The position numbers and the translations under genes are program-made. Under the pieces are notes generated by a model. It was not told where the DNA came from, did not search any database, and saw nothing but the letters and a program-made list of their open reading frames with translations. This document shows, piece after piece, positions 1 to 59,977 of a DNA stretch of 59,977 nt. The stretch is from a virus: the IMG/VR virus record IMGVR_UViG_3300042876_000659, positions 1-59,977 of that record; one strand, given 5' to 3'. Every line of letters begins with the position of its first letter. Positions within the stretch are counted from its first letter, which is position 1.

Positions 1-127
1 ACAGGTGGCAACCGCCCGCCCGGGTGTGTACTTCGCCAGGCGGATCACGGGTCAGGTTTTTGCGGTCGTCAACGACCTGCATATCCCAGCCATACCAGAT
101 CTGCCTGTGATCGTGGGACAGTCCCAG
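1..127. repeat. Direct terminal repeat, left copy (circular assembly overlap)
   Basis: These 127 bases recur exactly at 59851-59977. An exact repeat of this odd length at both contig ends is the normal mark of a circular sequence closed by a k-mer assembler, and the reading frame of one gene continues smoothly across it. It is therefore best read as one copy of a circular genome and not as true phage terminal redundancy. Confidence 0.93.
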
Positions 128-175
128 GATGGCACCTGGCACATCCTGCGGGCCAGGAGATATGACAGTGTCTAA
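2..175 (+). CDS. Hypothetical protein, C-terminal part (junction-spanning gene)
   Basis: This is the 3' part of a gene that starts at 59738 and crosses the circle junction. Joined, it encodes about 95 residues and stops with TAA at 173-175. The joined protein is acidic at the N-terminus and has a VYFARR-like middle with alternating hydrophobic residues, but I recognise no domain. It overlaps the end of the glycosyl/methyltransferase gene by an ATGA and ends inside the terminase small subunit gene, so it is translated as part of that operon. Function unknown. Confidence 0.75.
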   Translation, partial: QVATARPGVYFARRITGQVFAVVNDLHIPAIPDLPVIVGQSQDGTWHILRARRYDSV

Positions 176-776
176 AAAGCCGCCAGAAGAAAAGCCCCTG
201 ACGGGTAAAGAGGACTTCTTTTGCAAGGAGTATGTTGTTTGTTGGAACGGGACACTCGCTGCGATCAATTCTGGTTATTCCAAGAATCGAAAATCCGCTT
301 CGGTCATTGCAAGTCGACTGTTAGGAAAAGTTAAGATTCGGGCCCGGATTGAGGAGCTACTCAAGGAAAAAGTCATGTCGCGGGATGAAGTGCTGGCTCG
401 CCTGGCTGAGCAGGCCCGTGCCACCCTCTACCCTTTTGTGCGGGTGGATCAAGACGGATTTATCTATTTCAACTTCGCCGACCCCGAAGCCTTGAAACAT
501 CTTCATTTAATTAAGAAGATCAAGAGCAAACGCGAGCGGCAGGTGCGTGGAAGAGGAAAAGATGCTGAGACATGGGAAGGTGAATGGGTCGAGGTCGAAC
601 TCCACGACCCGCAGAAGGCGCTCGAGCTGATCGGCAAGCATTACAGCCTGTTCATCGATCGGGACGATAAGGGCAAGCCACTTGTCCCGAAGGTCAAGGC
701 CTATATCTCCGTGAGCCCAGACGACTGGAAGACCAAGGAAGAAAAGGATGATCGAGACACCGCCCCAGGTGATTGA
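162..776 (+). CDS. terS: Terminase small subunit
   Basis: DNA-packaging subunit that recognises phage DNA and loads the large subunit. The N-terminal 70 residues carry the Terminase_2-like helix-turn-helix pattern: LTGKEDFFCKEY, then AAINSGYS and a run of basic helical residues (SVIASRLLGKVKIRARIEELL). The C-terminal half is a charged tail that would contact the large subunit. I place the start at ATG 162, just after AGGAG; that gap is short, so GTG 168 is possible, and an in-frame ATG at 129 lacks a ribosome site. It overlaps the large subunit gene by 29 nt, the usual coupled terS-terL order. Confidence 0.85.
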   Translation: MTVSKKPPEEKPLTGKEDFFCKEYVVCWNGTLAAINSGYSKNRKSASVIASRLLGKVKIRARIEELLKEKVMSRDEVLARLAEQARATLYPFVRVDQDGFIYFNFADPEALKHLHLIKKIKSKRERQVRGRGKDAETWEGEWVEVELHDPQKALELIGKHYSLFIDRDDKGKPLVPKVKAYISVSPDDWKTKEEKDDRDTAPGD

Positions 777-2028
777 AACTCCCACCGCTGTCTTTCAGCC
801 TTTTGCCTGGCAGATCGCTCCCTGGCGAGACAAGTCACCTACTCTGCTGTTAACAGGATCTGCGGGTGGAGGCAAGAGTATCGTGGCTTCCGAGAAGGTC
901 CACGGCTACCTCCTGGCCTACCCGGGTGCCACCGGTGTCGGCTTGCGCAAAGCAGCCGAATATTCCTCGAAGTCTATTGTGCCTCTGATGCAGCATGCCA
1001 TTGGCGATGACCCACGCGTGCACGTGAAGACCAGCATGAGCCGTATTGATTACGATAATGGTTCCGTCTTCTACTGGGGAGGCATGAAAGATATCCATCA
1101 GCGCGAGGCGCTGCGGTCCATGCGCGGCAAGCTCGGCGATCCGGACATCATATGGATGGAAGAGGCCAATGCTTTCTCACACGATGACTTCGACGAGGCC
1201 GGGGCGCGCGTGCGAGGACACGCAGCTCCCTGGACCCAGCTGATCCTGACGACCAACCCGGATGATCCAGGCCATTACATTTATACGGACTTGATCCTGG
1301 GCGGCCAGGCCTCGGTCTATTACTCCAATGCCCATGACAACCCGACCAATACACCGGCCTACTTTGCGCGGCTGGATGGGCTAACTGGCGTGCTGCGGGC
1401 TCGCCTGCGGGATGGTAAGTGGGTCCGCGCGGAAGGCGTAGTTTTCGATGAGTACGACTCGCAGGTCCACCTCATTGATGCCTTTGATATCCCCCGCACC
1501 TGGCGGCGCATCCGGGTGGTGGACTTCGGGTACACCAATCCATTCGTCTGTCAGTGGTGGGCGTTGGACAATGACGACAAGGCTTTTCGCTACCGCGAGA
1601 TCTACCGGACTCACCGAACGGTCGAGGAGCATGCCGAGGACATCAAGGAGCTCAGCGTTGGTGAGAAGATCGAAACGACTGTGTGTGATCATGACGCCGA
1701 GGACGCAGCCACCCTGCGACGGCATGGGATTCCAACCACGCCGGCCTTCAAGGATATCACGACAGGAATCCAGGCCGTCCAGAAACGCCTGAAGGAGAAG
1801 AGGCTCTTCTTCTTCAGAGGTGCGCTCGTCGAGGAAGATCCCGGGTTGATCGAGCAGAAAAAACCTATCTGCACCGAAGGCGAATTCCCAGGCTATATCT
1901 GGCCCAAGACACAGGATGGCCGGCCGATCAAGGAAGTGCCGATCAAAGTCAACGATCACGGCATGGATACCACCCGATACTTCACCGTGTATGTAGACAA
2001 GCCCAAGCGTCGCGTCGGCGCCTGGTGA
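748..2028 (+). CDS. terL: Terminase large subunit (packaging ATPase/nuclease)
   Basis: Motor that cuts phage DNA and pumps it into the prohead. Walker A is GSAGGGKS at residues 37-44; Walker B is DIIWMEEAN near residue 135-140; a coupling motif LTTNPD follows. The C-terminal RNase H-fold nuclease shows its acidic residues in VVDFGYTNP, CDHDAED and DHGMDTTRYF. Length (426 aa) and motif order fit the Terminase_3/PBSX-type family. The start codon overlaps the end of the small subunit gene. Portal follows 16 nt later after AAAGGAGAAAGC. Confidence 0.95.
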   Translation: MIETPPQVIETPTAVFQPFAWQIAPWRDKSPTLLLTGSAGGGKSIVASEKVHGYLLAYPGATGVGLRKAAEYSSKSIVPLMQHAIGDDPRVHVKTSMSRIDYDNGSVFYWGGMKDIHQREALRSMRGKLGDPDIIWMEEANAFSHDDFDEAGARVRGHAAPWTQLILTTNPDDPGHYIYTDLILGGQASVYYSNAHDNPTNTPAYFARLDGLTGVLRARLRDGKWVRAEGVVFDEYDSQVHLIDAFDIPRTWRRIRVVDFGYTNPFVCQWWALDNDDKAFRYREIYRTHRTVEEHAEDIKELSVGEKIETTVCDHDAEDAATLRRHGIPTTPAFKDITTGIQAVQKRLKEKRLFFFRGALVEEDPGLIEQKKPICTEGEFPGYIWPKTQDGRPIKEVPIKVNDHGMDTTRYFTVYVDKPKRRVGAW

Positions 2029-2044
2029 ATCGAAAGGAGAAAGC

Positions 2045-3637
2045 ATGGCAGAAAAAACCAAACCCCCGGTGCGTAAGCGCATCCCCAAGATGAACAAGCA
2101 GGAACAGCGCGCGCTGCAGATCTTCCAGAACGCCGCAGCCCTCAGCCGCTCAATGCTGGCCAATCGCCTGGGCACCCAGTTCGATGGCAAGCGGGATTTG
2201 TACGAGAGCTTTGGGTATCCCCGCTATCCACAATACGAGGATTACCGCAACCTGTATGATCGCCAGGGCCTGGCCACCCGCGCGGTGGAGATCTTCGCCG
2301 ACGATACGTGGAATGTTCCACCGGTCCTGATCGACGGCGAGTCGCGCTCGGACAAGCTGGATGACAAAGCCACCCCATTTGTTAAGGAATGGGATGCACT
2401 CGCCAAGCGCCTGAGCGTCTGGCAGATCCTGCGACAAGCAGATGTGATGCTGGGTTTCGGTCGTTACTCCGTTGTGTTCATGGGTGCGCCGGGTGAGGAC
2501 TTCTCCCAGCCGGTGGATGACAACGGCCTTTTCTATCTGGCCGCATACGATGAACAACAGGCCACCATCAGTGAGCTGATCCAGGATACGAAGATCGAGA
2601 AGTTCGGCATGCCGGCCGCGTACACCATCGCCTTCAATTCCCAGGATGCGGGGCTCGAGATGAAGGGCGGCAACACGGTCCATCACTCGCGCGTGATCCA
2701 TGCGTCAGAGAATCGCCTGGGCTCCCGGATCTATGGCCGGCCGCGCCTGCAGACCATCCTCAACCGTCTCTTCGATGCTGAGAAAGTCACGGGCGGCGGA
2801 GCGGAAGCGGCCTGGCTGGCCGTCTATGGCGGGCTGCTGCTGCTGGCGCGCGAGGGGGCAGAGCTCCCGGCCAAAGACTCGCCCGAAGGCAAACGCCTCG
2901 ACGAGCAGATCCAGAACTATATCCATAAGATCCAGCGCTATGCCGCGTTGACCGATGTAGATGTGCATGACATGGGCGTCAAGGAAGTGCGGATCCGGGA
3001 TATCTACGATGTGCTCCAGGATGACCTGACCGCCTCGATCGGCGTGCCGAAGCGCCGCTTCTTTGGCAGTGAGGTCGGTGAGCTGGCATCCAGCCAGGAC
3101 ATGCGCACCTGGAATGGCAAGATCCAATCACGGCGGACCAACTTCGCTGAGCCGGAGCTCCTCAAGCCCTTTGTGGATTGGTGCATCGCCCATAAGGTGA
3201 TCACCCCGCCCGCGTCGGGTGATTACGCCATGGAATGGACGCCGGTCTACACCATGACCCAGATCGAGGAAGCGCAGTATGCCGAATCAGTGGCGCGCGG
3301 CGCCAGTGCAGTGACGGGCGGAGCGCCGGAGACAGCCATCGATGTGAATGAGTGGCGGCGACTGATCCATCTGGCTCCGCGCGATGTGCAGCCAGCAGTT
3401 GATCAACAACCAGACGCGACTGATCAACTATTGAAGGATCTGTTCACGCCGAAACCGAAGGACCCGCAGGCAGTCACGAAGCAGGATGTCGAGACCATGC
3501 TCACCCAGAACCGTGAGGATCTGCGCGTCATGTTGAATGAGATGGTGGAGGCCGTTCAGGCAAATGATTCGAATGGCCAACGCAGTGTCCTGAAGCGAAT
3601 GGTGAGCTTCTTTGGTATTGGTAAAGAAAGGAAGTAA
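2045..3637 (+). CDS. Portal protein (DUF1073/PF06381-like)
   Basis: Forms the dodecameric DNA channel at the capsid vertex. The 530-aa protein has the features of the DUF1073 portal family: the RQGLATRAVEIFADDTW segment near residue 75, the LRQADVMLGFGRYSVVFMG strand region near 130, VHHSRVIHASENR near 215, GRPRLQTILNRLFDAEK, and GVPKRRFFGSEVGELASSQ near 340. An acidic/glutamine-rich C-terminal tail with helical heptads ends the protein. The start follows GAAAGGAGAAAGC. Its place between terminase and head morphogenesis genes supports the call. Confidence 0.92.
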   Translation: MAEKTKPPVRKRIPKMNKQEQRALQIFQNAAALSRSMLANRLGTQFDGKRDLYESFGYPRYPQYEDYRNLYDRQGLATRAVEIFADDTWNVPPVLIDGESRSDKLDDKATPFVKEWDALAKRLSVWQILRQADVMLGFGRYSVVFMGAPGEDFSQPVDDNGLFYLAAYDEQQATISELIQDTKIEKFGMPAAYTIAFNSQDAGLEMKGGNTVHHSRVIHASENRLGSRIYGRPRLQTILNRLFDAEKVTGGGAEAAWLAVYGGLLLLAREGAELPAKDSPEGKRLDEQIQNYIHKIQRYAALTDVDVHDMGVKEVRIRDIYDVLQDDLTASIGVPKRRFFGSEVGELASSQDMRTWNGKIQSRRTNFAEPELLKPFVDWCIAHKVITPPASGDYAMEWTPVYTMTQIEEAQYAESVARGASAVTGGAPETAIDVNEWRRLIHLAPRDVQPAVDQQPDATDQLLKDLFTPKPKDPQAVTKQDVETMLTQNREDLRVMLNEMVEAVQANDSNGQRSVLKRMVSFFGIGKERK

Positions 3638-3639
3638 CT

Positions 3640-3858
3640 ATGGAAGGATTGATCGAAGGTCGAATCGTGCACTATGTTTGCCCTCAAACCATGGCACACC
3701 GGCCGGCAATAGTTGTGAACGTAAAAGATAAAGAGGATGGCAATTGCGATATCTTTGTTTTTGGCTTGCCTGAGGACGGTGGATTTTTCATGCGCACAGA
3801 TTGTATCTATAACGCAGAGGCTCCTGAAGGCACATGGCACTGGACCGAGAAAGCCTGA
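3640..3858 (+). CDS. Small hypothetical protein of the head operon
   Basis: A 72-residue protein starting 2 nt after the portal stop, behind AAAGGAAG. The pattern GRIVHYVCP...RPAIVVNV...DGNCDIFVFGLPEDGG suggests a small all-beta fold, and similar short proteins sit next to portal genes in other siphoviruses. It overlaps the next gene by TGATG. I can give no function; a role in head assembly is only suggested by position. Confidence 0.75.
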   Translation: MEGLIEGRIVHYVCPQTMAHRPAIVVNVKDKEDGNCDIFVFGLPEDGGFFMRTDCIYNAEAPEGTWHWTEKA

Positions 3859-4085
3859 TGGTCCTGCCGTCCTCCCACAAGATCCTGCCCTCGAAACCAG
3901 TCGTCCGCGTGGAGCCCATCCGACCCATGACGGCTGATGAGCTTGAGCGCTATCTCTCTGACTTTTCCGCCGAGGAACTGCGGCAGGTCAATGAGCTGTG
4001 GCAGACCCACGCCGCGCGCAAGGAGCTGATCCTCTTCGAGGCGAACGACCCACAGGGTAAGTATGACCAAACAATACGGCTTTGA
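3858..4085 (+). CDS. Small hypothetical protein, head operon
   Basis: About 75 residues if started at ATG 3858, which overlaps the stop of the previous gene (TGATG); an in-frame ATG at 3834 would add eight residues. The C-terminal half is a helical, acidic segment (TADELERYLSDFSAEELRQVNELW). The sequence overlaps the start of the head morphogenesis gene by 23 nt, which fits tight translational coupling. No domain recognised. Confidence 0.65.
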   Translation: MVLPSSHKILPSKPVVRVEPIRPMTADELERYLSDFSAEELRQVNELWQTHAARKELILFEANDPQGKYDQTIRL

Positions 4086-4740
4086 CCACAGGGACATGAC
4101 CTACTTCCAGCGCGCGGGCGACCAGCGGAAGAGGGTCCCCGATTCATCGATCAAGCTGGATGTGAACCGCTTCGCGCTCGGCGTGCAGATGGAGCTGCGG
4201 AACTTAACCAACCAGATGCTTTCTAATCAGATCCATGCGCAGCAGTGGTACGACGAATCAGCCAGGCTGCTGAAACTCTCGTACCGCGCAACGGCCTACG
4301 TCTCGCGCGGCGGACAGGAACGGATGACAGAAGAAGAGAAGAAGCGCTGGCTGGCCCTGGCACTCGCTTTGCTGCTCCTCCTCAACCGCGCGGCCGAAGA
4401 TATCACCCGGGGCGCCTTCCCGATGGACGGCCGCTTGACCGCCTATATCGGTTCCCTGGGCGCCGCCAACAACAGTCTGTATGAAAACTGGCGGCTCAAG
4501 ATGGCCCAGAACCTGGGATACACCGAGGGCATGCGCGTGCTCACGGTTGCCGATCATTGTCACAACAGTGTGGACCGCCCGGGCTGTGTAGAGCTGGCTG
4601 CCCTGGGCTGGGTCCCGATCGAGAAAGTGATCTGGCTTGGCGCCGCGGTGTGCCGGCATCACTGCAAGTGCGAACTCCATTTCCGAGGCAAGCAGGGCAC
4701 ACTGGTGACCCAACTCAACCCCGCGACGATAACCCTATGA
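4063..4740 (+). CDS. Phage head morphogenesis (minor head) protein
   Basis: A 225-aa protein related in pattern to SPP1 gp7/Mu gpF-type minor head proteins. The middle contains a very leucine-rich helix (WLALALALLLLLNRAAEDI) followed by a glycine-rich turn. The C-terminal part shows the family's cysteine/histidine signature: DHCHNSVDRPGC, GWVPIEKV and CRHHCKCEL. Such proteins sit inside the portal region and are packaged or injected. It lies directly after terminase and portal and overlaps the next gene by ATGA. Confidence 0.82.
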   Translation: MTKQYGFDHRDMTYFQRAGDQRKRVPDSSIKLDVNRFALGVQMELRNLTNQMLSNQIHAQQWYDESARLLKLSYRATAYVSRGGQERMTEEEKKRWLALALALLLLLNRAAEDITRGAFPMDGRLTAYIGSLGAANNSLYENWRLKMAQNLGYTEGMRVLTVADHCHNSVDRPGCVELAALGWVPIEKVIWLGAAVCRHHCKCELHFRGKQGTLVTQLNPATITL

Positions 4741-4961
4741 ATACACAACCAACTTCTTCTCTTCCCCCACCCACGCGCAAGGCGATCTATGGCTTGTCGC
4801 AGCGGGTGGTCCGGCTGGCCCGCGAAGTGGATAAGCTGCCCCCTGGTCGATACATGATTGAGATCGTCAAGGATGATCTGCATGCCGCTGAATGGCGGCT
4901 GGAGATCGTGCGGGTGGATGTCGTGCAAAAGATGAGCCTATCCAAATACATCCCGGAGTGA
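4737..4961 (+). CDS. Small hypothetical protein
   Basis: A 74-residue protein whose ATG overlaps the stop of the minor head gene (ATGA at 4737-4740). It is basic in the middle and ends with alternating charged and hydrophobic residues (MIEIVKDDLHAAEWRLEIVRVDVV), suggesting a small alpha-beta fold. It is the last clearly typical gene of the first head block before the leftward cassette. Function unknown. Confidence 0.7.
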   Translation: MNTQPTSSLPPPTRKAIYGLSQRVVRLAREVDKLPPGRYMIEIVKDDLHAAEWRLEIVRVDVVQKMSLSKYIPE

Positions 4962-4964
4962 TCC

Positions 4965-5264
4965 ATGTGGTGGTACGTGAAGCAGATCTCACCGAGAGAA
5001 GTCCATGTGTATCCCGTCCAGGAGCGGTGTCATCTTCTTCTGGCGGATCTATGTGACTGCCAACCCGAAGTCCGTTATGCGGGCGGGGTCCGGATGGTGG
5101 TACACAAGCGAGCTGCTTCGCGCTCGCCGTTGAAGCCGGCCTTTCCGGCCCACTGGGTTACGTTGACGGGCCGTTTCCGTGGAAACGGTGGCTTGTTCAT
5201 TTTTCAGCCTTTGGGCCGCGCTTGGGACGATTGTCCAGATAATGGTTTATGCCGTCATAGGTAA
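4965..5264 (+). CDS. Hypothetical protein, possibly truncated by a neighbouring insertion
   Basis: Starts 3 nt after the previous stop and reads 99 residues. The first 75 residues look like ordinary protein (MWWYVKQISPREVHVYPVQE), while the last 23 codons run antisense to the end of the leftward gene at 5197-5859. The natural gene may have been cut when the leftward cassette arrived, and a dispersed GTTTCC-type palindrome sits at 5173-5186 exactly at the seam. Weak start signal. Could be a non-coding shadow. Confidence 0.4.
   Translation: MWWYVKQISPREVHVYPVQERCHLLLADLCDCQPEVRYAGGVRMVVHKRAASRSPLKPAFPAHWVTLTGRFRGNGGLFIFQPLGRAWDDCPDNGLCRHR
5173..5186. repeat. Dispersed parS/NBS-like palindrome, copy 1
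   Basis: GTTTCCGTGGAAAC, both 6-bp arms perfect; extended to CCGTTTCCGTGGAAACGG at 5171-5188. It lies just beyond the 3' end of the leftward gene. Confidence 0.9.
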
Positions 5265-5859
5265 TCAGCCAATCGCGACCGACTTTTCGAGATCCTGGGA
5301 TATATCCTTTCTTGGCGGCATGACGAAGTGCTCTCTGTGTTACTGTCTCACCAACCTCGTGGGCGTAATCCTCGGCTTGCGCGATAGTTATTTCGTTGCT
5401 TTTCTGCCCTTTGACGGGTGTCTCTCCGCCAACTTTGCCAAGTGTTGCGCCATAGTCCCAGTGACCCATCTGGTTACTACCAGCCAGCGCAACATCAATC
5501 CACTTGTCCGGCATAAGCCAGCCAAGATCATCCACGATCTCAAGGCGGCGAATCATCTCCGGCGGCACTGTGGCGGGGTAAGTTGGCACATTATCATCAC
5601 TCCACCAGCCGGTGTATGTACCGTCCTTTTGGAGATGCCAGCTTGTGGCAGTCATCAAGATGGCGTTGCGTGGCAGTCCCATATTAGCAGGAGCACCGAT
5701 TTGCGCGGGCGTCCCAATCGGGCGCACCCAGAGCGGAGCATCCCCGCCGGTAGTGTGTGCGATACCATAGCGTCCGCGGTCATCACGCACGATATATTGA
5801 CGCTGTATTTGGGACAAGTCCGGAAGCCGATATTCGGGAAGTTGATTTGGTTGTTTCAT
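5197..5859 (-). CDS. Hypothetical protein with C-terminal helix-turn-helix-like region (leftward cassette)
   Basis: A 220-aa protein on the minus strand inside the rightward head operon. The N-terminal half (about 1-120) is proline/tryptophan rich and unrecognised. The last 60 residues read like a short MerR/excisionase-type DNA-binding unit: TVTQRALRHAAKKGYIPGSRKVGRDWLITYDGINHYL, in which a helix-turn-helix is followed by a wing and a reading of the tryptophan strand. The start follows AAAGGAGATAAAAC. It is the second gene behind the promoter at 6208-6236. A moron-type gene that can be expressed separately from the virion genes; DNA-binding role is inferred. Confidence 0.75.
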   Translation of the reverse strand: MKQPNQLPEYRLPDLSQIQRQYIVRDDRGRYGIAHTTGGDAPLWVRPIGTPAQIGAPANMGLPRNAILMTATSWHLQKDGTYTGWWSDDNVPTYPATVPPEMIRRLEIVDDLGWLMPDKWIDVALAGSNQMGHWDYGATLGKVGGETPVKGQKSNEITIAQAEDYAHEVGETVTQRALRHAAKKGYIPGSRKVGRDWLITYDGINHYLDNRPKRGPKAEK

Positions 5860-5880
5860 GTTTTATCTCCTTTTGCATTG

Positions 5881-6183
5881 TTATTGGTTGGCTTCGCAGT
5901 CACCCCAGCAGTACGAGTGACATTTATTGCACCAGCCGTTCCAGCGGGCGGAGCCGTTGGCGCTGCTTGATTTGGCAGGAGCGGGGCTGTCATTGACACT
6001 CATGTATCCACCGCTTGCAAGCAGTTTGTTGACCTTCTCAACATTGACAATCCAACACTTGCTATCGCCGTCCCATTTGCCGTCAAGATAAGCCTTGATG
6101 TACTCTTTGATGGGGTAGGTGTTGCCGCTGAGTTTGTCCCCGTTAAGTGTCAGTCCAGTGGTTTGTTTGATTTTGAGGTTCAT
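5881..6183 (-). CDS. Hypothetical protein, first gene of leftward cassette
   Basis: A 100-aa protein. Residues 1-65 form a basic alpha-beta-like segment (NGDKLSGNTYPIKEYIKAYLDGKWDGDSKCWIV, broken by charged turns) that resembles the small domains often found in front of zinc ribbons. Serine/alanine linker, then a tryptophan-rich end with CNKCHSYCWGDC, a probable metal-binding cluster. It is preceded by AAGGAAATGATGG and by a strong promoter. Function unknown; nucleic-acid binding is plausible. Confidence 0.75.
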   Translation of the reverse strand: MNLKIKQTTGLTLNGDKLSGNTYPIKEYIKAYLDGKWDGDSKCWIVNVEKVNKLLASGGYMSVNDSPAPAKSSSANGSARWNGWCNKCHSYCWGDCEANQ

Positions 6184-6207
6184 TCCATCATTTCCTTGAT
6201 TGACTAT

Positions 6208-6236
6208 ATATTACCGTATACGGAAATAATTGTCAA
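6208..6236 (-). promoter_or_regulatory. Leftward sigma70-type promoter with operator-like palindrome in the spacer
   Basis: On the minus strand TTGACA (6231-6236), a 17-nt spacer and TAATAT (6208-6213). The spacer contains the perfect 10-bp palindrome CCGTATACGG (6214-6223), so a dimeric repressor bound there would block polymerase. The first gene starts at 6183, about 25 nt downstream of the -10. Confidence 0.8.
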
Positions 6237-6278
6237 GGGGATGGAAACCTACGATATTAATCTGTAACCTTCTGAACA

Positions 6279-6308
6279 TTGACTCCGGGGCACCTTTAGC
6301 CCTATAAT
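6279..6308 (+). promoter_or_regulatory. Rightward sigma70-type promoter for head/tail genes
   Basis: TTGACT (6279-6284), 18-nt spacer, perfect TATAAT (6303-6308). It stands back to back with the leftward cassette promoter and upstream of the capsid genes. An intrinsic terminator lies only 46 nt after the -10, so full transcription would need read-through or antitermination. Confidence 0.8.
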
Positions 6309-6353
6309 TTCGGTCAACAACTGCATATTTCTGCGTCCCTGTAATTTTTTATA

Positions 6354-6391
6354 GCGCGCAATTCTCCCCCGGGAGAGTTGCGCGCTTTTTT
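6354..6391 (+). terminator. Intrinsic terminator in the leader of the structural operon
   Basis: A 14-bp stem (6354-6367 with 6372-6385, one G-T pair), a CCCG loop and a run of six T. It lies between the promoter at 6279-6308 and the TTG start at 6410. Confidence 0.9.
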
Positions 6392-6409
6392 GTTTTCCCG
6401 GAGTAGACC

Positions 6410-8515
6410 TTGCCCGACCCCAAGCAATTCAAAGACCAAGAGACGTTCATGCAAGCCTGCGTTCCCATGATGATGAAAGATAAATCCATGCAGAATGATC
6501 AGGCTGTCGCCGCGTGTAGCAGCATGTGGGAGAACAAAGACAAGGCCACCAATAACACTCGCGCGCATTTATTCCCGAATGCCTTCCGACAGATCAAGCA
6601 AGGCGAAAAGGATTACCTGATCGTGTCCGGCATCCCCTTGAAGGAGCAGGTCATGAACACCTACCTGATGCCGGCGGAGGAGATCGCGCGATCTGTCAAA
6701 GGCTGGAACGGCACGGCCATCAGCATCGATCATCCGCACTTGAATGACGGTTCGGTCAACGTGCCTGATCCAGACGTGGCCATCATCGGCCGTTTCTATC
6801 ACGCGCGCTCGGAGAACAATGGCCGGCGCATGAGCGGCGAATACTGGATCGATCTTGCGGAAGCAGAGAAATATAAAGAGGGGAAAGTCATCGTCGAGGC
6901 GATCCGCGCCAACAAGGTCCTGGAAACCTCCACGGGCTATTATGCGGATGATGAGGAAACCCCGGGTCTCTTCGAAGGCAAGCAGTACCAGACCATCCAC
7001 CGAAATCTTCTGCCCGATCACATCGCCATCCTGCCCAAGGCCATCGGCGCCTGCAGTGTGCGGGATGGCTGTGGGGTCAATCGCAATATCAAGCTCAATG
7101 AGTGCGACTGCGATTGCCCCTTTAAGAACGAAGAATCGCTGGACCAGCAACTGAATGAGATCCGCGCGGCATTCGAAAAGGAATTCGTGCGACCCGTGGA
7201 TCAGGCCCTTCCCTCCCCCTCTTATTTGTGGATCCGCGAGATCTTCGACGGGTACGTGATCGTCGAAGACAGCTCGCAGCTCTACCAGGTCAATTACGGC
7301 CGCGACACGGAAGGCGATCCGATCTTCGCCCCGCGTGATCAGTGGCAGCCAGTCGAGCAGCAATACGTAGCCGTGAGAGCCGATGGGTATCTCACCGAGG
7401 ACATGCTGAAAGCCAATCAACAGATCCCCGACTACCAGCCCGATCACCTGCCGCGCGCCATGCTCGAAGGCTTTGCTTTCAACAAGGGCAGCCGCACGCC
7501 TGATCAGCTGGCCGGCCTGCGGGCCCACATGGCGGACGCCGGCATCGACAAGCCGGTCGTGATCATGCGCAAAGAGGATGGACAGATCAGCATCCTGGAC
7601 GGCAATCATCGTGTGGCGATGGCCGGGGAATTCAACATCGATCAGATCCCGGTCAAGTGCGTGGGCCAGGACCTGCAGCCGATCGATCCCGAGATGATGT
7701 ATCGCGAATGGCAGCAGAAGCAGGACCAGGGGTATCTCAATGTGCTGCTGAATCAAGGAAGCACAGATGGCAAGCCTCAGTCCGATCCGGCCGGCGCCAC
7801 AGGCAGCATGAGTGACAAGCTGCAGGCCGCGATCCGCGCAGCCAGCAAGGCGATCGCAGACTGCCAGGGCGCGGCAGATGCCCTGGATAAAGCAGCTGGT
7901 CTGGCCAAGTCTGAAGGGCACGAGGAACTGCACAAGAAGCTGAAGGCCAAGGCAGATGAGTACAAGCGTAGCAGTCCTGCGGACCGGCCCAAGCCCAAAA
8001 CAAACGTGAGAACGCGGCCACCACTCGCCGCTTCGAAAAAAGGAGTCCATATGAAACTTGAAGAGGTAAATGCAATTCTCAAGGCCAAGGGGATCACCCT
8101 GAACGCCGACGAGAGCGGCGAGTTTGAGGTCGTCGAAGAGACGCAGGCTCCCGCCTCGGAGGCTGGCCTGAGCGCGGAAGACATTGCCGCGCTCAAAGCT
8201 CTGGCAGCCAAGGTCACGCCAGAGACTGTCCAGAACCTGGAACAGATGCCCACGGCAGTACGGATGGCGCAGAGCTTCCAGGCCCAGGAGACCGCAGAGG
8301 TCGAGCAGTTGATCGCCACGATCAAGACCAACTCTGCCAATCCTTACAGTGATGAGGAACTCAAGGCCATGCCCAAGAGCGTCCTTGTCAAAGTCAACGC
8401 GCAGATGAATGTGTCGTTCGCCGGTCTGGGTGGCGCGCAGATGTTCACGAACACTGCTGAAGCGCCGCTTGGCCTGCGTCCCATCCTGCTTGCGCCCATT
8501 GAAGGAGGGCAGTAA
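6410..8515 (+). CDS. Prohead protease (DUF2213-like) fused to ParB-fold domain and scaffold
   Basis: A 701-aa fusion. After about 50 residues of a KQF/MQACVPMMM segment comes a DUF2213-type prohead protease region (about 50-220: IVSGIPLKEQVMNTYL, SIDHPHL, GYYAD, LLPDHIAILPKAIGACSV). Residues about 350-440 read like a ParB/sulfiredoxin-fold domain with ISILDGNHRVAMAGEF. The last 150 residues are helical and acidic, scaffold-like. The start is TTG behind CCCGGAG. An in-frame ATG at 8051 with a very good ribosome site should make the scaffold part alone, as in lambda C/Nu3. The ParB-fold insertion is unusual for a head protease. Confidence 0.75.
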   Translation: MPDPKQFKDQETFMQACVPMMMKDKSMQNDQAVAACSSMWENKDKATNNTRAHLFPNAFRQIKQGEKDYLIVSGIPLKEQVMNTYLMPAEEIARSVKGWNGTAISIDHPHLNDGSVNVPDPDVAIIGRFYHARSENNGRRMSGEYWIDLAEAEKYKEGKVIVEAIRANKVLETSTGYYADDEETPGLFEGKQYQTIHRNLLPDHIAILPKAIGACSVRDGCGVNRNIKLNECDCDCPFKNEESLDQQLNEIRAAFEKEFVRPVDQALPSPSYLWIREIFDGYVIVEDSSQLYQVNYGRDTEGDPIFAPRDQWQPVEQQYVAVRADGYLTEDMLKANQQIPDYQPDHLPRAMLEGFAFNKGSRTPDQLAGLRAHMADAGIDKPVVIMRKEDGQISILDGNHRVAMAGEFNIDQIPVKCVGQDLQPIDPEMMYREWQQKQDQGYLNVLLNQGSTDGKPQSDPAGATGSMSDKLQAAIRAASKAIADCQGAADALDKAAGLAKSEGHEELHKKLKAKADEYKRSSPADRPKPKTNVRTRPPLAASKKGVHMKLEEVNAILKAKGITLNADESGEFEVVEETQAPASEAGLSAEDIAALKALAAKVTPETVQNLEQMPTAVRMAQSFQAQETAEVEQLIATIKTNSANPYSDEELKAMPKSVLVKVNAQMNVSFAGLGGAQMFTNTAEAPLGLRPILLAPIEGGQ
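8051..8515 (+). CDS. Internal in-frame scaffold protein
   Basis: A 154-aa product nested in the protease gene in the same frame. Its ATG is preceded by AAAAAAGGAGTCCAT, one of the best ribosome sites in the window, while no start is needed there for the long protein. The product begins with a small domain (KLEEVNAILKAKGITLNADESGEFEVVEE) and continues as acidic helices, typical of capsid scaffolds that are degraded by the fused protease. Nested protease/scaffold genes are well known in phages; that this one is used is inferred. Confidence 0.65.
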   Translation: MKLEEVNAILKAKGITLNADESGEFEVVEETQAPASEAGLSAEDIAALKALAAKVTPETVQNLEQMPTAVRMAQSFQAQETAEVEQLIATIKTNSANPYSDEELKAMPKSVLVKVNAQMNVSFAGLGGAQMFTNTAEAPLGLRPILLAPIEGGQ

Positions 8516-8517
8516 TC

Positions 8518-8952
8518 ATGACCACTGCTTCTCACACTATTTCCCTGCGCGTCTGGTCCATCAAAGAGGACAAGGCGCCCTTAAAGGCCAGCAAGGATGT
8601 CACGCCAGGCATGTGGCTGGAATTCTCGAGCGGTGCAGTCCAGCCACACTCCAACGCCTCGGCTGTGCCATCCCCCAAGATCGTCGCCGTGGAAGCGCCC
8701 TATCGCTCGGGCGCCGGCATCGAGACCGCCTACGATGTAGACGGTGAAGAAGTGGATTTTCACTATGCCCAAAGTGGCGAGCAATTCTTCTGCCTGCTCG
8801 CGGCCGGGGAAGACATCTCTGCAGGCGACCTCCTGGAGAGTGATGGGGCGGGCGGCGTGCAGGCCGGCGCCAGCACGTTCCTCCGCGCGCTGGAGGATGT
8901 AGACAACAGCGCCAGCTATGAGTATGCGCGCATCCGAGTGGAGGTGCTCTAA
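8518..8952 (+). CDS. Head decoration-like protein
   Basis: A 144-aa protein between the protease/scaffold and the major capsid. It reads as a beta-rich capsid cement protein: VTPGMWLEFSSGAVQPHSNASAVP, then FFCLLAAGEDISAGDLLESDGAGGVQAG, a pattern shared with lambda gpD/gp-head-fiber-like capsid decoration proteins that have a 'sampling' loop after a G-D-L-L strand. It overlaps the capsid gene by TAATG. Assigned by position and fold impression. Confidence 0.7.
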   Translation: MTTASHTISLRVWSIKEDKAPLKASKDVTPGMWLEFSSGAVQPHSNASAVPSPKIVAVEAPYRSGAGIETAYDVDGEEVDFHYAQSGEQFFCLLAAGEDISAGDLLESDGAGGVQAGASTFLRALEDVDNSASYEYARIRVEVL

Positions 8953-10058
8953 TGTTACCCAACCAACAAATCTTCGAACGCGGCTACATGTTCCAAAACG
9001 AGGTCCTTGACCCCTATGCCATGCGGCCGTATCGCAATGCCCAGGGCGCACCGGTTGTGTCGTATATCGCCGGCTGGAAGCCTGTCATCGCCAACGGCAA
9101 ACAGGTGTTCCTCAATGGCCGAGCCCTCATGGAACCTGTGCTCAAAGAGCGCCAGGTGTTCATCAACGCGCTGCTCCGCAAGTATGACTGGGAGCAGATC
9201 GACGCCGAGCTCGAGGAAATCCACAAGCAGCCGCTGGTGGGGATCGACGATCTGCGCGCGGACGGCCTGGTCCATCCCCTGGATGGCATCGGCGTCAGCC
9301 TGACCACCTACGAGCAGCTCGGGGATATGTCGCCCGCCGACGTGTCGATGAGCCTCACGCCTCGCAAGGGTGAGAACGATCGTCCGTCTTTCGAACCCGT
9401 CAGCATCCCTGTGCCGATCATCTCCAAGCCCTTCACGCTGGACCTGCGATCGCTGTCCGCCTCTGGCCGCAATGGCCATGAGCGCCTGGATACGACCGGT
9501 ATGCGTCAGGCTACCTTGACCGTGCGCGAAGCGTTGGAGGATATTCTCTTCAACGGCTCGACGGTTAAATCGGGCGATGCGGCCATCTACGGGTACACCA
9601 ATCTGCCCCAGCGCGATACCGGCACCGCCACCCAATATGGCGGCGGGGATTTCGCCACCGATACGAACGGTCACAAGACCTTCGTCGGCATGATCGAAGC
9701 GCTGCGCGCCAAGGGCTTCCGCGGCCCGTTCCGCGGGTACGTGGCCAACACCCAATACTCGCAGCTGCTCGAGCTCACGGGCGCCAACAAGACCGATACC
9801 CAGTTGTCGGTCATTCAGCGCACCATCCCGCAATTGCGGTCCGTCATCCCCTCCGATCGCCTGGACGATGGCGAAGTGGTCGTGGCTCAGATGACGCGCG
9901 ATGCAGTCGACCTGGCCGTCGGTCAGGACATCACACCCGTCAGCTGGGTGGAATACGGCGGAATGGTGAACGAGTTCCGCGTGCTCGGCGCCATGGTGCC
10001 CCGCATCAAGTACGATGCCAATGGCAACGCCGGGGTCGCTCACGCCACAGGAGCGTAG
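8952..10058 (+). CDS. Major capsid protein
   Basis: A 368-aa protein in the position of the HK97-fold capsid subunit. It has the long N-terminal helix region with many charged residues, a middle EPVSIPVPIISKPFTLDLRSL strand (P-domain/E-loop region), REALEDILFNGS, IYGYTNLPQR and a C-terminal AVGQDITPVSWVEYGG...RVLGAMVPRIKY strand set. The phrases around IYGYTN and REALEDILFNG recall encapsulin-like capsids (Linocin_M18), so it may be closer to that branch. The ATG overlaps the stop of the decoration gene. Confidence 0.82.
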   Translation: MLPNQQIFERGYMFQNEVLDPYAMRPYRNAQGAPVVSYIAGWKPVIANGKQVFLNGRALMEPVLKERQVFINALLRKYDWEQIDAELEEIHKQPLVGIDDLRADGLVHPLDGIGVSLTTYEQLGDMSPADVSMSLTPRKGENDRPSFEPVSIPVPIISKPFTLDLRSLSASGRNGHERLDTTGMRQATLTVREALEDILFNGSTVKSGDAAIYGYTNLPQRDTGTATQYGGGDFATDTNGHKTFVGMIEALRAKGFRGPFRGYVANTQYSQLLELTGANKTDTQLSVIQRTIPQLRSVIPSDRLDDGEVVVAQMTRDAVDLAVGQDITPVSWVEYGGMVNEFRVLGAMVPRIKYDANGNAGVAHATGA

Positions 10059-10060
10059 TC

Positions 10061-10390
10061 ATGCCCAAGTATCGTGTCAGATCTGGAAAAACATTTGGAC
10101 CCGGCGGGCGCTTCCCCGCCGGGACCGTCCTTGAATTGACCGAGGCGGAAGCCACTCCCTTCAAGGACAAACTGGCGCGCGTCACAGACAATGCGCCAGT
10201 TGGGTTGGTCAATGAAGTGCTGGATCAGCCGATCGGCCTGCGGAATGAGTTGGGTGCCGAAGTGCCTGAGGATATGAAGCTCCTCCCCCAAGAGGAGCCG
10301 CCCGTTTCCACGGAAACGGCAAAGGCAGAACCCGAGCCCGCCGCCAAGCCAAAACCCAGGACCCAGCGCAAGAAGAGCGGCGAGGGCTAA
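10061..10390 (+). CDS. Small head protein with disordered, repeat-bearing tail
   Basis: A 109-aa protein beginning MPKYRVRSGKTFGPGGRFPAGTVLELTEAEATPFKDKL, a small beta domain resembling the short proteins that follow capsid genes. The C-terminal third is disordered and rich in E, P, A and K, and contains VSTETA, which is encoded by copy 2 of the genome-wide palindrome. The tail thus seems able to tolerate the DNA site. Position suggests a head-completion role; no stronger evidence. Confidence 0.7.
   Translation: MPKYRVRSGKTFGPGGRFPAGTVLELTEAEATPFKDKLARVTDNAPVGLVNEVLDQPIGLRNELGAEVPEDMKLLPQEEPPVSTETAKAEPEPAAKPKPRTQRKKSGEG
10304..10317. repeat. Dispersed parS/NBS-like palindrome, copy 2
   Basis: GTTTCCACGGAAAC with perfect arms (CCGTTTCCACGGAAACGG at 10302-10319), inside the disordered tail of the small head protein, read as VSTET. 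Confidence 0.92.
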
Positions 10391-10822
10391 ATGGCCTACG
10401 GCACGCCGGACCAGGTCGCGCAGCTCGCGCGCGTCCACACCAGGAATGGAGTCTGGCTCGATTCCAACGAGGACTACAACATCAAGGGCACCAATCCGAC
10501 GTTGTCGACTGTGACCACCTGGCTGGAGAACATCAGCGCACAGATGGATATCGCCCTTGGGTCGGAATGGTTCGTCGTGCCCCTGGATTCGGCCAAGTCC
10601 CCGATTGCCTATAAGGCCGTGTCTCAGTACGTGTGCGGCCTGGTGGCGGACCTCGCCCATCTGGCCAACGGGATCGAGCGTGAAGTAAGCCCGCTCGGCA
10701 AGATCCTTTCAGACATGACCAAGTGGGTCCAACAGAATGCCGATGGCCTGGTCCAGGACGCCGTGAGGCAGCAGCCCAGCCCGTCCACCAAGCGGCAAGC
10801 CTCCTTCAGGTTAATTGGATGA
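10391..10822 (+). CDS. Head-tail connector-like protein
   Basis: A 143-aa helical protein starting directly after the previous stop. The pattern (GTPDQVAQLARVHTRNGVW, then TTWLENISAQMDIALGSEWF and AVSQYVCGLVADLAH) matches the small all-helical adaptor proteins (gp6/gp15-like) that bind the portal. It overlaps the next gene by ATGA. Family assigned by gene order and helical pattern only. Confidence 0.65.
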   Translation: MAYGTPDQVAQLARVHTRNGVWLDSNEDYNIKGTNPTLSTVTTWLENISAQMDIALGSEWFVVPLDSAKSPIAYKAVSQYVCGLVADLAHLANGIEREVSPLGKILSDMTKWVQQNADGLVQDAVRQQPSPSTKRQASFRLIG

Positions 10823-11304
10823 TCAATATCACTAGCACCACCCAGGACGCGATCAAGAAGCTCCAGGTCATTCCTGGGAAGCTGAACCGCGCCGCCAACA
10901 AGACCCTGCGATCTGCATCAGACGAAGTCACACGCATCATGAAGCGGCCGGGGCTGCCGATTACCTATCCGGTCGATTGGGACTCTCTTAAACAGAAGAT
11001 CGCCGTGATCATCAAGCTGAAGAAACGCGGAGAGTTGCCCTACCGACGCAAGAATGCCTATGTCGATGCCTGGCAGAACCATCCTATTGAAAGTGGTTAC
11101 CAGTCCGAGAACATCGGTCACCAGGCGCTCTTCTTGGCCGGGGCTGTCTCAGGGACCTACCCCGGAGCTGTGCACGTGACAAGCACAGGTCAATCCCATA
11201 TAGCACGGGGACGCTGGCGCCTTGTGAAGCCAGTTGTCGATGCGGTATTGGCTAGGTTGCCTGAGGCTCTGCTGAAAAATCTGCATATTGAGGTCAATCA
11301 ATGA
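10819..11304 (+). CDS. Tail completion/HK97 gp10-like protein
   Basis: About 161 residues from ATG 10819 (ATGA overlap with the connector). The start INITSTTQDAIKKLQVIPGKLNRAANKTLRSASDEVTRIMK is typical of HK97 gp10-type neck proteins, which begin with a strand and a long helix followed by an alanine-rich, basic helix. The end HVTSTGQSHIARGRWRLVKPVVDAVLARLPEALLK is amphipathic. Gene order head connector, gp10-like, tail terminator, tail tube fits. Confidence 0.65.
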   Translation: MINITSTTQDAIKKLQVIPGKLNRAANKTLRSASDEVTRIMKRPGLPITYPVDWDSLKQKIAVIIKLKKRGELPYRRKNAYVDAWQNHPIESGYQSENIGHQALFLAGAVSGTYPGAVHVTSTGQSHIARGRWRLVKPVVDAVLARLPEALLKNLHIEVNQ

Positions 11305-11819
11305 CTATTCCATCCGATCCTTATGATCTGATCGAGACTGGGATTGCAGACCGATTGCGCGCGGAGCTCAAGCAGGAGTTTTTTGCTGAGGACTGGCAAG
11401 TCTCTGACAACGACTCCAACCTGGAACGTGGCGCAGATTACTTTATTGTCATGCGACCAGGCGCGTTTCCCAGCCTGCCCACCGAGTACAACACGGGTAA
11501 ATTCGTAGACTTTGAATGGGAATCGTTTGCAAGGCTGTATGTGAAGTATGTCGAGCGCGAAGAGCAGTGGTCTACCTTTAAACCATTTCGTTGGGCTGTG
11601 ATCCACACTGTTAGGAAGTATCGCTTTTTGGGCCAAGTCACGATCAACGGCGATTCGCTGGCGCAAGTGCCTGGCGTAGACCGTGTGCGCTCAGTGGAAG
11701 CCAGTGATCCAGCCGGGTACTGGTGGATCTTCGAAACGCAGCGTCAGCAGGGACTGCCGCCCAACTACATGTTCCAGGCATTGCGAATCGTCACGCGCTG
11801 CCGCGTGAAATTCGAATAA
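11301..11819 (+). CDS. Tail terminator-like protein
   Basis: A 172-aa protein whose ATG overlaps the previous stop. Placed between the gp10-like protein and the major tail protein, the slot for the ring that closes the tail tube. Sequence features: N-terminal helix (DLIETGIADRLRAELKQEFF), then strands with WQVSDN, DYFIVMRPGAFP, and a late DPAGYWWIFETQRQQGLPPNYMF segment. No catalytic motifs. Call rests mainly on synteny. Confidence 0.6.
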   Translation: MTIPSDPYDLIETGIADRLRAELKQEFFAEDWQVSDNDSNLERGADYFIVMRPGAFPSLPTEYNTGKFVDFEWESFARLYVKYVEREEQWSTFKPFRWAVIHTVRKYRFLGQVTINGDSLAQVPGVDRVRSVEASDPAGYWWIFETQRQQGLPPNYMFQALRIVTRCRVKFE

Positions 11820-11861
11820 CACCATTTCTATTCTGACGATCAACCTGAAAGAGGTGATTTT

Positions 11862-12677
11862 ATGACAACGATTCCAGATACCGAGAAATTTTGGGGAACA
11901 GACACGTTTGTCTCTTTCGTGTTCCCTTTGAACGCGGACGGCTCCCTCCAGGCGCCTGACACCAGTCCCTACGAAGGCTTAGAGATTGACGGCACGCGTA
12001 ATTTTAACCTGACGCCCGCCCAGGGGTCGACCGTGGTCAATATCGGCAATGGGCGATTACGCGGCACCATCTACCGTGCACCGCGCGAAGCCTCATCCGC
12101 TGAATTTACGATTGGCTTTACCCAACCGAAACTCAAAGCTGCCCTGCAGGGCTCCAACACCTACACTGTCGGGGAAGGGCGATTCAACGGTCGCCTCACC
12201 AACCGCCAGGGCTCTGAACCGAAGGTGGCTCTCCTGGTCGTGCAAAATGGGAGTAACGACAACGGTGACGATCGCTTTGCCGCCTATTTCATTCCGAAGG
12301 CGCGCGCGATCCCACGCGATGCGCCACGCAATGAGAACGCCCTGGAAGAGACTTTCCAAATCACGCCAGACATTTCCAAGAAGCAGATCTGGGGCAAGCG
12401 ATTCAGCCTTGCGGAACACGGCTTCACGGACGCGACATACGAGGAGGGAATTTTTGAAAATTGCCCAAAGATCGTGGCCTGGCTGGCCGATGGGATCGAA
12501 GATACTTTCCTGCTGCCCACCGATTTCCCGGCCGTGGACCCGGAGACTAAGATGTCGGTCTTCCACTTCGATTCGGGCGTGCACTACAACACCGGATTAA
12601 CGAAAAGCGAAGTCGATATTGTGTTCGATTACACCGTCTCGGGTTTGCTGGTCGCGGTCTATGAATTCCAGCCGTAA
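11862..12677 (+). CDS. Major tail (tube) protein
   Basis: A 271-aa beta-rich protein behind AAAGAGGTG. Its composition (many T, G, N, few charged clusters), its place before the tail chaperones and tape measure, and strands such as GTRNFNLTPAQGSTVVNIGNGRLRGTIYRAP fit a siphovirus tube subunit. The C-terminal strand DIVFDYTVSGLLVAVYEFQP could lie on the outer surface. No special features. Confidence 0.7.
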   Translation: MTTIPDTEKFWGTDTFVSFVFPLNADGSLQAPDTSPYEGLEIDGTRNFNLTPAQGSTVVNIGNGRLRGTIYRAPREASSAEFTIGFTQPKLKAALQGSNTYTVGEGRFNGRLTNRQGSEPKVALLVVQNGSNDNGDDRFAAYFIPKARAIPRDAPRNENALEETFQITPDISKKQIWGKRFSLAEHGFTDATYEEGIFENCPKIVAWLADGIEDTFLLPTDFPAVDPETKMSVFHFDSGVHYNTGLTKSEVDIVFDYTVSGLLVAVYEFQP

Positions 12678-12679
12678 TC

Positions 12680-13360
12680 ATGATCGCACTTGAGACGAAA
12701 ACCGTCCAACTCTCCACTGGTCAATCTTTTACTGTTGCCGAAAATGATGCGCCTGCCTCGAATAAACTCCACCGCCTGAGAGAGGAAGCGACTACATCAC
12801 TAAACGGCGACACAAGCGCGCTTGGGCATTTTCGCAAGAATATTTTCCCAATCCTCGCCGCAACCGCACAAGGGGACATGCCGGATGTGATGGCAGCTTA
12901 TGCTCTGCCACGCGCTGAGCTTGATGCCTGGTGGCTGGATGTGTGGCTGTTGAATGCGGATTGGATCGATATACCATTCGAGAAAGAGGCGATCACCGAA
13001 GTTGTGGAATTTCGAGATGGCAGCAGCCTGACCCTGGCCGAAGCGCGCGGCCTGCCCTCGTTTATCCTGCGCTGGGTCGAGTTAGAGGATCAGGCTGTAA
13101 AAAATCCAAGTGAAGATAAGGATTTTCAAGCTTTCCGTACCTATGTTTACCCTCGGATGGCCGCATGTGTGATCGAAGGCAATGTTCCACCAGCGGACGA
13201 GGTTTGGCGCTGGCCAACGGTCGAGCGTCTGAAATGGTACAACGGGGCGCGCCGTACAAATTCCGATTGGTTCCTTCCACTGGAAGGAGAGGCGGAGCAG
13301 GCGCTAAAGGAAAAAGAGAAGGAACAGAAAAAAAAAGGCGCGCGGAAGCCGGCTGGTTAG
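12680..13360 (+). CDS. Tail assembly chaperone (gpG-like)
   Basis: A 226-aa acidic, helical protein between tube and tape-measure genes. It ends in a lysine-rich tail (LKEKEKEQKKKGARKPAG) whose AAA AAA AAA codons form a slippery run at 13328-13336. A -1 shift there joins the reading frame that continues to 13638, giving the gpG-T fusion known from many long-tailed phages. The chaperone holds the tape measure protein during tail assembly. Confidence 0.8.
   Translation: MIALETKTVQLSTGQSFTVAENDAPASNKLHRLREEATTSLNGDTSALGHFRKNIFPILAATAQGDMPDVMAAYALPRAELDAWWLDVWLLNADWIDIPFEKEAITEVVEFRDGSSLTLAEARGLPSFILRWVELEDQAVKNPSEDKDFQAFRTYVYPRMAACVIEGNVPPADEVWRWPTVERLKWYNGARRTNSDWFLPLEGEAEQALKEKEKEQKKKGARKPAG
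13328..13336 (+). other. Slippery A9 run for -1 programmed frameshift
   Basis: Nine A in the zero frame AAA-AAA-AAA followed by GGC. A -1 slip leads into AGG-CGC-GCG, the open frame that ends at 13638. The zero-frame stop comes 22 nt later (TAG 13358-13360). Confidence 0.75.
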
Positions 13361-13638
13361 TCAAAAAGCTATCTCCGCTCGTCAAGGCCCAATCAGATAA
13401 TCTGCCGGAATTTTTAGAAGTTCCTCGGCAGCAGATCGAAAAATATTGGCAGGATTGGCTTCTTTGGAGAATGTGCGGGCGGAGAATCGAGTCCTACACG
13501 CTGGCCGTGGGGTGGAAAGGGTCGCTGCCAAAAGCGATGCTCGATGTCTTTTTCTTTTTAGATTCGTTTTACGGAAAAATGGAAGCCCAGGAAGCCAAAA
13601 AGGAAGCAGAGAAAAACGCAAAAAGGCAGAAGCGCTAA
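13336..13638 (+). CDS. Tail assembly chaperone T extension (-1 frame)
   Basis: About 100 residues appended to gpG by the frameshift. The extension (WLVKKLSPLVKAQSDNLPEF, then EKYWQDWLLWRMCGRRIESY and a long helix ending KKEAEKNAKRQKR) is amphipathic and basic at the end, as in other T domains that contact the tape measure. It has no good start codon or ribosome site of its own. It ends within 4 nt of the stop of the leftward HNH gene, so the two are convergent. Confidence 0.7.
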   Translation, partial: RRAEAGWLVKKLSPLVKAQSDNLPEFLEVPRQQIEKYWQDWLLWRMCGRRIESYTLAVGWKGSLPKAMLDVFFFLDSFYGKMEAQEAKKEAEKNAKRQKR

Positions 13639-14549
13639 TGACCGCGACTTATGACCACATGACAATTGCGACAGACCGGCACTACATCCAGCCAAGCCAA
13701 TTGACTATACCCATTGTGATGATGATATTCCCGGGCTTGATCAGGGCAGTAGATACATTTAAGAGACTTTACGGGTGGCAATATCTTGTCGGCCACAGCG
13801 CGCTGTACAGCTTTATGGGCTTTTTCTTTTTCAGGAAAAGCCCGGCGGTATCGCTTCCCCCAGGCACGATTTCTTGTGTTCTTACACTGTTTGCACCGCG
13901 CTCCTCGTTTAGGGAAGGCACTCAGCGGTTTTGGCACCCTACACTCACTGCAAGGCTTCTTGATCTCTTCGATCACACGTCCTTCGATCTCCTCGTTTGC
14001 CTTGCCATTTCCATCATAACGCTCTTGCTCGGCGGGCTCAAGAATGTGGTGACATCGATGACAGGCTGGCACAACATCCAGCCAGTGTTCTGGGGCATAA
14101 CCCTTGTGATGGTGATATTCCCGAGCCGGATCTCCACAACGAATGCAATGAAGAGATTTTACGTGCGGCAGTTTTCCGAGCCGAACAGCAGTATTGACAG
14201 CACCGCGCGCTTTTACCCTCTCCGGAAATTCGGAACGAGCTTTTTGATGAGATCGAAGAACCTTGAGCGCATTGGATCGGCTCCATACTTTTGCTTTTTC
14301 ACGAAGTCTCTCGCGATGGGTTTGGTTCCAGGTACTGATAACCTCGCGACCATTTTCAGAATCTTTATACCTTTTGCGGATCAGGGATCGCCTTTTCGAA
14401 TGGTTTCTGTTCCATTCCGCGGCGATCTCAGACCTACATTTCTTGCAAGTATTTTCCCGTCCATCTCTACAATGTTTACTTGGGGGGAAATCGGAAAGCG
14501 GCTTCGGGATGCCACACTTCTTACAAGGTTTTTTAACTTCTTCGCTCAT
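13635..14549 (-). CDS. Zinc-finger/HNH endonuclease-like protein with tandem duplicated domains
   Basis: About 304 residues on the minus strand, inserted between tail chaperone and tape measure. The protein has two copies of the same unit: first KKPCKKCGIPKPLSDFP with CKKC, then KSLHCIRCGDPAREYHHHKGY...LDVVPACHRCHH; second KKPCSECRVPKPLSAFP with CKQC, then KSLKCIYCPDQAREYHHHNGY...LDVVPVCRNCH. The EYHHHxGY and C-x2-C pairs form an HNH-like metal site. Start taken at MSEEVKKP (ATG 14549), just after a palindrome copy; an in-frame start at 14597 would read through it. A likely homing-type element; strand-specific nicking is possible but untested. Confidence 0.75.
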   Translation of the reverse strand: MSEEVKKPCKKCGIPKPLSDFPPSKHCRDGRENTCKKCRSEIAAEWNRNHSKRRSLIRKRYKDSENGREVISTWNQTHRERLREKAKVWSRSNALKVLRSHQKARSEFPERVKARGAVNTAVRLGKLPHVKSLHCIRCGDPAREYHHHKGYAPEHWLDVVPACHRCHHILEPAEQERYDGNGKANEEIEGRVIEEIKKPCSECRVPKPLSAFPKRGARCKQCKNTRNRAWGKRYRRAFPEKEKAHKAVQRAVADKILPPVKSLKCIYCPDQAREYHHHNGYSQLAWLDVVPVCRNCHVVISRGH

Positions 14550-14552
14550 GCC

Positions 14553-14566
14553 GTTTCCACCGAAAC
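14553..14566. repeat. Dispersed parS/NBS-like palindrome, copy 3
   Basis: GTTTCCACCGAAAC, one arm mismatch. It lies 3 nt upstream of the HNH start codon (read leftward). Confidence 0.85.
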
Positions 14567-14623
14567 GCCGCGCGTCGAGCCAGGTGTGAGAAGTCAAAAA
14601 GGAAACCTGGCTCAGCGCGCGGC
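14567..14623. repeat. Large inverted repeat next to the HNH gene
   Basis: Arms of 18 bp at 14567-14584 and 14606-14623 (GCCGCGCGTCGAGCCAGG against its complement, two central mismatches) with a 21-nt loop. It directly adjoins palindrome copy 3. Could be a terminator-like RNA hairpin in the leader or a protein or nuclease target. Confidence 0.75.
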
Positions 14624-14963
14624 AAGCTTTGTTCTATCCCGTAAACATCCGGGCGGTTTTACTGGCTGTCAACAAGACGCGCGTGCCAAAATCGGCGACC
14701 AAGACTTGAGCTGGCTCAGGGATGGGGAGTTTGGAGACAAGAAAAATGAAGTTGAGACCAACGTGGAGAGTGTAGGCTCTCCAGTCATTGAATTGAATAA
14801 TGGTTTGCGGTTTGGAGTTAATGGAACGAAACACGGCAGTTATCCTTTCTTGAATGAACCGCCGTGCTATAATTTCCATAGCTCTTGCTGTGGTACGCTC
14901 ACGGCGGGAGTCAGGCCTGGTAGTGCGTGTCAGCGCGCTATCGGGCCGCTTGGTTTAACAAAC
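14624..14963. other. Mostly non-coding stretch with a weak leftward ORF
   Basis: About 340 bases between the HNH inverted repeat and the Arc-like gene. A leftward frame of 81 codons (14634-14879) is open, but it lacks a ribosome site and reads like a shadow, with few charged residues in helical phase. The stretch also contains the extended -10 promoter at 14865-14873 and a G/C-rich leader-like part (14900-14945). I see no RNA gene. Confidence 0.5.
14865..14873 (+). promoter_or_regulatory. Extended -10 promoter candidate upstream of the tape-measure gene
   Basis: TGC-TATAAT with no good -35. The same TGC-TATAAT occurs at 52183-52191 before the lysis genes. It could restart rightward transcription after the leftward cassette. 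Confidence 0.5.
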
Positions 14964-15155
14964 TTACTTGGGGGATTTCTTCGGCTTCACCTCCTTGGCT
15001 GGCTTCACTTCATACTTCGCAAGCGGCACAAGTTCCAAATACGCACTAATTGCGAACAGGATTTCATTGTTCAGAGAGCGACGGTTGTTTTCGGCACTCT
15101 TCTTAATTGCTTTGTGCAATTCTTCATCCGGGAAGCGAAGGTTTGTTGTAATCAT
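14964..15155 (-). CDS. Arc-like ribbon-helix-helix DNA-binding protein
   Basis: A 63-aa protein with the full ribbon-helix-helix pattern: a strand ITTNLRFPDEEL, helix A HKAIKKSAENN, the turn R-R-S-L-N-N-E, and helix B ILFAISAYLELV, then a lysine-rich tail. This is the Arc/MetJ family of dimeric operator-binding proteins. It has its own promoter that ends 6 nt before the ATG, so the mRNA should be leaderless. Likely represses its own cassette or a phage promoter nearby, for example the extended -10 at 14865. Confidence 0.82.
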   Translation of the reverse strand: MITTNLRFPDEELHKAIKKSAENNRRSLNNEILFAISAYLELVPLAKYEVKPAKEVKPKKSPK

Positions 15156-15161
15156 AGCTAC

Positions 15162-15190
15162 AGTTTAGCACTACTCAGATGCTATGTCAA
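15162..15190 (-). promoter_or_regulatory. Leftward promoter giving a leaderless transcript
   Basis: On the minus strand TTGACA (15185-15190), exact 17-nt spacer, TAAACT (15162-15167). The start codon of the Arc-like gene begins 6 nt after the -10, at the expected transcription start. Confidence 0.75.
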
Positions 15191-15213
15191 CCCCCAAATC
15201 CGCAAGGTGTCCT

Positions 15214-17625
15214 ATGGCTAATCAGCTCGATATCATCATTCGTTATCTTTTAGATAAAGCCGCTGCCGGCGACGTGGAGAAGGGGACCAAAGGCATTTCG
15301 TTAGATATGCAGAACGTCCAAAAGGTGATCACCGCGACGAACAAGGCGTACGACGAGCTTGAAAAGCAGATGAAGAAGGCCACGACCACGGCTGACTTTG
15401 ATTCGATTGAGCGCCAACTCAAAGACGTCGACGACCAGGTCAACGACATTACCCGGTCTTATCGACTTCAGGCAAAGGTCTTGCGCGCGGAGGTGGCTGC
15501 CAGCACGAGCGACTATGCCAAAGCCAGACTCTCACAGACCAAGGCCCTCAATGACCAGCTCGGCGGGATCTCGCGTGCGGGGCTAGGTCTGGGGTTGGGA
15601 ATTACGGGCGGTATTTTTGCCGGGGCTGCTACGTATGTCAAAAACGCCAAAGAAGCAACCGACGTAACACGCGAGTGGGAAGCTGCCCAGCGGTCTTTGG
15701 GAAGTTCAGGAGAGAAGATTGGCGCGGTGTTTGCAAAGGAAGCGTTACCGAGTCTGCGGCAGGCGGCGCAAGTGGCAGGCACCGCCGCGAGATTTTTGGA
15801 ACAAAATCCTGGCATCGTCCGCGCGGCTCTCAATTTTGGAGGCTTGGTCACCGCCTTAAGTGCGGTTGGCCTGGCCGTGAACAAGGCTGTTGAAATTTAC
15901 ACCAACATCCAGACGTTGTTATTAGACTCCAAACAAGTCCTCGCTGCACAGATGCAGGATGCTGCGGCCGATAAGCAACTGGCTGCCGCGCGTTTGCAGG
16001 CAGGGCTCGCGGATATCGAGACGAAAACACCTGGTCCACGAGGTGGGGACCTGGGAAAGATCGGCGCCACGGTGGCTCTCTATGCCACCACCGTGCTTAT
16101 CAGCGCCGAGCTGGGCACGATCCTGGGCAATAAGATTGGCGAGGCGATCACGGGCGGAAAAACGGGTCTGGCTGGCAAAGGGAATTTTGGTCTGGGCGAC
16201 GTGGCGGTCGGGACCGGGATGTTAGCACAAACCCCGGCTTTCCTGGCACTCAAAGGGTTGAATGCTCTGGGCATCGTGTCGGACCAAACGGTGGCGAAGT
16301 TCAAGGAAAACGTGACCGCGCTGGACAAGTTTGCCGCCGGATTGCTGGGCGCCAAGAAAATCCTGAACGTCATCGAAGCGACAGGGACAGCCAGGGGGAC
16401 GCCGGGCACGACAGGTGGTCGAGCGACAGAGTCAGATGTCACCCGCGTTTCCACCGAAACGCTGAACCAGGCCCTCAAGATCTACGAAGACTACAAGGGA
16501 GATGACCTGAAGCTGGTCCAGGATCACTATGCGGACCGCAGCAAGATCATCTCTGGCGCCCTGGCGGCGGAGCAAGCGGAGAACACCAAGTATGCCTCGA
16601 GCGTTGCCAAGATCAATGCGCAAACCTCCTCTGCGCTGGCTTCCGCGGCTAGTAACTTCGCCCAGGCCAATCAGAAGGCGGAGGAACAATACAACATCAA
16701 TCGCGCCAAGGTTATTCGGGACGGCAATCAGGAGATCGAGCAGATCGAGGCAGATTCCAAGGAGCGTATCCGTAAGCTCTCGAAGGACCATACTGAGCGG
16801 GTCGCTGACCTGACGGCGGCGCGCGACGCGTTGGGATTAGCCAAGGAGAATCGGAAATTCCGTGAGGATGTCACGGATGAGCGTCGAAACTCCCAGAAGG
16901 AAGTCCAGCAACGCCGGCAGGATATTGCCCAGCGCCTCGCAGACCTTGCCCAAAGCTATGAGCAGGAGCGTGCCCAGCGCCTGGCAGATTACCAAGTGCG
17001 CGTGGCTGAAATCCAACAGCATGCCCGCGAGCAACTGGCGGAATTGGCCCAGCAACACCAGGCCGAACTGCAGCAGATCCGCGCGCAAAAGGCGGCCAAG
17101 ATCCGGGAACTGGATGCGCAATTCGTCGACGAGCGCAAGCGGCGGTATCAATACTTCCTCCAGCAGATCCGCGATCTGGATGCCAGCCTGCTTGGGGAAC
17201 GAGAGTTGATCCGCAAGCACAAGCAACTTGAACTTCAAGAATTGGACAAGGTTTTGGCAACCGAACGCGCCAAGATCATCAGCGCGTTTAGCAATCTTTC
17301 GCCAGGTACGACAGGCACGCGAACGGGGAATTACGCGGGCGGTTATGCCACTTATGGGATGCATTTATTAGGCGACGCGCCGGGAGGAGGACCTGGGGCG
17401 CGGGAATATGTGATACCCGGTGATTCAACTCGAATGTTGGAAAGATTAATTGGAGGACAAATTACCCCCGAGCGCTTGATGTCAGCTGTGATCTACGGAG
17501 GAGGCGGAACGAGCAAGAGCACAGTTTATAACGACAACCGCCGCATTAACAGTCTCGTCTCGGCTGCCGATCGTGAACGGATGAGGCAGGATGCTGTGGG
17601 GGCACTCATGGAGGTATTTCAATAA
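15214..17625 (+). CDS. Tape measure protein
   Basis: About 803 residues; sets tail length and is ejected ahead of DNA. The start is taken at MANQLDI behind AAGGTG; an upstream in-frame ATG at 15184 overlaps the promoter of the leftward gene. N-terminal 130 residues are helical heptads, then a hydrophobic glycine/alanine stretch (GLGLGLGITGGIFAGAATYV) and more hydrophobic segments to about residue 390. From 410 to 690 there is a long coiled coil full of Q, E, R and K (EVQQRRQDIAQRLADLAQ). It ends with a glycine-rich domain. A palindrome copy (16447) sits at the start of the coiled coil, read as VSTET. Confidence 0.88.
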   Translation: MANQLDIIIRYLLDKAAAGDVEKGTKGISLDMQNVQKVITATNKAYDELEKQMKKATTTADFDSIERQLKDVDDQVNDITRSYRLQAKVLRAEVAASTSDYAKARLSQTKALNDQLGGISRAGLGLGLGITGGIFAGAATYVKNAKEATDVTREWEAAQRSLGSSGEKIGAVFAKEALPSLRQAAQVAGTAARFLEQNPGIVRAALNFGGLVTALSAVGLAVNKAVEIYTNIQTLLLDSKQVLAAQMQDAAADKQLAAARLQAGLADIETKTPGPRGGDLGKIGATVALYATTVLISAELGTILGNKIGEAITGGKTGLAGKGNFGLGDVAVGTGMLAQTPAFLALKGLNALGIVSDQTVAKFKENVTALDKFAAGLLGAKKILNVIEATGTARGTPGTTGGRATESDVTRVSTETLNQALKIYEDYKGDDLKLVQDHYADRSKIISGALAAEQAENTKYASSVAKINAQTSSALASAASNFAQANQKAEEQYNINRAKVIRDGNQEIEQIEADSKERIRKLSKDHTERVADLTAARDALGLAKENRKFREDVTDERRNSQKEVQQRRQDIAQRLADLAQSYEQERAQRLADYQVRVAEIQQHAREQLAELAQQHQAELQQIRAQKAAKIRELDAQFVDERKRRYQYFLQQIRDLDASLLGERELIRKHKQLELQELDKVLATERAKIISAFSNLSPGTTGTRTGNYAGGYATYGMHLLGDAPGGGPGAREYVIPGDSTRMLERLIGGQITPERLMSAVIYGGGGTSKSTVYNDNRRINSLVSAADRERMRQDAVGALMEVFQ
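16447..16460. repeat. Dispersed parS/NBS-like palindrome, copy 4
   Basis: GTTTCCACCGAAAC, one mismatch; read as VSTET at the domain boundary of the tape measure. Confidence 0.85.
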
Positions 17626-18059
17626 TGTGGGAAACCATTCTTGAAATCATGATCGGCAGTCAGGCTGATGGTGTGGCTGGCATGGTCAAGGTCTCATCGC
17701 TCGGCGAGGGCGTTTTTGCATCCGCGATCGACGAAGGTGCCTTCACAGTGGACCCAGCTTACCATTCGGTCATGACGATCCTGGGGGATGGGACCGAGCA
17801 GGAGAATGGCTGGCTCCAGACCTCCTGGCACATCAATGGGCTGCGCGCAGAGCAGTATGACGCGCTGGTCACCTACAAGACCGCCCACTCCACCTATGTC
17901 TACATCCGCACGCTGGACAACGACGGCGCGGATTATAAGAACTACCTGGCACTCATGATCTGGCCGGTCAAGCCGAATCGTGGGGACCCCACCGCGGTGG
18001 AAGAAGGCGCGGTCTTCGATTTTGAGATCAAGTTCACGCAGATGATCGAGCAGTCATGA
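17625..18059 (+). CDS. Tail tip protein (distal-tail-like position)
   Basis: A 144-aa protein whose ATG shares a base with the tape-measure stop. It lies between tape measure and the long tail protein, the usual place of the distal tail or tail-tip protein. Features: SSLGEGVFASAIDEGAFTVDPAYHSVM, ENGWLQTSWHINGLRAEQYDAL, and a C-terminal DFEIKFTQMI strand. Gene order is the main evidence. It overlaps the next gene by ATGA. Confidence 0.65.
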   Translation: MWETILEIMIGSQADGVAGMVKVSSLGEGVFASAIDEGAFTVDPAYHSVMTILGDGTEQENGWLQTSWHINGLRAEQYDALVTYKTAHSTYVYIRTLDNDGADYKNYLALMIWPVKPNRGDPTAVEEGAVFDFEIKFTQMIEQS

Positions 18060-20962
18060 CCTACGGAGTCGCACGCGCAGCCACCAGTCCCGAACTCGCC
18101 TTCTATCGATCGCCTGGCAAGGCCTCGAAATGGCGCGCGGCGATCCTGCCCGAGATCGTCGTCTACACCGCCCAGATCAACCAGACGTTCTCGACATGGG
18201 ACGGGGTCCTGCAACTGGTCTACGATAACGGCTTCGGCACATTGGCCAATGTCCTGCCGGATATGACCGTGCTGGTGGGCTCGACGGCCGGAGATCACGA
18301 TATCGGGATCTGCCGGCTGCGCGACAAGGACACCACCCACTTTTATATCGGGGAGACCTCGGATATTCGCTTCGCCAACAACCAATACCTGACCATCATC
18401 GCGGACTTTAGCCTCTGGGCCCGCCATGTGCTGATCAGCGCTGGCGTGCCATATATGGACGGTGGAGTTGCTTACACCAACCAGCATTCGAGTCCGGATC
18501 CCACGCCGATCATGGGCTCGAACCGCGCGCTGAAGCTCATAGGCGCCAGTGTCTCGACTCAATTCGACGGCTCCGCCTCGTATGTGATCGGCGGGCTGTC
18601 TTCCATCTCTGCCTATGCCTGGAGCTGCGCCACCGCCTCCTCATCGAGCGGCACGACAACCGCCACACCGACCTTCACGTTCAACACAGTTGGCTGGCAC
18701 CTGGTGTACCTGACGCTGACCGCAGCCAATGGCAAGAGTTATTTCGCGGTCCGCTATGTCTATGTATGGAATGACACCAATCTGCCTCCCCGCGCGCAGA
18801 TCGGCACGCCGCGCCAGGATGTGGACACGGGCGGCTGGGAGTTCGAACTGACACTGCTGGACGCGCCGGACCTGGACACGGTCCGTGATCATAGCCTCGT
18901 GATCCTCTTCAACGAGGATTATTTCAACAACACGCAATCCAATATCGGGCCGGTGGCCGGCGCCGAGAACATCGAGGTCGAGGGCTGGATCGCCAAGGAG
19001 ACGATCACGTGGAACCCCGAGCAGGGCTCTGTGCGATTCGTCGCCTACACCGCCCACTACTGGCTCAGCCAGATCCCGGCCTTTCCAGATGGCGTGGAAT
19101 TCACAACGAACACGCCGACCGTCTGGACCCAGTTCCAGAACCTGACCGTCGCCAAAGGCTTGTGGCACTTCCTGCATTGGCGCACCACGGCCACACGCGT
19201 GATGGATGTCTTCCTGCCAGACGATACCAAGTTCACAATGGAAGTTTCCAGCCTGGCGAGCAATCTCTGGGAGCAGATCCGCGAGATGGCTTTCCTGCAG
19301 ATCTACGCGCGGGCCGGCGTGAATGCCTGGAACCAGTTGTTCATCCAGGTCCACCCGCAACTCGTGCCGGAAGCTGACCGTGACTTGCCGACTGTCATGA
19401 CGATCACGAAGGCGGACTGGCAGGGCGAGATCTCATTCGACCGTGTGACCAAACCGGAGTGCGCGGTGGTGTCTCTCTCGGGGGTGGCCGTCAATGCCAG
19501 CGGCGTAGGTGCTTCCTACTTCTCCCTCAGTCCAGGCCACGCCTATCCTCATTATGGGGCGATCGAAGTGCAGGACAAGCTGCTGGTCGCCAGCCAGGCC
19601 CAGGCCAACCAGCTGGTCGGGCTCTATCGCGGCTGGCGCAATAATCCCTATCCCGAAATCCCGATCGCCTTCGATGCGGACATCCGCCTGATCGACTGTT
19701 TTCCGCGCAGTCAGTGCGCCATCACGATCGACGAGGCCGACACGCCGCGCGGCATCAGCTACAGCGGAAACCTCTTCCCCGCTGCCGTTTCCATCGTAAC
19801 GGACCCCGAGACCGGGTATGTCCATCGCGAAGTGACGTTCGAAGCCGAGACCTTTGAAGATATCTCCACCAACGGGGATATCCCCGGCGGCCGCGCGGAT
19901 ACCTCCATTCCGCCCACGCCCTCCTTCCCTCCCCTGCCTGACTTCCCGATCATCATCCCTGGCACGACCGAGCCCAGCGCGAATGGACCAACGCAATTAC
20001 TTTTGCACGATACAACGGCTGGCGTGATCGCGGTGACAAATTTCGACACCACGCCCGTTTACAATGCAGCCAACGCCGGCTTGACCAGTGCCCAATATCA
20101 GCTCGCAAACTGGATGGGGGTCTGCCCGAATGGGGCCGTGTATTTGGCATTTCTGAGCACCTCAAACGCGAACGCATATATTGCACGCGCTCCATCTGTC
20201 GGCGGCACATTCACAGTCATGACAATGCCGTCCGGAAAGAGGCCGATGTGTGCGGCGGTCAATCCGCTGGCCTCGGAACAGATCGCATTTGTGACGGTTG
20301 CAGTGGGAGACACAAACGCGGTCTTTCATGTCGGAACTTATGCGTCGTTTAGCAGTAGCTTGACGTTATCTAACTGGGTTTCGTTTCAGGGTCCTCGTGT
20401 GCTTTCTTATGGTTTAGGAAATTGGCTAATTACAGGTTTTCTAAACACTGGTATATCGTCCTATAAGATCAACGCGGCTGGTACCTCTGTGGTTGCCACC
20501 AGTGCGGTAAATGTAGGACCTCCCCACATACGAGCCAGCACCACGGGAACAACCTACAACGCGAAAAATGGATCGAATGTTCTAATTCAAGGGACTAACA
20601 ATCTTGCATCAACGGTTGAGATTTCGTCCGGTAACTCGGTTGATTTTCTGGACCTGACCAGCGGTGTGACGTTTTTCAGTGGTGATTGTGATCCGACGGG
20701 CCGCTATATTATGGCCAAGGCTCTGGCAGGCGGTAAAGGATTCTCAAGCGATTACGGCGCGACCTGGGGGACGCTTGGCTCTTTACCAGTAGGTCATTAT
20801 TGCTATGCTTATGCTGGATCTCCTTCGCGCTGGTTGGCAGCAGGTGCGGTTGTGCGCTATACGGATGACTCGGGTGTGACCTGGATCACGAAGGAAAACA
20901 GCAGTCTGACCGCTCTCAACGCATTTCCGCAAATTAATATCGCCCTCGTGCTGGATCATTAA
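18056..20962 (+). CDS. Large tail protein with PKD-like and BNR-like domains
   Basis: A 968-aa tail protein. Residues about 150-240 read like a PKD/Ig-like domain (DGSASYVIGGLSSISAYAWSC ... VGWHLVYLTLTAANG). The central 250-650 is a tail-associated region with many aromatic residues and no protease motif. The last 300 residues contain BNR/sialidase-type turns such as SSDYGATWGTLG and TDDSGVTWITKEN, which bind carbohydrate in other proteins. A palindrome copy lies at 19787, read VSIVT. Probably tail-tip/receptor-binding machinery. It is not a peptidoglycan hydrolase by sequence. Confidence 0.7.
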   Translation: MTYGVARAATSPELAFYRSPGKASKWRAAILPEIVVYTAQINQTFSTWDGVLQLVYDNGFGTLANVLPDMTVLVGSTAGDHDIGICRLRDKDTTHFYIGETSDIRFANNQYLTIIADFSLWARHVLISAGVPYMDGGVAYTNQHSSPDPTPIMGSNRALKLIGASVSTQFDGSASYVIGGLSSISAYAWSCATASSSSGTTTATPTFTFNTVGWHLVYLTLTAANGKSYFAVRYVYVWNDTNLPPRAQIGTPRQDVDTGGWEFELTLLDAPDLDTVRDHSLVILFNEDYFNNTQSNIGPVAGAENIEVEGWIAKETITWNPEQGSVRFVAYTAHYWLSQIPAFPDGVEFTTNTPTVWTQFQNLTVAKGLWHFLHWRTTATRVMDVFLPDDTKFTMEVSSLASNLWEQIREMAFLQIYARAGVNAWNQLFIQVHPQLVPEADRDLPTVMTITKADWQGEISFDRVTKPECAVVSLSGVAVNASGVGASYFSLSPGHAYPHYGAIEVQDKLLVASQAQANQLVGLYRGWRNNPYPEIPIAFDADIRLIDCFPRSQCAITIDEADTPRGISYSGNLFPAAVSIVTDPETGYVHREVTFEAETFEDISTNGDIPGGRADTSIPPTPSFPPLPDFPIIIPGTTEPSANGPTQLLLHDTTAGVIAVTNFDTTPVYNAANAGLTSAQYQLANWMGVCPNGAVYLAFLSTSNANAYIARAPSVGGTFTVMTMPSGKRPMCAAVNPLASEQIAFVTVAVGDTNAVFHVGTYASFSSSLTLSNWVSFQGPRVLSYGLGNWLITGFLNTGISSYKINAAGTSVVATSAVNVGPPHIRASTTGTTYNAKNGSNVLIQGTNNLASTVEISSGNSVDFLDLTSGVTFFSGDCDPTGRYIMAKALAGGKGFSSDYGATWGTLGSLPVGHYCYAYAGSPSRWLAAGAVVRYTDDSGVTWITKENSSLTALNAFPQINIALVLDH
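19787..19800. repeat. Dispersed parS/NBS-like palindrome, copy 5 (degenerate)
   Basis: GTTTCCATCGTAAC, two mismatches in the right arm; outer CCG...CGG is kept (19785-19802). Confidence 0.6.
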
Positions 20963-20963
20963 G

Positions 20964-23114
20964 ATGCCGACCCCAAAGAAGCAACTCGAAAAGAAGATCC
21001 GCAAAGAGTCGGCCGAATGGCTGGATGAGCAGCCCGCCTGGCTTGGGGATTTCACGCACGTAGTAACGACCAACGTGGCGGGTATTTTCAACGCACGCAT
21101 CATCAACAGCAAAGTAGTCAAGGTCTATAACCAGGCGCGCGTCCCACCTACCTATGATCTGTACGTCAAGATTGGCCGCAAGCGATCTCTCCCGCAGGTC
21201 TGGCAGATCATCGAGGTGCTTGAGAGTTACACCACCCCGGCCGCGAGTGGGCAGATTGAATACCATCACGCGCAACATGAATTCCCTGCGGGCGATACAG
21301 TCTGGGTGAACCGCAAACAAATCACCGCCCTGACCGCGATTGTGTCGGACGGACCGAATTTCCTTGTGACTGTTTTCGGCGCATTCGTGCGGACGGCGAC
21401 CGGGTTGAAGAAAATCTCCAATCAGACCATAGATCTGTCCAGTTACGTGCCCGCTGAGGGCGCGGTATACGCCAACATCGAAACAGATAACAACGGGGCT
21501 TTGTCTGTTGAAACAGGGACGGAGTTTGGCGGGCCAACCTCTGGAGACGTAGCATACATCGCTACACCATCCACAGGTAAATACATCATTGCGGTGGTGC
21601 TGTTATATGCAGAACAGACCGAATTACTGGACAGCCAGATCATTGTTCCAATGCCAATCCAAACCTCTGCGTCGGGTTCGTCTGATCTGGGCTGGATCAA
21701 CGTGATGGATTATGGGGCGGTCGGTGATGGATCAACCAACGATACAACTGCCATTACTGCGGCGATTTCCGCATTGCCGTCCTCGGGAGGCGTGTTGTAT
21801 TTCCCACCTGGGTCGTATCTCACATCGGGTGGGTTTACGATCTCTGTGCCTGCGCTGGTGTTGGGATGTGGCGCGGCTGGCTGGGGTGGAACGGATGCGG
21901 TCAGCGAGGTGCTATGCAGTTCTGCCACGGCCGTGCTGTTCACGGTCAGTGCCGACAAAGCAAAGTTCGAGAATATTGCCTTCCGAAATACCGCGGGCTC
22001 CACACCCAGTGCTGGCTCTGCCATTTTTGTCACCAGCGCCAATGTGGTCCAACGGGTGGATTACGAGAGTTGCAGTTTTTATGGTTTCTACACCAATGTA
22101 GATGTTGGCGTGGGAGCTAATTGGGTGATGCACGGCTGTTCCATTTCGGCGCCCGTGCTGTATGGCATGCGGATTCGAAACACTGTCAACCATGACGCCG
22201 GAGACTGGGCAATTTCCGATTGTCACTTCTATGCCAGTGTACGCAACGCAACTGCCGGCATTCGGTACGAGTCGAGTGGCGGGGGAAAGATCTCCAACTG
22301 CAAGTTCAATTCGGATACGGTTCGTTTTACCAACTCAATTGACATTGCGCCCTCGGCTGCGGATACCGGCAACGTTCAGATCGTCAATTGCTCTCTGGAA
22401 AATGTATCTGGAGATGGTATTCACGTTGCAGGTTCCAGATGGCACGACATCATTATCTATGGTTGCGAATTCGGGATCTCCTATGTGGGTGGAAATAATG
22501 TAGGTCAGGCCATAGACATCAATGATCAGGATTATGTCATTGTCGCCAACTGTACCCTGCGGGGCGGTACAACGCCAGTCGCCATTGCCCTGACCAATGT
22601 AAATCATGCGCGTCTGGTTGGGAATATCAATATCACATTCAGTGCGATGTCTAGCACGTCGGGCTGCACGGATGTGATTGAGGTTGGAGGGGTAACGAGC
22701 GTTGCACTGTCGATGCCTGCTGAATTTAGTGTGGCTGGATCGCCCATCACATCTGCTGGAACTCTGGCAGTTACGAAAGCAACTCAAAACGCCAATCTGA
22801 TTTATGCAGGCCCTTCGTCTGGCGCAGCGGCTGAACCGACATTTCGCGGATTGACAACAGATGATATGCCATCGGGGATTGGAGGAGGCGGAGGGGCCGG
22901 GCAGGTCACAGGGCTGGCACGCTGGAACTCTGGCGGTGGGACAACGTTTGACCTGCCAGACGTTGCAGAATATTTATTACTTGCTTCTGATAATGGTTCG
23001 ATTGTAGACCCAACCATATATTCTTTGTCCAGCGATAGAACTCAAATCGTATTCGATTCATCCATCACGGCGGGTCATATCGTGGCCGCCAATTATATAG
23101 TGGCACAGGTGTAA
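20964..23114 (+). CDS. Tailspike-like protein with pectate-lyase-type beta-helix
   Basis: A 716-aa protein. Residues 1-230 are an attachment module (KKQLEKKIRKESAEWLDEQP...). Around residue 245 the hallmark WINVMDYGAVGDGSTNDTTA appears, the entry to pectate-lyase/tailspike beta-helices, followed by repeated G/N/C turns (IRNTVNHDAGDWAISDCHF, ISNCKF, IVNCSL, DIIIYGCEF, YVIVANCTLRGG) to about 560. A small C-terminal part (SDRTQIVFDSSITAGHIVAANYIV) ends it. Such proteins bind or cut surface polysaccharide. Which sugar is attacked cannot be read from the sequence. Confidence 0.8.
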   Translation: MPTPKKQLEKKIRKESAEWLDEQPAWLGDFTHVVTTNVAGIFNARIINSKVVKVYNQARVPPTYDLYVKIGRKRSLPQVWQIIEVLESYTTPAASGQIEYHHAQHEFPAGDTVWVNRKQITALTAIVSDGPNFLVTVFGAFVRTATGLKKISNQTIDLSSYVPAEGAVYANIETDNNGALSVETGTEFGGPTSGDVAYIATPSTGKYIIAVVLLYAEQTELLDSQIIVPMPIQTSASGSSDLGWINVMDYGAVGDGSTNDTTAITAAISALPSSGGVLYFPPGSYLTSGGFTISVPALVLGCGAAGWGGTDAVSEVLCSSATAVLFTVSADKAKFENIAFRNTAGSTPSAGSAIFVTSANVVQRVDYESCSFYGFYTNVDVGVGANWVMHGCSISAPVLYGMRIRNTVNHDAGDWAISDCHFYASVRNATAGIRYESSGGGKISNCKFNSDTVRFTNSIDIAPSAADTGNVQIVNCSLENVSGDGIHVAGSRWHDIIIYGCEFGISYVGGNNVGQAIDINDQDYVIVANCTLRGGTTPVAIALTNVNHARLVGNINITFSAMSSTSGCTDVIEVGGVTSVALSMPAEFSVAGSPITSAGTLAVTKATQNANLIYAGPSSGAAAEPTFRGLTTDDMPSGIGGGGGAGQVTGLARWNSGGGTTFDLPDVAEYLLLASDNGSIVDPTIYSLSSDRTQIVFDSSITAGHIVAANYIVAQV

Positions 23115-23115
23115 C

Positions 23116-24000
23116 ATGGCAAATACAGCACTCGGACGAACGGAAACAGCAATATTGACAAACAAAAGCGGAGGCTCGGTGGCTCAGGGCGACGTGGTGA
23201 TCGTTGACACCGCCAATGCTTCGGCATTCACCACAACCACAACGAGTGCCTATGTAAGTGGGCGCATTGGTGTGGTGATCGAACCCAACGGCATCGCGAA
23301 CAACGGAAGCGGGCTGGTTGCCTTTGGTGGTTACGTGCCGCTTGTCAATCTTTCAGGGACGGGCAGCATCGGGGATATGGTCAAGACTCACACCGTCGCA
23401 AAACAGGGCGTGCGACATGCTGCGCCGCAAGTGGCTGGCGATTTCGCGCAAGTGCTGGGAACCAGCGCAACACCCGCGGCTTTGCTATTTGGAACAATAC
23501 AACTCGGCCTGGGAAGCGGCGTTCCCAGCGGCACATCTTTTCCTGTCAGCCCAGCTACAAATGATCTGTACTTCCGTACCGATCGAGGCTTGATCTATTT
23601 CTACGATGGTACGAGATGGCTGACCACCACACTGTATGAACACAACCTGGGGACTTTTTACAACAACTCGGCGTCCACCGGGCAGATGTCGGCTGTATGG
23701 GAAGCGACCTATGATGTGTATGTAGAGAAATTGATTGCCTCAATGTATGGCGCGTCGGGTTTATCGGGTACTGCCTACTGGAGGTTCGATCTCTACTACT
23801 GGGATGGCGCAACGCAAGGTTCTGCAATTGCGACGGTCAATAACCAGTCCGATGCCAACGCAACCTTTGTCCGAAAGAGCGCCACCATCAACGCGCTGAT
23901 GGGAACATCGATTGACAATGTCGACTGTTCATTGGTCAAGGTATCCACCCCAGGCAACTTCTACGGGGGGGCATTCCTGACCTACAGGCTCGTGGGATAA
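23116..24000 (+). CDS. Tail fibre/tip protein, C-terminal carbohydrate-module-like
   Basis: A 294-aa protein starting just after the tailspike. The N-terminal half has an RTETAILTNKSGGSVAQGDVVIVD pattern, a capsid-fibre/spike-like beta module; the middle PATNDLYFRTDRGLIYFYDGTRWLTTTL is a common phage tail-fibre turn. The C-terminal third is beta-rich with aromatic residues (YWRFDLYYWDGA). It closes the tail gene block. Likely a small fibre protein. Confidence 0.65.
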   Translation: MANTALGRTETAILTNKSGGSVAQGDVVIVDTANASAFTTTTTSAYVSGRIGVVIEPNGIANNGSGLVAFGGYVPLVNLSGTGSIGDMVKTHTVAKQGVRHAAPQVAGDFAQVLGTSATPAALLFGTIQLGLGSGVPSGTSFPVSPATNDLYFRTDRGLIYFYDGTRWLTTTLYEHNLGTFYNNSASTGQMSAVWEATYDVYVEKLIASMYGASGLSGTAYWRFDLYYWDGATQGSAIATVNNQSDANATFVRKSATINALMGTSIDNVDCSLVKVSTPGNFYGGAFLTYRLVG

Positions 24001-24007
24001 GAATGTG

Positions 24008-24883
24008 ATGCAGAAACAACTCTCAGTACCGACCCTATCACTACCCTGGCTCTCGATGAGCAGGATCAAACTGATCGCGCTGGCAATCCTGCTCCTGGCC
24101 GTCCTGCCGATTCTATACACAGACGTCTCGACCAACCACGGGTGGGACGATTGGACCCAGAGCTACAGGCCTGCCGCCCTGACCTTGCTCCATGGCGGAT
24201 CTCCCTACGGGTCAACTTACTACAATGCACCCTGGACACTGCTGCCGCTCCTGCCGCTGGCGCTGCTGCCGTACCCCCTGGGGCGGTTTCTTTTCTGCGT
24301 CGTGAGTTTCGCCGGCTTCGCGTTGATCGCGCGCAGACTGACATCCCATCCGATTTCCATCATCCTTTTCCTGACCTCGGCCCCCGTGTTGTTCTGCCTG
24401 GATCAGGGGAATATCGACTGGCTGCCGATGCTGGGCTTTGTTCTGCCAGCTCCATTCGCCATCATCTTTGCTGCCATGAAGCCCCAGCTTGGGGCAGGCA
24501 TCGTATTGTATTGGTTATTTGTATTCTGGGGTCAGGGAGGCGCGCGCCAAGTGATCAGGAACTTCCTTCCGGTGTCCTTGCTCCTCGCTGCTTCAGTTGT
24601 GTTCTATGGATTATGGCCATTGCATTTCTCCCTTAAGGCGGTGGTGGGTTGGAACGTGTCCCCCTTCCCGTATTTGCTGCCCCTGGGAGTCTTCCTGGTT
24701 GCGCGGGCCGTTCGTCGACAACAGGCGGCGCCTGCGATGGCCGCGGGTATATTCTTTGCGCCATATTTCTCCCTGCTTTCCCTTTCTGCTCTCCTGGCCT
24801 CGCTCCTCGAGCGGCCCAGGGTTCTAGCCGCGGCCTGGGCGATCTTGTGGATCTGCGCGGGGTTGTTTATGATCCTTAAATAA
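24008..24883 (+). CDS. Membrane glycosyltransferase-like protein (GT87/DUF2029-type, short)
   Basis: About 291 residues with seven or eight hydrophobic segments. The first segment (KLIALAILLLAVLPILY) is followed by a periplasmic loop holding DVSTNHGWDDWTQSYRPAALTLLHGGSPYG, which matches the acidic first loop of polyprenyl-phosphate-sugar GT-C enzymes; YNAPWTLLPLLPLALLPY and FAAMKPQLGAGIVLYW follow, also GT87-like. It is shorter than usual (about 400). It should move a sugar from a lipid carrier to host surface glycan, a way to change phage receptors. Upstream GTG 24005 is possible. Confidence 0.7.
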   Translation: MQKQLSVPTLSLPWLSMSRIKLIALAILLLAVLPILYTDVSTNHGWDDWTQSYRPAALTLLHGGSPYGSTYYNAPWTLLPLLPLALLPYPLGRFLFCVVSFAGFALIARRLTSHPISIILFLTSAPVLFCLDQGNIDWLPMLGFVLPAPFAIIFAAMKPQLGAGIVLYWLFVFWGQGGARQVIRNFLPVSLLLAASVVFYGLWPLHFSLKAVVGWNVSPFPYLLPLGVFLVARAVRRQQAAPAMAAGIFFAPYFSLLSLSALLASLLERPRVLAAAWAILWICAGLFMILK

Positions 24884-24889
24884 AAAGTC

Positions 24890-24947
24890 GGAGATCTCCA
24901 CACATAAAGCCCTCGTGGAGATCTCCCGGGTGCTCTTATCGAGCACC
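24890..24947. terminator. Twin hairpins after the glycosyltransferase gene
   Basis: First hairpin: 12-bp perfect arms 24890-24901 and 24915-24926 (GGAGATCTCCAC), each arm itself containing the palindrome GGAGATCTCC. Second: GGTGCTC 24929-24935 with GAGCACC 24941-24947. The leftward strand has a T-run after the first stem, so termination may be mainly leftward. Confidence 0.6.
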
Positions 24948-25058
24948 ATTGCTGCATAAAGCAGCCGACAGTCAGCGCTGAGCCAGATGACGGGCAAGGT
25001 CCTCTGGCTCTTCTATTTTAATACACACGAGTCTAAAAAGCAACACCTGTTGTCTAAC

Positions 25059-25072
25059 GTTTCCACGGAAAC
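25059..25072. repeat. Dispersed parS/NBS-like palindrome, copy 6
   Basis: GTTTCCACGGAAAC with perfect arms, in the non-coding space 29 nt before the FkbM start. Confidence 0.92.
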
Positions 25073-25100
25073 GGCTGGTAGAATTGGGAGAGATTGCCTC

Positions 25101-26042
25101 ATGCTTACTTCGTTCTTGGAACTCTACGCGTCGAGCACGGGGATTCCACACTTGCTCCTACGGGCGGCCTGGGAAGGAATCCGCCGCGCGGGCATGCTGG
25201 TGGGCGATCCTTCCTATGAGGCGGTGATCCACGGAAAACGAATTCGCCTGCCAATCTCCCATAAGTTGCCGCTCTATGTGGCCAATCATCCCTATTACGA
25301 TACACTGCCCATCCGGCTCTCGACCTATCTGCACCGGACCCGCGGGCCTTTGACCATGATCGATGTGGGTGCCAACGTCGGCGACACGATCGTGGCTTGC
25401 CATCAGGCGCCCGAAGATCGGTTCCTGGCCATCGAAGCTCATTCCTTCTTCGTGAAGGATCTCCGCCGGAACGGCGCGCAGATTCCCAACCTGGTCATCG
25501 TCGAGGCTCTCTGCTCCGCCGAGGATTCGGAATCGACCGCAGTCCGTCTTAATTCCGCCAATGGTACCGCGCAGGTTGCAGGCGCCAGCACAGGCCGACC
25601 GATCCCGCGGAAGAAACTGGATACCATCGTTTCAGAGCATTCGGAATTTTCCACCTGCAACTTCCTGAAGGTCGACACGGATGGCAGCGACTTCGAGGTG
25701 TTGCGCGGCAGCCAGGACCTGATCGCCCGGGCCCGGCCGGTGGTGTACTTCGAGTGTGATGTCTTCGATAACGAGGACTACCTCGACGATTTCTTTCAGA
25801 CCATGGAATTTTTCAAGAGCGTGGGATATATGTCTGTGGTCGCATACGACAACCTGGGCTATCTGTTCCAGGTGTTCCCAGTCGACCAACATGAACAATT
25901 CCGCCAGGCACTGGAGTATCAGTTGCTGAGCAAGTTTGGCTACTTCGATCTCCTGGTCCTGGATGAGTCGTGCCAGGATTTTGTTGATCTGGAACTGACT
26001 TATTTTTCCCGGATCATCGCCGATCGAGGGAAAAGTCCGTAA
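25101..26042 (+). CDS. FkbM-family methyltransferase
   Basis: A 313-aa SAM-dependent methyltransferase. Motif I is MIDVGANVGDTIVA, followed by FLAIEAHSFFVKDLRRNG (motif II), then LKVDTDGSDFEVLRGSQ, the FkbM-type post-motif with the catalytic-looking D-x-D-G. These enzymes O-methylate sugars and are frequent in surface-glycan loci. Start taken at ATG 25101 behind GGGAGAGA; the longer frame from 24987 includes palindrome copy 6 and is less likely. It probably methylates a sugar made with the neighbouring membrane transferase. Confidence 0.85.
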   Translation: MLTSFLELYASSTGIPHLLLRAAWEGIRRAGMLVGDPSYEAVIHGKRIRLPISHKLPLYVANHPYYDTLPIRLSTYLHRTRGPLTMIDVGANVGDTIVACHQAPEDRFLAIEAHSFFVKDLRRNGAQIPNLVIVEALCSAEDSESTAVRLNSANGTAQVAGASTGRPIPRKKLDTIVSEHSEFSTCNFLKVDTDGSDFEVLRGSQDLIARARPVVYFECDVFDNEDYLDDFFQTMEFFKSVGYMSVVAYDNLGYLFQVFPVDQHEQFRQALEYQLLSKFGYFDLLVLDESCQDFVDLELTYFSRIIADRGKSP

Positions 26043-26046
26043 GATT

Positions 26047-26274
26047 TTATTCCTGCAGGGTGGCGATCCATTCGATATAAAACTCCCCCTCCTCATGCCC
26101 TGAATAACTGATCTTGAACCGCTTGAGCACAGTGCCTTCGGCATCCACCCAGCCCGCCTCGAGCAAGCGGGCTTCCAGGGAATCCATCCCGACGGCTGCC
26201 AGGTGGTCCGCCTCCGTGGGCGGCCGGTCCAGGGGAATGCGCAGGATGATCTGGGGCTTGGGAGTCGGGTTCAT
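26047..26274 (-). CDS. Small hypothetical protein downstream of the recombinase
   Basis: A 75-aa acidic protein behind AAGGAGAAGAG. Sequence such as PQIILRIPLDRPPTEADHLAAVGMDSLEARLLEAGW and FKISYSGHEEGEFYIEW suggests a small alpha-beta fold. It ends 4 nt from the FkbM stop, so the two operons converge. No recognisable motif; it may be a directionality factor only by position next to a serine recombinase. Confidence 0.65.
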   Translation of the reverse strand: MNPTPKPQIILRIPLDRPPTEADHLAAVGMDSLEARLLEAGWVDAEGTVLKRFKISYSGHEEGEFYIEWIATLQE

Positions 26275-26362
26275 CTCTTCTCCTTGATCAAGGCATGCTC
26301 TCGGATGTATTTGATTAACCGAGGTCGTACCACTTTTCCAATGAACGTTCGGGTGCGGACAC

Positions 26363-27790
26363 TCAATCCTGCCACACCACGATCGCCTGGTCGCCCATCA
26401 CTACGATCTTCCTGATCAGCTTCTGGAGCTGCGCGTTGAGTTTGCCGGGATCGATCACTTCGAGCAACTCAGGCAGATCGTCGAGGTGTAACTCCTCCCG
26501 TTGTTCCTGACGCTCCAGCCAGTTCGCTTCTTCCTGCCTGGCGCGAGTCATTTTTTGCAAGACCTCTTCCATGCTGGTTTCGATCTTCGCGATCTCCCGG
26601 GCTGCCTCGTCGGCCTTGTAGATCCTGGACCGATAGCCATCCTGGATCAGTGTGCGCGCATCCTCCAGTTCCTTGCGTTGACGTTCGAACGGCGCCAGGT
26701 CCAGGGGCTCGTGCGGCGCGCTCTGGTGCTCCCGGAACTGGGTGACCACGGCATTCGCCAGGAACTGGAGGGCCGGCTCATACCGCATGGCCCAGTGCTT
26801 GCGGGTCGTGTCGCAGCCCAGGTATTCCCAGGGTGGCTTGCCGCTCTTGCGCAGCTTCTTCCCGCAGATCCCGCAGACGGGAATGCCGCTGAAGGGATAG
26901 CGCGCCTGGTAGAACCGCTTCCCCTCCAGACGACGCTTCGCCTCGGCCACCAGGGCGTAATAGGTCTCCTCGTCCCACAGCGGCTCATGCTTTCCCTGGC
27001 CCAGTTTCCACTCCGCGCGCGGTGCCGGCAGGCGGTGACGCTGATAACCAAATCGCACGATGCCGGCATTGTAGGGATTTAATAAAATCCGTTTCACATC
27101 AACACGATTCCATTTCTGCGTGCGGCGAGGCTTGATCCCGGAAGTGTCCGCGTAGAGAGCGATCTCTGTATATGTTTTTCCGGCGAGCATCATGTCCTTC
27201 ATCGCCCTAAGTAGGGCCGCCTTCTCAGGCACCAGCTGGGCCGGCTGGTTCTTCCCATTCAGGCGGTAGCCGAACGCCAGGCTTAAAGGGTGCAAGCCGC
27301 GCTCAACCCTCGCCGGGATGCCCAGATCCCAGCCCCGGCGGATCTTGTTGATCCGATAGGTCTGGAGGATCCCCTGGATGTGCATATTGATATTGCCGCT
27401 TTCATCCCCGTACGGGTTGTAGGTCTGCGGATCGTAGAGCGTGCCGGATTGGCGCGCGGAGTAGATCTGTTTCTTGAGCTTGCGAAAGCGGGTGTAAAGG
27501 AGCAGACCCAGATCTCCGAGCCGATCCCAGTTATCGACCATGAGCACATCATAACAATCCTTCTCTGCATCCTGGACCGCTGTCTGAAGCGCCGGGATGG
27601 CGGCCATGGCTTCCGCCAGGCTGTCGTAGCCGGACCGGCTGTACCCGTCGAAAGTATAACAGGCGGTCTCCGCGCCCTGGTATTGTTGGATCACGCGCCG
27701 GCAGGTGCGGATCTGGTCCGGGATGGATTGTCGCTCTTCAGTGGCTTGCGCGGCCGAACTGACGCCGGCCAGGATGGCAAAGCGGATCAT
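26363..27790 (-). CDS. Large serine recombinase (integrase-like) with substituted active-site arginines
   Basis: A 475-aa protein with serine-recombinase architecture: N-terminal catalytic domain with S11 in GVSSAAQATEERQSIPDQI, a recombinase domain about 150-260, a zinc ribbon (PVCGICGKKL, then a third C in YLGCDTTR) and a C-terminal coiled coil with E/R/K heptads. It would catalyse strand exchange through a 5'-phosphoserine link between attP and attB. Odd: the arginine that normally precedes V-S (R8 of resolvases) is G9, and the R in DRLGR is replaced (DRLGDL). Either this branch tolerates it or catalysis is altered. Overlaps the 58-aa gene by ATGA. Confidence 0.85.
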   Translation of the reverse strand: MIRFAILAGVSSAAQATEERQSIPDQIRTCRRVIQQYQGAETACYTFDGYSRSGYDSLAEAMAAIPALQTAVQDAEKDCYDVLMVDNWDRLGDLGLLLYTRFRKLKKQIYSARQSGTLYDPQTYNPYGDESGNINMHIQGILQTYRINKIRRGWDLGIPARVERGLHPLSLAFGYRLNGKNQPAQLVPEKAALLRAMKDMMLAGKTYTEIALYADTSGIKPRRTQKWNRVDVKRILLNPYNAGIVRFGYQRHRLPAPRAEWKLGQGKHEPLWDEETYYALVAEAKRRLEGKRFYQARYPFSGIPVCGICGKKLRKSGKPPWEYLGCDTTRKHWAMRYEPALQFLANAVVTQFREHQSAPHEPLDLAPFERQRKELEDARTLIQDGYRSRIYKADEAAREIAKIETSMEEVLQKMTRARQEEANWLERQEQREELHLDDLPELLEVIDPGKLNAQLQKLIRKIVVMGDQAIVVWQD

Positions 27791-27963
27791 GGACTGAGGA
27801 ACTGGATCAGGGAGGTCAGGGTGGTGAGCGCGTCCTCCAGGATGGTGAGATAGATCTGCCAGACCACCCGCACGCCAAAAGACATCGTTTCGGTGGAAAC
27901 GGTCCGCCGCGCGGCCAGGAGCTGGGTAAATGTATGGTGGTCCTGCTGGAGCGTGTCGAGCAT
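27787..27963 (-). CDS. Small protein preceding the recombinase
   Basis: A 58-aa protein from ATG 27963, behind AGGAGAGTATTTC, ending in an ATGA overlap with the recombinase gene. It starts MLDTLQQDHHTFTQLLAARR, then VSTET encoded by palindrome copy 7, then a hydrophobic helix (VRVVWQIYLTILEDALTTL). It could be a membrane-bound or coiled-coil partner; no function known. Confidence 0.65.
   Translation of the reverse strand: MLDTLQQDHHTFTQLLAARRTVSTETMSFGVRVVWQIYLTILEDALTTLTSLIQFLSP
27887..27900. repeat. Dispersed parS/NBS-like palindrome, copy 7
   Basis: GTTTCGGTGGAAAC, one mismatch, read on the minus strand as VSTET. It lies only 108 bp from copy 8, the closest pair in the genome. Confidence 0.8.
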
Positions 27964-27994
27964 GAAATACTCTCCTATTTCACCCAGTGGGCCC

Positions 27995-28008
27995 GTTTCC
28001 ACGGAAAC
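27995..28008. repeat. Dispersed parS/NBS-like palindrome, copy 8
   Basis: GTTTCCACGGAAAC with perfect arms, in the space between the lipoprotein gene and the 58-aa gene. Confidence 0.9.
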
Positions 28009-28030
28009 AGTAATGTGGGATATGAGATCA

Positions 28031-28591
28031 TCAATACTTCAACTCATCCGGCAATGGCTCATTCTTATGGTCGGATAAGTCTACTTGAAACCGATAATCA
28101 CCACCCATGCTGTCTAAATAATTATCGTGAGGTCCAACGATCACAACGGTCATACTCTGGAGATCTTCAAACTTGGCTCGCCGAAGGCCGAACCAGAGAT
28201 GTCCAATCTTGGTGACGGCTGGCAGGATTTCCCCTCCCAGCGGATCTCCGCCGGCGCCAAGCAGCGCAACATCGAAAAGATTGACCTGCTCTCCGTCCAC
28301 GACCACATGTCCTTGATCGGGATAAACATTCATGCTTTGGGCGGTATTGTTTTTGATCAGGAAGATCAATTCGCCAATGACTGGCTTGTCTTGAAAGTAT
28401 GGCGCTTTTAGAAACTCGTCGTCGAATACACCCTGCTTTGCAAACAACACTCGAGCAATTTCGATGGTCACTCCCCCACTGTCCAGGGCCTGTACGTGAT
28501 TCCAGGCGTAGACATCGCGGGACTTCCCGGTCAGGCTGCAAGCGCTCAGCAGAAGGCTCAGTGTCAAAAGCATAGGAATAATTCTTCGCAT
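28031..28591 (-). CDS. Lipoprotein, probable lysogenic conversion gene
   Basis: About 186 residues beginning MRRIIPMLLTLSLLLSACS: a basic start, a hydrophobic core and the lipobox LSAC, so the mature protein is anchored by a lipid on the outside of the cytoplasmic membrane. The rest is beta-rich (VTIEIARVLFAKQG, KPVIGELIFLIKNNTAQSMNVYPDQGHVVVDGEQV), like domains of the DUF4352 type that bind surface partners. ATG 28591 follows GGGAG. It lies between repressor and recombinase, where prophages often keep superinfection-exclusion genes. Confidence 0.8.
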   Translation of the reverse strand: MRRIIPMLLTLSLLLSACSLTGKSRDVYAWNHVQALDSGGVTIEIARVLFAKQGVFDDEFLKAPYFQDKPVIGELIFLIKNNTAQSMNVYPDQGHVVVDGEQVNLFDVALLGAGGDPLGGEILPAVTKIGHLWFGLRRAKFEDLQSMTVVIVGPHDNYLDSMGGDYRFQVDLSDHKNEPLPDELKY

Positions 28592-28604
28592 TATCAATCT
28601 CCCA

Positions 28605-28919
28605 TTACCTCACCCAGTGGACCCGCCGGCGCGGGATCAACCAATACACCATATACAAGTTAAGAAAGATGGCCAACGTACCGCCCCACATCACAGCCCA
28701 AAAGATGAATTGGACCGGCTCCAGGAGAGCCATGCTGCCAAAGAACAGAAGGAAGAACAGCACGCGCTCAGGTCGCCGCGGCCGATTGAATCGACCTACC
28801 CAATGAATGCGCGAACGTCGCGAGCTTGTGAAACGACTGAAGAATACAAAGCTACTACAGAGGAGGGTAATAAGACGCCGGCGCCAGTGGACGGTGACCT
28901 GGATAAGTATATGCTTCAT
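28605..28919 (-). CDS. Small membrane protein of the immunity operon
   Basis: A 104-aa protein with an extremely basic N-terminal half (about 50 residues, TSSRRSRIHWVGRFNRPRRP) and two membrane helices at the C-terminus (VLFFLLFFGSMALLEPVQFIF and FWAVMWGGTLAIFLNLYMVYWL). Ends again in RRR. It starts 15 nt after the repressor stop behind AAAGG and so should be co-transcribed with it. Probably a prophage membrane protein acting in superinfection exclusion; not demonstrated. Confidence 0.72.
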   Translation of the reverse strand: MKHILIQVTVHWRRRLITLLCSSFVFFSRFTSSRRSRIHWVGRFNRPRRPERVLFFLLFFGSMALLEPVQFIFWAVMWGGTLAIFLNLYMVYWLIPRRRVHWVR

Positions 28920-28933
28920 TGAGACCTTTGATG

Positions 28934-29317
28934 TTAAGGCGTAGAGGTTTTGGGTTTTTTCTGTTTGGCTTTCCTTCGATCAGCTTCTTCCCCTTCAAGC
29001 ATTGAAACAATAAACCGTTCTGCAACAGCGCGAAGTCCAGGGGACATCTGACTCAGCTTGTGAGACATCTCATCTACCCAGGGATCATCCTTCTCGGGCG
29101 GCAAGATGCCGGCCGCGCGAAAGACCTGCTCTGGGGGCAATCTCAATGCTTGAGCAATGGCGGTCGCTGTTCGTTTTCCGACCTGGCGCTGCCCAGAGAT
29201 AATTTCACTGATTGCAGATCTACTGACTTTCGCCGCGCGCGCCAAGTCCGCCTGACTCCATTTCCTATTCTCCAGCATAAGCAACAGCCATTCACTAAAT
29301 GAGATCAATGTGTTCAC
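28934..29317 (-). CDS. XRE-family repressor
   Basis: A 127-aa protein with a classic XRE/Cro-type helix-turn-helix at residues 10-65 (WSQADLARAAKVSRSAISEIISGQRQVGKR as helix 2-turn-helix 3), followed by FRAAGILPPE and an acidic helical tail ending in lysines. It starts with GTG 29317, 8 nt after CATAAT, so its mRNA may be leaderless like lambda cI. It faces away from the rightward promoter across an operator-rich region. It is the best candidate for the phage immunity repressor. Confidence 0.85.
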   Translation of the reverse strand: MNTLISFSEWLLLMLENRKWSQADLARAAKVSRSAISEIISGQRQVGKRTATAIAQALRLPPEQVFRAAGILPPEKDDPWVDEMSHKLSQMSPGLRAVAERFIVSMLEGEEADRRKAKQKKPKTSTP

Positions 29318-29440
29318 TGTTTTGGATTATGCCTTTGACGTTGTTCCAATTGGTGAATAAGTTGCTCCAAAACACTTGACAACCTGATAAGATGATAGTA
29401 TTATTCGGGTGTTCCTGTTTTGGAACTAGTTGTTCCAAAG
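29318..29440. promoter_or_regulatory. Divergent promoter/operator region (immunity switch)
   Basis: Rightward: TTGACA 29376-29381, 17-nt spacer, TATTAT 29399-29404. Leftward: CATAAT (29326-29331 complement) 8 nt before the repressor GTG. Operator-like elements: perfect inverted repeat TTTGGAAC-N5-GTTCCAAA at 29419-29439, with related single boxes GTTCCAAT at 29343, GCTCCAAA at 29364 and GTTCC at 29411. A repressor bound here would cover both promoters. Confidence 0.85.
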
Positions 29441-29485
29441 TGTAACCAAACCAATTTCAATCAGTCATGTAGAAGAGGCACCTAA

Positions 29486-29713
29486 ATGGATCAAGAGAAG
29501 AAAGAGATCAAGGTTGTGAAGTCATATAGCCTGCCCCCCTCCCAGATTGCCTGGCTGCGGAAACAAGCCCTGGAAGAGTCGACACCAGAGCAGACTATGT
29601 CTGCCAGCGCTGTGCTCGAGCGCATCATTGACGAAGCCATGCACGAATCCGAGCAATCCCCCTCTGAAAAAAAAAGAACCGCGGCAAGCGCGCGGATAGT
29701 CATGGTGGCGTAG
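29486..29713 (+). CDS. Small early DNA-binding protein, RHH-like (Cro position)
   Basis: A 75-aa protein, the first rightward gene after the operators, behind AGAAGAGG. Pattern IKVVKSYSLPPSQIAWLRKQALEES then SASAVLERIIDEAMH looks like a CopG/RHH-type strand-helix-helix unit. Its place opposite the repressor is that of Cro or an anti-repressor. Charged C-terminus (EKKRTAASARI). Function is inferred from position. Confidence 0.7.
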   Translation: MDQEKKEIKVVKSYSLPPSQIAWLRKQALEESTPEQTMSASAVLERIIDEAMHESEQSPSEKKRTAASARIVMVA

Positions 29714-29720
29714 GCTCGAA

Positions 29721-29891
29721 ATGCTGAAGTACGTCACTCCCCGCTCATCCTCAATAGGCACACCCAACCCCCGCGCGATGCGTGAGCTGTTGGACTTCCT
29801 ATGGCAGGCCCGCCAGCTGCTGGCTGCGCGGAAAGCCCTGGCCGAGTCGAAGAGCCAGGACCAAGCCAAGTCGATTGTCGTCAAAAACTGA
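29721..29891 (+). CDS. Small hypothetical protein (56 aa)
   Basis: A short gene 7 nt after the previous stop. It encodes a helical peptide beginning MLKYVTPRSSSIGTPNPRAM and continuing as RELLDFLWQARQLLAARKAL with an acidic, Q/S/K-rich end. The composition and clean spacing to the next gene (11 nt) support translation; the ribosome site is weak. Confidence 0.5.
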   Translation: MLKYVTPRSSSIGTPNPRAMRELLDFLWQARQLLAARKALAESKSQDQAKSIVVKN

Positions 29892-29902
29892 TCGGAGTTC
29901 CC

Positions 29903-30220
29903 ATGCGTAGCAGCCACCTGCATCTCACCCCCACCCATTCATCCATCTATGAATTTATTGTTAAATTCAAAATGACCCATGACGGCATTGCGCCATCGGT
30001 CCTGGAGATTGGAAAAGCATGCGGGATCTCTTCCACAAGCATGGTGCGGTATCACTTGAACAGGCTTGTCCTTTTTGGAATGATCAAGGTCGACTATGCG
30101 GGCAAGAGCAGGATGATCTCCATCCCAGGGGCTCGCTGGATCCCGCCATCAAACGGTGAAGTCTCCCCAGTCGATCGGGCGGAGCGCGTGCATGTATCGG
30201 GTTCATCCACCAAAGCGTAA
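29903..30220 (+). CDS. LexA-type winged-helix protein (DNA-binding domain only)
   Basis: About 105 residues from ATG 29903 behind GGAG. Residues 8-75 match the LexA N-terminal domain: YEFIVKFKMTHDGIAPSVLEIGKACGISSTSMVRYHLNRLVLFGMIKV, with the helix-turn-helix in the middle and a short wing. LexA's protease domain is absent. It likely binds an operator-like site and could act as a second regulator or anti-SOS element. The next gene starts 16 nt later. Confidence 0.78.
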   Translation: MRSSHLHLTPTHSSIYEFIVKFKMTHDGIAPSVLEIGKACGISSTSMVRYHLNRLVLFGMIKVDYAGKSRMISIPGARWIPPSNGEVSPVDRAERVHVSGSSTKA

Positions 30221-30236
30221 TTCAAAGGAAATCTCA

Positions 30237-30593
30237 ATGCAACAAATAGACCCGAATCAGACGGTTTTTAGCTTGACCCTCGCCGGCGAGTTTATCTTTG
30301 GCGTATTGTTTGCCGTCCTTGTTCGTTGGGCGTCTAACCGGAAGGTGGTTGGTCAAACGGCTTTTGCAGTCATTCTTGGTGTAACGGCCACTCTGTTGAT
30401 AAGCATTCCTGTTTTTGGTTTCAACATTATTGCCCTGTTGTTCCCCTGCTTTATTGCGAGTGGCGGCCCAATGGTAGCAGAATATCTGCTAAGGGTCCAA
30501 AAGGAAATTGACAGCGATCAGAAAAAAGCCAAAGACCTAGCCAAGGACTTGCTCAATGACCGACAAACCAGCGATCGGGAAAAACCTATATAA
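30237..30593 (+). CDS. Small membrane protein
   Basis: About 118 residues from ATG 30237 behind AAAGGAAAT. Three hydrophobic segments (EFIFGVLFAVLVRWA, TAFAVILGVTATLLISIPVF, IIALLFPCFIASGG) followed by a charged helix (EKEIDSDQKKAKDLAKDLLND). Topology leaves the charged helix in the cytoplasm. The ending overlaps the next gene by 38 nt. Function unknown; phage membrane proteins here may affect host energetics or exclusion. Confidence 0.7.
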   Translation: MQQIDPNQTVFSLTLAGEFIFGVLFAVLVRWASNRKVVGQTAFAVILGVTATLLISIPVFGFNIIALLFPCFIASGGPMVAEYLLRVQKEIDSDQKKAKDLAKDLLNDRQTSDREKPI

Positions 30594-30804
30594 CGAGGCG
30601 CTGGTCCGGGGCCGACACTCAGCCAGTGCTGCAAGGGAAGCACTTAGGCGCTTGATCGACGAACAACCCGGGCCGCAAACGACGAGTCTTTTGATAGCCA
30701 AGGTAGCACTCTCCATCGCTCAACTCGAAGCAGTGCTCAATGAACTGGATGAAATCGGAAGAAACGCAAAGATGAACGGAAGTACGAGAACAAAGAGACA
30801 ATGA
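30556..30804 (+). CDS. Small hypothetical helical protein
   Basis: An 82-aa protein overlapping the previous gene by 38 nt and the next by ATGA (30801-30804). Residues 20-70 read as two amphipathic helices (ASAAREALRRLIDEQP and LIAKVALSIAQLEAVLNELDEIGRN). It has the look of a small early regulator or adaptor; no domain recognised. Confidence 0.6.
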   Translation: MTDKPAIGKNLYNEALVRGRHSASAAREALRRLIDEQPGPQTTSLLIAKVALSIAQLEAVLNELDEIGRNAKMNGSTRTKRQ

Positions 30805-31268
30805 AAGAGATACCTCTCACGCAAGGCGAAGTCGCAAGAGTCTCAGACCATCGGTTTGATTATCTCAAACAGTATAGATGGTTCCCGAAACGTGAAGGCA
30901 ATACGATTTATGCGCGCCGCCAGGAAGGCAATAAGACAATCTTTATGCACTGCGAGATCATGAACGCTTCAGACGACGTGGAAGTGGATCACTGGGACGG
31001 TGATGGACTGAATAATGTCGACGAAAACCTGCGGGTCTGCACTGGCTCGCAAAACCAAGCAAATCGAAAACTTAACTCAAACAGCACATCTGGCTTCAAA
31101 GGCGTATCACTGACCGGTAATAGCTATAAAAACCGATACAAAGCCGAGATTAGAGTTTCAGGAAAGAAAATTTACTTGGGCTCCTTTGAAACCAAAGAAG
31201 ACGCTGCCCGCGCATACGACACTGCAGCCAAGGAACTTTTCGGCGAATTCGCCAGAACGAATTTTTAA
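30801..31268 (+). CDS. HNH endonuclease with AP2 DNA-binding domain (homing-type)
   Basis: A 155-aa protein. N-terminal part has the HNH core: FMHCEIMN, VEVDHWDGDGLNN and NLRVCTGSQNQANR. The C-terminal 60 residues are an AP2 domain (SGFKGVSLTGNSYKNRYKAEIRVSGKKIYLGSFETKEDAARAYDTAAK). This pair is typical of free-standing phage homing endonucleases. ATGA overlap with the previous gene shows that it is in the operon. It copies itself by cutting intact alleles of its insertion site. Confidence 0.9.
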   Translation: MKEIPLTQGEVARVSDHRFDYLKQYRWFPKREGNTIYARRQEGNKTIFMHCEIMNASDDVEVDHWDGDGLNNVDENLRVCTGSQNQANRKLNSNSTSGFKGVSLTGNSYKNRYKAEIRVSGKKIYLGSFETKEDAARAYDTAAKELFGEFARTNF

Positions 31269-31278
31269 ATAAATATCA

Positions 31279-31339
31279 GTGACCTGGTTGTGACAGGTCA
31301 CAGACGGTGCCTAAGAAATTTTGCGACTCCTTGGGCACC
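31279..31339 (+). terminator. Two adjacent hairpins, attenuator-like
   Basis: GTGACCTG 31279-31286 pairs with CAGGTCAC 31294-31301; then 31306-31315 pairs with 31330-31339 (10 bp, one G-T). A moderate T-rich end (TCCATTTTATC) follows. Located between the homing gene and the next gene start at 31367, so it may partly terminate transcription. Confidence 0.6.
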
Positions 31340-31366
31340 TCCATTTTATCAGATTTGGAGGCTTAC

Positions 31367-31906
31367 ATGCAAAACAGTACTTATCAACAACTTGATCAAC
31401 GAACAGACCACATCCTGGCGACCATCGGCAGCCTGCCCGTTTCCAGCGAAACGTTTGTCGAGCTGGCCGAGATCCAGATCGCCCTGGAAGATGCACCGAT
31501 CAAACCCGTCGTGGTGGCCCGGCTGACAATCACCCGCGCGCTCGGCAACCTCACGATCGTCGAAGTCTGGGAAGATGCCAGCTTCAGCCGGTTCTACAAG
31601 ATCTTTACGCAGAACGGAAGGCGCCGCAGCACGAAACGCCTGGTGCGGGCCGCAAATCGCAATGAAGGTCTCAAGCCCTACACAGCGCACGCGGTGAAGC
31701 CGGGTCTCGAAGTCCTGGCTGCGCATTGGCTGAGCATGCCGCAGGTGGCCTCGGTCAAGGTCCGGATCATCCGCAAGCGAGCATACAAACGTCTGATTTC
31801 CGCATCTCCCGACCAGCTGGGGATGACGACCTCCACGGTCAACCTCCCTCTGCGAAGTTTCTCTCCGTTATCCAATCATTCGTTCAATGTTACGAGGCAC
31901 TCATGA
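31367..31906 (+). CDS. Hypothetical protein carrying a palindrome site
   Basis: About 179 residues from ATG 31367 behind TTGGAGGCTTAC; the upstream in-frame ATG at 31307 lies in the hairpin region and is less likely. A helical start is followed by VARLTITRALGNLTIVEVWEDASFSRFYKIF, beta-like strands with many basic residues. The palindrome at 31439 is read as VSSET near residue 25. No recognised domain. Confidence 0.65.
   Translation: MQNSTYQQLDQRTDHILATIGSLPVSSETFVELAEIQIALEDAPIKPVVVARLTITRALGNLTIVEVWEDASFSRFYKIFTQNGRRRSTKRLVRAANRNEGLKPYTAHAVKPGLEVLAAHWLSMPQVASVKVRIIRKRAYKRLISASPDQLGMTTSTVNLPLRSFSPLSNHSFNVTRHS
31439..31452. repeat. Dispersed parS/NBS-like palindrome, copy 9
   Basis: GTTTCCAGCGAAAC, one mismatch, read as VSSET. 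Confidence 0.75.
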
Positions 31907-31974
31907 ACAGCACATCCAACACCACTAGCAAGCGTTGTCCCAGCGGCAGCCTGGGGGATGGAAGGCACTCATGA
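31903..31974 (+). CDS. Very small ORF (23 aa)
   Basis: Encodes MNSTSNTTSKRCPSGSLGDG followed by RHS. Its start overlaps the previous stop and its stop overlaps the next start, both as CACTCATGA. The beginnings of this ORF and the next are alike (ATGAACAGC and ATGAACGGC), so the two may have arisen by a small duplication. Coding status is doubtful. Confidence 0.35.
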   Translation: MNSTSNTTSKRCPSGSLGDGRHS

Positions 31975-32192
31975 ACGGCCAACCCAACCAAATGGATACC
32001 TCCACGAAGATCAAGCATATCTTCGCTTGCCGCGGTAAAACGTTCCATCTTACGCCAGGCTTCAAGCTCTTGCAGGCTGGCGACATTACAAAGTGCCCGC
32101 AATGTGGCGCGGAAGTATACGACGCCACAGATACACCAGTTGGCCAGGCCTACTTCGCATTCAGCCGGCCGGACCTGGGGACACAGCAATGA
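31971..32192 (+). CDS. Small protein with CPQC half zinc knuckle
   Basis: A 73-aa protein. Contains FACRGKTFHLTPGFKLL and KCPQCGAEVYD, one clear C-x2-C pair and a single upstream C, so a zinc ribbon is possible if H/C partners are shared. ATGA overlap with the GGDEF-like gene (32189). It is probably a small cofactor or regulator of that protein; no further evidence. Confidence 0.55.
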   Translation: MNGQPNQMDTSTKIKHIFACRGKTFHLTPGFKLLQAGDITKCPQCGAEVYDATDTPVGQAYFAFSRPDLGTQQ

Positions 32193-32686
32193 CCAGCAAA
32201 GATCTCCTCATCGCACAACTGGAAGAGAAGCTGCACCGGGTTTCCTGGAACGATCGCTTCGGCTGCTACAACCGCCAGGGCTTTGAGTACGTCATCTGGC
32301 CAGAGATCGCTCCCATCACCCGCTTCCTGATCTACTTCGATTTGGACTATCTCCATGAAATAAACAACCAATATGACTCTTATGCTCCGGTCGACGCCAT
32401 GATCAAGGCCGCGCTCTCGATCGTGCGTTCCACTGATTACAAGTCCGGCCAGCTGAATTCGGGCGATGAATTTATTTTGGCGATTACCGAGACGCCAGGA
32501 CGTCCCACACCGACCCGAGAGTCTGCGGAGGGCCTCAAAGCCCGGCTGGTCGAATCACTCGCCAGCGTTGGCATGTCCGCCACCTTCGCGATCGTGGAAG
32601 TGAAAGGCTGGGACCTGGCGGAGAACCTGGAACGAGCGGTTGCAGAAGTCAAGGCCGCCAAGAAGGCGCGCGGCATTTCCCGCTAA
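32189..32686 (+). CDS. Stand-alone GGDEF-domain protein (diguanylate-cyclase-like)
   Basis: A 165-aa single-domain protein with the full GGDEF pattern: FDLDYLHEINN (D51-x-D53 metal and IN/ND motif), SGDEF at residues 91-95 in the signature loop, ATFAIVEV for the substrate strand, and a C-terminal NLERAVAEVKAAKKARG helix like the usual LERADxALYxAKxxGRN. Only the first glycine of GGDEF is changed to serine. No sensor, membrane or receiver domain. It could make cyclic di-GMP or a related nucleotide, or be an inactive binder. Gene order: small zinc-like protein before, unknown 349-aa protein after. Confidence 0.82.
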   Translation: MTSKDLLIAQLEEKLHRVSWNDRFGCYNRQGFEYVIWPEIAPITRFLIYFDLDYLHEINNQYDSYAPVDAMIKAALSIVRSTDYKSGQLNSGDEFILAITETPGRPTPTRESAEGLKARLVESLASVGMSATFAIVEVKGWDLAENLERAVAEVKAAKKARGISR

Positions 32687-32739
32687 TCATTTTTTTCAAA
32701 TCAATTGATTCATTCTTTGTAAACAAATAGGAGAACACC

Positions 32740-33789
32740 ATGAACGCAAGAACTTTGATCGATCAATATAACCTGAAAGTCCAGGAAGAACAGCAGCTTG
32801 AACACCAGAAGAAAAACGAGGCCTTCCAGCGCGGGATGGAACAATTCAAACTGAACTGCGAGGGCTGGCTGGGTGAGCTGATGACTGAATTCGAGATCGG
32901 CGATCCCACCTTTCGCGAGTCGACCACCTGGAATTCGAATGACGTGTATTTCATTCTCCCCGTCAGTTTCATGGGGATAAATGGGACCATCGAGCAACGG
33001 CTCAATACGCGGTCCGAACAATGGGACGTGGCGAAACTGGATTTTGGCACGTTGCATTTCTCGAGAGATTCATATTTCAGCGCCTGCGTTCATCTCTATC
33101 TTGGACCTGAAAACAAAGCAGTCTCGCCCAATCCACGCGACCTAGGCCATCTGCTGGCCAAGCTCGAGGAATACCTGCCCATCATGCAAGAGAACCAGCG
33201 CAAATACAACGAGATCCGCAAGCAGGATCTGCTGAACTTCCAGCACTACACTCCCGAGGGTACGCGTCGCAAACTGCAGGAGGCGATCGCGGAATTTCCT
33301 GAGATGGCCGATCAGTTTAAAGCGGCAGCCGAAGCATGGTTGCGCGAGGTGGAAGAAACGGAGCGCAAGCGCCAGGAAGAGAACCACCATTATGAAGAAA
33401 TCCGCCGTGAGTGTGAGAACCTGCGCGAGCTGGCCAGCCGAGCCTGGGCCATGCCTTTCACACTCTACCGGGTGACCTATGGCGCCTACGTGGACGATGG
33501 CAGCGAAGATGGGGATGTCCTGACCCGCCTGTTCTATTCCGTTGACGAACAACCGCAGGAAGATGGCTACTGGTATGCGCTCGAGAATGGGAAACCCACC
33601 CGCCAGATCAAACCGAATCACGTGATGTCGATCGAGCGGATTGAAGTTGCATCCGAAGCCGAAGCGCCCTACGAAGGCAAACGCCACATTGAGTTGAAGA
33701 GCAAGCGGATTGAAGGCGCCAGCACTTATGTTAGTTTGCCGCCCTATGAAGTCTTTGTCTTTGACATGGACGAATTGATCCAGGAGTAA
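32740..33789 (+). CDS. Hypothetical coiled-coil protein
   Basis: A 349-aa protein behind AGGAGAACACC. N-terminal helices (EEQQLEHQKKNEAFQRGMEQ), a globular aromatic region (residues 60-140, FEIGDPTFRESTTWNSNDVYF), a long basic/acidic coiled coil (about 150-235), then a beta-rich C-terminal domain (FTLYRVTYGAYVDDGSEDGDVL). It lies 3 nt before the first ParB gene and may be its partner, but I recognise no family. Confidence 0.6.
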   Translation: MNARTLIDQYNLKVQEEQQLEHQKKNEAFQRGMEQFKLNCEGWLGELMTEFEIGDPTFRESTTWNSNDVYFILPVSFMGINGTIEQRLNTRSEQWDVAKLDFGTLHFSRDSYFSACVHLYLGPENKAVSPNPRDLGHLLAKLEEYLPIMQENQRKYNEIRKQDLLNFQHYTPEGTRRKLQEAIAEFPEMADQFKAAAEAWLREVEETERKRQEENHHYEEIRRECENLRELASRAWAMPFTLYRVTYGAYVDDGSEDGDVLTRLFYSVDEQPQEDGYWYALENGKPTRQIKPNHVMSIERIEVASEAEAPYEGKRHIELKSKRIEGASTYVSLPPYEVFVFDMDELIQE

Positions 33790-33792
33790 CCC

Positions 33793-35481
33793 ATGGAAAC
33801 CCCAACCCTTATCGATGTCGAATTGATCAAACCCAACCCGTATCAGCCACGCCAGGCTGAAGATCCCGCGGCCGTCGCGGAGATCGCCGATAGCATCGCC
33901 CGCAATGGCTTGATGCAGATCCCAACCGCCCGCCAGGTCAATGGCCATTATGAATTGGCGTTCGGGCACACCCGCCTGGCTGCTTTCAAGCTGCTCCAGG
34001 AAGAGACCATGCCGCTGATCGTTCGCGAGCTGGACGATCTGCAGATGTTCGAGCTGGGCGTGAGTGAAAACATCAAACGCCGCGATCTTAACCCGATCGA
34101 GCAAGCCGAATCGATGAGGCGCTACATGCAGGAGTTCAAGAAGAACAGTGTGGAGACCGGAGAATTCTTTAATGTGTCTCCTGAAAAGGTTCGCAATGCG
34201 GTCCGCCTGTTGAACCTCCCCACAGTCCTGCAGAGTGGTGTAGCTGATGGATCGATCACACAGAACAACGCGCGCAGGTTACTCACCATCCAGCGCGTAG
34301 CACCCGATGAAGTAGTGCACGTTGCCAACAAACTGAAAGGTGACGCAGATCCAGACCGGATCATTTCCGAGTCGTTGAAGGATACCGGCCGATCGGTGGA
34401 AATGTGGCAACGGTGGCAGAGTGGCGAACCCAGGGCGGGAAATCGGCTCTGGCGCTTGAATATATCGGCTGATAAGTTCCCTTCCAGGCAGCTCCCGGAA
34501 CTGCGCGCGGCCGACGTGGCTAAGTCATTGGACATGGAGCTCACTGCTGAGTTGCGCTCCAGGATCGAAGATTACATCGAGACGGCAACCAAGCACCCTG
34601 AGTTTGTTTCGGAATTTGCAGAAGCCAATCCCAAGTATGCCAACTTAATGGAACGCATTGCGCACCTGCTCAATCCCCCTGCCTGCAGTGCCTGCCCACT
34701 TTACGCCAAGGTCGATGGCTCACACTTCTGCACATTGAAGCTCTGCCACAGCCGCAAGTCACGGGCCTGGGAAGAGAACGTCATCCAGACGGCCAGCAAG
34801 AAGCTGGGCGTCCTGGTCTATGAGGCCAAGAGAGACGGCAAGGATTTTGGATACCTCAGCAGCTATGACGAGCCAGACAAGAAGCTGGTCCAGGAGCACA
34901 ACGCCGATCTGCGGTTGAAGAAAGGCACGAACTGGAGCCAGCACTTTGATGGACTGCCGGAAGGCTATTCGATCGTGGTCATAGGAGATGCGCTCAAGAA
35001 GCTTCGCAAACGCCACCAGGCTAACAACCACAGCCACAACTCCAGTAATGACGCCGCATACCTGGCCGAGCAGAAACGACTCCGCGAGATCCGCCAGGCC
35101 AACGAGCTGGCAATGTACGAGTTCCTGTGGAATGTAGCCACGCCGGCCTTTGCAGTCCTCCTGGATGGGTTGATTAATGTGGACTTCATTGACACCCTTG
35201 CAGGACGGATGGCCCGAGGCGTGCCCGCGGAAGAGCCAGACAAGAAAGCGACCAAGGCGGTCAAACTGGACTTTCACCGCCGCTCGATCCTGTTCTCCCT
35301 GATGGATGAGGATTTGAATATGTGGGAGATCAAGCAGAAGAAACACCCCGTCACCGCCATGGCCAAGCAGCTGCAGGGCAAGGCGACCACCTGGGGCGTG
35401 AAGTTGCCGAAAAATTGGATGGATCAGGCGGCCGAAGCCGACAAGGGCATCACCGTTTCCACGGAAACAGAGACGGCATGA
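33793..35481 (+). CDS. ParB-family protein 1 with zinc-cluster C-terminal half
   Basis: A 562-aa protein. Residues 1-105 carry the ParB/Srx CTPase fold: PYQPR, GHTRLAA at 58-64 (the GERR box) and ENIKRRDLNPIEQA at 92-105. Residues 120-170 are the DNA-binding helix-turn-helix (TGEFFNVSPEKVRNAVRLLNL, then GSITQNNARRLLTIQ). The rest is unlike chromosomal ParB: a helical part, a C-x2-C...C...C cluster (CSACPLYAKVDGSHFC, CH) near 295-320, and a long C-terminal domain. Its last codons VSTETETA are written by palindrome copy 10. Prime candidate to bind the dispersed palindromes. Confidence 0.88.
   Translation: METPTLIDVELIKPNPYQPRQAEDPAAVAEIADSIARNGLMQIPTARQVNGHYELAFGHTRLAAFKLLQEETMPLIVRELDDLQMFELGVSENIKRRDLNPIEQAESMRRYMQEFKKNSVETGEFFNVSPEKVRNAVRLLNLPTVLQSGVADGSITQNNARRLLTIQRVAPDEVVHVANKLKGDADPDRIISESLKDTGRSVEMWQRWQSGEPRAGNRLWRLNISADKFPSRQLPELRAADVAKSLDMELTAELRSRIEDYIETATKHPEFVSEFAEANPKYANLMERIAHLLNPPACSACPLYAKVDGSHFCTLKLCHSRKSRAWEENVIQTASKKLGVLVYEAKRDGKDFGYLSSYDEPDKKLVQEHNADLRLKKGTNWSQHFDGLPEGYSIVVIGDALKKLRKRHQANNHSHNSSNDAAYLAEQKRLREIRQANELAMYEFLWNVATPAFAVLLDGLINVDFIDTLAGRMARGVPAEEPDKKATKAVKLDFHRRSILFSLMDEDLNMWEIKQKKHPVTAMAKQLQGKATTWGVKLPKNWMDQAAEADKGITVSTETETA
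35455..35468. repeat. Dispersed parS/NBS-like palindrome, copy 10
   Basis: GTTTCCACGGAAAC with perfect arms, in the last codons of the ParB1 gene, as parS sites often lie in or beside parB genes. Confidence 0.92.
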
Positions 35482-35735
35482 GCCATGGACGACACGCTGC
35501 GTTGCCTGACGGCCTATTGTTCGCCGGCCCTGGTCCTGGTGCTGTTGTCCCTGGTCATACTCTTTGTTCAAAGAAGCAGAACGTCCGCCTGATCCTGGAC
35601 AAGTACATCTGTCGCGCGAAGCAGGGCGTGTTCGTGCAGGTGTCGAAGAATGAACGCCCGCTCGAGATCTCGGAAGAGCTGTTGAGCGAGTGCCTGACTG
35701 GAGAACCTCATGAGCAAATCATTACCCAACACTAA
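35478..35735 (+). CDS. Small protein between the two ParB genes
   Basis: An 85-aa protein whose ATG overlaps the ParB1 stop (ATGA) and whose end overlaps the start of ParB2 by 26 nt. The second half looks like real protein (QNVRLILDKYICRAKQGVFVQVSKNERPLEISEELLSECL). An alternative frame at 35485-35592 encodes a 35-residue peptide with one membrane helix; I prefer the longer gene. Function unknown; may couple the two ParB proteins. Confidence 0.6.
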   Translation: MSHGRHAALPDGLLFAGPGPGAVVPGHTLCSKKQNVRLILDKYICRAKQGVFVQVSKNERPLEISEELLSECLTGEPHEQIITQH

Positions 35736-36600
35736 AGTGAAGCCCTATCAACGGATCCGGATCACGCGCGTGGTTCGTAACCCTGAGCAGCCACGCAAGG
35801 TCTTCGACGAGACCGAACTGCAGGAGCTGGCTGCCTCCATCCGCGCCCACGGGGTGATCCAGCCGATCATCGTGGAAGCCTGCGGCGATGATTACATTCT
35901 TCACGATGGCGAGCGCCGCATGCGAGGGGCACAGATGGCCGGCCTGAAGGTAATCCCAGCCATCGTTCACCCTCCTTTGAATGGAACTGGCCCGCGTGAA
36001 CGGCTCGAGCGCGCCCTGGTGGCCAATGTGCAGCGAGTCGAAATGCACCCGATCGAGGAAGGGCTGGCGTATCAGCGACTGATCACGGAATTCGGATACG
36101 GTGTGCCCGAGGTGATGAGAGTTACTGGAAAGCATACCAGCCGCATCTATGCCTGCCTTACGCTCCTGACCCTGGAGCCCGAGATCCAGCAGCTGATGCT
36201 CGAGCGGAAACTGCCGTGCGCAGATACCCAGGTGGTCACGGCCATGCTCAGCATTCCGGCCGGTCCAGAGCGGGTCCAGCTGCTCACCGCGCTGGCCGAA
36301 AAGAACGCCACGGCCCGGATGATCAAGCAGGCCTGCACGATCTTCCTGGAAGGAAAAGAGTCCCTCCAGAAACGCAATACCAAGGGCAGCCCGGCCGTGA
36401 AGATGATGAGCCGGGATCTGCCGGAGTGGGATGCGCTCTACCAGCTGGGCAAGGTCCCGCCCTGGCCAGTGGTCAATGATGCCGTGATGGCCACCTGCGA
36501 TGCCTGCCCCGTTCGCAAGGTAGCCAGTGATGCGACCTGCCGGACCTGCGGCCTGGTCGCTGCCCTGAAACGCATGATGGAGGCCGCTCATGTCTCTTGA
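35710..36600 (+). CDS. ParB-family protein 2
   Basis: A 296-aa protein with a more canonical ParB core: NPEQPRKVFDE at 24-34, ELAASIRAHGVIQPI, HDGERRMRG (GERR at 67-70), ANVQRVEMHPIEEGLAYQRL near 110-125. The DNA-binding helical region follows (YGVPEVMRVTGKHTSRIYACLTLL; LERKLPCADTQVVTAML). The C-terminus has CDACPVRKVASDATCRTC, a metal-type cluster like that in ParB1. It could share or compete for the same sites. It overlaps the next gene by 11 nt. Confidence 0.88.
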   Translation: MSKSLPNTKVKPYQRIRITRVVRNPEQPRKVFDETELQELAASIRAHGVIQPIIVEACGDDYILHDGERRMRGAQMAGLKVIPAIVHPPLNGTGPRERLERALVANVQRVEMHPIEEGLAYQRLITEFGYGVPEVMRVTGKHTSRIYACLTLLTLEPEIQQLMLERKLPCADTQVVTAMLSIPAGPERVQLLTALAEKNATARMIKQACTIFLEGKESLQKRNTKGSPAVKMMSRDLPEWDALYQLGKVPPWPVVNDAVMATCDACPVRKVASDATCRTCGLVAALKRMMEAAHVS

Positions 36601-37486
36601 TCTCAGTGCCCTTGTCAATTATGCGGTTAGTACCGCAAATGCAGGTCGCAATCGCCCGCCCAAATGGACCGCGCAGGAAGATACCTTCATCTGTTCCCAT
36701 CTTGGTTATCTCACCGACGAACAGATGGGTGAAGCCCTGGGTCGCAGCGCGGTCGCCGTTCATCTACGTTGGGACCGTGACCTGGCACTGCCTGGTCCGT
36801 CCAAGGCTGTCGATGTAGTGACCGCGCACCAGGCCGCCCGGATGCTTGGGATCGATGGCCACAAGACCGCTTTCTGGGTGGATATGGGTCTGCTGCCCGG
36901 GCGGATCATGGCCGGCGGACGGAACATCCGCCTGATCGATCGCCAGACCTTCCGCTGCTGGGTGCTCAACCCGATGAACTGGCCATACTTCAAGATCGAG
37001 AACGTGGTCGATCCTGAGTTGAAGCACATGCTGGAACTGCGGGCCGCGCGCTGGGGAGATGAATGGTGGACGACTCGCCAGGTCGCAGATTACCACGGCG
37101 TGGACCCCAAGGATGTGGAGCGCTACATCAAGAAGCTCGGACGGCTGCATTCCTTCCACCTGCCTGTCTCCCTGGGCGGCCGTGCACACGATCGAGGCTG
37201 GTCCAATCATTTCGTGCTGCGGTCCGAAGCGATCGCTGTGAAGTTCTTCAAGCGGGGCAAAGGGAACTTCGAGCGCTCCCAGTTCACGCCGGCTGCAGAC
37301 GCCTGGCTTCTCAAAGCGCGTGATGAGCTGGGGATGACGTTCGTGGCCATCGGCCGCACGATGAAGATCGGCGCCGAAAAGCAAAACCCGAAGACCGGGA
37401 CGGCCAGTTCGAACCCGACAATCAGTTATCGCTATCACCTGCTGAAGGCAATTCAGAAGAAGACCAAGAGGCGCGCTAAGCAATGA
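36590..37486 (+). CDS. DNA-binding protein with SANT/Myb-like and helix-turn-helix parts
   Basis: A 298-aa protein. Residues 25-65 are a Myb/SANT-like unit (PPKWTAQEDTFICSHLGYLTDEQMGEALGRSAVAVHLRWDRDL) with the typical W and spaced hydrophobics; residues 75-130 contain a MerR-like pattern (VVTAHQAARMLGIDGHKTAFWVDMGLLPG). A second helix-turn-helix-like stretch TTRQVADYHGVDPKDVERYIKK lies near 160. Several DNA-reading modules in one protein suggest a regulator or nucleoid-type protein. Overlaps the initiator gene by ATGA. Confidence 0.7.
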   Translation: MSLDLSALVNYAVSTANAGRNRPPKWTAQEDTFICSHLGYLTDEQMGEALGRSAVAVHLRWDRDLALPGPSKAVDVVTAHQAARMLGIDGHKTAFWVDMGLLPGRIMAGGRNIRLIDRQTFRCWVLNPMNWPYFKIENVVDPELKHMLELRAARWGDEWWTTRQVADYHGVDPKDVERYIKKLGRLHSFHLPVSLGGRAHDRGWSNHFVLRSEAIAVKFFKRGKGNFERSQFTPAADAWLLKARDELGMTFVAIGRTMKIGAEKQNPKTGTASSNPTISYRYHLLKAIQKKTKRRAKQ

Positions 37487-38268
37487 GCCATCAGCCTAGC
37501 AATCATAAAGAAATCATCGCGCTGATCAAGAAGATCTCCGGGCAAGCGAACTTCATCGGCACCCCGCGCATTTATGTGGATATCTTTGTGGGCGATCTCG
37601 TGGCCGCGGTCTGGTTCAACCAGGTGGTGTATTGGGACGACAAGACCACCGAGCCGATCGGATTCTATAAGACCTATGCCGAATGGAAGAAGGAACTGGG
37701 TCTCAGCGAATTCCAGGTACGGCGCGTTTCGAAGATGTGCCAAGACCTGGAACTGGTCAATATCACATTCCGCAAGGTATACGGGACCCCCAAGAATCAC
37801 TACCTGGTGATCTGGCCCAACCTGCTGAAAATGATCTATCTGAACCTTGAGAAACCCGACCCTGAAGAAACTAAAGGTTCGGAAATTACAGGTTCAGAAG
37901 GTGAGGATTCCGCGTCTTCCATGGAGGGTGAGGGAAGTGCACCTTCCTTAAACAAAAAAGAGATTCCTTCAAAGAGTGATAAAGAGGATTCATTAATACA
38001 ATTCCCCGCCATTCCGGAAGACCGGTATTGGACAAGTGCCCTCGAGCAACTCAAAGATCAGATGCCCCGGGGTAATTTCGAAGACTATGTCCGAGACACG
38101 CGGGCCGTCCGTTTCGATGGAAACGTTTTGGAGATCTTGGCAAGCAGTGCCTATGCGCGCGATTGGCTGGCGGATCGGATGACCAGCACAGTGAGCCGGT
38201 TGTTGATCGGGATCATGAACCAGACTGTCCAGGTTGAATTTGTGGTGACCGAAGAGGTGTCCGCATGA
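37483..38268 (+). CDS. Replication initiation protein: winged helix plus DnaA domain I
   Basis: A 261-aa protein. N-terminal 120 residues form a winged-helix region like phage replisome organisers (VAAVWFNQVVYWDD, FYKTYAEWKKELGLSEFQVRRVSKMCQDLELV). A charged, serine-rich linker follows. Residues 180-255 match DnaA domain I: WTSALEQLKDQMPRGNFEDYV, then the strands FDGNVLEILASSAYARDWL, the helicase-loading interaction domain. So it could read the phage origin with one end and recruit host DnaB-type helicase with the other. Palindrome copy 11 lies inside the DnaA-like part (RFDGN). Confidence 0.8.
   Translation: MSHQPSNHKEIIALIKKISGQANFIGTPRIYVDIFVGDLVAAVWFNQVVYWDDKTTEPIGFYKTYAEWKKELGLSEFQVRRVSKMCQDLELVNITFRKVYGTPKNHYLVIWPNLLKMIYLNLEKPDPEETKGSEITGSEGEDSASSMEGEGSAPSLNKKEIPSKSDKEDSLIQFPAIPEDRYWTSALEQLKDQMPRGNFEDYVRDTRAVRFDGNVLEILASSAYARDWLADRMTSTVSRLLIGIMNQTVQVEFVVTEEVSA
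38111..38124. repeat. Dispersed parS/NBS-like palindrome, copy 11
   Basis: GTTTCGATGGAAAC, one mismatch; read in another phase as RFDGN inside the DnaA-like domain. Confidence 0.72.
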
Positions 38269-38540
38269 CGATTCGCCGCGCGGTCCGCCGACCTGTGAAG
38301 AGCCAGGCGCCTAAACCAGAGCCGGCAGATGTCCGTGTGAAGAAGGCGCACCGTCTGCCCATGCCAGGTCCAGGCATTGTGGTCCCGGTGCCGCTCGCGC
38401 TCCTGCCTGAATACCTGGAGCTCTACCATCTGACGCCCATGACGCGCGGCGAGGTGATCGATCGCGAAACCGCTTCGAAGACTCGGAAACCCGCCGGCTT
38501 CCTATACGTCAAGCGGACCACAAAAGGGAACAACCAATGA
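38265..38540 (+). CDS. Small basic hypothetical protein
   Basis: A 91-aa protein overlapping the initiator gene by ATGA. The first 35 residues are very basic and proline-rich (RRAVRRPVKSQAPKPEP), followed by a compact part (GIVVPVPLALLPEYLELYHLTPMTRGEVI). Ends in basic residues. It might bind nucleic acid or act as an accessory to initiation. No family recognised. Confidence 0.6.
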   Translation: MTIRRAVRRPVKSQAPKPEPADVRVKKAHRLPMPGPGIVVPVPLALLPEYLELYHLTPMTRGEVIDRETASKTRKPAGFLYVKRTTKGNNQ

Positions 38541-38818
38541 TCAAAGTTCTCGATGAGCACGATGTGGATACCCTGCTGCGCGTCCTCTACAACGGGACCC
38601 GACCCACGCGCGTGCATACCCTGGTCTGCGGATGTGGCGCCCTGGCAGATCTGCGGGTGAGTACCAAAGCCTGGAATGGCTGGCAGGTCCTGCCGCATGC
38701 GAAGTGCCCAAAGTGCCTGGCGGCTACGAGCGCTGCGTTGTACTTCGAGGAACTGTATCCCCAGCTGGCACGCGAACGGTTTGATCGAGAAATGGAGGTG
38801 AAGCTGCATTCACACTAA
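38537..38818 (+). CDS. Zinc-ribbon-like small protein
   Basis: A 93-aa protein with C-G-C-G (LVCGCGALADL) and a later CPKC pair, together forming a possible four-cysteine zinc ribbon around residues 31-65. ATGA overlap at the start. Helical ends. Nucleic-acid or protein-binding role is plausible. Confidence 0.65.
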   Translation: MIKVLDEHDVDTLLRVLYNGTRPTRVHTLVCGCGALADLRVSTKAWNGWQVLPHAKCPKCLAATSAALYFEELYPQLARERFDREMEVKLHSH

Positions 38819-38922
38819 ATGTCCGTACCCACAAAAAGCCTGCTGATGGACGAAGCAAACCTACCACGGAAAGCCAAGTCCAGCAGCATTAGGCAGATTG
38901 TAACAGAAAGGAAACCTACCAC

Positions 38923-39117
38923 ATGCCAACTGAAGAAGAACGAAAACAAGAAAGTAAGGACTGGAACAACTGGCAACCCGGCAGTGGTCGCCGCGGCTGG
39001 TCGCCGTGGGGGCAACCGATCACACGAGAAGTCCGAGATGCCGAAACGGGTCATCCGATCAAGGATGGACAAGTCGATTGGAAGCGCGTGATCGACGAGG
39101 CGAATCGCAATGGCTAA
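38923..39117 (+). CDS. Small hydrophilic protein
   Basis: A 64-aa acidic/basic protein behind AAAGGAAACC. Sequence has WNNWQPGSGRRGWSPWGQP in the middle and ends VDWKRVIDEANRNG. Rich in W, R and G. It overlaps the start of a 25-residue membrane peptide. No recognised motif. Confidence 0.55.
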   Translation: MPTEEERKQESKDWNNWQPGSGRRGWSPWGQPITREVRDAETGHPIKDGQVDWKRVIDEANRNG

Positions 39118-39187
39118 GAAGATCATGCGCGTGTCGCACGCCATTTTATTCATCGTGATCGTCGTGGTCACGCTGATCTGGAAATAA
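39110..39187 (+). CDS. 25-residue single-span membrane peptide
   Basis: Encodes MAKKIMRVSHAILFIVIVVV followed by TLIWK: a basic start and one membrane helix. It overlaps the stop of the previous gene. Small phage membrane peptides of this type can disturb host membranes or regulate other membrane proteins. Confidence 0.5.
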   Translation: MAKKIMRVSHAILFIVIVVVTLIWK

Positions 39188-39209
39188 ACATGGATGTGGA
39201 ATGGAGGTG

Positions 39210-39275
39210 ATGCGGATCAATAACCCCGAGGTGAAATGTCTGCCTCAGCTGGAAGATTGGAGTAAACCAGCCTAA
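39210..39275 (+). CDS. Possible 21-residue peptide
   Basis: Reads MRINNPEVKCLPQLEDWSKP then A, stop TAA. The start is directly behind TGGAGGTG, a strong but tightly spaced ribosome site. Too short to judge. Confidence 0.3.
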   Translation: MRINNPEVKCLPQLEDWSKPA

Positions 39276-39327
39276 CGCAGACAGTCGTATTGTAAATCAA
39301 ATTTGTAAAAAGATTGGAGATTTCAAG

Positions 39328-40569
39328 ATGCAAAGTAGAAACGTTCGTTCAAGGCTTGACGAAATTAAGTCTGAGGTAAAAGATAAGCTCGCTCGACCAA
39401 CGCTGGTTGACGAACTGACGAAGCAAAACGAACAACAAAACGAGAAGAAGATGGGTTGGGTGGTCAAAGAGATCAAGGACGACCCGGGCGGCGCTTTTCT
39501 GCTCGCAATCAGTATGCTGTTCACGGCAATGCTTGGCGTTTATATGGGACTTACTCCCCACTTGGCACAGGACCCGAACAATCCAGCCGCGCAAGTGATT
39601 GCGTTCGATACTGATTTCGGCCATGTTGTCACGGCGATTATGTACGTGCTGGCGTTTTGGACCGTGACCGAGCTCGCCGTTTTCTATTCCCGGCACAAAT
39701 ACCATGTGCGAGAAGAGGGGAACGGTCATCAACTCTGGACAATGTGGGTAGCGATGGGTTTTGGGGTGATCGGCATCGTTGTGACGGGTGGTGCGGGTGG
39801 TACGGTGGTTGCTTCCACGCTAGGTTTCCTATCAGAATTTAAGTCGGTGCCACCCAGTCTGCAAAAGTATTTAGTTTGGATTATCCCCTCCCTGTTCGGG
39901 CTCTATTTTGTGTTGCATACAGTCTACCGGCTATCATCCCAAAAAGCCAAAGCGGAGCGTATCGCACAGCAGACAAAGGATCGGCAGGAACTGGAGCACC
40001 GGATGATTTTGGAGCAGTTGGAAATGGACGGCGAAGAAGAGATCATGGTAGAGGAGATTGAACGGTATAAGGAATTGATTCGCCTCGGCAAACTGACCCG
40101 CGGCCAGGCGCGCGCGGCCATGCGGGCCGGGAAGTCCATCCCTGAACTGGAAAAGGAAATGAATAAGGACCTGGATGATAGCGGCGGGATCGGTGATACA
40201 AAGCCAAGCCCTATTCTCATGAAACCACCAAAGGCACTTAGCCAGCCTTCTGCTCACAAGATTTATACCACCGACGATCTTTGCAGGCTCTGGGCAAAGA
40301 GCCGTGAACAGGTTTACGACATACTAGCAACCTACAACAACGCGAACCACTTTTATTCATACAGCGAAGCCCGAGGTGGCTGGTTACCCGAGGATATGAC
40401 TCGGGAGAATTTTGGCGATATTTACCATGAGTTGATGGTGCAATTTGCGAAGCAACAGAATGATTGGAATGAAGTTAATCGCAGACTTGAAGAAGTAAAG
40501 CAGGACTTGCTCCGGGCGCAGGACATGCTTGAGCCGAAAGACCGGAACAACGGCCAAAACCCTCATTAG
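39328..40569 (+). CDS. Large membrane protein with C-terminal cytoplasmic domain
   Basis: A 413-aa protein behind TTGGAGATTTCAAG. Charged N-terminal helix (1-45), then four hydrophobic segments: AFLLAISMLFTAMLGVYMGL, HVVTAIMYVLAFWTVTELAVF, LWTMWVAMGFGVIGIVVTGG and YLVWIIPSLFGLYFVLHTVY. From 210 on is a cytoplasmic coiled coil (ERIAQQTKDRQELEHRMILEQLEM) and a possible helix-turn-helix (IYTTDDLCRLWAKSREQVYDILATYN). It ends just before the repeat cluster. Could sense membrane state and signal to DNA. A second frame continues after its end (see findings). Confidence 0.65.
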   Translation: MQSRNVRSRLDEIKSEVKDKLARPTLVDELTKQNEQQNEKKMGWVVKEIKDDPGGAFLLAISMLFTAMLGVYMGLTPHLAQDPNNPAAQVIAFDTDFGHVVTAIMYVLAFWTVTELAVFYSRHKYHVREEGNGHQLWTMWVAMGFGVIGIVVTGGAGGTVVASTLGFLSEFKSVPPSLQKYLVWIIPSLFGLYFVLHTVYRLSSQKAKAERIAQQTKDRQELEHRMILEQLEMDGEEEIMVEEIERYKELIRLGKLTRGQARAAMRAGKSIPELEKEMNKDLDDSGGIGDTKPSPILMKPPKALSQPSAHKIYTTDDLCRLWAKSREQVYDILATYNNANHFYSYSEARGGWLPEDMTRENFGDIYHELMVQFAKQQNDWNEVNRRLEEVKQDLLRAQDMLEPKDRNNGQNPH

Positions 40570-41051
40570 CCGTCCCGCCAGAGGAAAAGGCGGAGGCGGC
40601 AGAGGTCCCCCCGATTGTTGAGACTGCCACTAGGGACAACCTAGTGGCAGCCACTAGCCCAGACGATGAAGCCATCATTTTAGCGGCGTTGAATAAACCT
40701 AGTGGCAGTCAGGTCAAGTTTAGAAAACGATGGATTGAGTTCGATTGTCAGAAAGGTGTGCATCATGGAAAATACGCAACCTACGAAAACGGAAAGCGGA
40801 CCCGAGTTGAAGGCGGATACCTCGGACGGTTCGACAAAGTCAAAGCTAGTGGCAGCTATGGAGAAAGACGGGTTTACGAGTTCGCAGCTAAGCACGGCTG
40901 CCACTATGTCGAACGATTCCAAGAAGATCTGGACGAGTGCGGAATTGGCGGAATTAGGGTCGAAGGCTGGCCTAGTGGCAGGAGCCCTGGCGGACTTTCA
41001 GACGGCGAAGGGCCTAGTGGTAGTGAACAACGTTCCCTACACTCTGGCTAG
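40533..41051 (+). other. Open frame overlapping the repeat cluster, uncertain
   Basis: From 40533 this frame lies -1 relative to the membrane-protein gene and reads VPPEEKAEAAEVPPIVETAT, DNLVAATSPDDEAIILAALNKP and FRKRWIEFD. The first 80 codons look protein-like; after about 40770 the frame becomes rich in R, G, H and C and overlaps the better gene at 40765. No ATG start in the early part (GTG 40644 only). It may be a lost extension of the previous gene or a frameshift product. Confidence 0.3.
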
Positions 41052-41169
41052 TGGCAGGAAGCTAGTGGCAGTGAAATTGTTCCTGATCGTGGAAGATTAC
41101 AACCTAGTGGCAGAGCAAACCGCCGACGGACTGGACTTTCACCTAGTGGCAGAAGGGAATCAAACATGA
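40765..41169 (+). CDS. Small acidic protein carrying repeat-encoded LVA motifs
   Basis: A 134-aa protein behind AAAGGTGTGCATC. Polar start (MENTQPTKTESGPELKADTS) then alternating helical parts with LVA at several places (KLVAAMEK, GLVAGAL, KLVAVKL, NLVAEQT, HLVAEGN), each LVA written by one 11-bp repeat. One copy is read as ASG instead, so the repeat is not conserved for its amino acids. Function unknown. ATGA overlap with the next gene. Confidence 0.6.
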   Translation: MENTQPTKTESGPELKADTSDGSTKSKLVAAMEKDGFTSSQLSTAATMSNDSKKIWTSAELAELGSKAGLVAGALADFQTAKGLVVVNNVPYTLASGRKLVAVKLFLIVEDYNLVAEQTADGLDFHLVAEGNQT

Positions 41170-41360
41170 ACCGCTTTGCTTTTCGTGGTTTGGTTTTAGG
41201 ACTGATTGCGGCGCTCTTGGTCTACTTGATGGAGCGTACAACATCCAATCCGTCGTGGTTACTGATCGTAAGTTTTCCAATTGCCTGGACAATTGCTGGT
41301 CAACTGTTTTGGAGTTGGGATATTGGCGGCTATCGGTCTGAAAGAGAACGGCGCAAATGA
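41166..41360 (+). CDS. Two-span membrane protein
   Basis: A 64-aa protein with two hydrophobic segments (FRGLVLGLIAALLVYLM and WLLIVSFPIAWTIAGQLFW) and a basic tail (YRSERERRK). Starts by ATGA overlap and ends by ATGA overlap with the lipoprotein gene. No repeats in it, unlike its neighbours. Function unknown; accessory membrane gene. Confidence 0.65.
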   Translation: MNRFAFRGLVLGLIAALLVYLMERTTSNPSWLLIVSFPIAWTIAGQLFWSWDIGGYRSERERRK

Positions 41361-41704
41361 AGCGCCTAGTGGTAGCCCTGTTTTGCCTAGTGGCAGTCTC
41401 GCTGGCGTGCGTTGTACCGGTCGGTGGAAGAGCTCCAACACTCGCTCCGACAAGTACGCTGACTGCCACTAGGTTGCAACCATCAGCCACTAGCCTAGTG
41501 GCAGTCACCATCTCCCAGGCAGTTGTCAAGGTTCGAGAGTCGGCAGGTGGTGAGGAGACGGGAAAGTATGTTCGCAGTGGCGAACGGGTCCAGATCGTGA
41601 AATGTCAGGGCGACTGGTGCCAGATCAAACGGCCTAGTGGCTGGGTGTTCCGCGGTTGTATTACTGAACTGGCAGATGGCCTACTCTGTCAGGCGAAACC
41701 ATAA
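41357..41704 (+). CDS. SH3-domain lipoprotein-like protein
   Basis: A 115-aa protein with an N-terminal signal (MKRLVVALFCLVAVSLACVV), probably a lipoprotein signal with Cys 18, then a threonine-rich linker (APTSTLTATRLQPSATS) and a bacterial SH3 domain (VKVRESAGGEETGKYVRSGERVQIVKCQGDWCQIKRPSGWVF). Five repeat copies lie in the gene, two of them building the signal peptide (RLVVAL, CLVAVSL). An extracytoplasmic peptidoglycan or surface binder; possibly a superinfection block or host-modifying factor. Confidence 0.75.
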   Translation: MKRLVVALFCLVAVSLACVVPVGGRAPTLAPTSTLTATRLQPSATSLVAVTISQAVVKVRESAGGEETGKYVRSGERVQIVKCQGDWCQIKRPSGWVFRGCITELADGLLCQAKP

Positions 41705-41717
41705 AAAGGACTTTGAA

Positions 41718-41936
41718 ATGAGACCTTCGAAACTTAGATATGTTTATGCGAGAAACGCTCTTGTGTTGGCCGCACTTGGCCTTCTTGCGTTTTCTGCTGG
41801 CGTTTTGTGCCTGCCATTCAAAAGTTATTGGACTGCCTTGTTCTTCTTCGCGGCATCCCTGCTTTTTTATCGGCTTGCAAAGAATACCTTGAACAAGCTC
41901 CGAGTTACAGAAGTTTTACGCAAGTTAGGAAAATGA
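41718..41936 (+). CDS. Two-span membrane protein
   Basis: A 72-aa protein from ATG 41718 behind AAAAAGGAC. Two long hydrophobic stretches (NALVLAALGLLAFSAGVLCL and YWTALFFFAASLLFYRLA) with a short basic tail (KNTLNKLRVTEVLRKLGK). It is directly followed by the remnant MNDLWLFV reading at 41934. Unknown function; fits the small membrane-protein cluster. Confidence 0.65.
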   Translation: MRPSKLRYVYARNALVLAALGLLAFSAGVLCLPFKSYWTALFFFAASLLFYRLAKNTLNKLRVTEVLRKLGK

Positions 41937-41960
41937 ACGATCTGTGGCTATTCGTCTGAC
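41934..41960 (+). pseudogene. Remnant of a duplicated gene start (MNDLWLFV)
   Basis: ATGAACGATCTGTGGCTATT... reads MNDLWLFV and stops. The same eight residues start the gene at 42178 (MNDLWLFVEHGNN), with DNA identity of 21 in 24 bases. The gene at 41981-42181 sits between the two, so this looks like the scar of an insertion that copied the start of the target gene. Confidence 0.7.
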
Positions 41961-41980
41961 AATGATAAAAGAAGGAAATT

Positions 41981-42181
41981 ATGAAAACTGTAGATGGAGT
42001 TGAAGTAAAAGAAGGAATGAAAGTCTACGACCTCGGAGTCGAAAAGTCCGCTGAAGACCAGAAGGCTAGTGGCTTGCCCACTGTTTCCAAAATCAAGGGC
42101 AGCATCGTAACTCTCAGCAACGGCAAGCGCGTGTTCTGGAAGGGTGTTGGTTACAGCATAGGACTGGCATCCGACAAATGA
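41981..42181 (+). CDS. Small hypothetical protein, probably inserted gene
   Basis: A 66-aa protein behind AGAAGGAAATT. KTVDGVEVKEGMKVYDLG and GSIVTLSNGKRVFWKG suggest a small beta-barrel, SH3-like fold. It contains the last repeat copy (42065). Its end overlaps the next gene by ATGA. Position between the remnant and the intact copy of MNDLWLFV suggests recent insertion. Confidence 0.62.
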   Translation: MKTVDGVEVKEGMKVYDLGVEKSAEDQKASGLPTVSKIKGSIVTLSNGKRVFWKGVGYSIGLASDK

Positions 42182-42399
42182 ACGACCTATGGCTGTTCGT
42201 GGAGCATGGCAATAACAAGACCTGGACGCGCGCAGACGTTCCTCATGGTGTTGCCACGGTCCGAGATCTGATCGGCTACCTGCAGCATGGTGGGCGAGTG
42301 GACTCTCCCTGGATGGTTCTGCCGGACCGGCCACGCTTTACCCCGCGCGCGGTCGGCATGACCATCATCGCCACGCTACATGAAACGGAGAGCAAATGA
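42178..42399 (+). CDS. Small hypothetical protein
   Basis: A 73-aa protein with a beta-type start MNDLWLFVEHGNNKTWTRADVP, then a helix (VATVRDLIGYLQHGG) and PWMVLPDRPRFTPRAVGMTI. Starts in an ATGA overlap and ends in one. Its start sequence recurs as the remnant at 41934. Function unknown. Confidence 0.6.
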   Translation: MNDLWLFVEHGNNKTWTRADVPHGVATVRDLIGYLQHGGRVDSPWMVLPDRPRFTPRAVGMTIIATLHETESK

Positions 42400-42692
42400 T
42401 CATCCATGACAACGTCAAGTTCGAAGACATCACGGTCCAGCTGCCCGATCTCAACGTCCGTTTCCGTGGAAACGAGATCCACTTGAGCCTGACCCAGCTG
42501 CGGCTGCTCATGATCTTCCTGTCCGACCCGTATGGCCGCTTTACCAGTGAGGAGCTCATTCGCCGAATGGGGTTCTTCAGCAAGCCGCACCTGAATATCT
42601 ACATCACACATCTCAGGAAACACTTTGATCAACGATATATCTTTGCTGTGCGAGGCTATGGCTATGCCTTCGCACTGGAAAGGGGAGAATGA
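42396..42692 (+). CDS. Orphan OmpR/PhoB-type winged-helix DNA-binding protein
   Basis: A 98-aa protein that is only the effector domain of the OmpR/PhoB family: LPDLNVRFRGNEIHLSLTQLRLLMIFLSDPYGRFTSEELIRRMGFF, recognition helix near HLNIYITHLRKHFDQRYIFAVRGYGY. No receiver domain, no phospho-acceptor. Palindrome copy 12 is inside its first strand (VRFRGNE). It likely binds direct repeats and controls the helicase gene it overlaps (ATGA) or a phage promoter. Confidence 0.82.
   Translation: MIIHDNVKFEDITVQLPDLNVRFRGNEIHLSLTQLRLLMIFLSDPYGRFTSEELIRRMGFFSKPHLNIYITHLRKHFDQRYIFAVRGYGYAFALERGE
42460..42473. repeat. Dispersed parS/NBS-like palindrome, copy 12
   Basis: GTTTCCGTGGAAAC, perfect arms, read as RFRGN. 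Confidence 0.9.
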
Positions 42693-45598
42693 TGGACTGG
42701 AAAATGGACCTAAAGGAAGCCCAGCGCGCGATGAGCACTATCGGCGCCACGATCGCAGAGCTGGAGAAATTCCAGAACGAAGCGACAGCCGAGATTGCAA
42801 AGTATCTGCGCATGGACTCTGGGATTGAATTGGATCTCGATGCCATCCGCGCGACCCTGACCCGGCCGTATACACTCCTGCTGATCAATGAGCATGAAGC
42901 CTGGCTGATCCACTGGCGCGGGGTCAAGATGCCGATCTTTGGCTGGGTCGTTGCCCAGGAGCCGGCCTTCATCAAAGCGAAGGTCACGCGCTCGATAGAT
43001 CTGCTCACACCCTTGCCTGGCTGGATGAAGCAGGAGCTGGGCTGGAAGCCGCCCGAGCACAAAGCCGTGATCGATGGCACGCGCACCAGCTTGCAGCTCA
43101 CGGAAGGAGACAGTGCCAGCTTCAAACGCAAGTATGGCAAGTTCCTGGGCGGCTCAAACCAGGATGGAACCATGAAGATCAAAGGCGGCGATGCGTGGAT
43201 CCGATTGGTCGCTGCGCTGGTCCGGGATGGGATCTTACCGTACGCGCCGAAGCCGGTGGATCCGGAGAACTGGAGCAATAAAACTTTCTTCGATGTCCCC
43301 GAACTGCTGCAGAAGATCATCGAGAAAAAAGAGAAGGAAGCGCACGCCAATTACATTACCCGCGCGGTCAATGAATTTCAGGAGAAGGGCGCAGTCCTGA
43401 TCAACTATCCACCAGGCTCTGGCAAGACCCTGACCACCTGTCTTATCCTGAACTACTTCAAGGGCCGCGTGCTGCTCCTCGCCGATACCACCATGCTGAT
43501 CGATCAATGGCGGGATCGGTTGAAGCTGTTCTGTCCGAATGCAAACGTCACGGTCTCCACCTACCAGGGCGCGGGCAAATTCTTGAATGAAGAATGGGAT
43601 CTGATCACGTTTGACGAGTGTTTCCCGGCCGGCACATTGATCGATGGCCGTCCCATCGAATCGCTCAGCGCTGGCGATACAATTACAGCATTTGATGAAC
43701 AATTGTTCTATTTTCGGAAGGCACGTATCGTGCGAGTGTTCAAGCGTGTGGCTCCTCGATCCGTTTTACGGATTGGGGTAGGTGATCGTCATATCGTCTG
43801 CACTCTTAATCACCCGATCTTCACGAGGCGCGGATGGATCAAGGCGCAGGACCTGACCACCGAAGATTCGGTCCTTATCTATCAGGAGCATTCCTATGGG
43901 CAAAGCAAAGTGCAAACCGACACAACTGATCTGCAGCTGGTGCCAAGAATCGTTCATTACAACGGACAAGAACAAAGTCGATTACTGGAAAGAAGCGGGA
44001 AAGGCTTATTGCTCGCCGGAGCATTCAAACACTGCGCGCAGCCAAGCTCTCTCGATCGCAACATCCAACATGAGCACCGAACAACGCAAGTCGATTTCAG
44101 TGCACATGAAGCGGAACAATCCTATGTTCAAGAAGAGCATCCGCGACAAGATGTCCGCCACGTTGAAAGCTATGGGCTGGGGTCCGCAGATCCAGGGCGG
44201 CAATGGCCGGGGTTTGACCGAGCCGCAGAGGCGACTGGCAGAGGCACTGGGATGGCCAACGGAATATCCGATCCGAGCCAAGGATGCGGGGCCTCAATAT
44301 CCAATTTACTACAAAGTGGATATTGCGAATCCAGAACTGATGATCGCCATCGAAGTGGATGGTCCTTCCCATGTAGCTCGGGAACGACAGCAGCAGGACC
44401 GCAAGAAGGAGCAATTTCTCAGTGGGCGAGGGTGGACTGTATTGAGGTTCAAGAATCGGGAAGTAATGAACGATCTGGATCGCTGTGTCCAGATGGTTAT
44501 GTCTACAATCTCGAAGTAGAGCACTTCCACACCTATGTGGCCAACGGAGTCGTTGTGCATAACTGTCAGCGACTGCCGGCCAACACTTTCTCAAAGCTCG
44601 CTTTCGCAAAAACAAAATACCGGCTTTCTCTCTCTGGAACTGCCTGGCGCGAAGACGACCGCCAGCACCTGATCGTCGCTTTAAGTGGATTCCCTGTGGC
44701 CATCCGCTGGTCCGAGATGATCGCGAGTGGTGTCCTTCGAAGACCACGCATCGTGGTGGCCACAGTGGCCAATGAGGCTGCCAAGACCGCCTATGTCAAG
44801 AGCCTGGTAGCCAAACGGAAAGGCCGCGCGCTGATCTTTTGCGACTGGCTGAAGCAGGGCCAGGAGCTGGCGGACGCGCTCGACGTGCCGTTCATCCATG
44901 GCGATTCGGGAAAGAACAAACTGCAGCTGATCGAGGAGAGTGATGTGTGCGTGGTCTCCAGGATCGGCGATCGTGGGATCTCGCTCCCAGATCTGCGGTT
45001 GGTGATCGAGGTGGCCGGGGCCGGGTCTGCGCGCGAACAGTTCGCTCAGCGGGTAGGTCGGCTGCTCCACGGCGAGTTCGAAGGGACGTTCATCACGGTC
45101 TTCACGCCCGAGGAAGCCGCCAAATATCGCGGGCGTGTGTTCGGGGTCGAGGCAGAGCTGGCCGGCAGTGTGGATATCGAGTTCATCACCGTGGGCAACG
45201 TTTCCACGGAAACGGTCAAGGTGCCCAGCCGAAAAGCGCGTGTAGTCATTCAGCCCCGCGCGGCAGCCATCCCCAGCTCTGAGCCAACTGATGAGATCTC
45301 CCAAGTCCTGGCGCTGCCGGCAGTGGCTGCCAAGATCAGCCAGGCTGAAAAGCAGGTGGGCGCGCGCACGGCACCCTATATCCGGCGGGTGCTCCGCTAC
45401 TGTTGGACTGCCTCGCTCAGCGCGCGGGAGATCGCCGAAGGCCTGGGCATCGTCGATGAGGCGACCAGGTCCCGCATAAGCTCGGCGTGCAAGGCAGCCG
45501 AGAAGATTGGCCTGATGGTAGCGGACACGGAAGGCCGCTACCAGGTCAACCAGGCTGAGTTGAGCCGGTTGAAAGTCTTGAGTAATTTACGGAAGTAA
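42689..45598 (+). CDS. SF2 helicase interrupted in motif II by an intein
   Basis: A 969-aa precursor; after splicing about 654 aa. N-terminal unknown domain (1-220), then motif I PGSGKT at 242-247, motif Ia region LLADTTMLIDQWRDRL, and DLITFDE at 304-310. There the intein (311-625) follows; the C-extein resumes with CQRLPANTF, so splicing builds motif II as DECQ. Motif III is LSLSGTAW; motif VI is REQFAQRVGRLLHG. SF2 helicases of this type work in phage replication or recombination. Unspliced protein cannot hydrolyse ATP normally. A palindrome copy (45200, VSTET) separates helicase core from the C-terminal domain. Confidence 0.88.
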   Translation: MMDWKMDLKEAQRAMSTIGATIAELEKFQNEATAEIAKYLRMDSGIELDLDAIRATLTRPYTLLLINEHEAWLIHWRGVKMPIFGWVVAQEPAFIKAKVTRSIDLLTPLPGWMKQELGWKPPEHKAVIDGTRTSLQLTEGDSASFKRKYGKFLGGSNQDGTMKIKGGDAWIRLVAALVRDGILPYAPKPVDPENWSNKTFFDVPELLQKIIEKKEKEAHANYITRAVNEFQEKGAVLINYPPGSGKTLTTCLILNYFKGRVLLLADTTMLIDQWRDRLKLFCPNANVTVSTYQGAGKFLNEEWDLITFDECFPAGTLIDGRPIESLSAGDTITAFDEQLFYFRKARIVRVFKRVAPRSVLRIGVGDRHIVCTLNHPIFTRRGWIKAQDLTTEDSVLIYQEHSYGQSKVQTDTTDLQLVPRIVHYNGQEQSRLLERSGKGLLLAGAFKHCAQPSSLDRNIQHEHRTTQVDFSAHEAEQSYVQEEHPRQDVRHVESYGLGSADPGRQWPGFDRAAEATGRGTGMANGISDPSQGCGASISNLLQSGYCESRTDDRHRSGWSFPCSSGTTAAGPQEGAISQWARVDCIEVQESGSNERSGSLCPDGYVYNLEVEHFHTYVANGVVVHNCQRLPANTFSKLAFAKTKYRLSLSGTAWREDDRQHLIVALSGFPVAIRWSEMIASGVLRRPRIVVATVANEAAKTAYVKSLVAKRKGRALIFCDWLKQGQELADALDVPFIHGDSGKNKLQLIEESDVCVVSRIGDRGISLPDLRLVIEVAGAGSAREQFAQRVGRLLHGEFEGTFITVFTPEEAAKYRGRVFGVEAELAGSVDIEFITVGNVSTETVKVPSRKARVVIQPRAAAIPSSEPTDEISQVLALPAVAAKISQAEKQVGARTAPYIRRVLRYCWTASLSAREIAEGLGIVDEATRSRISSACKAAEKIGLMVADTEGRYQVNQAELSRLKVLSNLRK
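43619..44563 (+). other. Intein coding segment (315 aa)
   Basis: Begins with Cys 311: CFPAGTLIDG (block A), GDRHIVCTLNHPIFTRRGW (block B, T-x-x-H), and closes with YNLEVEHFHTYVANGVVVHN (blocks F and G, ending H-N) before Cys+1. The 200 codons between are not a normal intein endonuclease in this frame: they are rich in S, G, Q, R and H without motifs, because the DNA there codes the nuclease in another frame. Confidence 0.93.
43896..44519 (+). CDS. Out-of-frame homing endonuclease-like gene inside the intein
   Basis: A 207-aa protein in the +1 frame relative to the intein, starting at ATG 43896 behind CAGGAGCATTCCT, a good ribosome site. N-terminal zinc-type part (LICSWCQES, then YCSPEHSNTARSQAL), basic middle with KRNNPMFKKS, and a Vsr/PD-(D/E)XK-like nuclease core: YYKVDIANPELMIAIEVDGPSHV, DRKKEQFLSGRGWTVLRFKNREV. 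The core is like the EDxHD/Vsr-type homing nucleases seen with split inteins and introns. It stops exactly where intein block F begins. It should cut an intein-free helicase gene at motif II. Confidence 0.87.
   Translation: MGKAKCKPTQLICSWCQESFITTDKNKVDYWKEAGKAYCSPEHSNTARSQALSIATSNMSTEQRKSISVHMKRNNPMFKKSIRDKMSATLKAMGWGPQIQGGNGRGLTEPQRRLAEALGWPTEYPIRAKDAGPQYPIYYKVDIANPELMIAIEVDGPSHVARERQQQDRKKEQFLSGRGWTVLRFKNREVMNDLDRCVQMVMSTISK
45200..45213. repeat. Dispersed parS/NBS-like palindrome, copy 13
   Basis: GTTTCCACGGAAAC, perfect arms, read as VSTET between helicase core and C-terminal domain. Confidence 0.92.
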
Positions 45599-45600
45599 GT

Positions 45601-45813
45601 ATGCACGAAGAACTGATCAAGGAATTAGATGTCGCTGAGCGAAAAGCATGGGACGCTTTATCTCGATATAAATTCCAGATGTTTGGCTATTGGGCTGCGA
45701 TCTGGGTGCATCTCAATCGCATTGCCAAAGCGAAAAGACCGAATCCATGGATTGAACTTGTAAAACATGCCCGAAAGGAGATAACCAGCGATGTTTCACC
45801 CGTTTCCAAATGA
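45601..45813 (+). CDS. Small hypothetical protein
   Basis: A 70-aa helical protein (LIKELDVAERKAWDALSRYKFQMFGYWAAIWVHLNRIAKA), basic at the end. Starts 2 nt after the helicase stop without a strong ribosome site, so it is likely translated by coupling. Ends VSPVSK, with only a half palindrome (CCGTTTCCAAATG) at 45800. Function unknown. Confidence 0.6.
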   Translation: MHEELIKELDVAERKAWDALSRYKFQMFGYWAAIWVHLNRIAKAKRPNPWIELVKHARKEITSDVSPVSK

Positions 45814-46042
45814 TCGAGAGAGTGTGATCGAGCGCGTACAACAGTACGTCAAGTTGGAGCCGTTATTCCTGGATACCGAGACCACCGGCCTCAGCGCGCA
45901 TGCCGATGCCGAGATGACCCGTCAGATCGTGCTGCACATGGCCAGCCAGAAAATGGGGGGGGGTAGAGGAGATAAACACATGAATCTTCTCACAGGCACT
46001 CAGCTCAGTTTTCTTGATCAGGAGAGCAGTGATGGAAGCTAA
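45791..46042 (+). pseudogene. DnaQ-like exonuclease fragment with poly-G run
   Basis: Reads 83 residues. Residues 23-33 give LEPLFLDTETTGLSAHAD, the ExoI motif (D-x-E-T-T-G) of DnaQ/RNase T exonucleases, but ExoII and ExoIII are absent. After HMASQKM comes a run of nine G (45955-45963), then an in-frame MNLLTGTQLSFLDQES tail that has its own ribosome site (GGAGATAAACAC) at 45980. The frame depends on the G count: eight or ten G would stop soon. A broken exonuclease or a phase-variable gene. Confidence 0.55.
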
Positions 46043-46253
46043 ACACTTTGTTGACCTGGTGATCAGAATGCGCACCGCGCAGAAAACCTATTTCAAGAAG
46101 CGCGGCCAGGCGAACATGCTGGCATCCATGGAAGTCGAAAAGCAGGTGGACCAGGCCTTGGCGGAAGGGATCACCATCCCTGAAGGCCTGCCGAAGCAGC
46201 TCGATATGTTCGCCCTGGCGAACACACAAGGAGAAATGAATGAACAATCTTGA
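46032..46253 (+). CDS. Small hypothetical protein with clamp-motif-like end
   Basis: About 73 residues from ATG 46032 behind GGAG. Basic helical body (FVDLVIRMRTAQKTYFKKRGQANMLASMEVEKQVDQALAEG), then GLPKQLDMFALAN. QLDMF resembles the beta-clamp-binding motif QLxLF, so it may bind the replication clamp. ATGA-type overlap with the next gene (46240). Function unproven. Confidence 0.6.
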   Translation: MEAKHFVDLVIRMRTAQKTYFKKRGQANMLASMEVEKQVDQALAEGITIPEGLPKQLDMFALANTQGEMNEQS

Positions 46254-46653
46254 CGACAACACAACCAACTGGGGGATCGTGGAACTGATGGGACATAAGG
46301 TGGTCGCTGGCCAGATCTCGAAGAGCGAGATGCTGGGCAAGCCGATGCTGCGCATCGACGTACCCGCGACCACTGCCTATCCTGAATTCACGCAGTTCTA
46401 TGGAGATGGCTCGATCTACTGCGTGACATTCGTGAGCGAACAGGTCGCGCGGCTGACTGCTGAGCAGACCAAGGTCAATCCGGTCAGTGTGTATGTGCCT
46501 GATCTCATCACCCCGGAAAGATTTCAGGAAACGGTCAAGCAATACGAAAGCCGCTTGGCGCGTGCGCGCTCGCTGCCGTCTGGCCAATCAGCCACTGAAG
46601 AAGAGCCCGAGGGCGATTCGGAAATATGGGATGAAGGTAATGAAGATGACTAG
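46240..46653 (+). CDS. Conserved phage hypothetical protein
   Basis: A 137-aa protein behind AGGAGAA. Strand-rich start (NWGIVELMGHKVVAGQISKSEMLGKPMLRIDVPAT), YPEFTQFYGDGSIYCVTFVSEQVAR in the middle, then an acidic disordered tail ending EGDSEIWDEGNEDD. I have the impression that this W-G-I-V-E-x-M-G-H type occurs in many phages and plasmids, but no function is known to me. Confidence 0.7.
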   Translation: MNNLDDNTTNWGIVELMGHKVVAGQISKSEMLGKPMLRIDVPATTAYPEFTQFYGDGSIYCVTFVSEQVARLTAEQTKVNPVSVYVPDLITPERFQETVKQYESRLARARSLPSGQSATEEEPEGDSEIWDEGNEDD

Positions 46654-47089
46654 TCAGCCAGACCACGCTAAGAGTGTGCATGCTCTCCTGGAACAGCATA
46701 CTGAAGACACCCGTCGGATGGCAGGGATGATGATCAACCTGGCTCGCATCGAGACAACCTTCAGAAAGTTCAGAGGGGCAGGAGATCGGAAATGTGCGTG
46801 TGATTCTACGATCCTAAAGATGTACGGCTGCCAATGTGGAAAGCAGGCCGCGCTAGATCTCGCGCGGATCAAGTTATTTGCGATCCTGGATGATATCTTT
46901 CCCAGGGATCCGGATAGGGCAGGGGAGGATGTTGATCTCCTTGAAGCTGTGCATGGTCTCATCGAATATCGCCAGCAAGCCGGCCCACTTAACTTCCAAC
47001 TTGAAAAAGCCGACACGTTCATCTTTCGGATGCGCGTGGCTTTGGAAGCGATGGGGCAGGCTCAAGAGCCTTCGAACCCTGATAAATAA
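46640..47089 (+). CDS. Hypothetical helical protein with cysteine cluster
   Basis: About 149 residues. Start is taken at ATG 46640 (46646 is equally possible). Helical start (HALLEQHTEDTRRMAGMMINLARIETTF), then CACDSTILKMYGCQCGK, a C-x-C...C-x-C cluster, and a long helix at the end (QLEKADTFIFRMRVALEAMGQ). It overlaps the previous gene slightly. No family recognised; metal binding is plausible. Confidence 0.6.
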   Translation: MKMTSQPDHAKSVHALLEQHTEDTRRMAGMMINLARIETTFRKFRGAGDRKCACDSTILKMYGCQCGKQAALDLARIKLFAILDDIFPRDPDRAGEDVDLLEAVHGLIEYRQQAGPLNFQLEKADTFIFRMRVALEAMGQAQEPSNPDK

Positions 47090-47135
47090 ACTGTGCTTGT
47101 GTAAATTATGACTCTCGAAACCAGAAGGAGACCTA

Positions 47136-47540
47136 ATGCACCATCCAATTCAACCGCTGATCAAAGATCATGAAGGCGTGACCAGATTCAAGAAAAATGA
47201 GATCGTTGACTACCTGCTTGACAACAGCATCATCACTTTGAATGACCTGGCTACGATGGAGTTTAGCAATGAAGACCGACAACAGTTTGCCCAGCTCATC
47301 GGATATAGCCTGAACGGTTATGGTGAGCTGCATTATGTCGACGATGACGCGTATGGCGCTGCCGAGAAGATGGCCGAGGAGGAACCCTCCGAAGACAAGG
47401 CGAGGATCACATATTTGGAAGGTGAGTTGGCTGCACTTCGCGCGACGTTGCGCGGGCCCATGGCCAGGCTCTTTGGCATTCATCCAGATGATCTGGGTCC
47501 AGTGGGGGACACCTCTGAGCCTTCCGACGTCGGAAACTAA
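47136..47540 (+). CDS. Conserved phage hypothetical protein
   Basis: A 134-aa protein behind AGAAGGAGACCTA. The first 70 residues (RFKKNEIVDYLLDNSIITLNDLATMEFSNEDRQQFAQLIGYSLNGYGEL) form a compact helical unit common in phage early regions. Acidic middle with a short coiled coil (EDKARITYLEGELAALRATL). Function unknown. Confidence 0.7.
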   Translation: MHHPIQPLIKDHEGVTRFKKNEIVDYLLDNSIITLNDLATMEFSNEDRQQFAQLIGYSLNGYGELHYVDDDAYGAAEKMAEEEPSEDKARITYLEGELAALRATLRGPMARLFGIHPDDLGPVGDTSEPSDVGN

Positions 47541-47578
47541 GCGACGTTCTAACTAATTGTGATTAGGCAGAGTGTGGA

Positions 47579-48283
47579 ATGAAAGAAACAGAACTAGCCG
47601 AACCAGTCATCAGTTGGCTTCAGGCCCAAAATTGGAATGTGTTTCAAGAAGTTCAATTCTCCAGAATGGGCGGAGTTGCCGATATCTGCGCGGAGAGGCA
47701 CGGAATTTTGTGGATCATAGAAGCAAAGACCGCTATGACCATTGAAGTCCTGAACCAGGCGTCTGCATGGCCCGTTCACTTCCGCTCTATCGCAGTTCCA
47801 AGAGCTAAGTATGGATTTAAAAGAGATTATGCGGTAGCCCGTGATTATTATAGAGTTGGCGTGATCGAGGTTTCAGAATACGACATCAATGAGAAATTGA
47901 AACCCCCTCTATATTTACGTCATCACAGAACAGCGAAGCGGTTATTGTCTGAGCTTACTGAACTGCATAGAACCTTTGCTAAAGCAGGTTCAAAAGGCGG
48001 AAGCCATCTTACACCCTACAAAATGACAATGATGCAGATACGCAGCACAGTCGAAAGAAATCCAGGGTGCACTATCGAAGACCTTTTTGCAGAGCACGGC
48101 GCGATGCACTATGCCAACAAATCATCCTTCAAAGGAAATGTCTTGAAATGCTTAGAAGACTTTGAGAGTCAATGGTGCAGGATAGATAAAACGTCGAAGC
48201 CTTACAAGCTCTATTTGGCAGATAATGCACCACCTAGCCAAAGTTTTGATCTTGGACACTTTATACACCGAGGTGAATCATGA
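47579..48283 (+). CDS. PD-(D/E)XK nuclease-like protein
   Basis: A 234-aa protein. N-terminal 90 residues fit a VRR-NUC/PD-(D/E)XK fold: E7 in ETELAEPVISWLQ, then GGVADICAERHGILWIIEAKT, where D and E-x-K give the metal site. C-terminal helices contain SKGGSHLTPYKMTMMQIRSTVERNPG and a winged-helix-like part. No ribosome site is strong; ATGA overlap with the tyrosine recombinase suggests co-expression. Likely recombination or Holliday-type nuclease; exact substrate unknown. Confidence 0.72.
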   Translation: MKETELAEPVISWLQAQNWNVFQEVQFSRMGGVADICAERHGILWIIEAKTAMTIEVLNQASAWPVHFRSIAVPRAKYGFKRDYAVARDYYRVGVIEVSEYDINEKLKPPLYLRHHRTAKRLLSELTELHRTFAKAGSKGGSHLTPYKMTMMQIRSTVERNPGCTIEDLFAEHGAMHYANKSSFKGNVLKCLEDFESQWCRIDKTSKPYKLYLADNAPPSQSFDLGHFIHRGES

Positions 48284-49158
48284 ATGACCAGGCTGAAAAG
48301 TACATCTCAACCCTCGATCGGCTGCCCAAAACCTTGAAGACCTATCGCTGGGCGTTGGAATATTATTTCAAAAAGGTCGGCAGTGAACTCAACGATGATG
48401 CATATGAAAAATTCTTGGGGATGATCAAGAACCTCTCCCCCTCTACGAAACGCGTTTTACTATCCGCTGTGATGGGCTTATATACGTTTTGTGAAGCTGG
48501 CAACCCTGCCAAGCGCGAGAAACTTAATGAGCACTATACCCGTAACGTTAAGCCTAAACCGGTCAACTTTGACCGCTTGGCTGTGGAGAAAATCATTTGC
48601 CATTGCGAGGCGTTGCGCGGAGATCTGCTCAGCCTGCGTGACAGAGCATTTGTTCTAACGTTGGCTGATACGGGGCTGCGGATTTCGGAGCTCTCTGGCT
48701 TGACGCGCGGTGAGATCGATTGGCAGGAAGAACGGGTCATGATCACCGGTAAAGGAGACAAGACAGCGATTGTCCGTTTCAGTCATCGTTCGATCACGGC
48801 ACTTCGCGACTATCTCGCAGTGCGAGCCCAATTGGATGGCAAATCCGGCAAGCCGTTGGGGTCGCTGCCTCTGTTTGCTCAGCACGGCAATGTCAAGAAG
48901 ATCAAGGCCATGACCGTCGACGGCATGCGGAAGGCTATCAAGCAGCGGATGAAAGAAGCTGGCGCGCGGGTCCGTATCCATGATTTTCGCCATTACTTTG
49001 TTACGGTGATCATCGTGGTAAGCAAAGGGAACATGAAAATCGCCCAGGAGCTTGCCAGGCACGAGAGCACGCAAACCACCCATCGCTATGCCCATTTTAC
49101 GAAATCGGAATTGGATTCCAGCTACGACCAGATCTTCAATCAAAGGACTGAAGCGTGA
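48280..49158 (+). CDS. Tyrosine recombinase (XerC/D-like)
   Basis: A 292-aa recombinase with complete catalytic set: R134 (TGLRISELSG), K158 (ITGKGDKT), H234-x-x-R237 (IHDFRHYF), H261 and Y270 (HRYAHF). N-terminal SAM-like core-binding domain with LKTYRWALEYYFKKVG and STKRVLLSAVMGLYTF. The size matches Xer proteins and small integrases. Since the phage also has a serine recombinase, this one may resolve dimers of circular phage genomes or be a second integrase. Confidence 0.88.
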   Translation: MNDQAEKYISTLDRLPKTLKTYRWALEYYFKKVGSELNDDAYEKFLGMIKNLSPSTKRVLLSAVMGLYTFCEAGNPAKREKLNEHYTRNVKPKPVNFDRLAVEKIICHCEALRGDLLSLRDRAFVLTLADTGLRISELSGLTRGEIDWQEERVMITGKGDKTAIVRFSHRSITALRDYLAVRAQLDGKSGKPLGSLPLFAQHGNVKKIKAMTVDGMRKAIKQRMKEAGARVRIHDFRHYFVTVIIVVSKGNMKIAQELARHESTQTTHRYAHFTKSELDSSYDQIFNQRTEA

Positions 49159-49180
49159 TTAATCGGAAATTTGGTTAAAC

Positions 49181-49990
49181 ATGGCTATCTCTCGTCCTGT
49201 CCTGCGTTACCCGGGTGGAAAATACCTGATCGCTGATTGGGTAATTCGTCACTTTCCAGCCCACAAGCTCTATGTCGAGCCCTTTGGTGGTGCGGCCTCG
49301 GTCCTGCTGGCTAAGCCTCGATCTCCGGGAGAAGTCTACAACGATCTAAATTCCGAGGTTGTAAACGTGTTTCGCGTTCTCCGAGATCCCGAGCAGGCCG
49401 AACGCCTCAAAACTGTGATCGAGCTGACGCCCTTCGCGTTGGACGAATACCTGTCATGCTGGGAGCCGGTGGACGACCCTATCGAGAAAGCCCGTCGGAT
49501 GATCTTCCGTTCTTTCGCGGGGATCGGCAGCGACAGTGTGTTCCGTAATAACGGCTTCCGATATTCCAGGCAAAACAAGTCAGGGACCGTCCCTGCCCAG
49601 GGTTGGATGAGATATCCATCGGCGATCGAGACATTCACCCAGCGTCTGCAGGGCGTTGTGATCAACAACCTCGACGCCTTCGAGATCCTTCGGAAATATG
49701 ACGACCGTGACACCCTGTTCTATATTGACCCTCCCTATATCTCTTCCACGCGCCAATCTGGATCTGTGCACTACGATCACGAACTGGGCACAAAAGATGA
49801 ACATCAGGCGTTATCTAATCTTTTACATTCACTAAAGGGAACCGTGGTGCTGAGTGGCTACGATTCGCCGCTTTATCGAAAGCTCTTTTCCGATTTTAGT
49901 TTTACATCGAGAAGCGCCAAAGCCGGCGCAGGAGCCCGACGCGTGGAATGCTTATGGCTCTCACCGAATATCAAGACGACATTGTTTTAA
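49181..49990 (+). CDS. D12-class adenine-N6 DNA methyltransferase (Dam-like)
   Basis: A 269-aa enzyme. Motif X/I: RYPGGKYLIADWVI and YVEPFGGAASVLLAK; motif IV: FYIDPPYIS (DPPY). Target recognition lies near residues 60-170. It transfers a methyl group from SAM to adenine in short sites, usually GATC in this class. It protects phage DNA from restriction or times packaging/replication. Starts 22 nt after the recombinase stop. Confidence 0.92.
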   Translation: MAISRPVLRYPGGKYLIADWVIRHFPAHKLYVEPFGGAASVLLAKPRSPGEVYNDLNSEVVNVFRVLRDPEQAERLKTVIELTPFALDEYLSCWEPVDDPIEKARRMIFRSFAGIGSDSVFRNNGFRYSRQNKSGTVPAQGWMRYPSAIETFTQRLQGVVINNLDAFEILRKYDDRDTLFYIDPPYISSTRQSGSVHYDHELGTKDEHQALSNLLHSLKGTVVLSGYDSPLYRKLFSDFSFTSRSAKAGAGARRVECLWLSPNIKTTLF

Positions 49991-50002
49991 CCAGGAGACC
50001 CC

Positions 50003-50299
50003 ATGCCGCAAAAAGCCGACCCGCCCCCGAATGGAAAGAAACCGCCCTCATCTCAACCCATCGAAAGCAGCCAAATGTTGTGCCGTGGCTGCAGCCACCC
50101 TTTCGAGCACTTCGTGCTTGAGCAAATCGGCGACCTGGCACAGCTGCGAGTCGGCGATGTGATCATGGATCGCGCCGAGATAATCTGCCTGCTCTGTGGC
50201 CGCATCACATACTGGAATATGAAGGAAAAGGATATCGAGAAGATGGCCGTCGTCTATGGTGAGCTGATGGTCGTGATCAAAGGTTATAATCCCGAATAG
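50003..50299 (+). CDS. Zinc-ribbon protein
   Basis: A 98-aa protein with two C-x2-C pairs (LCRGCSHPF and CLLCGRITYW) about 40 residues apart, a clear zinc ribbon. Proline-rich start (KADPPPNGKKPPSSQP) and acidic end. Behind AGGAGACCCC. It may act in DNA or RNA binding, but no partner is visible. Confidence 0.68.
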   Translation: MPQKADPPPNGKKPPSSQPIESSQMLCRGCSHPFEHFVLEQIGDLAQLRVGDVIMDRAEIICLLCGRITYWNMKEKDIEKMAVVYGELMVVIKGYNPE

Positions 50300-50308
50300 G
50301 AGAGTCAG

Positions 50309-50605
50309 ATGAGCATTTGGAATCAGAATGTTGTTTTCGGTACGACGGCACGAGAAAAGCATCCTCTGCCTGATGATGCCGAGCAAGCGGACCGCAAAGC
50401 CATCGAGGCGCTGGTCGAACGCTATATGGATCGACGGTATCCAGCCTTTGCGCCGGAGATCGTTCATACGCCGGACAAGGACTATTACCTGCCGGCGCTC
50501 AAGGTGCTGGTCCGCAATGAGGTGGGACTCTTCTCTCCCCTGCGTGGATCGCAGTGGGTTGATGGTGAGCTGGGTGGCCCAGTGTCACCACGAGGGCGAC
50601 CCTAG
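50309..50605 (+). CDS. Hypothetical protein
   Basis: A 98-aa protein, behind AGGAGAGTCAG. Helical first half (ADRKAIEALVERYMDRRYPAFAP), basic strands later (KDYYLPALKVLVRNEVGLFS). Stops with TAG 50603. No domain recognised. Confidence 0.58.
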   Translation: MSIWNQNVVFGTTAREKHPLPDDAEQADRKAIEALVERYMDRRYPAFAPEIVHTPDKDYYLPALKVLVRNEVGLFSPLRGSQWVDGELGGPVSPRGRP

Positions 50606-50612
50606 AGTGAAA

Positions 50613-51182
50613 ATGTACAACCTGATGACCCGCCATGTAGATCGTGAGTTCCGGAAGGCGTTTGCCGAGGCGATGGGATATTCGTTTGATGGAAAGGAAG
50701 AAGAGGAAGAAGTGCCCGAGCCTCCGCCTTACTCATTTCCTCATGAAGGCTGTGACTGCGGTATTTATGGCAGCGTCAACCTGGATGAAGTTTCCTACCA
50801 TATGGTAGCAAGAGAACCCAATAACATGCTGGTCACCTTATATGACAGAAACCCTATCGGCGAACGCGTGCTGTGCATCATCGAGCCATCCGAGTACGCC
50901 GAAGTGATCCTGGCGCGCAAAGGCTGGCGGGCCGGCGCAGCATTCGTTTCGGAGATCGTCGGCGAGACCCTCACGGTCAGGCCTCGACCCTGTTGTCGAT
51001 CGCCTGGCATAGAGAGATTGACATCAGGAGGCTGTATGAAAATCGGTAAAGAGATCAAGCGGGTCAAGAGTCCCGCGCGCAGGACCCGCAAGCACGACCA
51101 CCAAAAGTGGAAAGTCATTCCAGGCATGTGGCCTGTGCGGAAAACAGGTGTGATCGCGCCAGTGATCATAACAGGCTCGTAG
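50613..51182 (+). CDS. Hypothetical protein, possible read-through fusion
   Basis: About 189 residues from ATG 50613 (GTG 50607 possible). It starts MYNLMTRHVDREFRKAFAEAM, has a stretch of glutamates (KEEEEEVPEPPP), CDCGIYGSVNL and VTLYDRNPIGERVLCIIEPSEYAEVIL. From about residue 120 on, the sequence RPRPCCRSPGIERLTSGGC seems untypical, and a second start with a perfect AGGAGG follows at 51036 in the same frame. So two genes have likely been joined. Confidence 0.55.
   Translation: MYNLMTRHVDREFRKAFAEAMGYSFDGKEEEEEVPEPPPYSFPHEGCDCGIYGSVNLDEVSYHMVAREPNNMLVTLYDRNPIGERVLCIIEPSEYAEVILARKGWRAGAAFVSEIVGETLTVRPRPCCRSPGIERLTSGGCMKIGKEIKRVKSPARRTRKHDHQKWKVIPGMWPVRKTGVIAPVIITGS
51036..51182 (+). CDS. 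Small basic protein with own start
   Basis: 48 residues beginning MKIGKEIKRVKSPARRTRKH and ending with a hydrophobic part (GVIAPVIITGS). ATG is preceded by CAGGAGGCTGT. In frame with the gene before it, so both forms could be made. Very basic; could bind nucleic acid. Confidence 0.5.
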   Translation: MKIGKEIKRVKSPARRTRKHDHQKWKVIPGMWPVRKTGVIAPVIITGS

Positions 51183-51184
51183 CC

Positions 51185-51274
51185 ATGACACCAAAAAAAG
51201 AAGTTGATCGAAAATCTATGATCCAGATCCTGCGCCTGGTCTGGCCGGATCTGAAAGATAAGGAATTAGTATGA
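51185..51274 (+). CDS. 29-residue basic peptide
   Basis: Reads MTPKKEVDRKSMIQILRLVW and ends PDLKDKELV; overlaps the next start as ATGA. Amphipathic helix. No ribosome site visible; translation by coupling is possible. Confidence 0.4.
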   Translation: MTPKKEVDRKSMIQILRLVWPDLKDKELV

Positions 51275-51525
51275 TTGGCATCAATCCCGATAACCCAAAA
51301 CAGGGGCGAGTATTCTTAAGTCTTTTTGCTGCTTATGACGCTGGCGAGAAAAGGCACGCTGAAGAAATTATCAAAGACTTAGCTTCGAAACTAAACTTCA
51401 AAGTTTTAGAATCTCTACCCCAAAGCATTGTCGATGGTTGGGATTTCTGGATCGAGTTTGAAGTCGCGCCAGAGTTGCCGGCCTATTTTCGAAATGTCCC
51501 ATGGAAACCGATTGGTCAGGCGTAA
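51271..51525 (+). CDS. Small hypothetical protein
   Basis: An 84-aa protein; starts by ATGA overlap. Contains RVFLSLFAAYDAGEKRHAEEIIKDLASKL and GWDFWIEFEVAPELP, a mixed helix-strand pattern. No recognised motif. Confidence 0.58.
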   Translation: MIGINPDNPKQGRVFLSLFAAYDAGEKRHAEEIIKDLASKLNFKVLESLPQSIVDGWDFWIEFEVAPELPAYFRNVPWKPIGQA

Positions 51526-51526
51526 A

Positions 51527-51727
51527 ATGAAGGCTATCCCTGAGCTGCCTCCCCTGCCTATGCTTGATCCTGAACCGGTGCACTACGCCCGTGAACGCAC
51601 GGTCAACGGCGTGAGATATTTTTACTTCAGGCAAATGCGCTGCACCGTGGAGTCTTGGAAAAATGACGCACACCCGAAGTGGGAAAGGGCCAAGCGGCGC
51701 AGGAAGACCTGGCAGCCGAATGTATAA
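51527..51727 (+). CDS. Small hypothetical protein
   Basis: About 66 residues, starting 1 nt after the previous stop. Proline-rich start (AIPELPPLPMLDPEPVHYAR), then VRYFYFRQMRCTVESW, and a basic end (RAKRRRKTWQPNV). No family recognised. Confidence 0.55.
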   Translation: MKAIPELPPLPMLDPEPVHYARERTVNGVRYFYFRQMRCTVESWKNDAHPKWERAKRRRKTWQPNV

Positions 51728-51754
51728 TCCCAGACAAAAAGCAAAGGAGCACAT

Positions 51755-52132
51755 ATGGTTCGAGACATTGACTTGATGCGAAAGATCCTTATTGTCATAG
51801 AGAGAGATTACCAGCCTGGTAAAGGGAACATGCCTGGCCCAAGCATTGATGGCTATGATAGGTCCACCGTTGCGGAGCACTGCGATTTACTAGAACAGGA
51901 TGGCTTAATTAAGGAATATAAAGCATCTTATGCAGATGATGCGATTTATGCCTTCTGGATTGGAAACTTAACTACGCGTGGCTATGATTATTTAGAATTG
52001 ATCAGGAATGATGATGTTTGGGAGAAGACCAAAGCAGAACTTGATGCCAAACCACACCCAAAGGTAGTCGATGAGATCGCAAGAATTGCAGGGATATTTT
52101 CAGGGCGTTTTTTCAAAGAAATAAACGACTGA
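51755..52132 (+). CDS. DUF2513 family protein
   Basis: A 125-aa protein behind AAAGGAGCACAT. Its MVRDIDLMRKILIVIERDY start and HCDLLEQDGLIKEYKASYA match the DUF2513 pattern, common in phage early regions, and NLTTRGYDYLELIRND is the typical winged-helix 'wing' and last helix. Likely a winged-helix fold; function unknown in the family. It ends the early rightward block before the promoter/terminator at 52.2 kb. Confidence 0.8.
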   Translation: MVRDIDLMRKILIVIERDYQPGKGNMPGPSIDGYDRSTVAEHCDLLEQDGLIKEYKASYADDAIYAFWIGNLTTRGYDYLELIRNDDVWEKTKAELDAKPHPKVVDEIARIAGIFSGRFFKEIND

Positions 52133-52182
52133 GAGACTGTAACCAATTTGTGAGCGCGCACCGCGCGGAATCCTTCCTAAAA

Positions 52183-52191
52183 GTGCTATAA
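52183..52191 (+). promoter_or_regulatory. Extended -10 promoter of the lysis/late block
   Basis: TGC-TATAAT at 52183-52191, no good -35 (extended -10 type). Followed 60 nt later by an intrinsic terminator, similar to the promoter/terminator set at 6.3 kb. Confidence 0.7.
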
Positions 52192-52253
52192 TTTTTCTTG
52201 TATATTCAATTGGGCCACATCCCCGGCCCTCCATAGGGAATGCTGAACTAACC

Positions 52254-52299
52254 ACCAGCCGAATGCCCCCGCAAGGGAGCGCTTCGGCTGGTTTTGTTT
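52254..52299 (+). terminator. Intrinsic terminator before the lysis genes
   Basis: Stem ACCAGCCGAA (52254-52263) with TTCGGCTGGT (52283-52292), inner G/C pairs around CCCCCGCAAGGG, followed by TTTTGTTT. Located between the promoter at 52183 and the holin-like start. Confidence 0.88.
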
Positions 52300-52331
52300 A
52301 AGTGTTCCTCCCCTACCCGAAAGGAGTCCCC

Positions 52332-52682
52332 ATGATCTTTAAATCGCTGACGTTTTGGACGCTCATTGCCGGCCTCGCGGCCTTTGTCGCGCGCTGGTAT
52401 TTTCCAGCCTTTCCTTTTGATGCCGTAACCATCCTGGCTGCCATCCTGTTTGTCCTGGGCCTGATCGGCGTCGTGCCTCAACTGCGCGCCGTGCGCGCGC
52501 TCACGCCGCCGGTCGTCAACTCGCTGGCCTTCTGGCAGCTGGTTGCCGGCGTGGTCGTGTTCATCCTGCACTTCTTCGCTCCCAGCTTCCCCTTCGACAG
52601 TGCTGCGATCCTGGCCTTCGTCCTCTTCGTGCTCGGCTTTTTCGGCGTCCACCCAGAGCTGCGGGCGCGCGGTCTGCTCTAG
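52332..52682 (+). CDS. Holin-like membrane protein with internal duplication
   Basis: About 116 residues, behind CGAAAGGAGTCCCC. Two similar halves: SLTFWTLIAGLAAFVARWYF with PAFPFDAVTILAAILFVLGLIGVVPQLRA, and SLAFWQLVAGVVVFILHFF with PSFPFDSAAILAFVLFVLGFFGVHPELRA. Each half has two membrane helices, four in total. First gene of the lysis block with a GH25 lysin two genes later; holin role is inferred. Confidence 0.7.
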   Translation: MIFKSLTFWTLIAGLAAFVARWYFPAFPFDAVTILAAILFVLGLIGVVPQLRAVRALTPPVVNSLAFWQLVAGVVVFILHFFAPSFPFDSAAILAFVLFVLGFFGVHPELRARGLL

Positions 52683-52684
52683 GC

Positions 52685-52698
52685 GTTTCCACCGAAAC
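52685..52698. repeat. Dispersed parS/NBS-like palindrome, copy 14
   Basis: GTTTCCACCGAAAC, one mismatch; lies in the short gap between the holin-like gene and the REC-HD-GYP gene. Confidence 0.82.
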
Positions 52699-52706
52699 GG
52701 CTGACA

Positions 52707-53684
52707 TTGAAACACGACACCTCCTCCCTGCGACTTTTGTTTCTGCTGATCGAAGACTCGCCTGAAGACGAGGAACTGATCGTGGTGGCCTTGAAGCGCG
52801 CGGGATTCGAGGTATCGCATCAACGCGTGATGACCGAGGCGGCGATGCAGGTCGCCCTGCAGGAGCGGGCCTGGGACCTGATCATCTGTGACTATCGCCT
52901 GCCGCGCTTTACGCCGTATCGTGCGCTGGAACTGCTGCGGGCGAGTGGTCAGGATATCCCGTTGATCGTCTTCAGCGGGACCGTCCAGGAAGACGTGGCC
53001 ATCGAGCTGCTGAAGGCCGGCGCCAGCGACTTCATCACGAAGGACCGCATGCCCAGGCTCATCCTGGCCGTGCGGCGGGAACTGCGAGAGAAGGAACAGC
53101 GCGCCCAGCATCGGCTCGAGCTGGAGATCGCGTATGAGCAGACGATCCTGGCCTGGGGCAAAGCGCTCGAGCTCAGGGATATCTATACCCAGGGCCATAC
53201 GCTGCGAGTGACGGACCTGGCGCTGCGTCTGGCCCGCACCTACGACATCAGCGGGCCGCAATTCAAGAACATCTATCGGGGCGGCCTGCTGCATGATATT
53301 GGCAAGATGGCCATTCCCGACGCCGTGCTCATGAAGCGGGATGTGTTGACCACGGACGAAAAGCACATCATGGAAATGCACCCGGTCCTGGCGTATGAGT
53401 TGCTCTCCCCGATTGTCTTCCTCAGGGAGGCACTGGACATCCCATATTGTCATCATGAGAAATGGAACGGCAATGGCTATCCGCGCGGGCTGATGGGCAA
53501 CGAGATCCCGTTCGCCGCCCGGTTGTTCTCCGTGGCGGATGTGTATGACGCGCTCAGCAACGATCGACCATATCGCAAGTCCTGGCCGAAACCGAAGGTC
53601 GTCGAGTACCTGCAGGAAGAGCGCAACCGGTCCTTTGATCCTGAGGTAGTGGATCGGTTCATTGAGATGGTGGGCCGAGCATGA
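52707..53684 (+). CDS. Response-regulator HD-GYP phosphodiesterase
   Basis: A 325-aa protein. Residues 8-125 are a receiver domain with all switch residues: E16/D17, phospho-acceptor D62 (ICDYRLP), S90 (VFSG), K112 (FITKDR). Residues 145-325 are an HD-GYP domain: GHTLRV, LLHDIGK (H196, D197), HHEKWNGNGYPRG (249-261), then VADVYDAL. HD-GYP enzymes cut cyclic di-GMP, and some also 3',3'-cGAMP. Starts at TTG 52707, without a strong ribosome site. Location inside a phage lysis block is very unusual. It ends in an ATGA overlap with the lysin. Confidence 0.9.
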   Translation: MKHDTSSLRLLFLLIEDSPEDEELIVVALKRAGFEVSHQRVMTEAAMQVALQERAWDLIICDYRLPRFTPYRALELLRASGQDIPLIVFSGTVQEDVAIELLKAGASDFITKDRMPRLILAVRRELREKEQRAQHRLELEIAYEQTILAWGKALELRDIYTQGHTLRVTDLALRLARTYDISGPQFKNIYRGGLLHDIGKMAIPDAVLMKRDVLTTDEKHIMEMHPVLAYELLSPIVFLREALDIPYCHHEKWNGNGYPRGLMGNEIPFAARLFSVADVYDALSNDRPYRKSWPKPKVVEYLQEERNRSFDPEVVDRFIEMVGRA

Positions 53685-54772
53685 CCTCGCAGCTCAAACA
53701 CCCACCCTTCATCGATATCTCCTACTGGACCATTGTCGAGTGGGAGGCGCTCTGGCCCCTGCCCTGGCTCATCAGTGCCAAGGCCTCGGAAGGATTCAAC
53801 TCCGCGATCGGCGCGTTCCAGGATCCACGCTTTCAGGATCACGCACACAACATCAAGCGCAAGGGGATTCGTCGAAGTGGTTATCACTTCCTGCGGCCTG
53901 GCGATATCGGCAACCAGGCGGAGTTCTTCAAGTCAGTGATCAGCCAGGCCGAGTTTGATCAGAATGACATCCTGGTCATGGACTGGGAGGACGCCGGCAA
54001 CACTTTGAGAGATGCGATTCAGTGGCTCGAGCATATCGAGCGCGTGACCGGCCAGCGGCCCATCATTTATTCGAGCGCGAAAGTCGTCGAGCGTCTGTAC
54101 GATGGCAAGCCGATGCCCTCGTGGTTTCCTGACTACTGGTGGTGGCTGGCTGGATATCCATTGCCAAACGCGGACCGCTTCGAATCGATCCCTGAATGGT
54201 ATATCCCGCGCGGGTTGTCGCTCGAGCACGTGGCAGCCTGGCAATACGATGAAGACGGCGTGTATGCCGGCATCCAGGGCAACAAGATCGATCTCAACTG
54301 GATGAATCCTGCCTGGATGGAAGCCATCCATTTACAAGCCCCTGAAGGAGGTGCAGCAATGCCCTATATGTTTTCGATCACCCCCAAGACCTCGGACGGC
54401 AGCAAGGTCCGCTCCGATCACATCACCGGCACAGGCAACCAGATCGCCTCGCTGCCGTTTGGTAAGTATGCCTACGGTGACAACAAGTGGATCGCACCGG
54501 TGACCGATGCCAACCACAAGGCCGGCGACGTCTGGCTGCAGGTCCTGGAAGTGGACGGCAAGGTGTTATCTCCCAACCCGGGTTGGATCGCAGAGATCCA
54601 CCAGGGCACGCGGTATGCCACGATCACCCAGATCAGCACGCCAACCGACCCGCCGCCCACGCCCGCCAAGGAAGACCTGGTCTTTACCCAGACCTTCTCG
54701 GCGGTGGGCTATCAGCCCGAGTCGGTCACGGTGACCCTCAAGCCCTTATCCACAGGAACGCTTCGCTCGTGA
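53681..54772 (+). CDS. Endolysin: GH25 muramidase with C-terminal beta domain
   Basis: A 363-aa protein. Residues 8-215 are a GH25 lysozyme: FIDISYWTIVEW (D12), SAKASEGFN, YHFLRPGD, ILVMDWEDAG (catalytic D-x-E), PIIYSS, and AAWQYDEDGVYAGIQGNKIDLNWMN. Residues 225-345 are a beta-type domain (MFSITPKTSDGSKVRSDHITGTGNQIASL...GDVWLQVLEVDG) similar to SH3-like modules, then a short proline/threonine tail. It cleaves the peptidoglycan glycan strand. GTGA overlap with the next gene. Confidence 0.92.
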   Translation: MTSQLKHPPFIDISYWTIVEWEALWPLPWLISAKASEGFNSAIGAFQDPRFQDHAHNIKRKGIRRSGYHFLRPGDIGNQAEFFKSVISQAEFDQNDILVMDWEDAGNTLRDAIQWLEHIERVTGQRPIIYSSAKVVERLYDGKPMPSWFPDYWWWLAGYPLPNADRFESIPEWYIPRGLSLEHVAAWQYDEDGVYAGIQGNKIDLNWMNPAWMEAIHLQAPEGGAAMPYMFSITPKTSDGSKVRSDHITGTGNQIASLPFGKYAYGDNKWIAPVTDANHKAGDVWLQVLEVDGKVLSPNPGWIAEIHQGTRYATITQISTPTDPPPTPAKEDLVFTQTFSAVGYQPESVTVTLKPLSTGTLRS

Positions 54773-55629
54773 GCCCGACCGTTTCCACCGTAACAGTGAT
54801 CGAGAGACGGCCGACCGAGCCGGTCATCCTTCCGACGCATGCGCCCTTCTGGATGATCCGTGAGGACAGGGATCTTTTCGGAGGGGTGCGCAGCTGTGCC
54901 CCCTGCCCGGGCGTGGTGGTCCTGAAGGATGATCCGCATGCGTTCATCGGTGAGCAGTGGCAGTATTTCCTGGTGGCGGCCAACTCTGCCATGGATCTCG
55001 AGGATGTCTATCTGCTGCTGGATAAGTCCCTGGCATTTGCCAACGGGACCGGCTTTCGCAAGGAGGGCAGCCCGAAAGCAGATTACTTCCACCGCGTTGA
55101 TCTGCAATGCAAGCCGCCCAGCCTGGACAAGGTCCGCTCGGGTGTGCGGAACGTGCTGGCCGGCTTCGCTCAATACAGCCTGATGCAGACCCTCAAAGAG
55201 GTGGCTGCTCTCGCGCAAAACCTCCTGCAGCGCAGGACCACGCTCATGGCAGCCCGCTCGACATTCGCATCACTCCTGACCACGGCCAATAATGTGCTCA
55301 ATGTGTGGACCTTCGACTCGACCCGGCCGCCGCCGCTCAAGCCTGGCAGGACCTATCCAACCCGGGTGGAGGATGTCCATCCGGATGACTACCTGTATTT
55401 ACCCCAGACCGATCCTGAAAAGTTCGTGGTGGCTAATATCGTGAATAAATCCGGGGACGTGGTTCAGTTCCCGCGCGGCGGATTGTATGCCTGGACCGGC
55501 GACCACACGCCCTACTCCTTCATGCCGCTGATCTCCAATCACACCTATGGCGATGTGCTCTATCCACTGGCCAACCTGGTCCCGATCGGGCCAGACGTGC
55601 CCATCCCCAGCCCTTACAGGTTCTCATGA
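54769..55629 (+). CDS. Hypothetical protein of the lysis block
   Basis: A 286-aa protein starting at GTG 54769 (overlap with the lysin stop). It has an early beta part with VTVIERRPTEPVILPTHAPFWMIREDRDLF and a helical stretch (QYSLMQTLKEVAALAQNLLQRRTTLM), then a strand-rich end. I see no catalytic or membrane motif. Palindrome copy 15 lies at its N-terminus. Likely a virion or assembly protein. Confidence 0.6.
   Translation: MSPTVSTVTVIERRPTEPVILPTHAPFWMIREDRDLFGGVRSCAPCPGVVVLKDDPHAFIGEQWQYFLVAANSAMDLEDVYLLLDKSLAFANGTGFRKEGSPKADYFHRVDLQCKPPSLDKVRSGVRNVLAGFAQYSLMQTLKEVAALAQNLLQRRTTLMAARSTFASLLTTANNVLNVWTFDSTRPPPLKPGRTYPTRVEDVHPDDYLYLPQTDPEKFVVANIVNKSGDVVQFPRGGLYAWTGDHTPYSFMPLISNHTYGDVLYPLANLVPIGPDVPIPSPYRFS
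54781..54794. repeat. Dispersed parS/NBS-like palindrome, copy 15 (degenerate)
   Basis: GTTTCCACCGTAAC, two mismatches in the right arm, read as VSTVT. Confidence 0.62.
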
Positions 55630-56015
55630 CACCGATAGGAAGCCAATTGCTTGCAACGGTTGCGAAACTGGAAGCTCAGCTTTCCAATATTTCTGTCATT
55701 ATGAATAGCTTAAATGAAGTGATCAATGGAACACAGAAATCTGGTGGATTGAAGGAGCGCATGGCCATCGTCGAAGAAGACGTAAAACGCAACAAAGCCA
55801 GCTTCGACAAGATCGATGAAAACATCAAAAGCCTTCGCAATGAGATGTTAATTGAAGTCGGCAAGATCTCCACCGCTATGAAAGACAGCAAGCCCAAAGG
55901 GATCAACTGGAACGCCGTGCTGCAGGCCATGGTGACATTGATTGCCGGGGGAATCGTTGTCACTGCGTTCTGGCAAATCGTCATCTGGCTGGCAGCTCAC
56001 TCCCCGGTGAAATAA
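55626..56015 (+). CDS. XhlA-like membrane-anchored coiled-coil protein
   Basis: A 129-aa protein starting by ATGA overlap. Residues 5-90 are coiled-coil heptads (LLATVAKLEAQLSNISVIMNSL, IVEEDVKRNKASFDKIDENIKSL), followed by a single C-terminal membrane helix (AMVTLIAGGIVVTAFWQIVIWLA). This plan is that of haemolysin XhlA/holin-associated proteins. It probably helps lysis. It ends 2 nt before the next gene. Confidence 0.75.
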   Translation: MTPIGSQLLATVAKLEAQLSNISVIMNSLNEVINGTQKSGGLKERMAIVEEDVKRNKASFDKIDENIKSLRNEMLIEVGKISTAMKDSKPKGINWNAVLQAMVTLIAGGIVVTAFWQIVIWLAAHSPVK

Positions 56016-56017
56016 CG

Positions 56018-57043
56018 ATGAAACTGGATTTCTTCGCGCGCCGCGCACACTACATCGATCACATGGCACCTGTGTATAAATCCCTGCCCCATGAGCGACG
56101 TGGGATATTCACGGTGCCTGACTCTCTTTATGACTATGCGCGCAAGGAGCTCGGCGACCTTGGACACATCGAGATCTATGATGGCGAGACGCCACGGGGA
56201 AACGATCCCATCCTGGTCGCCTCGTATGGCGATATCTCCCGCGCCGCGCGCAACCCCAGCCGCAAGATCGTGCACATGGAACATGGCATTGGCCATGCGT
56301 TTGGCACCGCCCCTTACCCCAATGGACCACGAGGCAAACGCGACCTGGTGGATCTCTTCCTGGCACCCAACGAGTACACCGCGCGGCTGATCCGCTCAGT
56401 CCGCTCCACACGGGTCGAAGTCATCGGCACGCCGAAGATGGATCACGTCGATCGTGGAGAGGATGCCTGTCGATCCATGTCCAGGCCAACACTGGCCATC
56501 GCCTTTCATTGGGGAGACCGGAACTCCAAGCCACCTGAAGCCGGCAGCGCCTTCGAACACTATAAGGATTTCCTGCCGAAGCTGAAGAAGCAATCTTTTC
56601 GTATCTTTGGCCATGGTCATCCCCTGGCTGCCGATATCTATCAAAAGGAATTCGAGCGCCTGGGCATCGATTGGCTCGACGATTTCCGGGATGTCTGCCG
56701 CTTGGCAGATATCTATATCAATGACCTGTCCTCGACTCTCTACGAATTCTTGTTGACCGACAAGCCTGTGATTGTCTTGAATGCCCCCTGGTTCCGCAAG
56801 GACATCCATTGGGGCTTGCGCTTTTGGGATTATTCGGATGTTGGGATCAATGTCTGGCAGACGAGCGAGTTGTTGTCCGCCATCGAGGAGACTCTGGCCA
56901 ACTACCAGACGGTCTGCTGGCGAGCGCGCTCTACGGCGGTCCATGAGCTCTACCCCTATTTCAGTCACTCCGCCCAGCGCGCGGCCGAAGTCTTAACGAA
57001 ATATCTCGAGGAGCAGGAATGCACTACAGTCAAAACAGCATAG
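56018..57043 (+). CDS. CDP-glycerol glycerophosphotransferase-like (TagB/TarB-type) protein
   Basis: A 341-aa GT-B-type transferase. Key signs: VHMEHGIGHAFG near residue 90 (H-G-x-x-H loop), FLAPNEYTARLI, VEVIGTPKMDH, FRIFGHGHPL near 205, and YINDLSSTLYEFLLTDKPVIVLNAPW near 235-255, which matches the D-x-S-S-x-x-x-E donor-binding motif of this family. In teichoic-acid pathways it adds glycerol phosphate to a glycan. Here it is probably used to decorate a host or virion glycan. It overlaps the next gene by 25 nt. Confidence 0.8.
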   Translation: MKLDFFARRAHYIDHMAPVYKSLPHERRGIFTVPDSLYDYARKELGDLGHIEIYDGETPRGNDPILVASYGDISRAARNPSRKIVHMEHGIGHAFGTAPYPNGPRGKRDLVDLFLAPNEYTARLIRSVRSTRVEVIGTPKMDHVDRGEDACRSMSRPTLAIAFHWGDRNSKPPEAGSAFEHYKDFLPKLKKQSFRIFGHGHPLAADIYQKEFERLGIDWLDDFRDVCRLADIYINDLSSTLYEFLLTDKPVIVLNAPWFRKDIHWGLRFWDYSDVGINVWQTSELLSAIEETLANYQTVCWRARSTAVHELYPYFSHSAQRAAEVLTKYLEEQECTTVKTA

Positions 57044-57645
57044 AGCCTATCTTGGATACCCTCTTTCCGCGCGGCCCGGGTTTCTTCCTGGAGATTGGCT
57101 GCTGGGATGGTGAACTGATCAGTCAGACCGCTTATCTCGAGCGAGAGCGCGGGTGGACTGGCATGTGCGTCGATCCCTTCCCTCATGGTTTCAAGAAGCG
57201 GACCTGCCAGGTCTGTGCGCGAGCTATCAGCCGGGATGGCAGCCCACGCGCCTTTCTCAAGGTCACGATCGACCGCCGTTATGGCGGAGACGTGTCCTAC
57301 CTGTCCGGCTTCGCCGATCGCATCTCGCCGATCCACCGACCCCTGATCGATGAGCACTGCGATTCCCAGGAGATCCAACTCGAGACGATCACCCTGGCCC
57401 AGCTGGACGCGGAGTACCACCTGCCAGCTCACATTGATTTCCTGTCGATCGACACGGAAGGCTCGGATCTCGAGATCCTGGAAAGCCTGGACTTCCAGGC
57501 CCATACCTTCGGCGCGATCATGTTCGAGCACAACTATGAGAATTGGGTCCGTCACTGCGCGAGTGAGCTCCTGGGCCGACACGGATATGAGCTGTACAAA
57601 GCCCTGGTGATCGATGACATCTACGTGCGGGAGGGATTGGCGTGA
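57019..57645 (+). CDS. FkbM-like methyltransferase
   Basis: A 208-aa SAM methyltransferase behind GAGGAGCAGGA. Motif I FFLEIGCWDGELIS, next CVDPFPHGFKK (motif II), then IDFLSIDTEGSDLEIL (post-motif D-T-E-G-S-D typical of FkbM). Shorter than the FkbM at 25101. Likely O-methylates a sugar of the same surface glycan. Its stop overlaps the start of the three-domain transferase. Confidence 0.82.
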   Translation: MHYSQNSIEPILDTLFPRGPGFFLEIGCWDGELISQTAYLERERGWTGMCVDPFPHGFKKRTCQVCARAISRDGSPRAFLKVTIDRRYGGDVSYLSGFADRISPIHRPLIDEHCDSQEIQLETITLAQLDAEYHLPAHIDFLSIDTEGSDLEILESLDFQAHTFGAIMFEHNYENWVRHCASELLGRHGYELYKALVIDDIYVREGLA

Positions 57646-59741
57646 TCATCAGTATGTCTTCTCTTGGGCAATACGGCCGACTTGGCAACCAGCTCTTTCA
57701 GATTGCCGGCATTCTGGGCCTGGCCGAGACGTACGGCGCGCAGGCTGCCTTTCCTGAGTGGGCCTATGAGTCTTACTTCGAGACGCCCATCCCGCATGGT
57801 CCCCTGCAGGCCAACCAGGTGACAGAGCGATTCTTTCATCACTATGACTGGGGTCTGACGGAGAGCTGTGATCTCCGGGGCTACCTGCAGTCAGAGAAGT
57901 ATTTCGGCTCGACGAAGCTCAAGCTAAAGGATTCCTTTGTCGCCGAACAGAAGGCCAGGCATGAGCAGCTCTTCCAGCGTGAGACGATCTGCATTCAGGT
58001 TCGCCGCGGCGATTATGTTGGCAATCCCAATTACTACCAGCTGCCTCCCACCTATTACTTAAGTGCGCTGATCACCCACTTTCCAGCCTGGCGGGATTGC
58101 AACCTGTTGTTCATCTCCGACGATATCGAATACTGCCGGACTCATTTCGAATGCCTCCCCAACGCCACGTTCTCCACCGGCCTGAATGACATCGAAGACA
58201 TGGCCCTGGCCAGTGCCTGTGATCATTTCATTATCTCCAACTCATCCTTTGGCTGGTGGTGTGCCTGGCTGGGAGAGAAACCACAGTCGAAGATCGTGCA
58301 CAGTGGCCACATGTTCACCGGCAAACTGTCGCGCAAGGATGCTCGGGATTATCGCCCCGATCGGTGGATTTCCTTTAAACGAGAGCACTATAAGCTGCCC
58401 CTGCACGAACTGACCTTCACGATCCCGGTCTTCCTGGATCACCCAACCCGCAAAGAGAATCTCGACCTGTGTCTGTTCCTCCTGCAGTCGGCCTTCGACT
58501 CGAATTACATCGTCTGCGAGCAGGGCGGCCAGGCCTTCGAATACACCCGCCAGTGGGCCACGTATCTCCACTCCGACTCGCCCGTCTTTCATCGCACCCA
58601 GATGTTGAACGCCATGTCCGTTTCCGCGGAAACGCCCTTTGTGGCCAATTGGGACTGCGACGTGATCGTCCCACCGGCCCAGATCTGGCTGGCTGTTGAG
58701 TCACTACGCGCAGGCGCGGACATGGTCTTTCCCTATGACGGCCGATTCGCCCGCATGCCGCGCGGCGAGTGGTTCCCCCAGATCCAGCATTATGCAGATA
58801 TCGGGATCGTGCGGGACACGCTGTTCAAGGGCCGCGAGCCGGAGCACCACAGTGTGGGCGGCGCGGTGCTGTGGAACAAGGAGTCCTTCATCGAAGGCGG
58901 CATGGAGAACGAGCATTTCATTTCCTTCGGGCCCGAGGACTGCGAACGTCACGATCGGTTCAAGGCGCTGGGATTCCAGATCGAGCGAATCGGCGGGACA
59001 CTCTTCCATATGAACCACTATGTGGGACCCAACAGCTCCCCGCGCAATCCCCACTTTAAAGCGAACGAGCAGGAACTGGAGAAGATCCGGGCCATGAACA
59101 AAATGGATCTCAAAACCTACATTGACACCTGGCCCTGGCGCCACGCCTACACCAGCCGCTACTATCACGCGATCAGCGAAGGATCGATCCGCTCGGCAAA
59201 GATTGTGATGGGCACTCTGGGATTCAAGCCGAAATCTGTGATCGATATCGGTTGCGGGGTCGGCGAGTGGCAAAATGGCCATCGCGATTATGTGGGTGTT
59301 GATCACCGCGTGAGGAAGGAAGATCTTTTGATCCCCGCTGAGCACTTCGTTGAGTGTGATCTCAATCGGGAGTTCCCCCAGCTGGACCGCACATTTGACC
59401 TGTGTCTGTGCGTGGAGGTGGCTGAGCACCTGAAGCCCAGCCGCGCGGCGGACCTGGTCAAGTTCCTCTGTTCACTTTCCGATCACGTGCTCTTCTCGGC
59501 TGCCATTCCTCACCAGGGCGGCACGGGGCATATCAACGAGCAATGGCAGAGCTGGTGGGCGGATCTCTTTGCCGCTGAGGGATTCGGCGCGGCCTGGCAT
59601 CAGCCGGATGTTCGCCACTGCGAACAAGTGGAACTCTGGTATCGCCAGAACATGGTGCTCTACGCGCGCGGCGCCAAGGGTCATGTCGAGGACTTTGTCC
59701 TGCCGGCCTACTATATGCAGATCGTGGAAGGGTTGAAATGA
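57642..59741 (+). CDS. Three-domain enzyme: GT11 fucosyltransferase-like, GT-A transferase-like, methyltransferase
   Basis: A 699-aa fusion. Residues 1-245: GT11 (alpha-1,2-fucosyltransferase) signature GRLGNQLFQIAGIL at 11-24, ICIQVRRGDYV near 113, HFIISNSSFGWWCAWLG near 193. Residues 255-480: a GT-A fold like beta-1,4-galactosyltransferase, with VANWDCDVIVPP (D-x-D) near 335, SVGGAVLWNKESFIEGGMENE and SFGPEDCERHDRFKALGF. Residues 500-699: class I methyltransferase, VIDIGCGVGEW near 530 and LCLCVEVAEHL. It would make, extend and methylate one glycan from one polypeptide. Palindrome copy 16 lies in the second domain. Confidence 0.82.
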   Translation: MIISMSSLGQYGRLGNQLFQIAGILGLAETYGAQAAFPEWAYESYFETPIPHGPLQANQVTERFFHHYDWGLTESCDLRGYLQSEKYFGSTKLKLKDSFVAEQKARHEQLFQRETICIQVRRGDYVGNPNYYQLPPTYYLSALITHFPAWRDCNLLFISDDIEYCRTHFECLPNATFSTGLNDIEDMALASACDHFIISNSSFGWWCAWLGEKPQSKIVHSGHMFTGKLSRKDARDYRPDRWISFKREHYKLPLHELTFTIPVFLDHPTRKENLDLCLFLLQSAFDSNYIVCEQGGQAFEYTRQWATYLHSDSPVFHRTQMLNAMSVSAETPFVANWDCDVIVPPAQIWLAVESLRAGADMVFPYDGRFARMPRGEWFPQIQHYADIGIVRDTLFKGREPEHHSVGGAVLWNKESFIEGGMENEHFISFGPEDCERHDRFKALGFQIERIGGTLFHMNHYVGPNSSPRNPHFKANEQELEKIRAMNKMDLKTYIDTWPWRHAYTSRYYHAISEGSIRSAKIVMGTLGFKPKSVIDIGCGVGEWQNGHRDYVGVDHRVRKEDLLIPAEHFVECDLNREFPQLDRTFDLCLCVEVAEHLKPSRAADLVKFLCSLSDHVLFSAAIPHQGGTGHINEQWQSWWADLFAAEGFGAAWHQPDVRHCEQVELWYRQNMVLYARGAKGHVEDFVLPAYYMQIVEGLK
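58620..58633. repeat. Dispersed parS/NBS-like palindrome, copy 16
   Basis: GTTTCCGCGGAAAC with perfect arms and a GC centre, so this is the one copy that is an exact palindrome. Read as VSAET. Confidence 0.9.
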
Positions 59742-59977
59742 TGGAGACACAAGCAACTGCCATCGACCTTGGCAATGGATACGCCCAGCTCGTCGAGGAG
59801 TATCCGGAGCTGCATGACTTTAAACCGGCCTGGCTGGGAGATTACAACCGACAGGTGGCAACCGCCCGCCCGGGTGTGTACTTCGCCAGGCGGATCACGG
59901 GTCAGGTTTTTGCGGTCGTCAACGACCTGCATATCCCAGCCATACCAGATCTGCCTGTGATCGTGGGACAGTCCCAG
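59738..59977 (+). CDS. Hypothetical protein, N-terminal part (junction-spanning gene)
   Basis: The first 80 codons of the gene that continues at position 128 of the window. Starts with ATGATG, overlapping the stop of the transferase gene, and reads MMETQATAIDLGNGYAQLVE. It is shorter than any known packaging protein. See the entry at 2-175 for the C-terminal part and whole-protein description. Confidence 0.72.
   Translation, partial: MMETQATAIDLGNGYAQLVEEYPELHDFKPAWLGDYNRQVATARPGVYFARRITGQVFAVVNDLHIPAIPDLPVIVGQSQ
59851..59977. repeat. Direct terminal repeat, right copy
   Basis: Exact duplicate of bases 1-127; closes the circle. The unique genome is 59,850 bp when one copy is removed. Confidence 0.93.

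Follow-up and report, generated by a model that had tools for sequence, protein, structure and literature searches.

The window (the whole stretch of viral DNA analysed here, 59,977 nucleotides of IMG/VR record IMGVR_UViG_3300042876_000659) encodes, at positions 32,189 to 32,686 on the + strand, a stand-alone GGDEF-fold protein of the SGDEF type, designated P0001. On sequence evidence it belongs to a clade that has so far been found only on mobile elements. The best reading of this protein, to which we assign a probability of about one half, is that it serves the phage early on as a diguanylate cyclase making the bacterial messenger cyclic di-GMP (c-di-GMP), with an HD-GYP phosphodiesterase from the same genome counteracting it late.

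The P0001 gene has an ATG start and encodes 165 amino acids followed by a stop codon. The stop of a small, zinc-ribbon-like open reading frame upstream (31,971 to 32,192, + strand; weak Pfam zinc-ribbon matches, E 0.02-0.1) runs into this start as ATGA. A longer frame would begin with a GTG at 32,093; the ATG at 32,189 was preferred because of the overlap with the upstream stop and because relatives start at approximately the same place. The product is one GGDEF-fold domain preceded by an N-terminal helix (residues 3-19), and a sensor domain is absent. Searched alone, P0001 scored 11.9 bits with the Pfam GGDEF profile (PF00990; E 0.2, below the cut-off of 23.8), and its best PDB sequence match was 3ign (E 0.035). 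A tblastn search of 50,697 phage records yielded no match, a single GGDEF protein was matched on an Ilyobacter plasmid (E 2e-4), and in 396 genomes from the class of an Anaerolineae genome (G004) the matches were to ordinary GGDEF proteins, most of them multi-domain, with E values reaching 1e-7. Peptide patterns derived from P0001 only, run through viral and genome contigs, recovered no relatives, and neither did scans with P0001 aligned to canonical GGDEFs. The Pfam value taken alone would be compatible with a chance resemblance or with an open reading frame that is no gene, an explanation that is now vanishingly improbable, as it is already refuted by a conserved family, by the fold and by a codon-position G+C pattern resembling that of the neighbouring genes. 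With homologues 27-44% identical in other viral contigs, the open reading frame is a real gene by sequence comparison, and the proposal of the first-pass annotation that it consists of a single sensorless GGDEF domain is borne out by gene, fold and family alike.

The relatives emerged from a scan of viral contigs with a DNA pattern for FD-x-D...SGDEF-like sequences, which returned 28 stretches. Most of these contigs matched falsely, in integrases or other unrelated genes, and five distinct relatives were present among the stretches (L128, L108/L118, L109, L105 and L113/L129). Using phmmer, P0001 matched L128, L108/L118, L109 and L105 with E values from 9e-43 to 1e-13, L113 was recognised as a relative by profile, and an alignment-based scan added three further relatives (L134, L137 and L139). 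Besides the window, the resulting SGDEF family comprises eight elements in viral contigs and one Leptolyngbya plasmid, with members that are all stand-alone and about 165-208 amino acids long, L139 being cut by the contig end. A scan of the 396 genomes of the G004 class, run with a positive control, did not find the family. In a tree that included 27 other rows, the SGDEF clade was monophyletic with support of 100/98, on a stem of 1.43 whose length calls for a long-branch warning. All six members scanned with the Pfam GGDEF profile matched at E<=10 (best E 3e-10), L113 passed TIGR00254 (48.4 against a cut-off of 37.4), and the PHROGs matched by the clade were exclusively of unknown function. 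PilZ was sought in the nine family records, and none scored above the cut-off. Other GGDEF-like sequences were also encountered in viral contigs. In L126 (an open reading frame of 2254 amino acids) and L131, a giant phage protein includes a GGDEF-like stretch that ends in HTSGDEF, as a GGDEF module built into a polyvalent protein, and L104 encodes, at 3,845 to 4,399, a small GGDEF-like protein (WGGDEL) that lies outside the SGDEF clade and near an FtsK/TraD-like gene.

Sequence profiles and structure modelling firmly support a GGDEF fold for P0001. Profile-profile comparison of the SGDEF family with canonical GGDEFs, with no sequence shared between the two, gave a probability of 98.8 and E 6e-17, and nearly all matches of the family profile to PDB sequences were GGDEF proteins (4zve, DosC, E 1.9e-10; 3ign, E 1e-9). 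An AF2 model built on the family alignment without templates reached a pLDDT of 87.8 and a pTM of 0.81, and its best 50 Foldseek matches in the PDB were all GGDEF proteins, headed by SadC (E 7e-9). Run against a viral library, Foldseek returned viral GGDEFs, among them the diguanylate cyclase of SP-15 and a protein of Bordetella phage CN1. A single-sequence AF2 model (pLDDT 59) and the fold search made with it were discarded as meaningless. The first-pass annotation had suggested comparing the fold with cGAS/CD-NTase and mCpol-like polymerases. Kinship with cGAS/CD-NTase is not supported, as the 50 best PDB fold matches were all GGDEF proteins and no PADLOC cyclase matched; kinship with mCpol fares no better, the mCpol profile (PF18182) giving no match at E<=10 in the nine records.

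The residues retained in this fold are part of the case for the cyclase reading. In alignment A6, 16 columns are invariant among the eight full-length members, including D51, D53, N59, R80, S91, G92, D93, E94, F95, K158 and R161. Their roles in P0001 (metal, base and phosphate binding) were assigned after PleD and WspR. The metal ligands of the D-x-D and [DE]E motifs are supplied by D51 and D53 (D51-L-D53, 32,339 to 32,347, + strand; invariant in 9/9 members and demanded by the scan patterns) and by D93 and E94 within S91-G-D-E-F95 (32,459 to 32,473, + strand; S-G-D in 9/9). N59 (32,363 to 32,365, + strand), corresponding to the Asn that binds guanine in diguanylate cyclases, is likewise invariant in all nine members and was not demanded by the patterns; D69 provides the accompanying Asp, and K158 and R161 the C-terminal phosphate-binding Lys/Arg, with a spacing off by one. 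Because D-x-D was required by the scan patterns in all members and GDEF in most, the conservation p for the six catalytic sites is inflated, and conservation of D-x-D and SGDEF is not to be taken at face value. Unbiased evidence comes from N59, K158 and R161, and from L134, L137 and L139, which were found without the SGDEF pattern and have S-G-D, plus E-F where not truncated. R80 was not demanded by the patterns either.

The first-pass description of an intact SGDEF loop and D-x-D motif was right as to the presence of both motifs, and the word intact overstated their condition. Ser91, invariant in the family, replaces the first Gly of GG[DE]EF, Q88 the R of RxGGDEF and H56 the K of DxDxFK, and the GH..GD loop is remodelled. 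Across the family, the RxGGDEF Arg is gone from the main clade, the DxDxFK Lys position varies as H/G/K and the GH..GD Asp as D/N/S. Relative to canonical GGDEFs, the helix that follows the guanine-binding loop is shortened in the clade, the hairpin preceding the SATFA strand (SVSIG in canonical proteins) is lost, and SGDEF comes after about two additional residues.

Because this active site is non-canonical, P0001 could instead have lost catalysis and function early as a regulator through binding of GTP or of the host's c-di-GMP, with the choice between lysis and lysogeny as one conceivable target. We consider this alternative possible and clearly behind the cyclase reading. Degenerate GGDEFs often serve as receptors (PMC3974145), the SGDEF gene adjoins a repressor or an integrase, and besides the loss of K and R and the substitution of the first Gly, R80 is invariant and D/E83 is kept, so that R80-S-T-D83 could be an inhibition-type RxxD site. 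This motif, however, lies about two residues further from SGDEF than canonical I-sites do, and the metal ligands and S-G-D-E-F are kept across a clade only 27-44% identical to P0001, whereas receptors usually let them decay. A related question is which product a functional enzyme would make. At the specificity site, where an Asp confers GTP specificity, L108, L137 and L139 have Asn and L109 has Ser; the change from Asp to Ser is the signature of Hypr GGDEFs (PMC6456294). Cyclic nucleotides that act as decoys are known from bacterial defence (Panoptes, PMC12657218). It is nevertheless unlikely that P0001 is a cyclase whose product is mixed or different, such as cGAMP in the manner of Hypr enzymes or c-di-AMP, serving for example as a decoy or to interfere with the host's nucleotide-based defence, as P0001 itself has Asp at this site and matched neither mCpol nor any PADLOC cyclase.

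The activity of P0001 as a diguanylate cyclase would be favoured by the metal-, base- and phosphate-binding residues that it keeps and, by analogy, by active precedents. The motif (G/S/A)G(D/E)EF has been proposed to be functional, and both ECA3270 of Pectobacterium (SGDEF) and VCA0965 (AGDEF) are active (PMC3974145). Against activity stand the lost R and K, the finding that Ser at the first-Gly position of VCA0965 abolished its activity (PMC3974145), and the lack of a dimerisation or sensor module, GGDEF domains on their own often showing poor activity. With about 165 residues, the proteins of this family lend themselves to asking what the minimum is for a working GGDEF.

The position of the gene suggests when such an enzyme might be made. 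The SGDEF gene sits in a rightward early region beside a cI-like HTH_3 repressor (28,934 to 29,317, - strand; Pfam HTH_3 E 1e-11). The intergenic gap between them holds a promoter-like TTGACA-17-TATTAT (29,376 to 29,404, + strand; 11/12 match), the only one within 29,250 to 32,800, a count not above chance, surrounded by operator-like repeats (GTTGTTCCAA three times plus the dyad TTTGGAACTAGTTGTTCCAAA; 29,340 to 29,438, + strand). The rightward genes after this gap encode a LexA-type regulator, an HNH/AP2 protein, the zinc-ribbon open reading frame, the SGDEF protein, two ParB-like proteins and a replication-initiation-like protein. Directly downstream of P0001 lies a gene for a 349-residue protein with no assigned function (32,740 to 33,789, + strand), followed by the two adjacent, different ParB-like genes (33,793 to 36,600, + strand), whose relatives in L002-L004 occur without any GGDEF. 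A large serine recombinase (26,363 to 27,790, - strand; Pfam Recombinase E 5e-16) forms part of the lysogeny module. The layout of tail genes, serine recombinase, repressor and SGDEF gene is common to the window, L137, L138 and L139, and the tail genes of these three contigs are shared with the window. A tyrosine integrase lies beside the SGDEF gene in L133, L134, L135 and L138; it is directly upstream and divergent in L133-L136, and in L138 the SGDEF stop is overlapped by the integrase start. L105 and L113 are less similar elements. This recurring layout in related contigs indicates that the SGDEF gene is a regular constituent of one group of temperate phages.

Several other features of these elements were recorded. 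The window carries two integrase types, the serine recombinase and a tyrosine integrase at 48,280 to 49,158. It also encodes a superfamily-2-like helicase interrupted by an intein (42,689 to 45,598; Pfam Intein_splicing E 2e-9, residues about 328-625). Glycan-type cargo lies at both sides (56,018 to 59,741 and 24,987 to 26,042), including CDP-glycerol transferase-like, FkbM-like and fucosyltransferase family 11 proteins and a methyltransferase, possibly for host surface change. In L134 (8,474 to 11,505) and L108 (7,960 to 10,979), a conserved set of genes downstream of the SGDEF gene encodes membrane proteins and a large ATPase-like protein, along with a zinc-finger-like protein in L134.

The first-pass annotation had also paired P0001 with an HD-GYP protein in the same phage, whose presence was confirmed. 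The gene at 52,707 to 53,684 (+ strand) encodes a receiver plus HD-GYP protein, a putative c-di-GMP phosphodiesterase (Pfam HD_5 E 4e-34), in which the HDxGK and HHExxDGxGYP motifs appear as HDIGK and HHEKWNGNGYP (D to N). Its stop is overlapped by a GH25 endolysin gene (53,681 to 54,772, + strand; Pfam Glyco_hydro_25 E 3e-21). The best cellular matches of the HD-GYP protein come mostly from Anaerolineae and other Chloroflexota, and on this basis the phage probably infects Anaerolineae bacteria. HD-GYP relatives in SGDEF-bearing elements are 48% identical over the full length in L141/L143 and 51% over the HD-GYP part in L142, whose protein has a PAS-like front end, and a separate scan with the HD-GYP protein found as its sole viral relative one of the same SGDEF-bearing contigs. 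In the window, L143 and L142 the gene adjoins lysis-type genes; the small membrane genes beside it in the relatives may have a lysis role. HD-GYP was detected in 3/9 SGDEF family elements, far above background since only 27/50,697 phage records match (E<=1e-10; Fisher p 2e-8), a figure that compares different hosts and includes related elements. It was found in 0/24 other viral contigs, for which the p of 0.015 is not significant once length is considered, and was not seen in 6/9 family elements, several of which are fragments.

The same pairing raises the prospect that P0001 acts as a protein partner of phage or host HD-GYP proteins, with catalysis dispensable. RpfG binds GGDEF proteins via GYP and D-x-D, in complexes that act independently of diguanylate cyclase activity (PMC3749722), and the phage protein shares the receiver-HD-GYP architecture, with D-x-D and GYP both present. 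Such an RpfG-style role would demand no conservation of the SGDEF residues, and HD-GYP was not seen in six of the nine family elements; we consider this role improbable.

Under the preferred cyclase reading, the SGDEF gene of this temperate phage is transcribed rightward out of the early region that the repressor flanks, and the protein is therefore expected upon infection or induction. Two copies of P0001 would meet head to head, each bound to one GTP by the metal ligands of D-x-D and GDEF, by N59 and D69 at the guanine and by K158 and R161 at the phosphates. This dimer would turn the two GTP into c-di-GMP, pushing the host towards a high-c-di-GMP state. In phages carrying one, a receiver- or PAS-linked HD-GYP phosphodiesterase from the lysis region would lower the signal late. 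Since some SGDEF phages carry the matching HD-GYP enzyme type, these phages may raise and lower the signal themselves. More tentatively, with odds well short of even, the lineage may possess its own two-stroke cyclic-dinucleotide circuit, in which a sensorless cyclase would be made early under repressor control and an HD-GYP phosphodiesterase gated by a signal would act late. If so, it would be the phage that sets the timing of c-di-GMP, or of a related nucleotide, in its host, either in the course of infection or at the decision between lysis and lysogeny.

Most of what is known of GGDEF genes in phages comes from annotation, and the phage-borne minimal GGDEF is itself a known kind, as the SP-15 and CN1 proteins were already deposited. 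The SGDEF clade and the GGDEF/HD-GYP pairing look new; a search of the open-licence literature found no description of this clade or of such pairs in phages. That a clade so nearly invisible to profiles is conserved and kept in the early or integration region of related phages, together with a phosphodiesterase type much commoner there than among phages in general, suggests that second-messenger control is part of the phage programme, in contrast to a passing host gene. The family also offers a test of the true roles of the first Gly and the RxGGDEF Arg, and it varies naturally between D, N and S at the specificity site.

In comparison with known systems, P0001 shares with GGDEF diguanylate cyclases (PF00990; SadC, WspR, DosC, SiaD) the fold, D-x-D, the GDEF acids, the guanine Asn/Asp and the C-terminal Lys/Arg. 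It differs from them in the Ser for the first Gly, the lost RxGGDEF R and DxDxFK K, the shortened helix and beta-hairpin, the missing sensor and its placement in a separate clade on a long branch. The Bacillus phage SP-15 cyclase (AMM44948.1, 183 amino acids) and the Bordetella phage CN1 protein (152 amino acids), the latter alike by fold match only, are likewise phage-encoded and consist of a GGDEF domain only. The SP-15 protein, however, has a canonical R-x-GGEEF and an N-terminal hydrophobic stretch, is located among glycan genes and groups in the tree with other GGDEFs. The plasmid member of the family, WP_017286805.1 on Leptolyngbya boryana pLBA, is annotated as a diguanylate cyclase and is a stand-alone protein of 166 amino acids (YSGDEV) scoring 79 bits with the SGDEF family profile versus 25 with a canonical profile; it differs in its cyanobacterial plasmid location, Phe to Val, and Ser at the specificity Asp. 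ECA3270 and VCA0965 resemble P0001 in the replaced first Gly, yet are active (PMC3974145); VCA0965 is an inner-membrane protein (PMC3974145), and the two were not placed in the SGDEF clade here. The Hypr GGDEF GacA has Ser for the specificity Asp, as does L109, whereas P0001 has Asp, and GacA has a receiver domain. RpfG has the same architecture as the window's HD-GYP protein, which is phage-borne and next to an endolysin. Finally, mCpol of Panoptes is also a small stand-alone palm-fold nucleotide cyclase, but it differs from P0001 in giving no profile match, in its GGDD-type motif and in belonging to bacterial defence.
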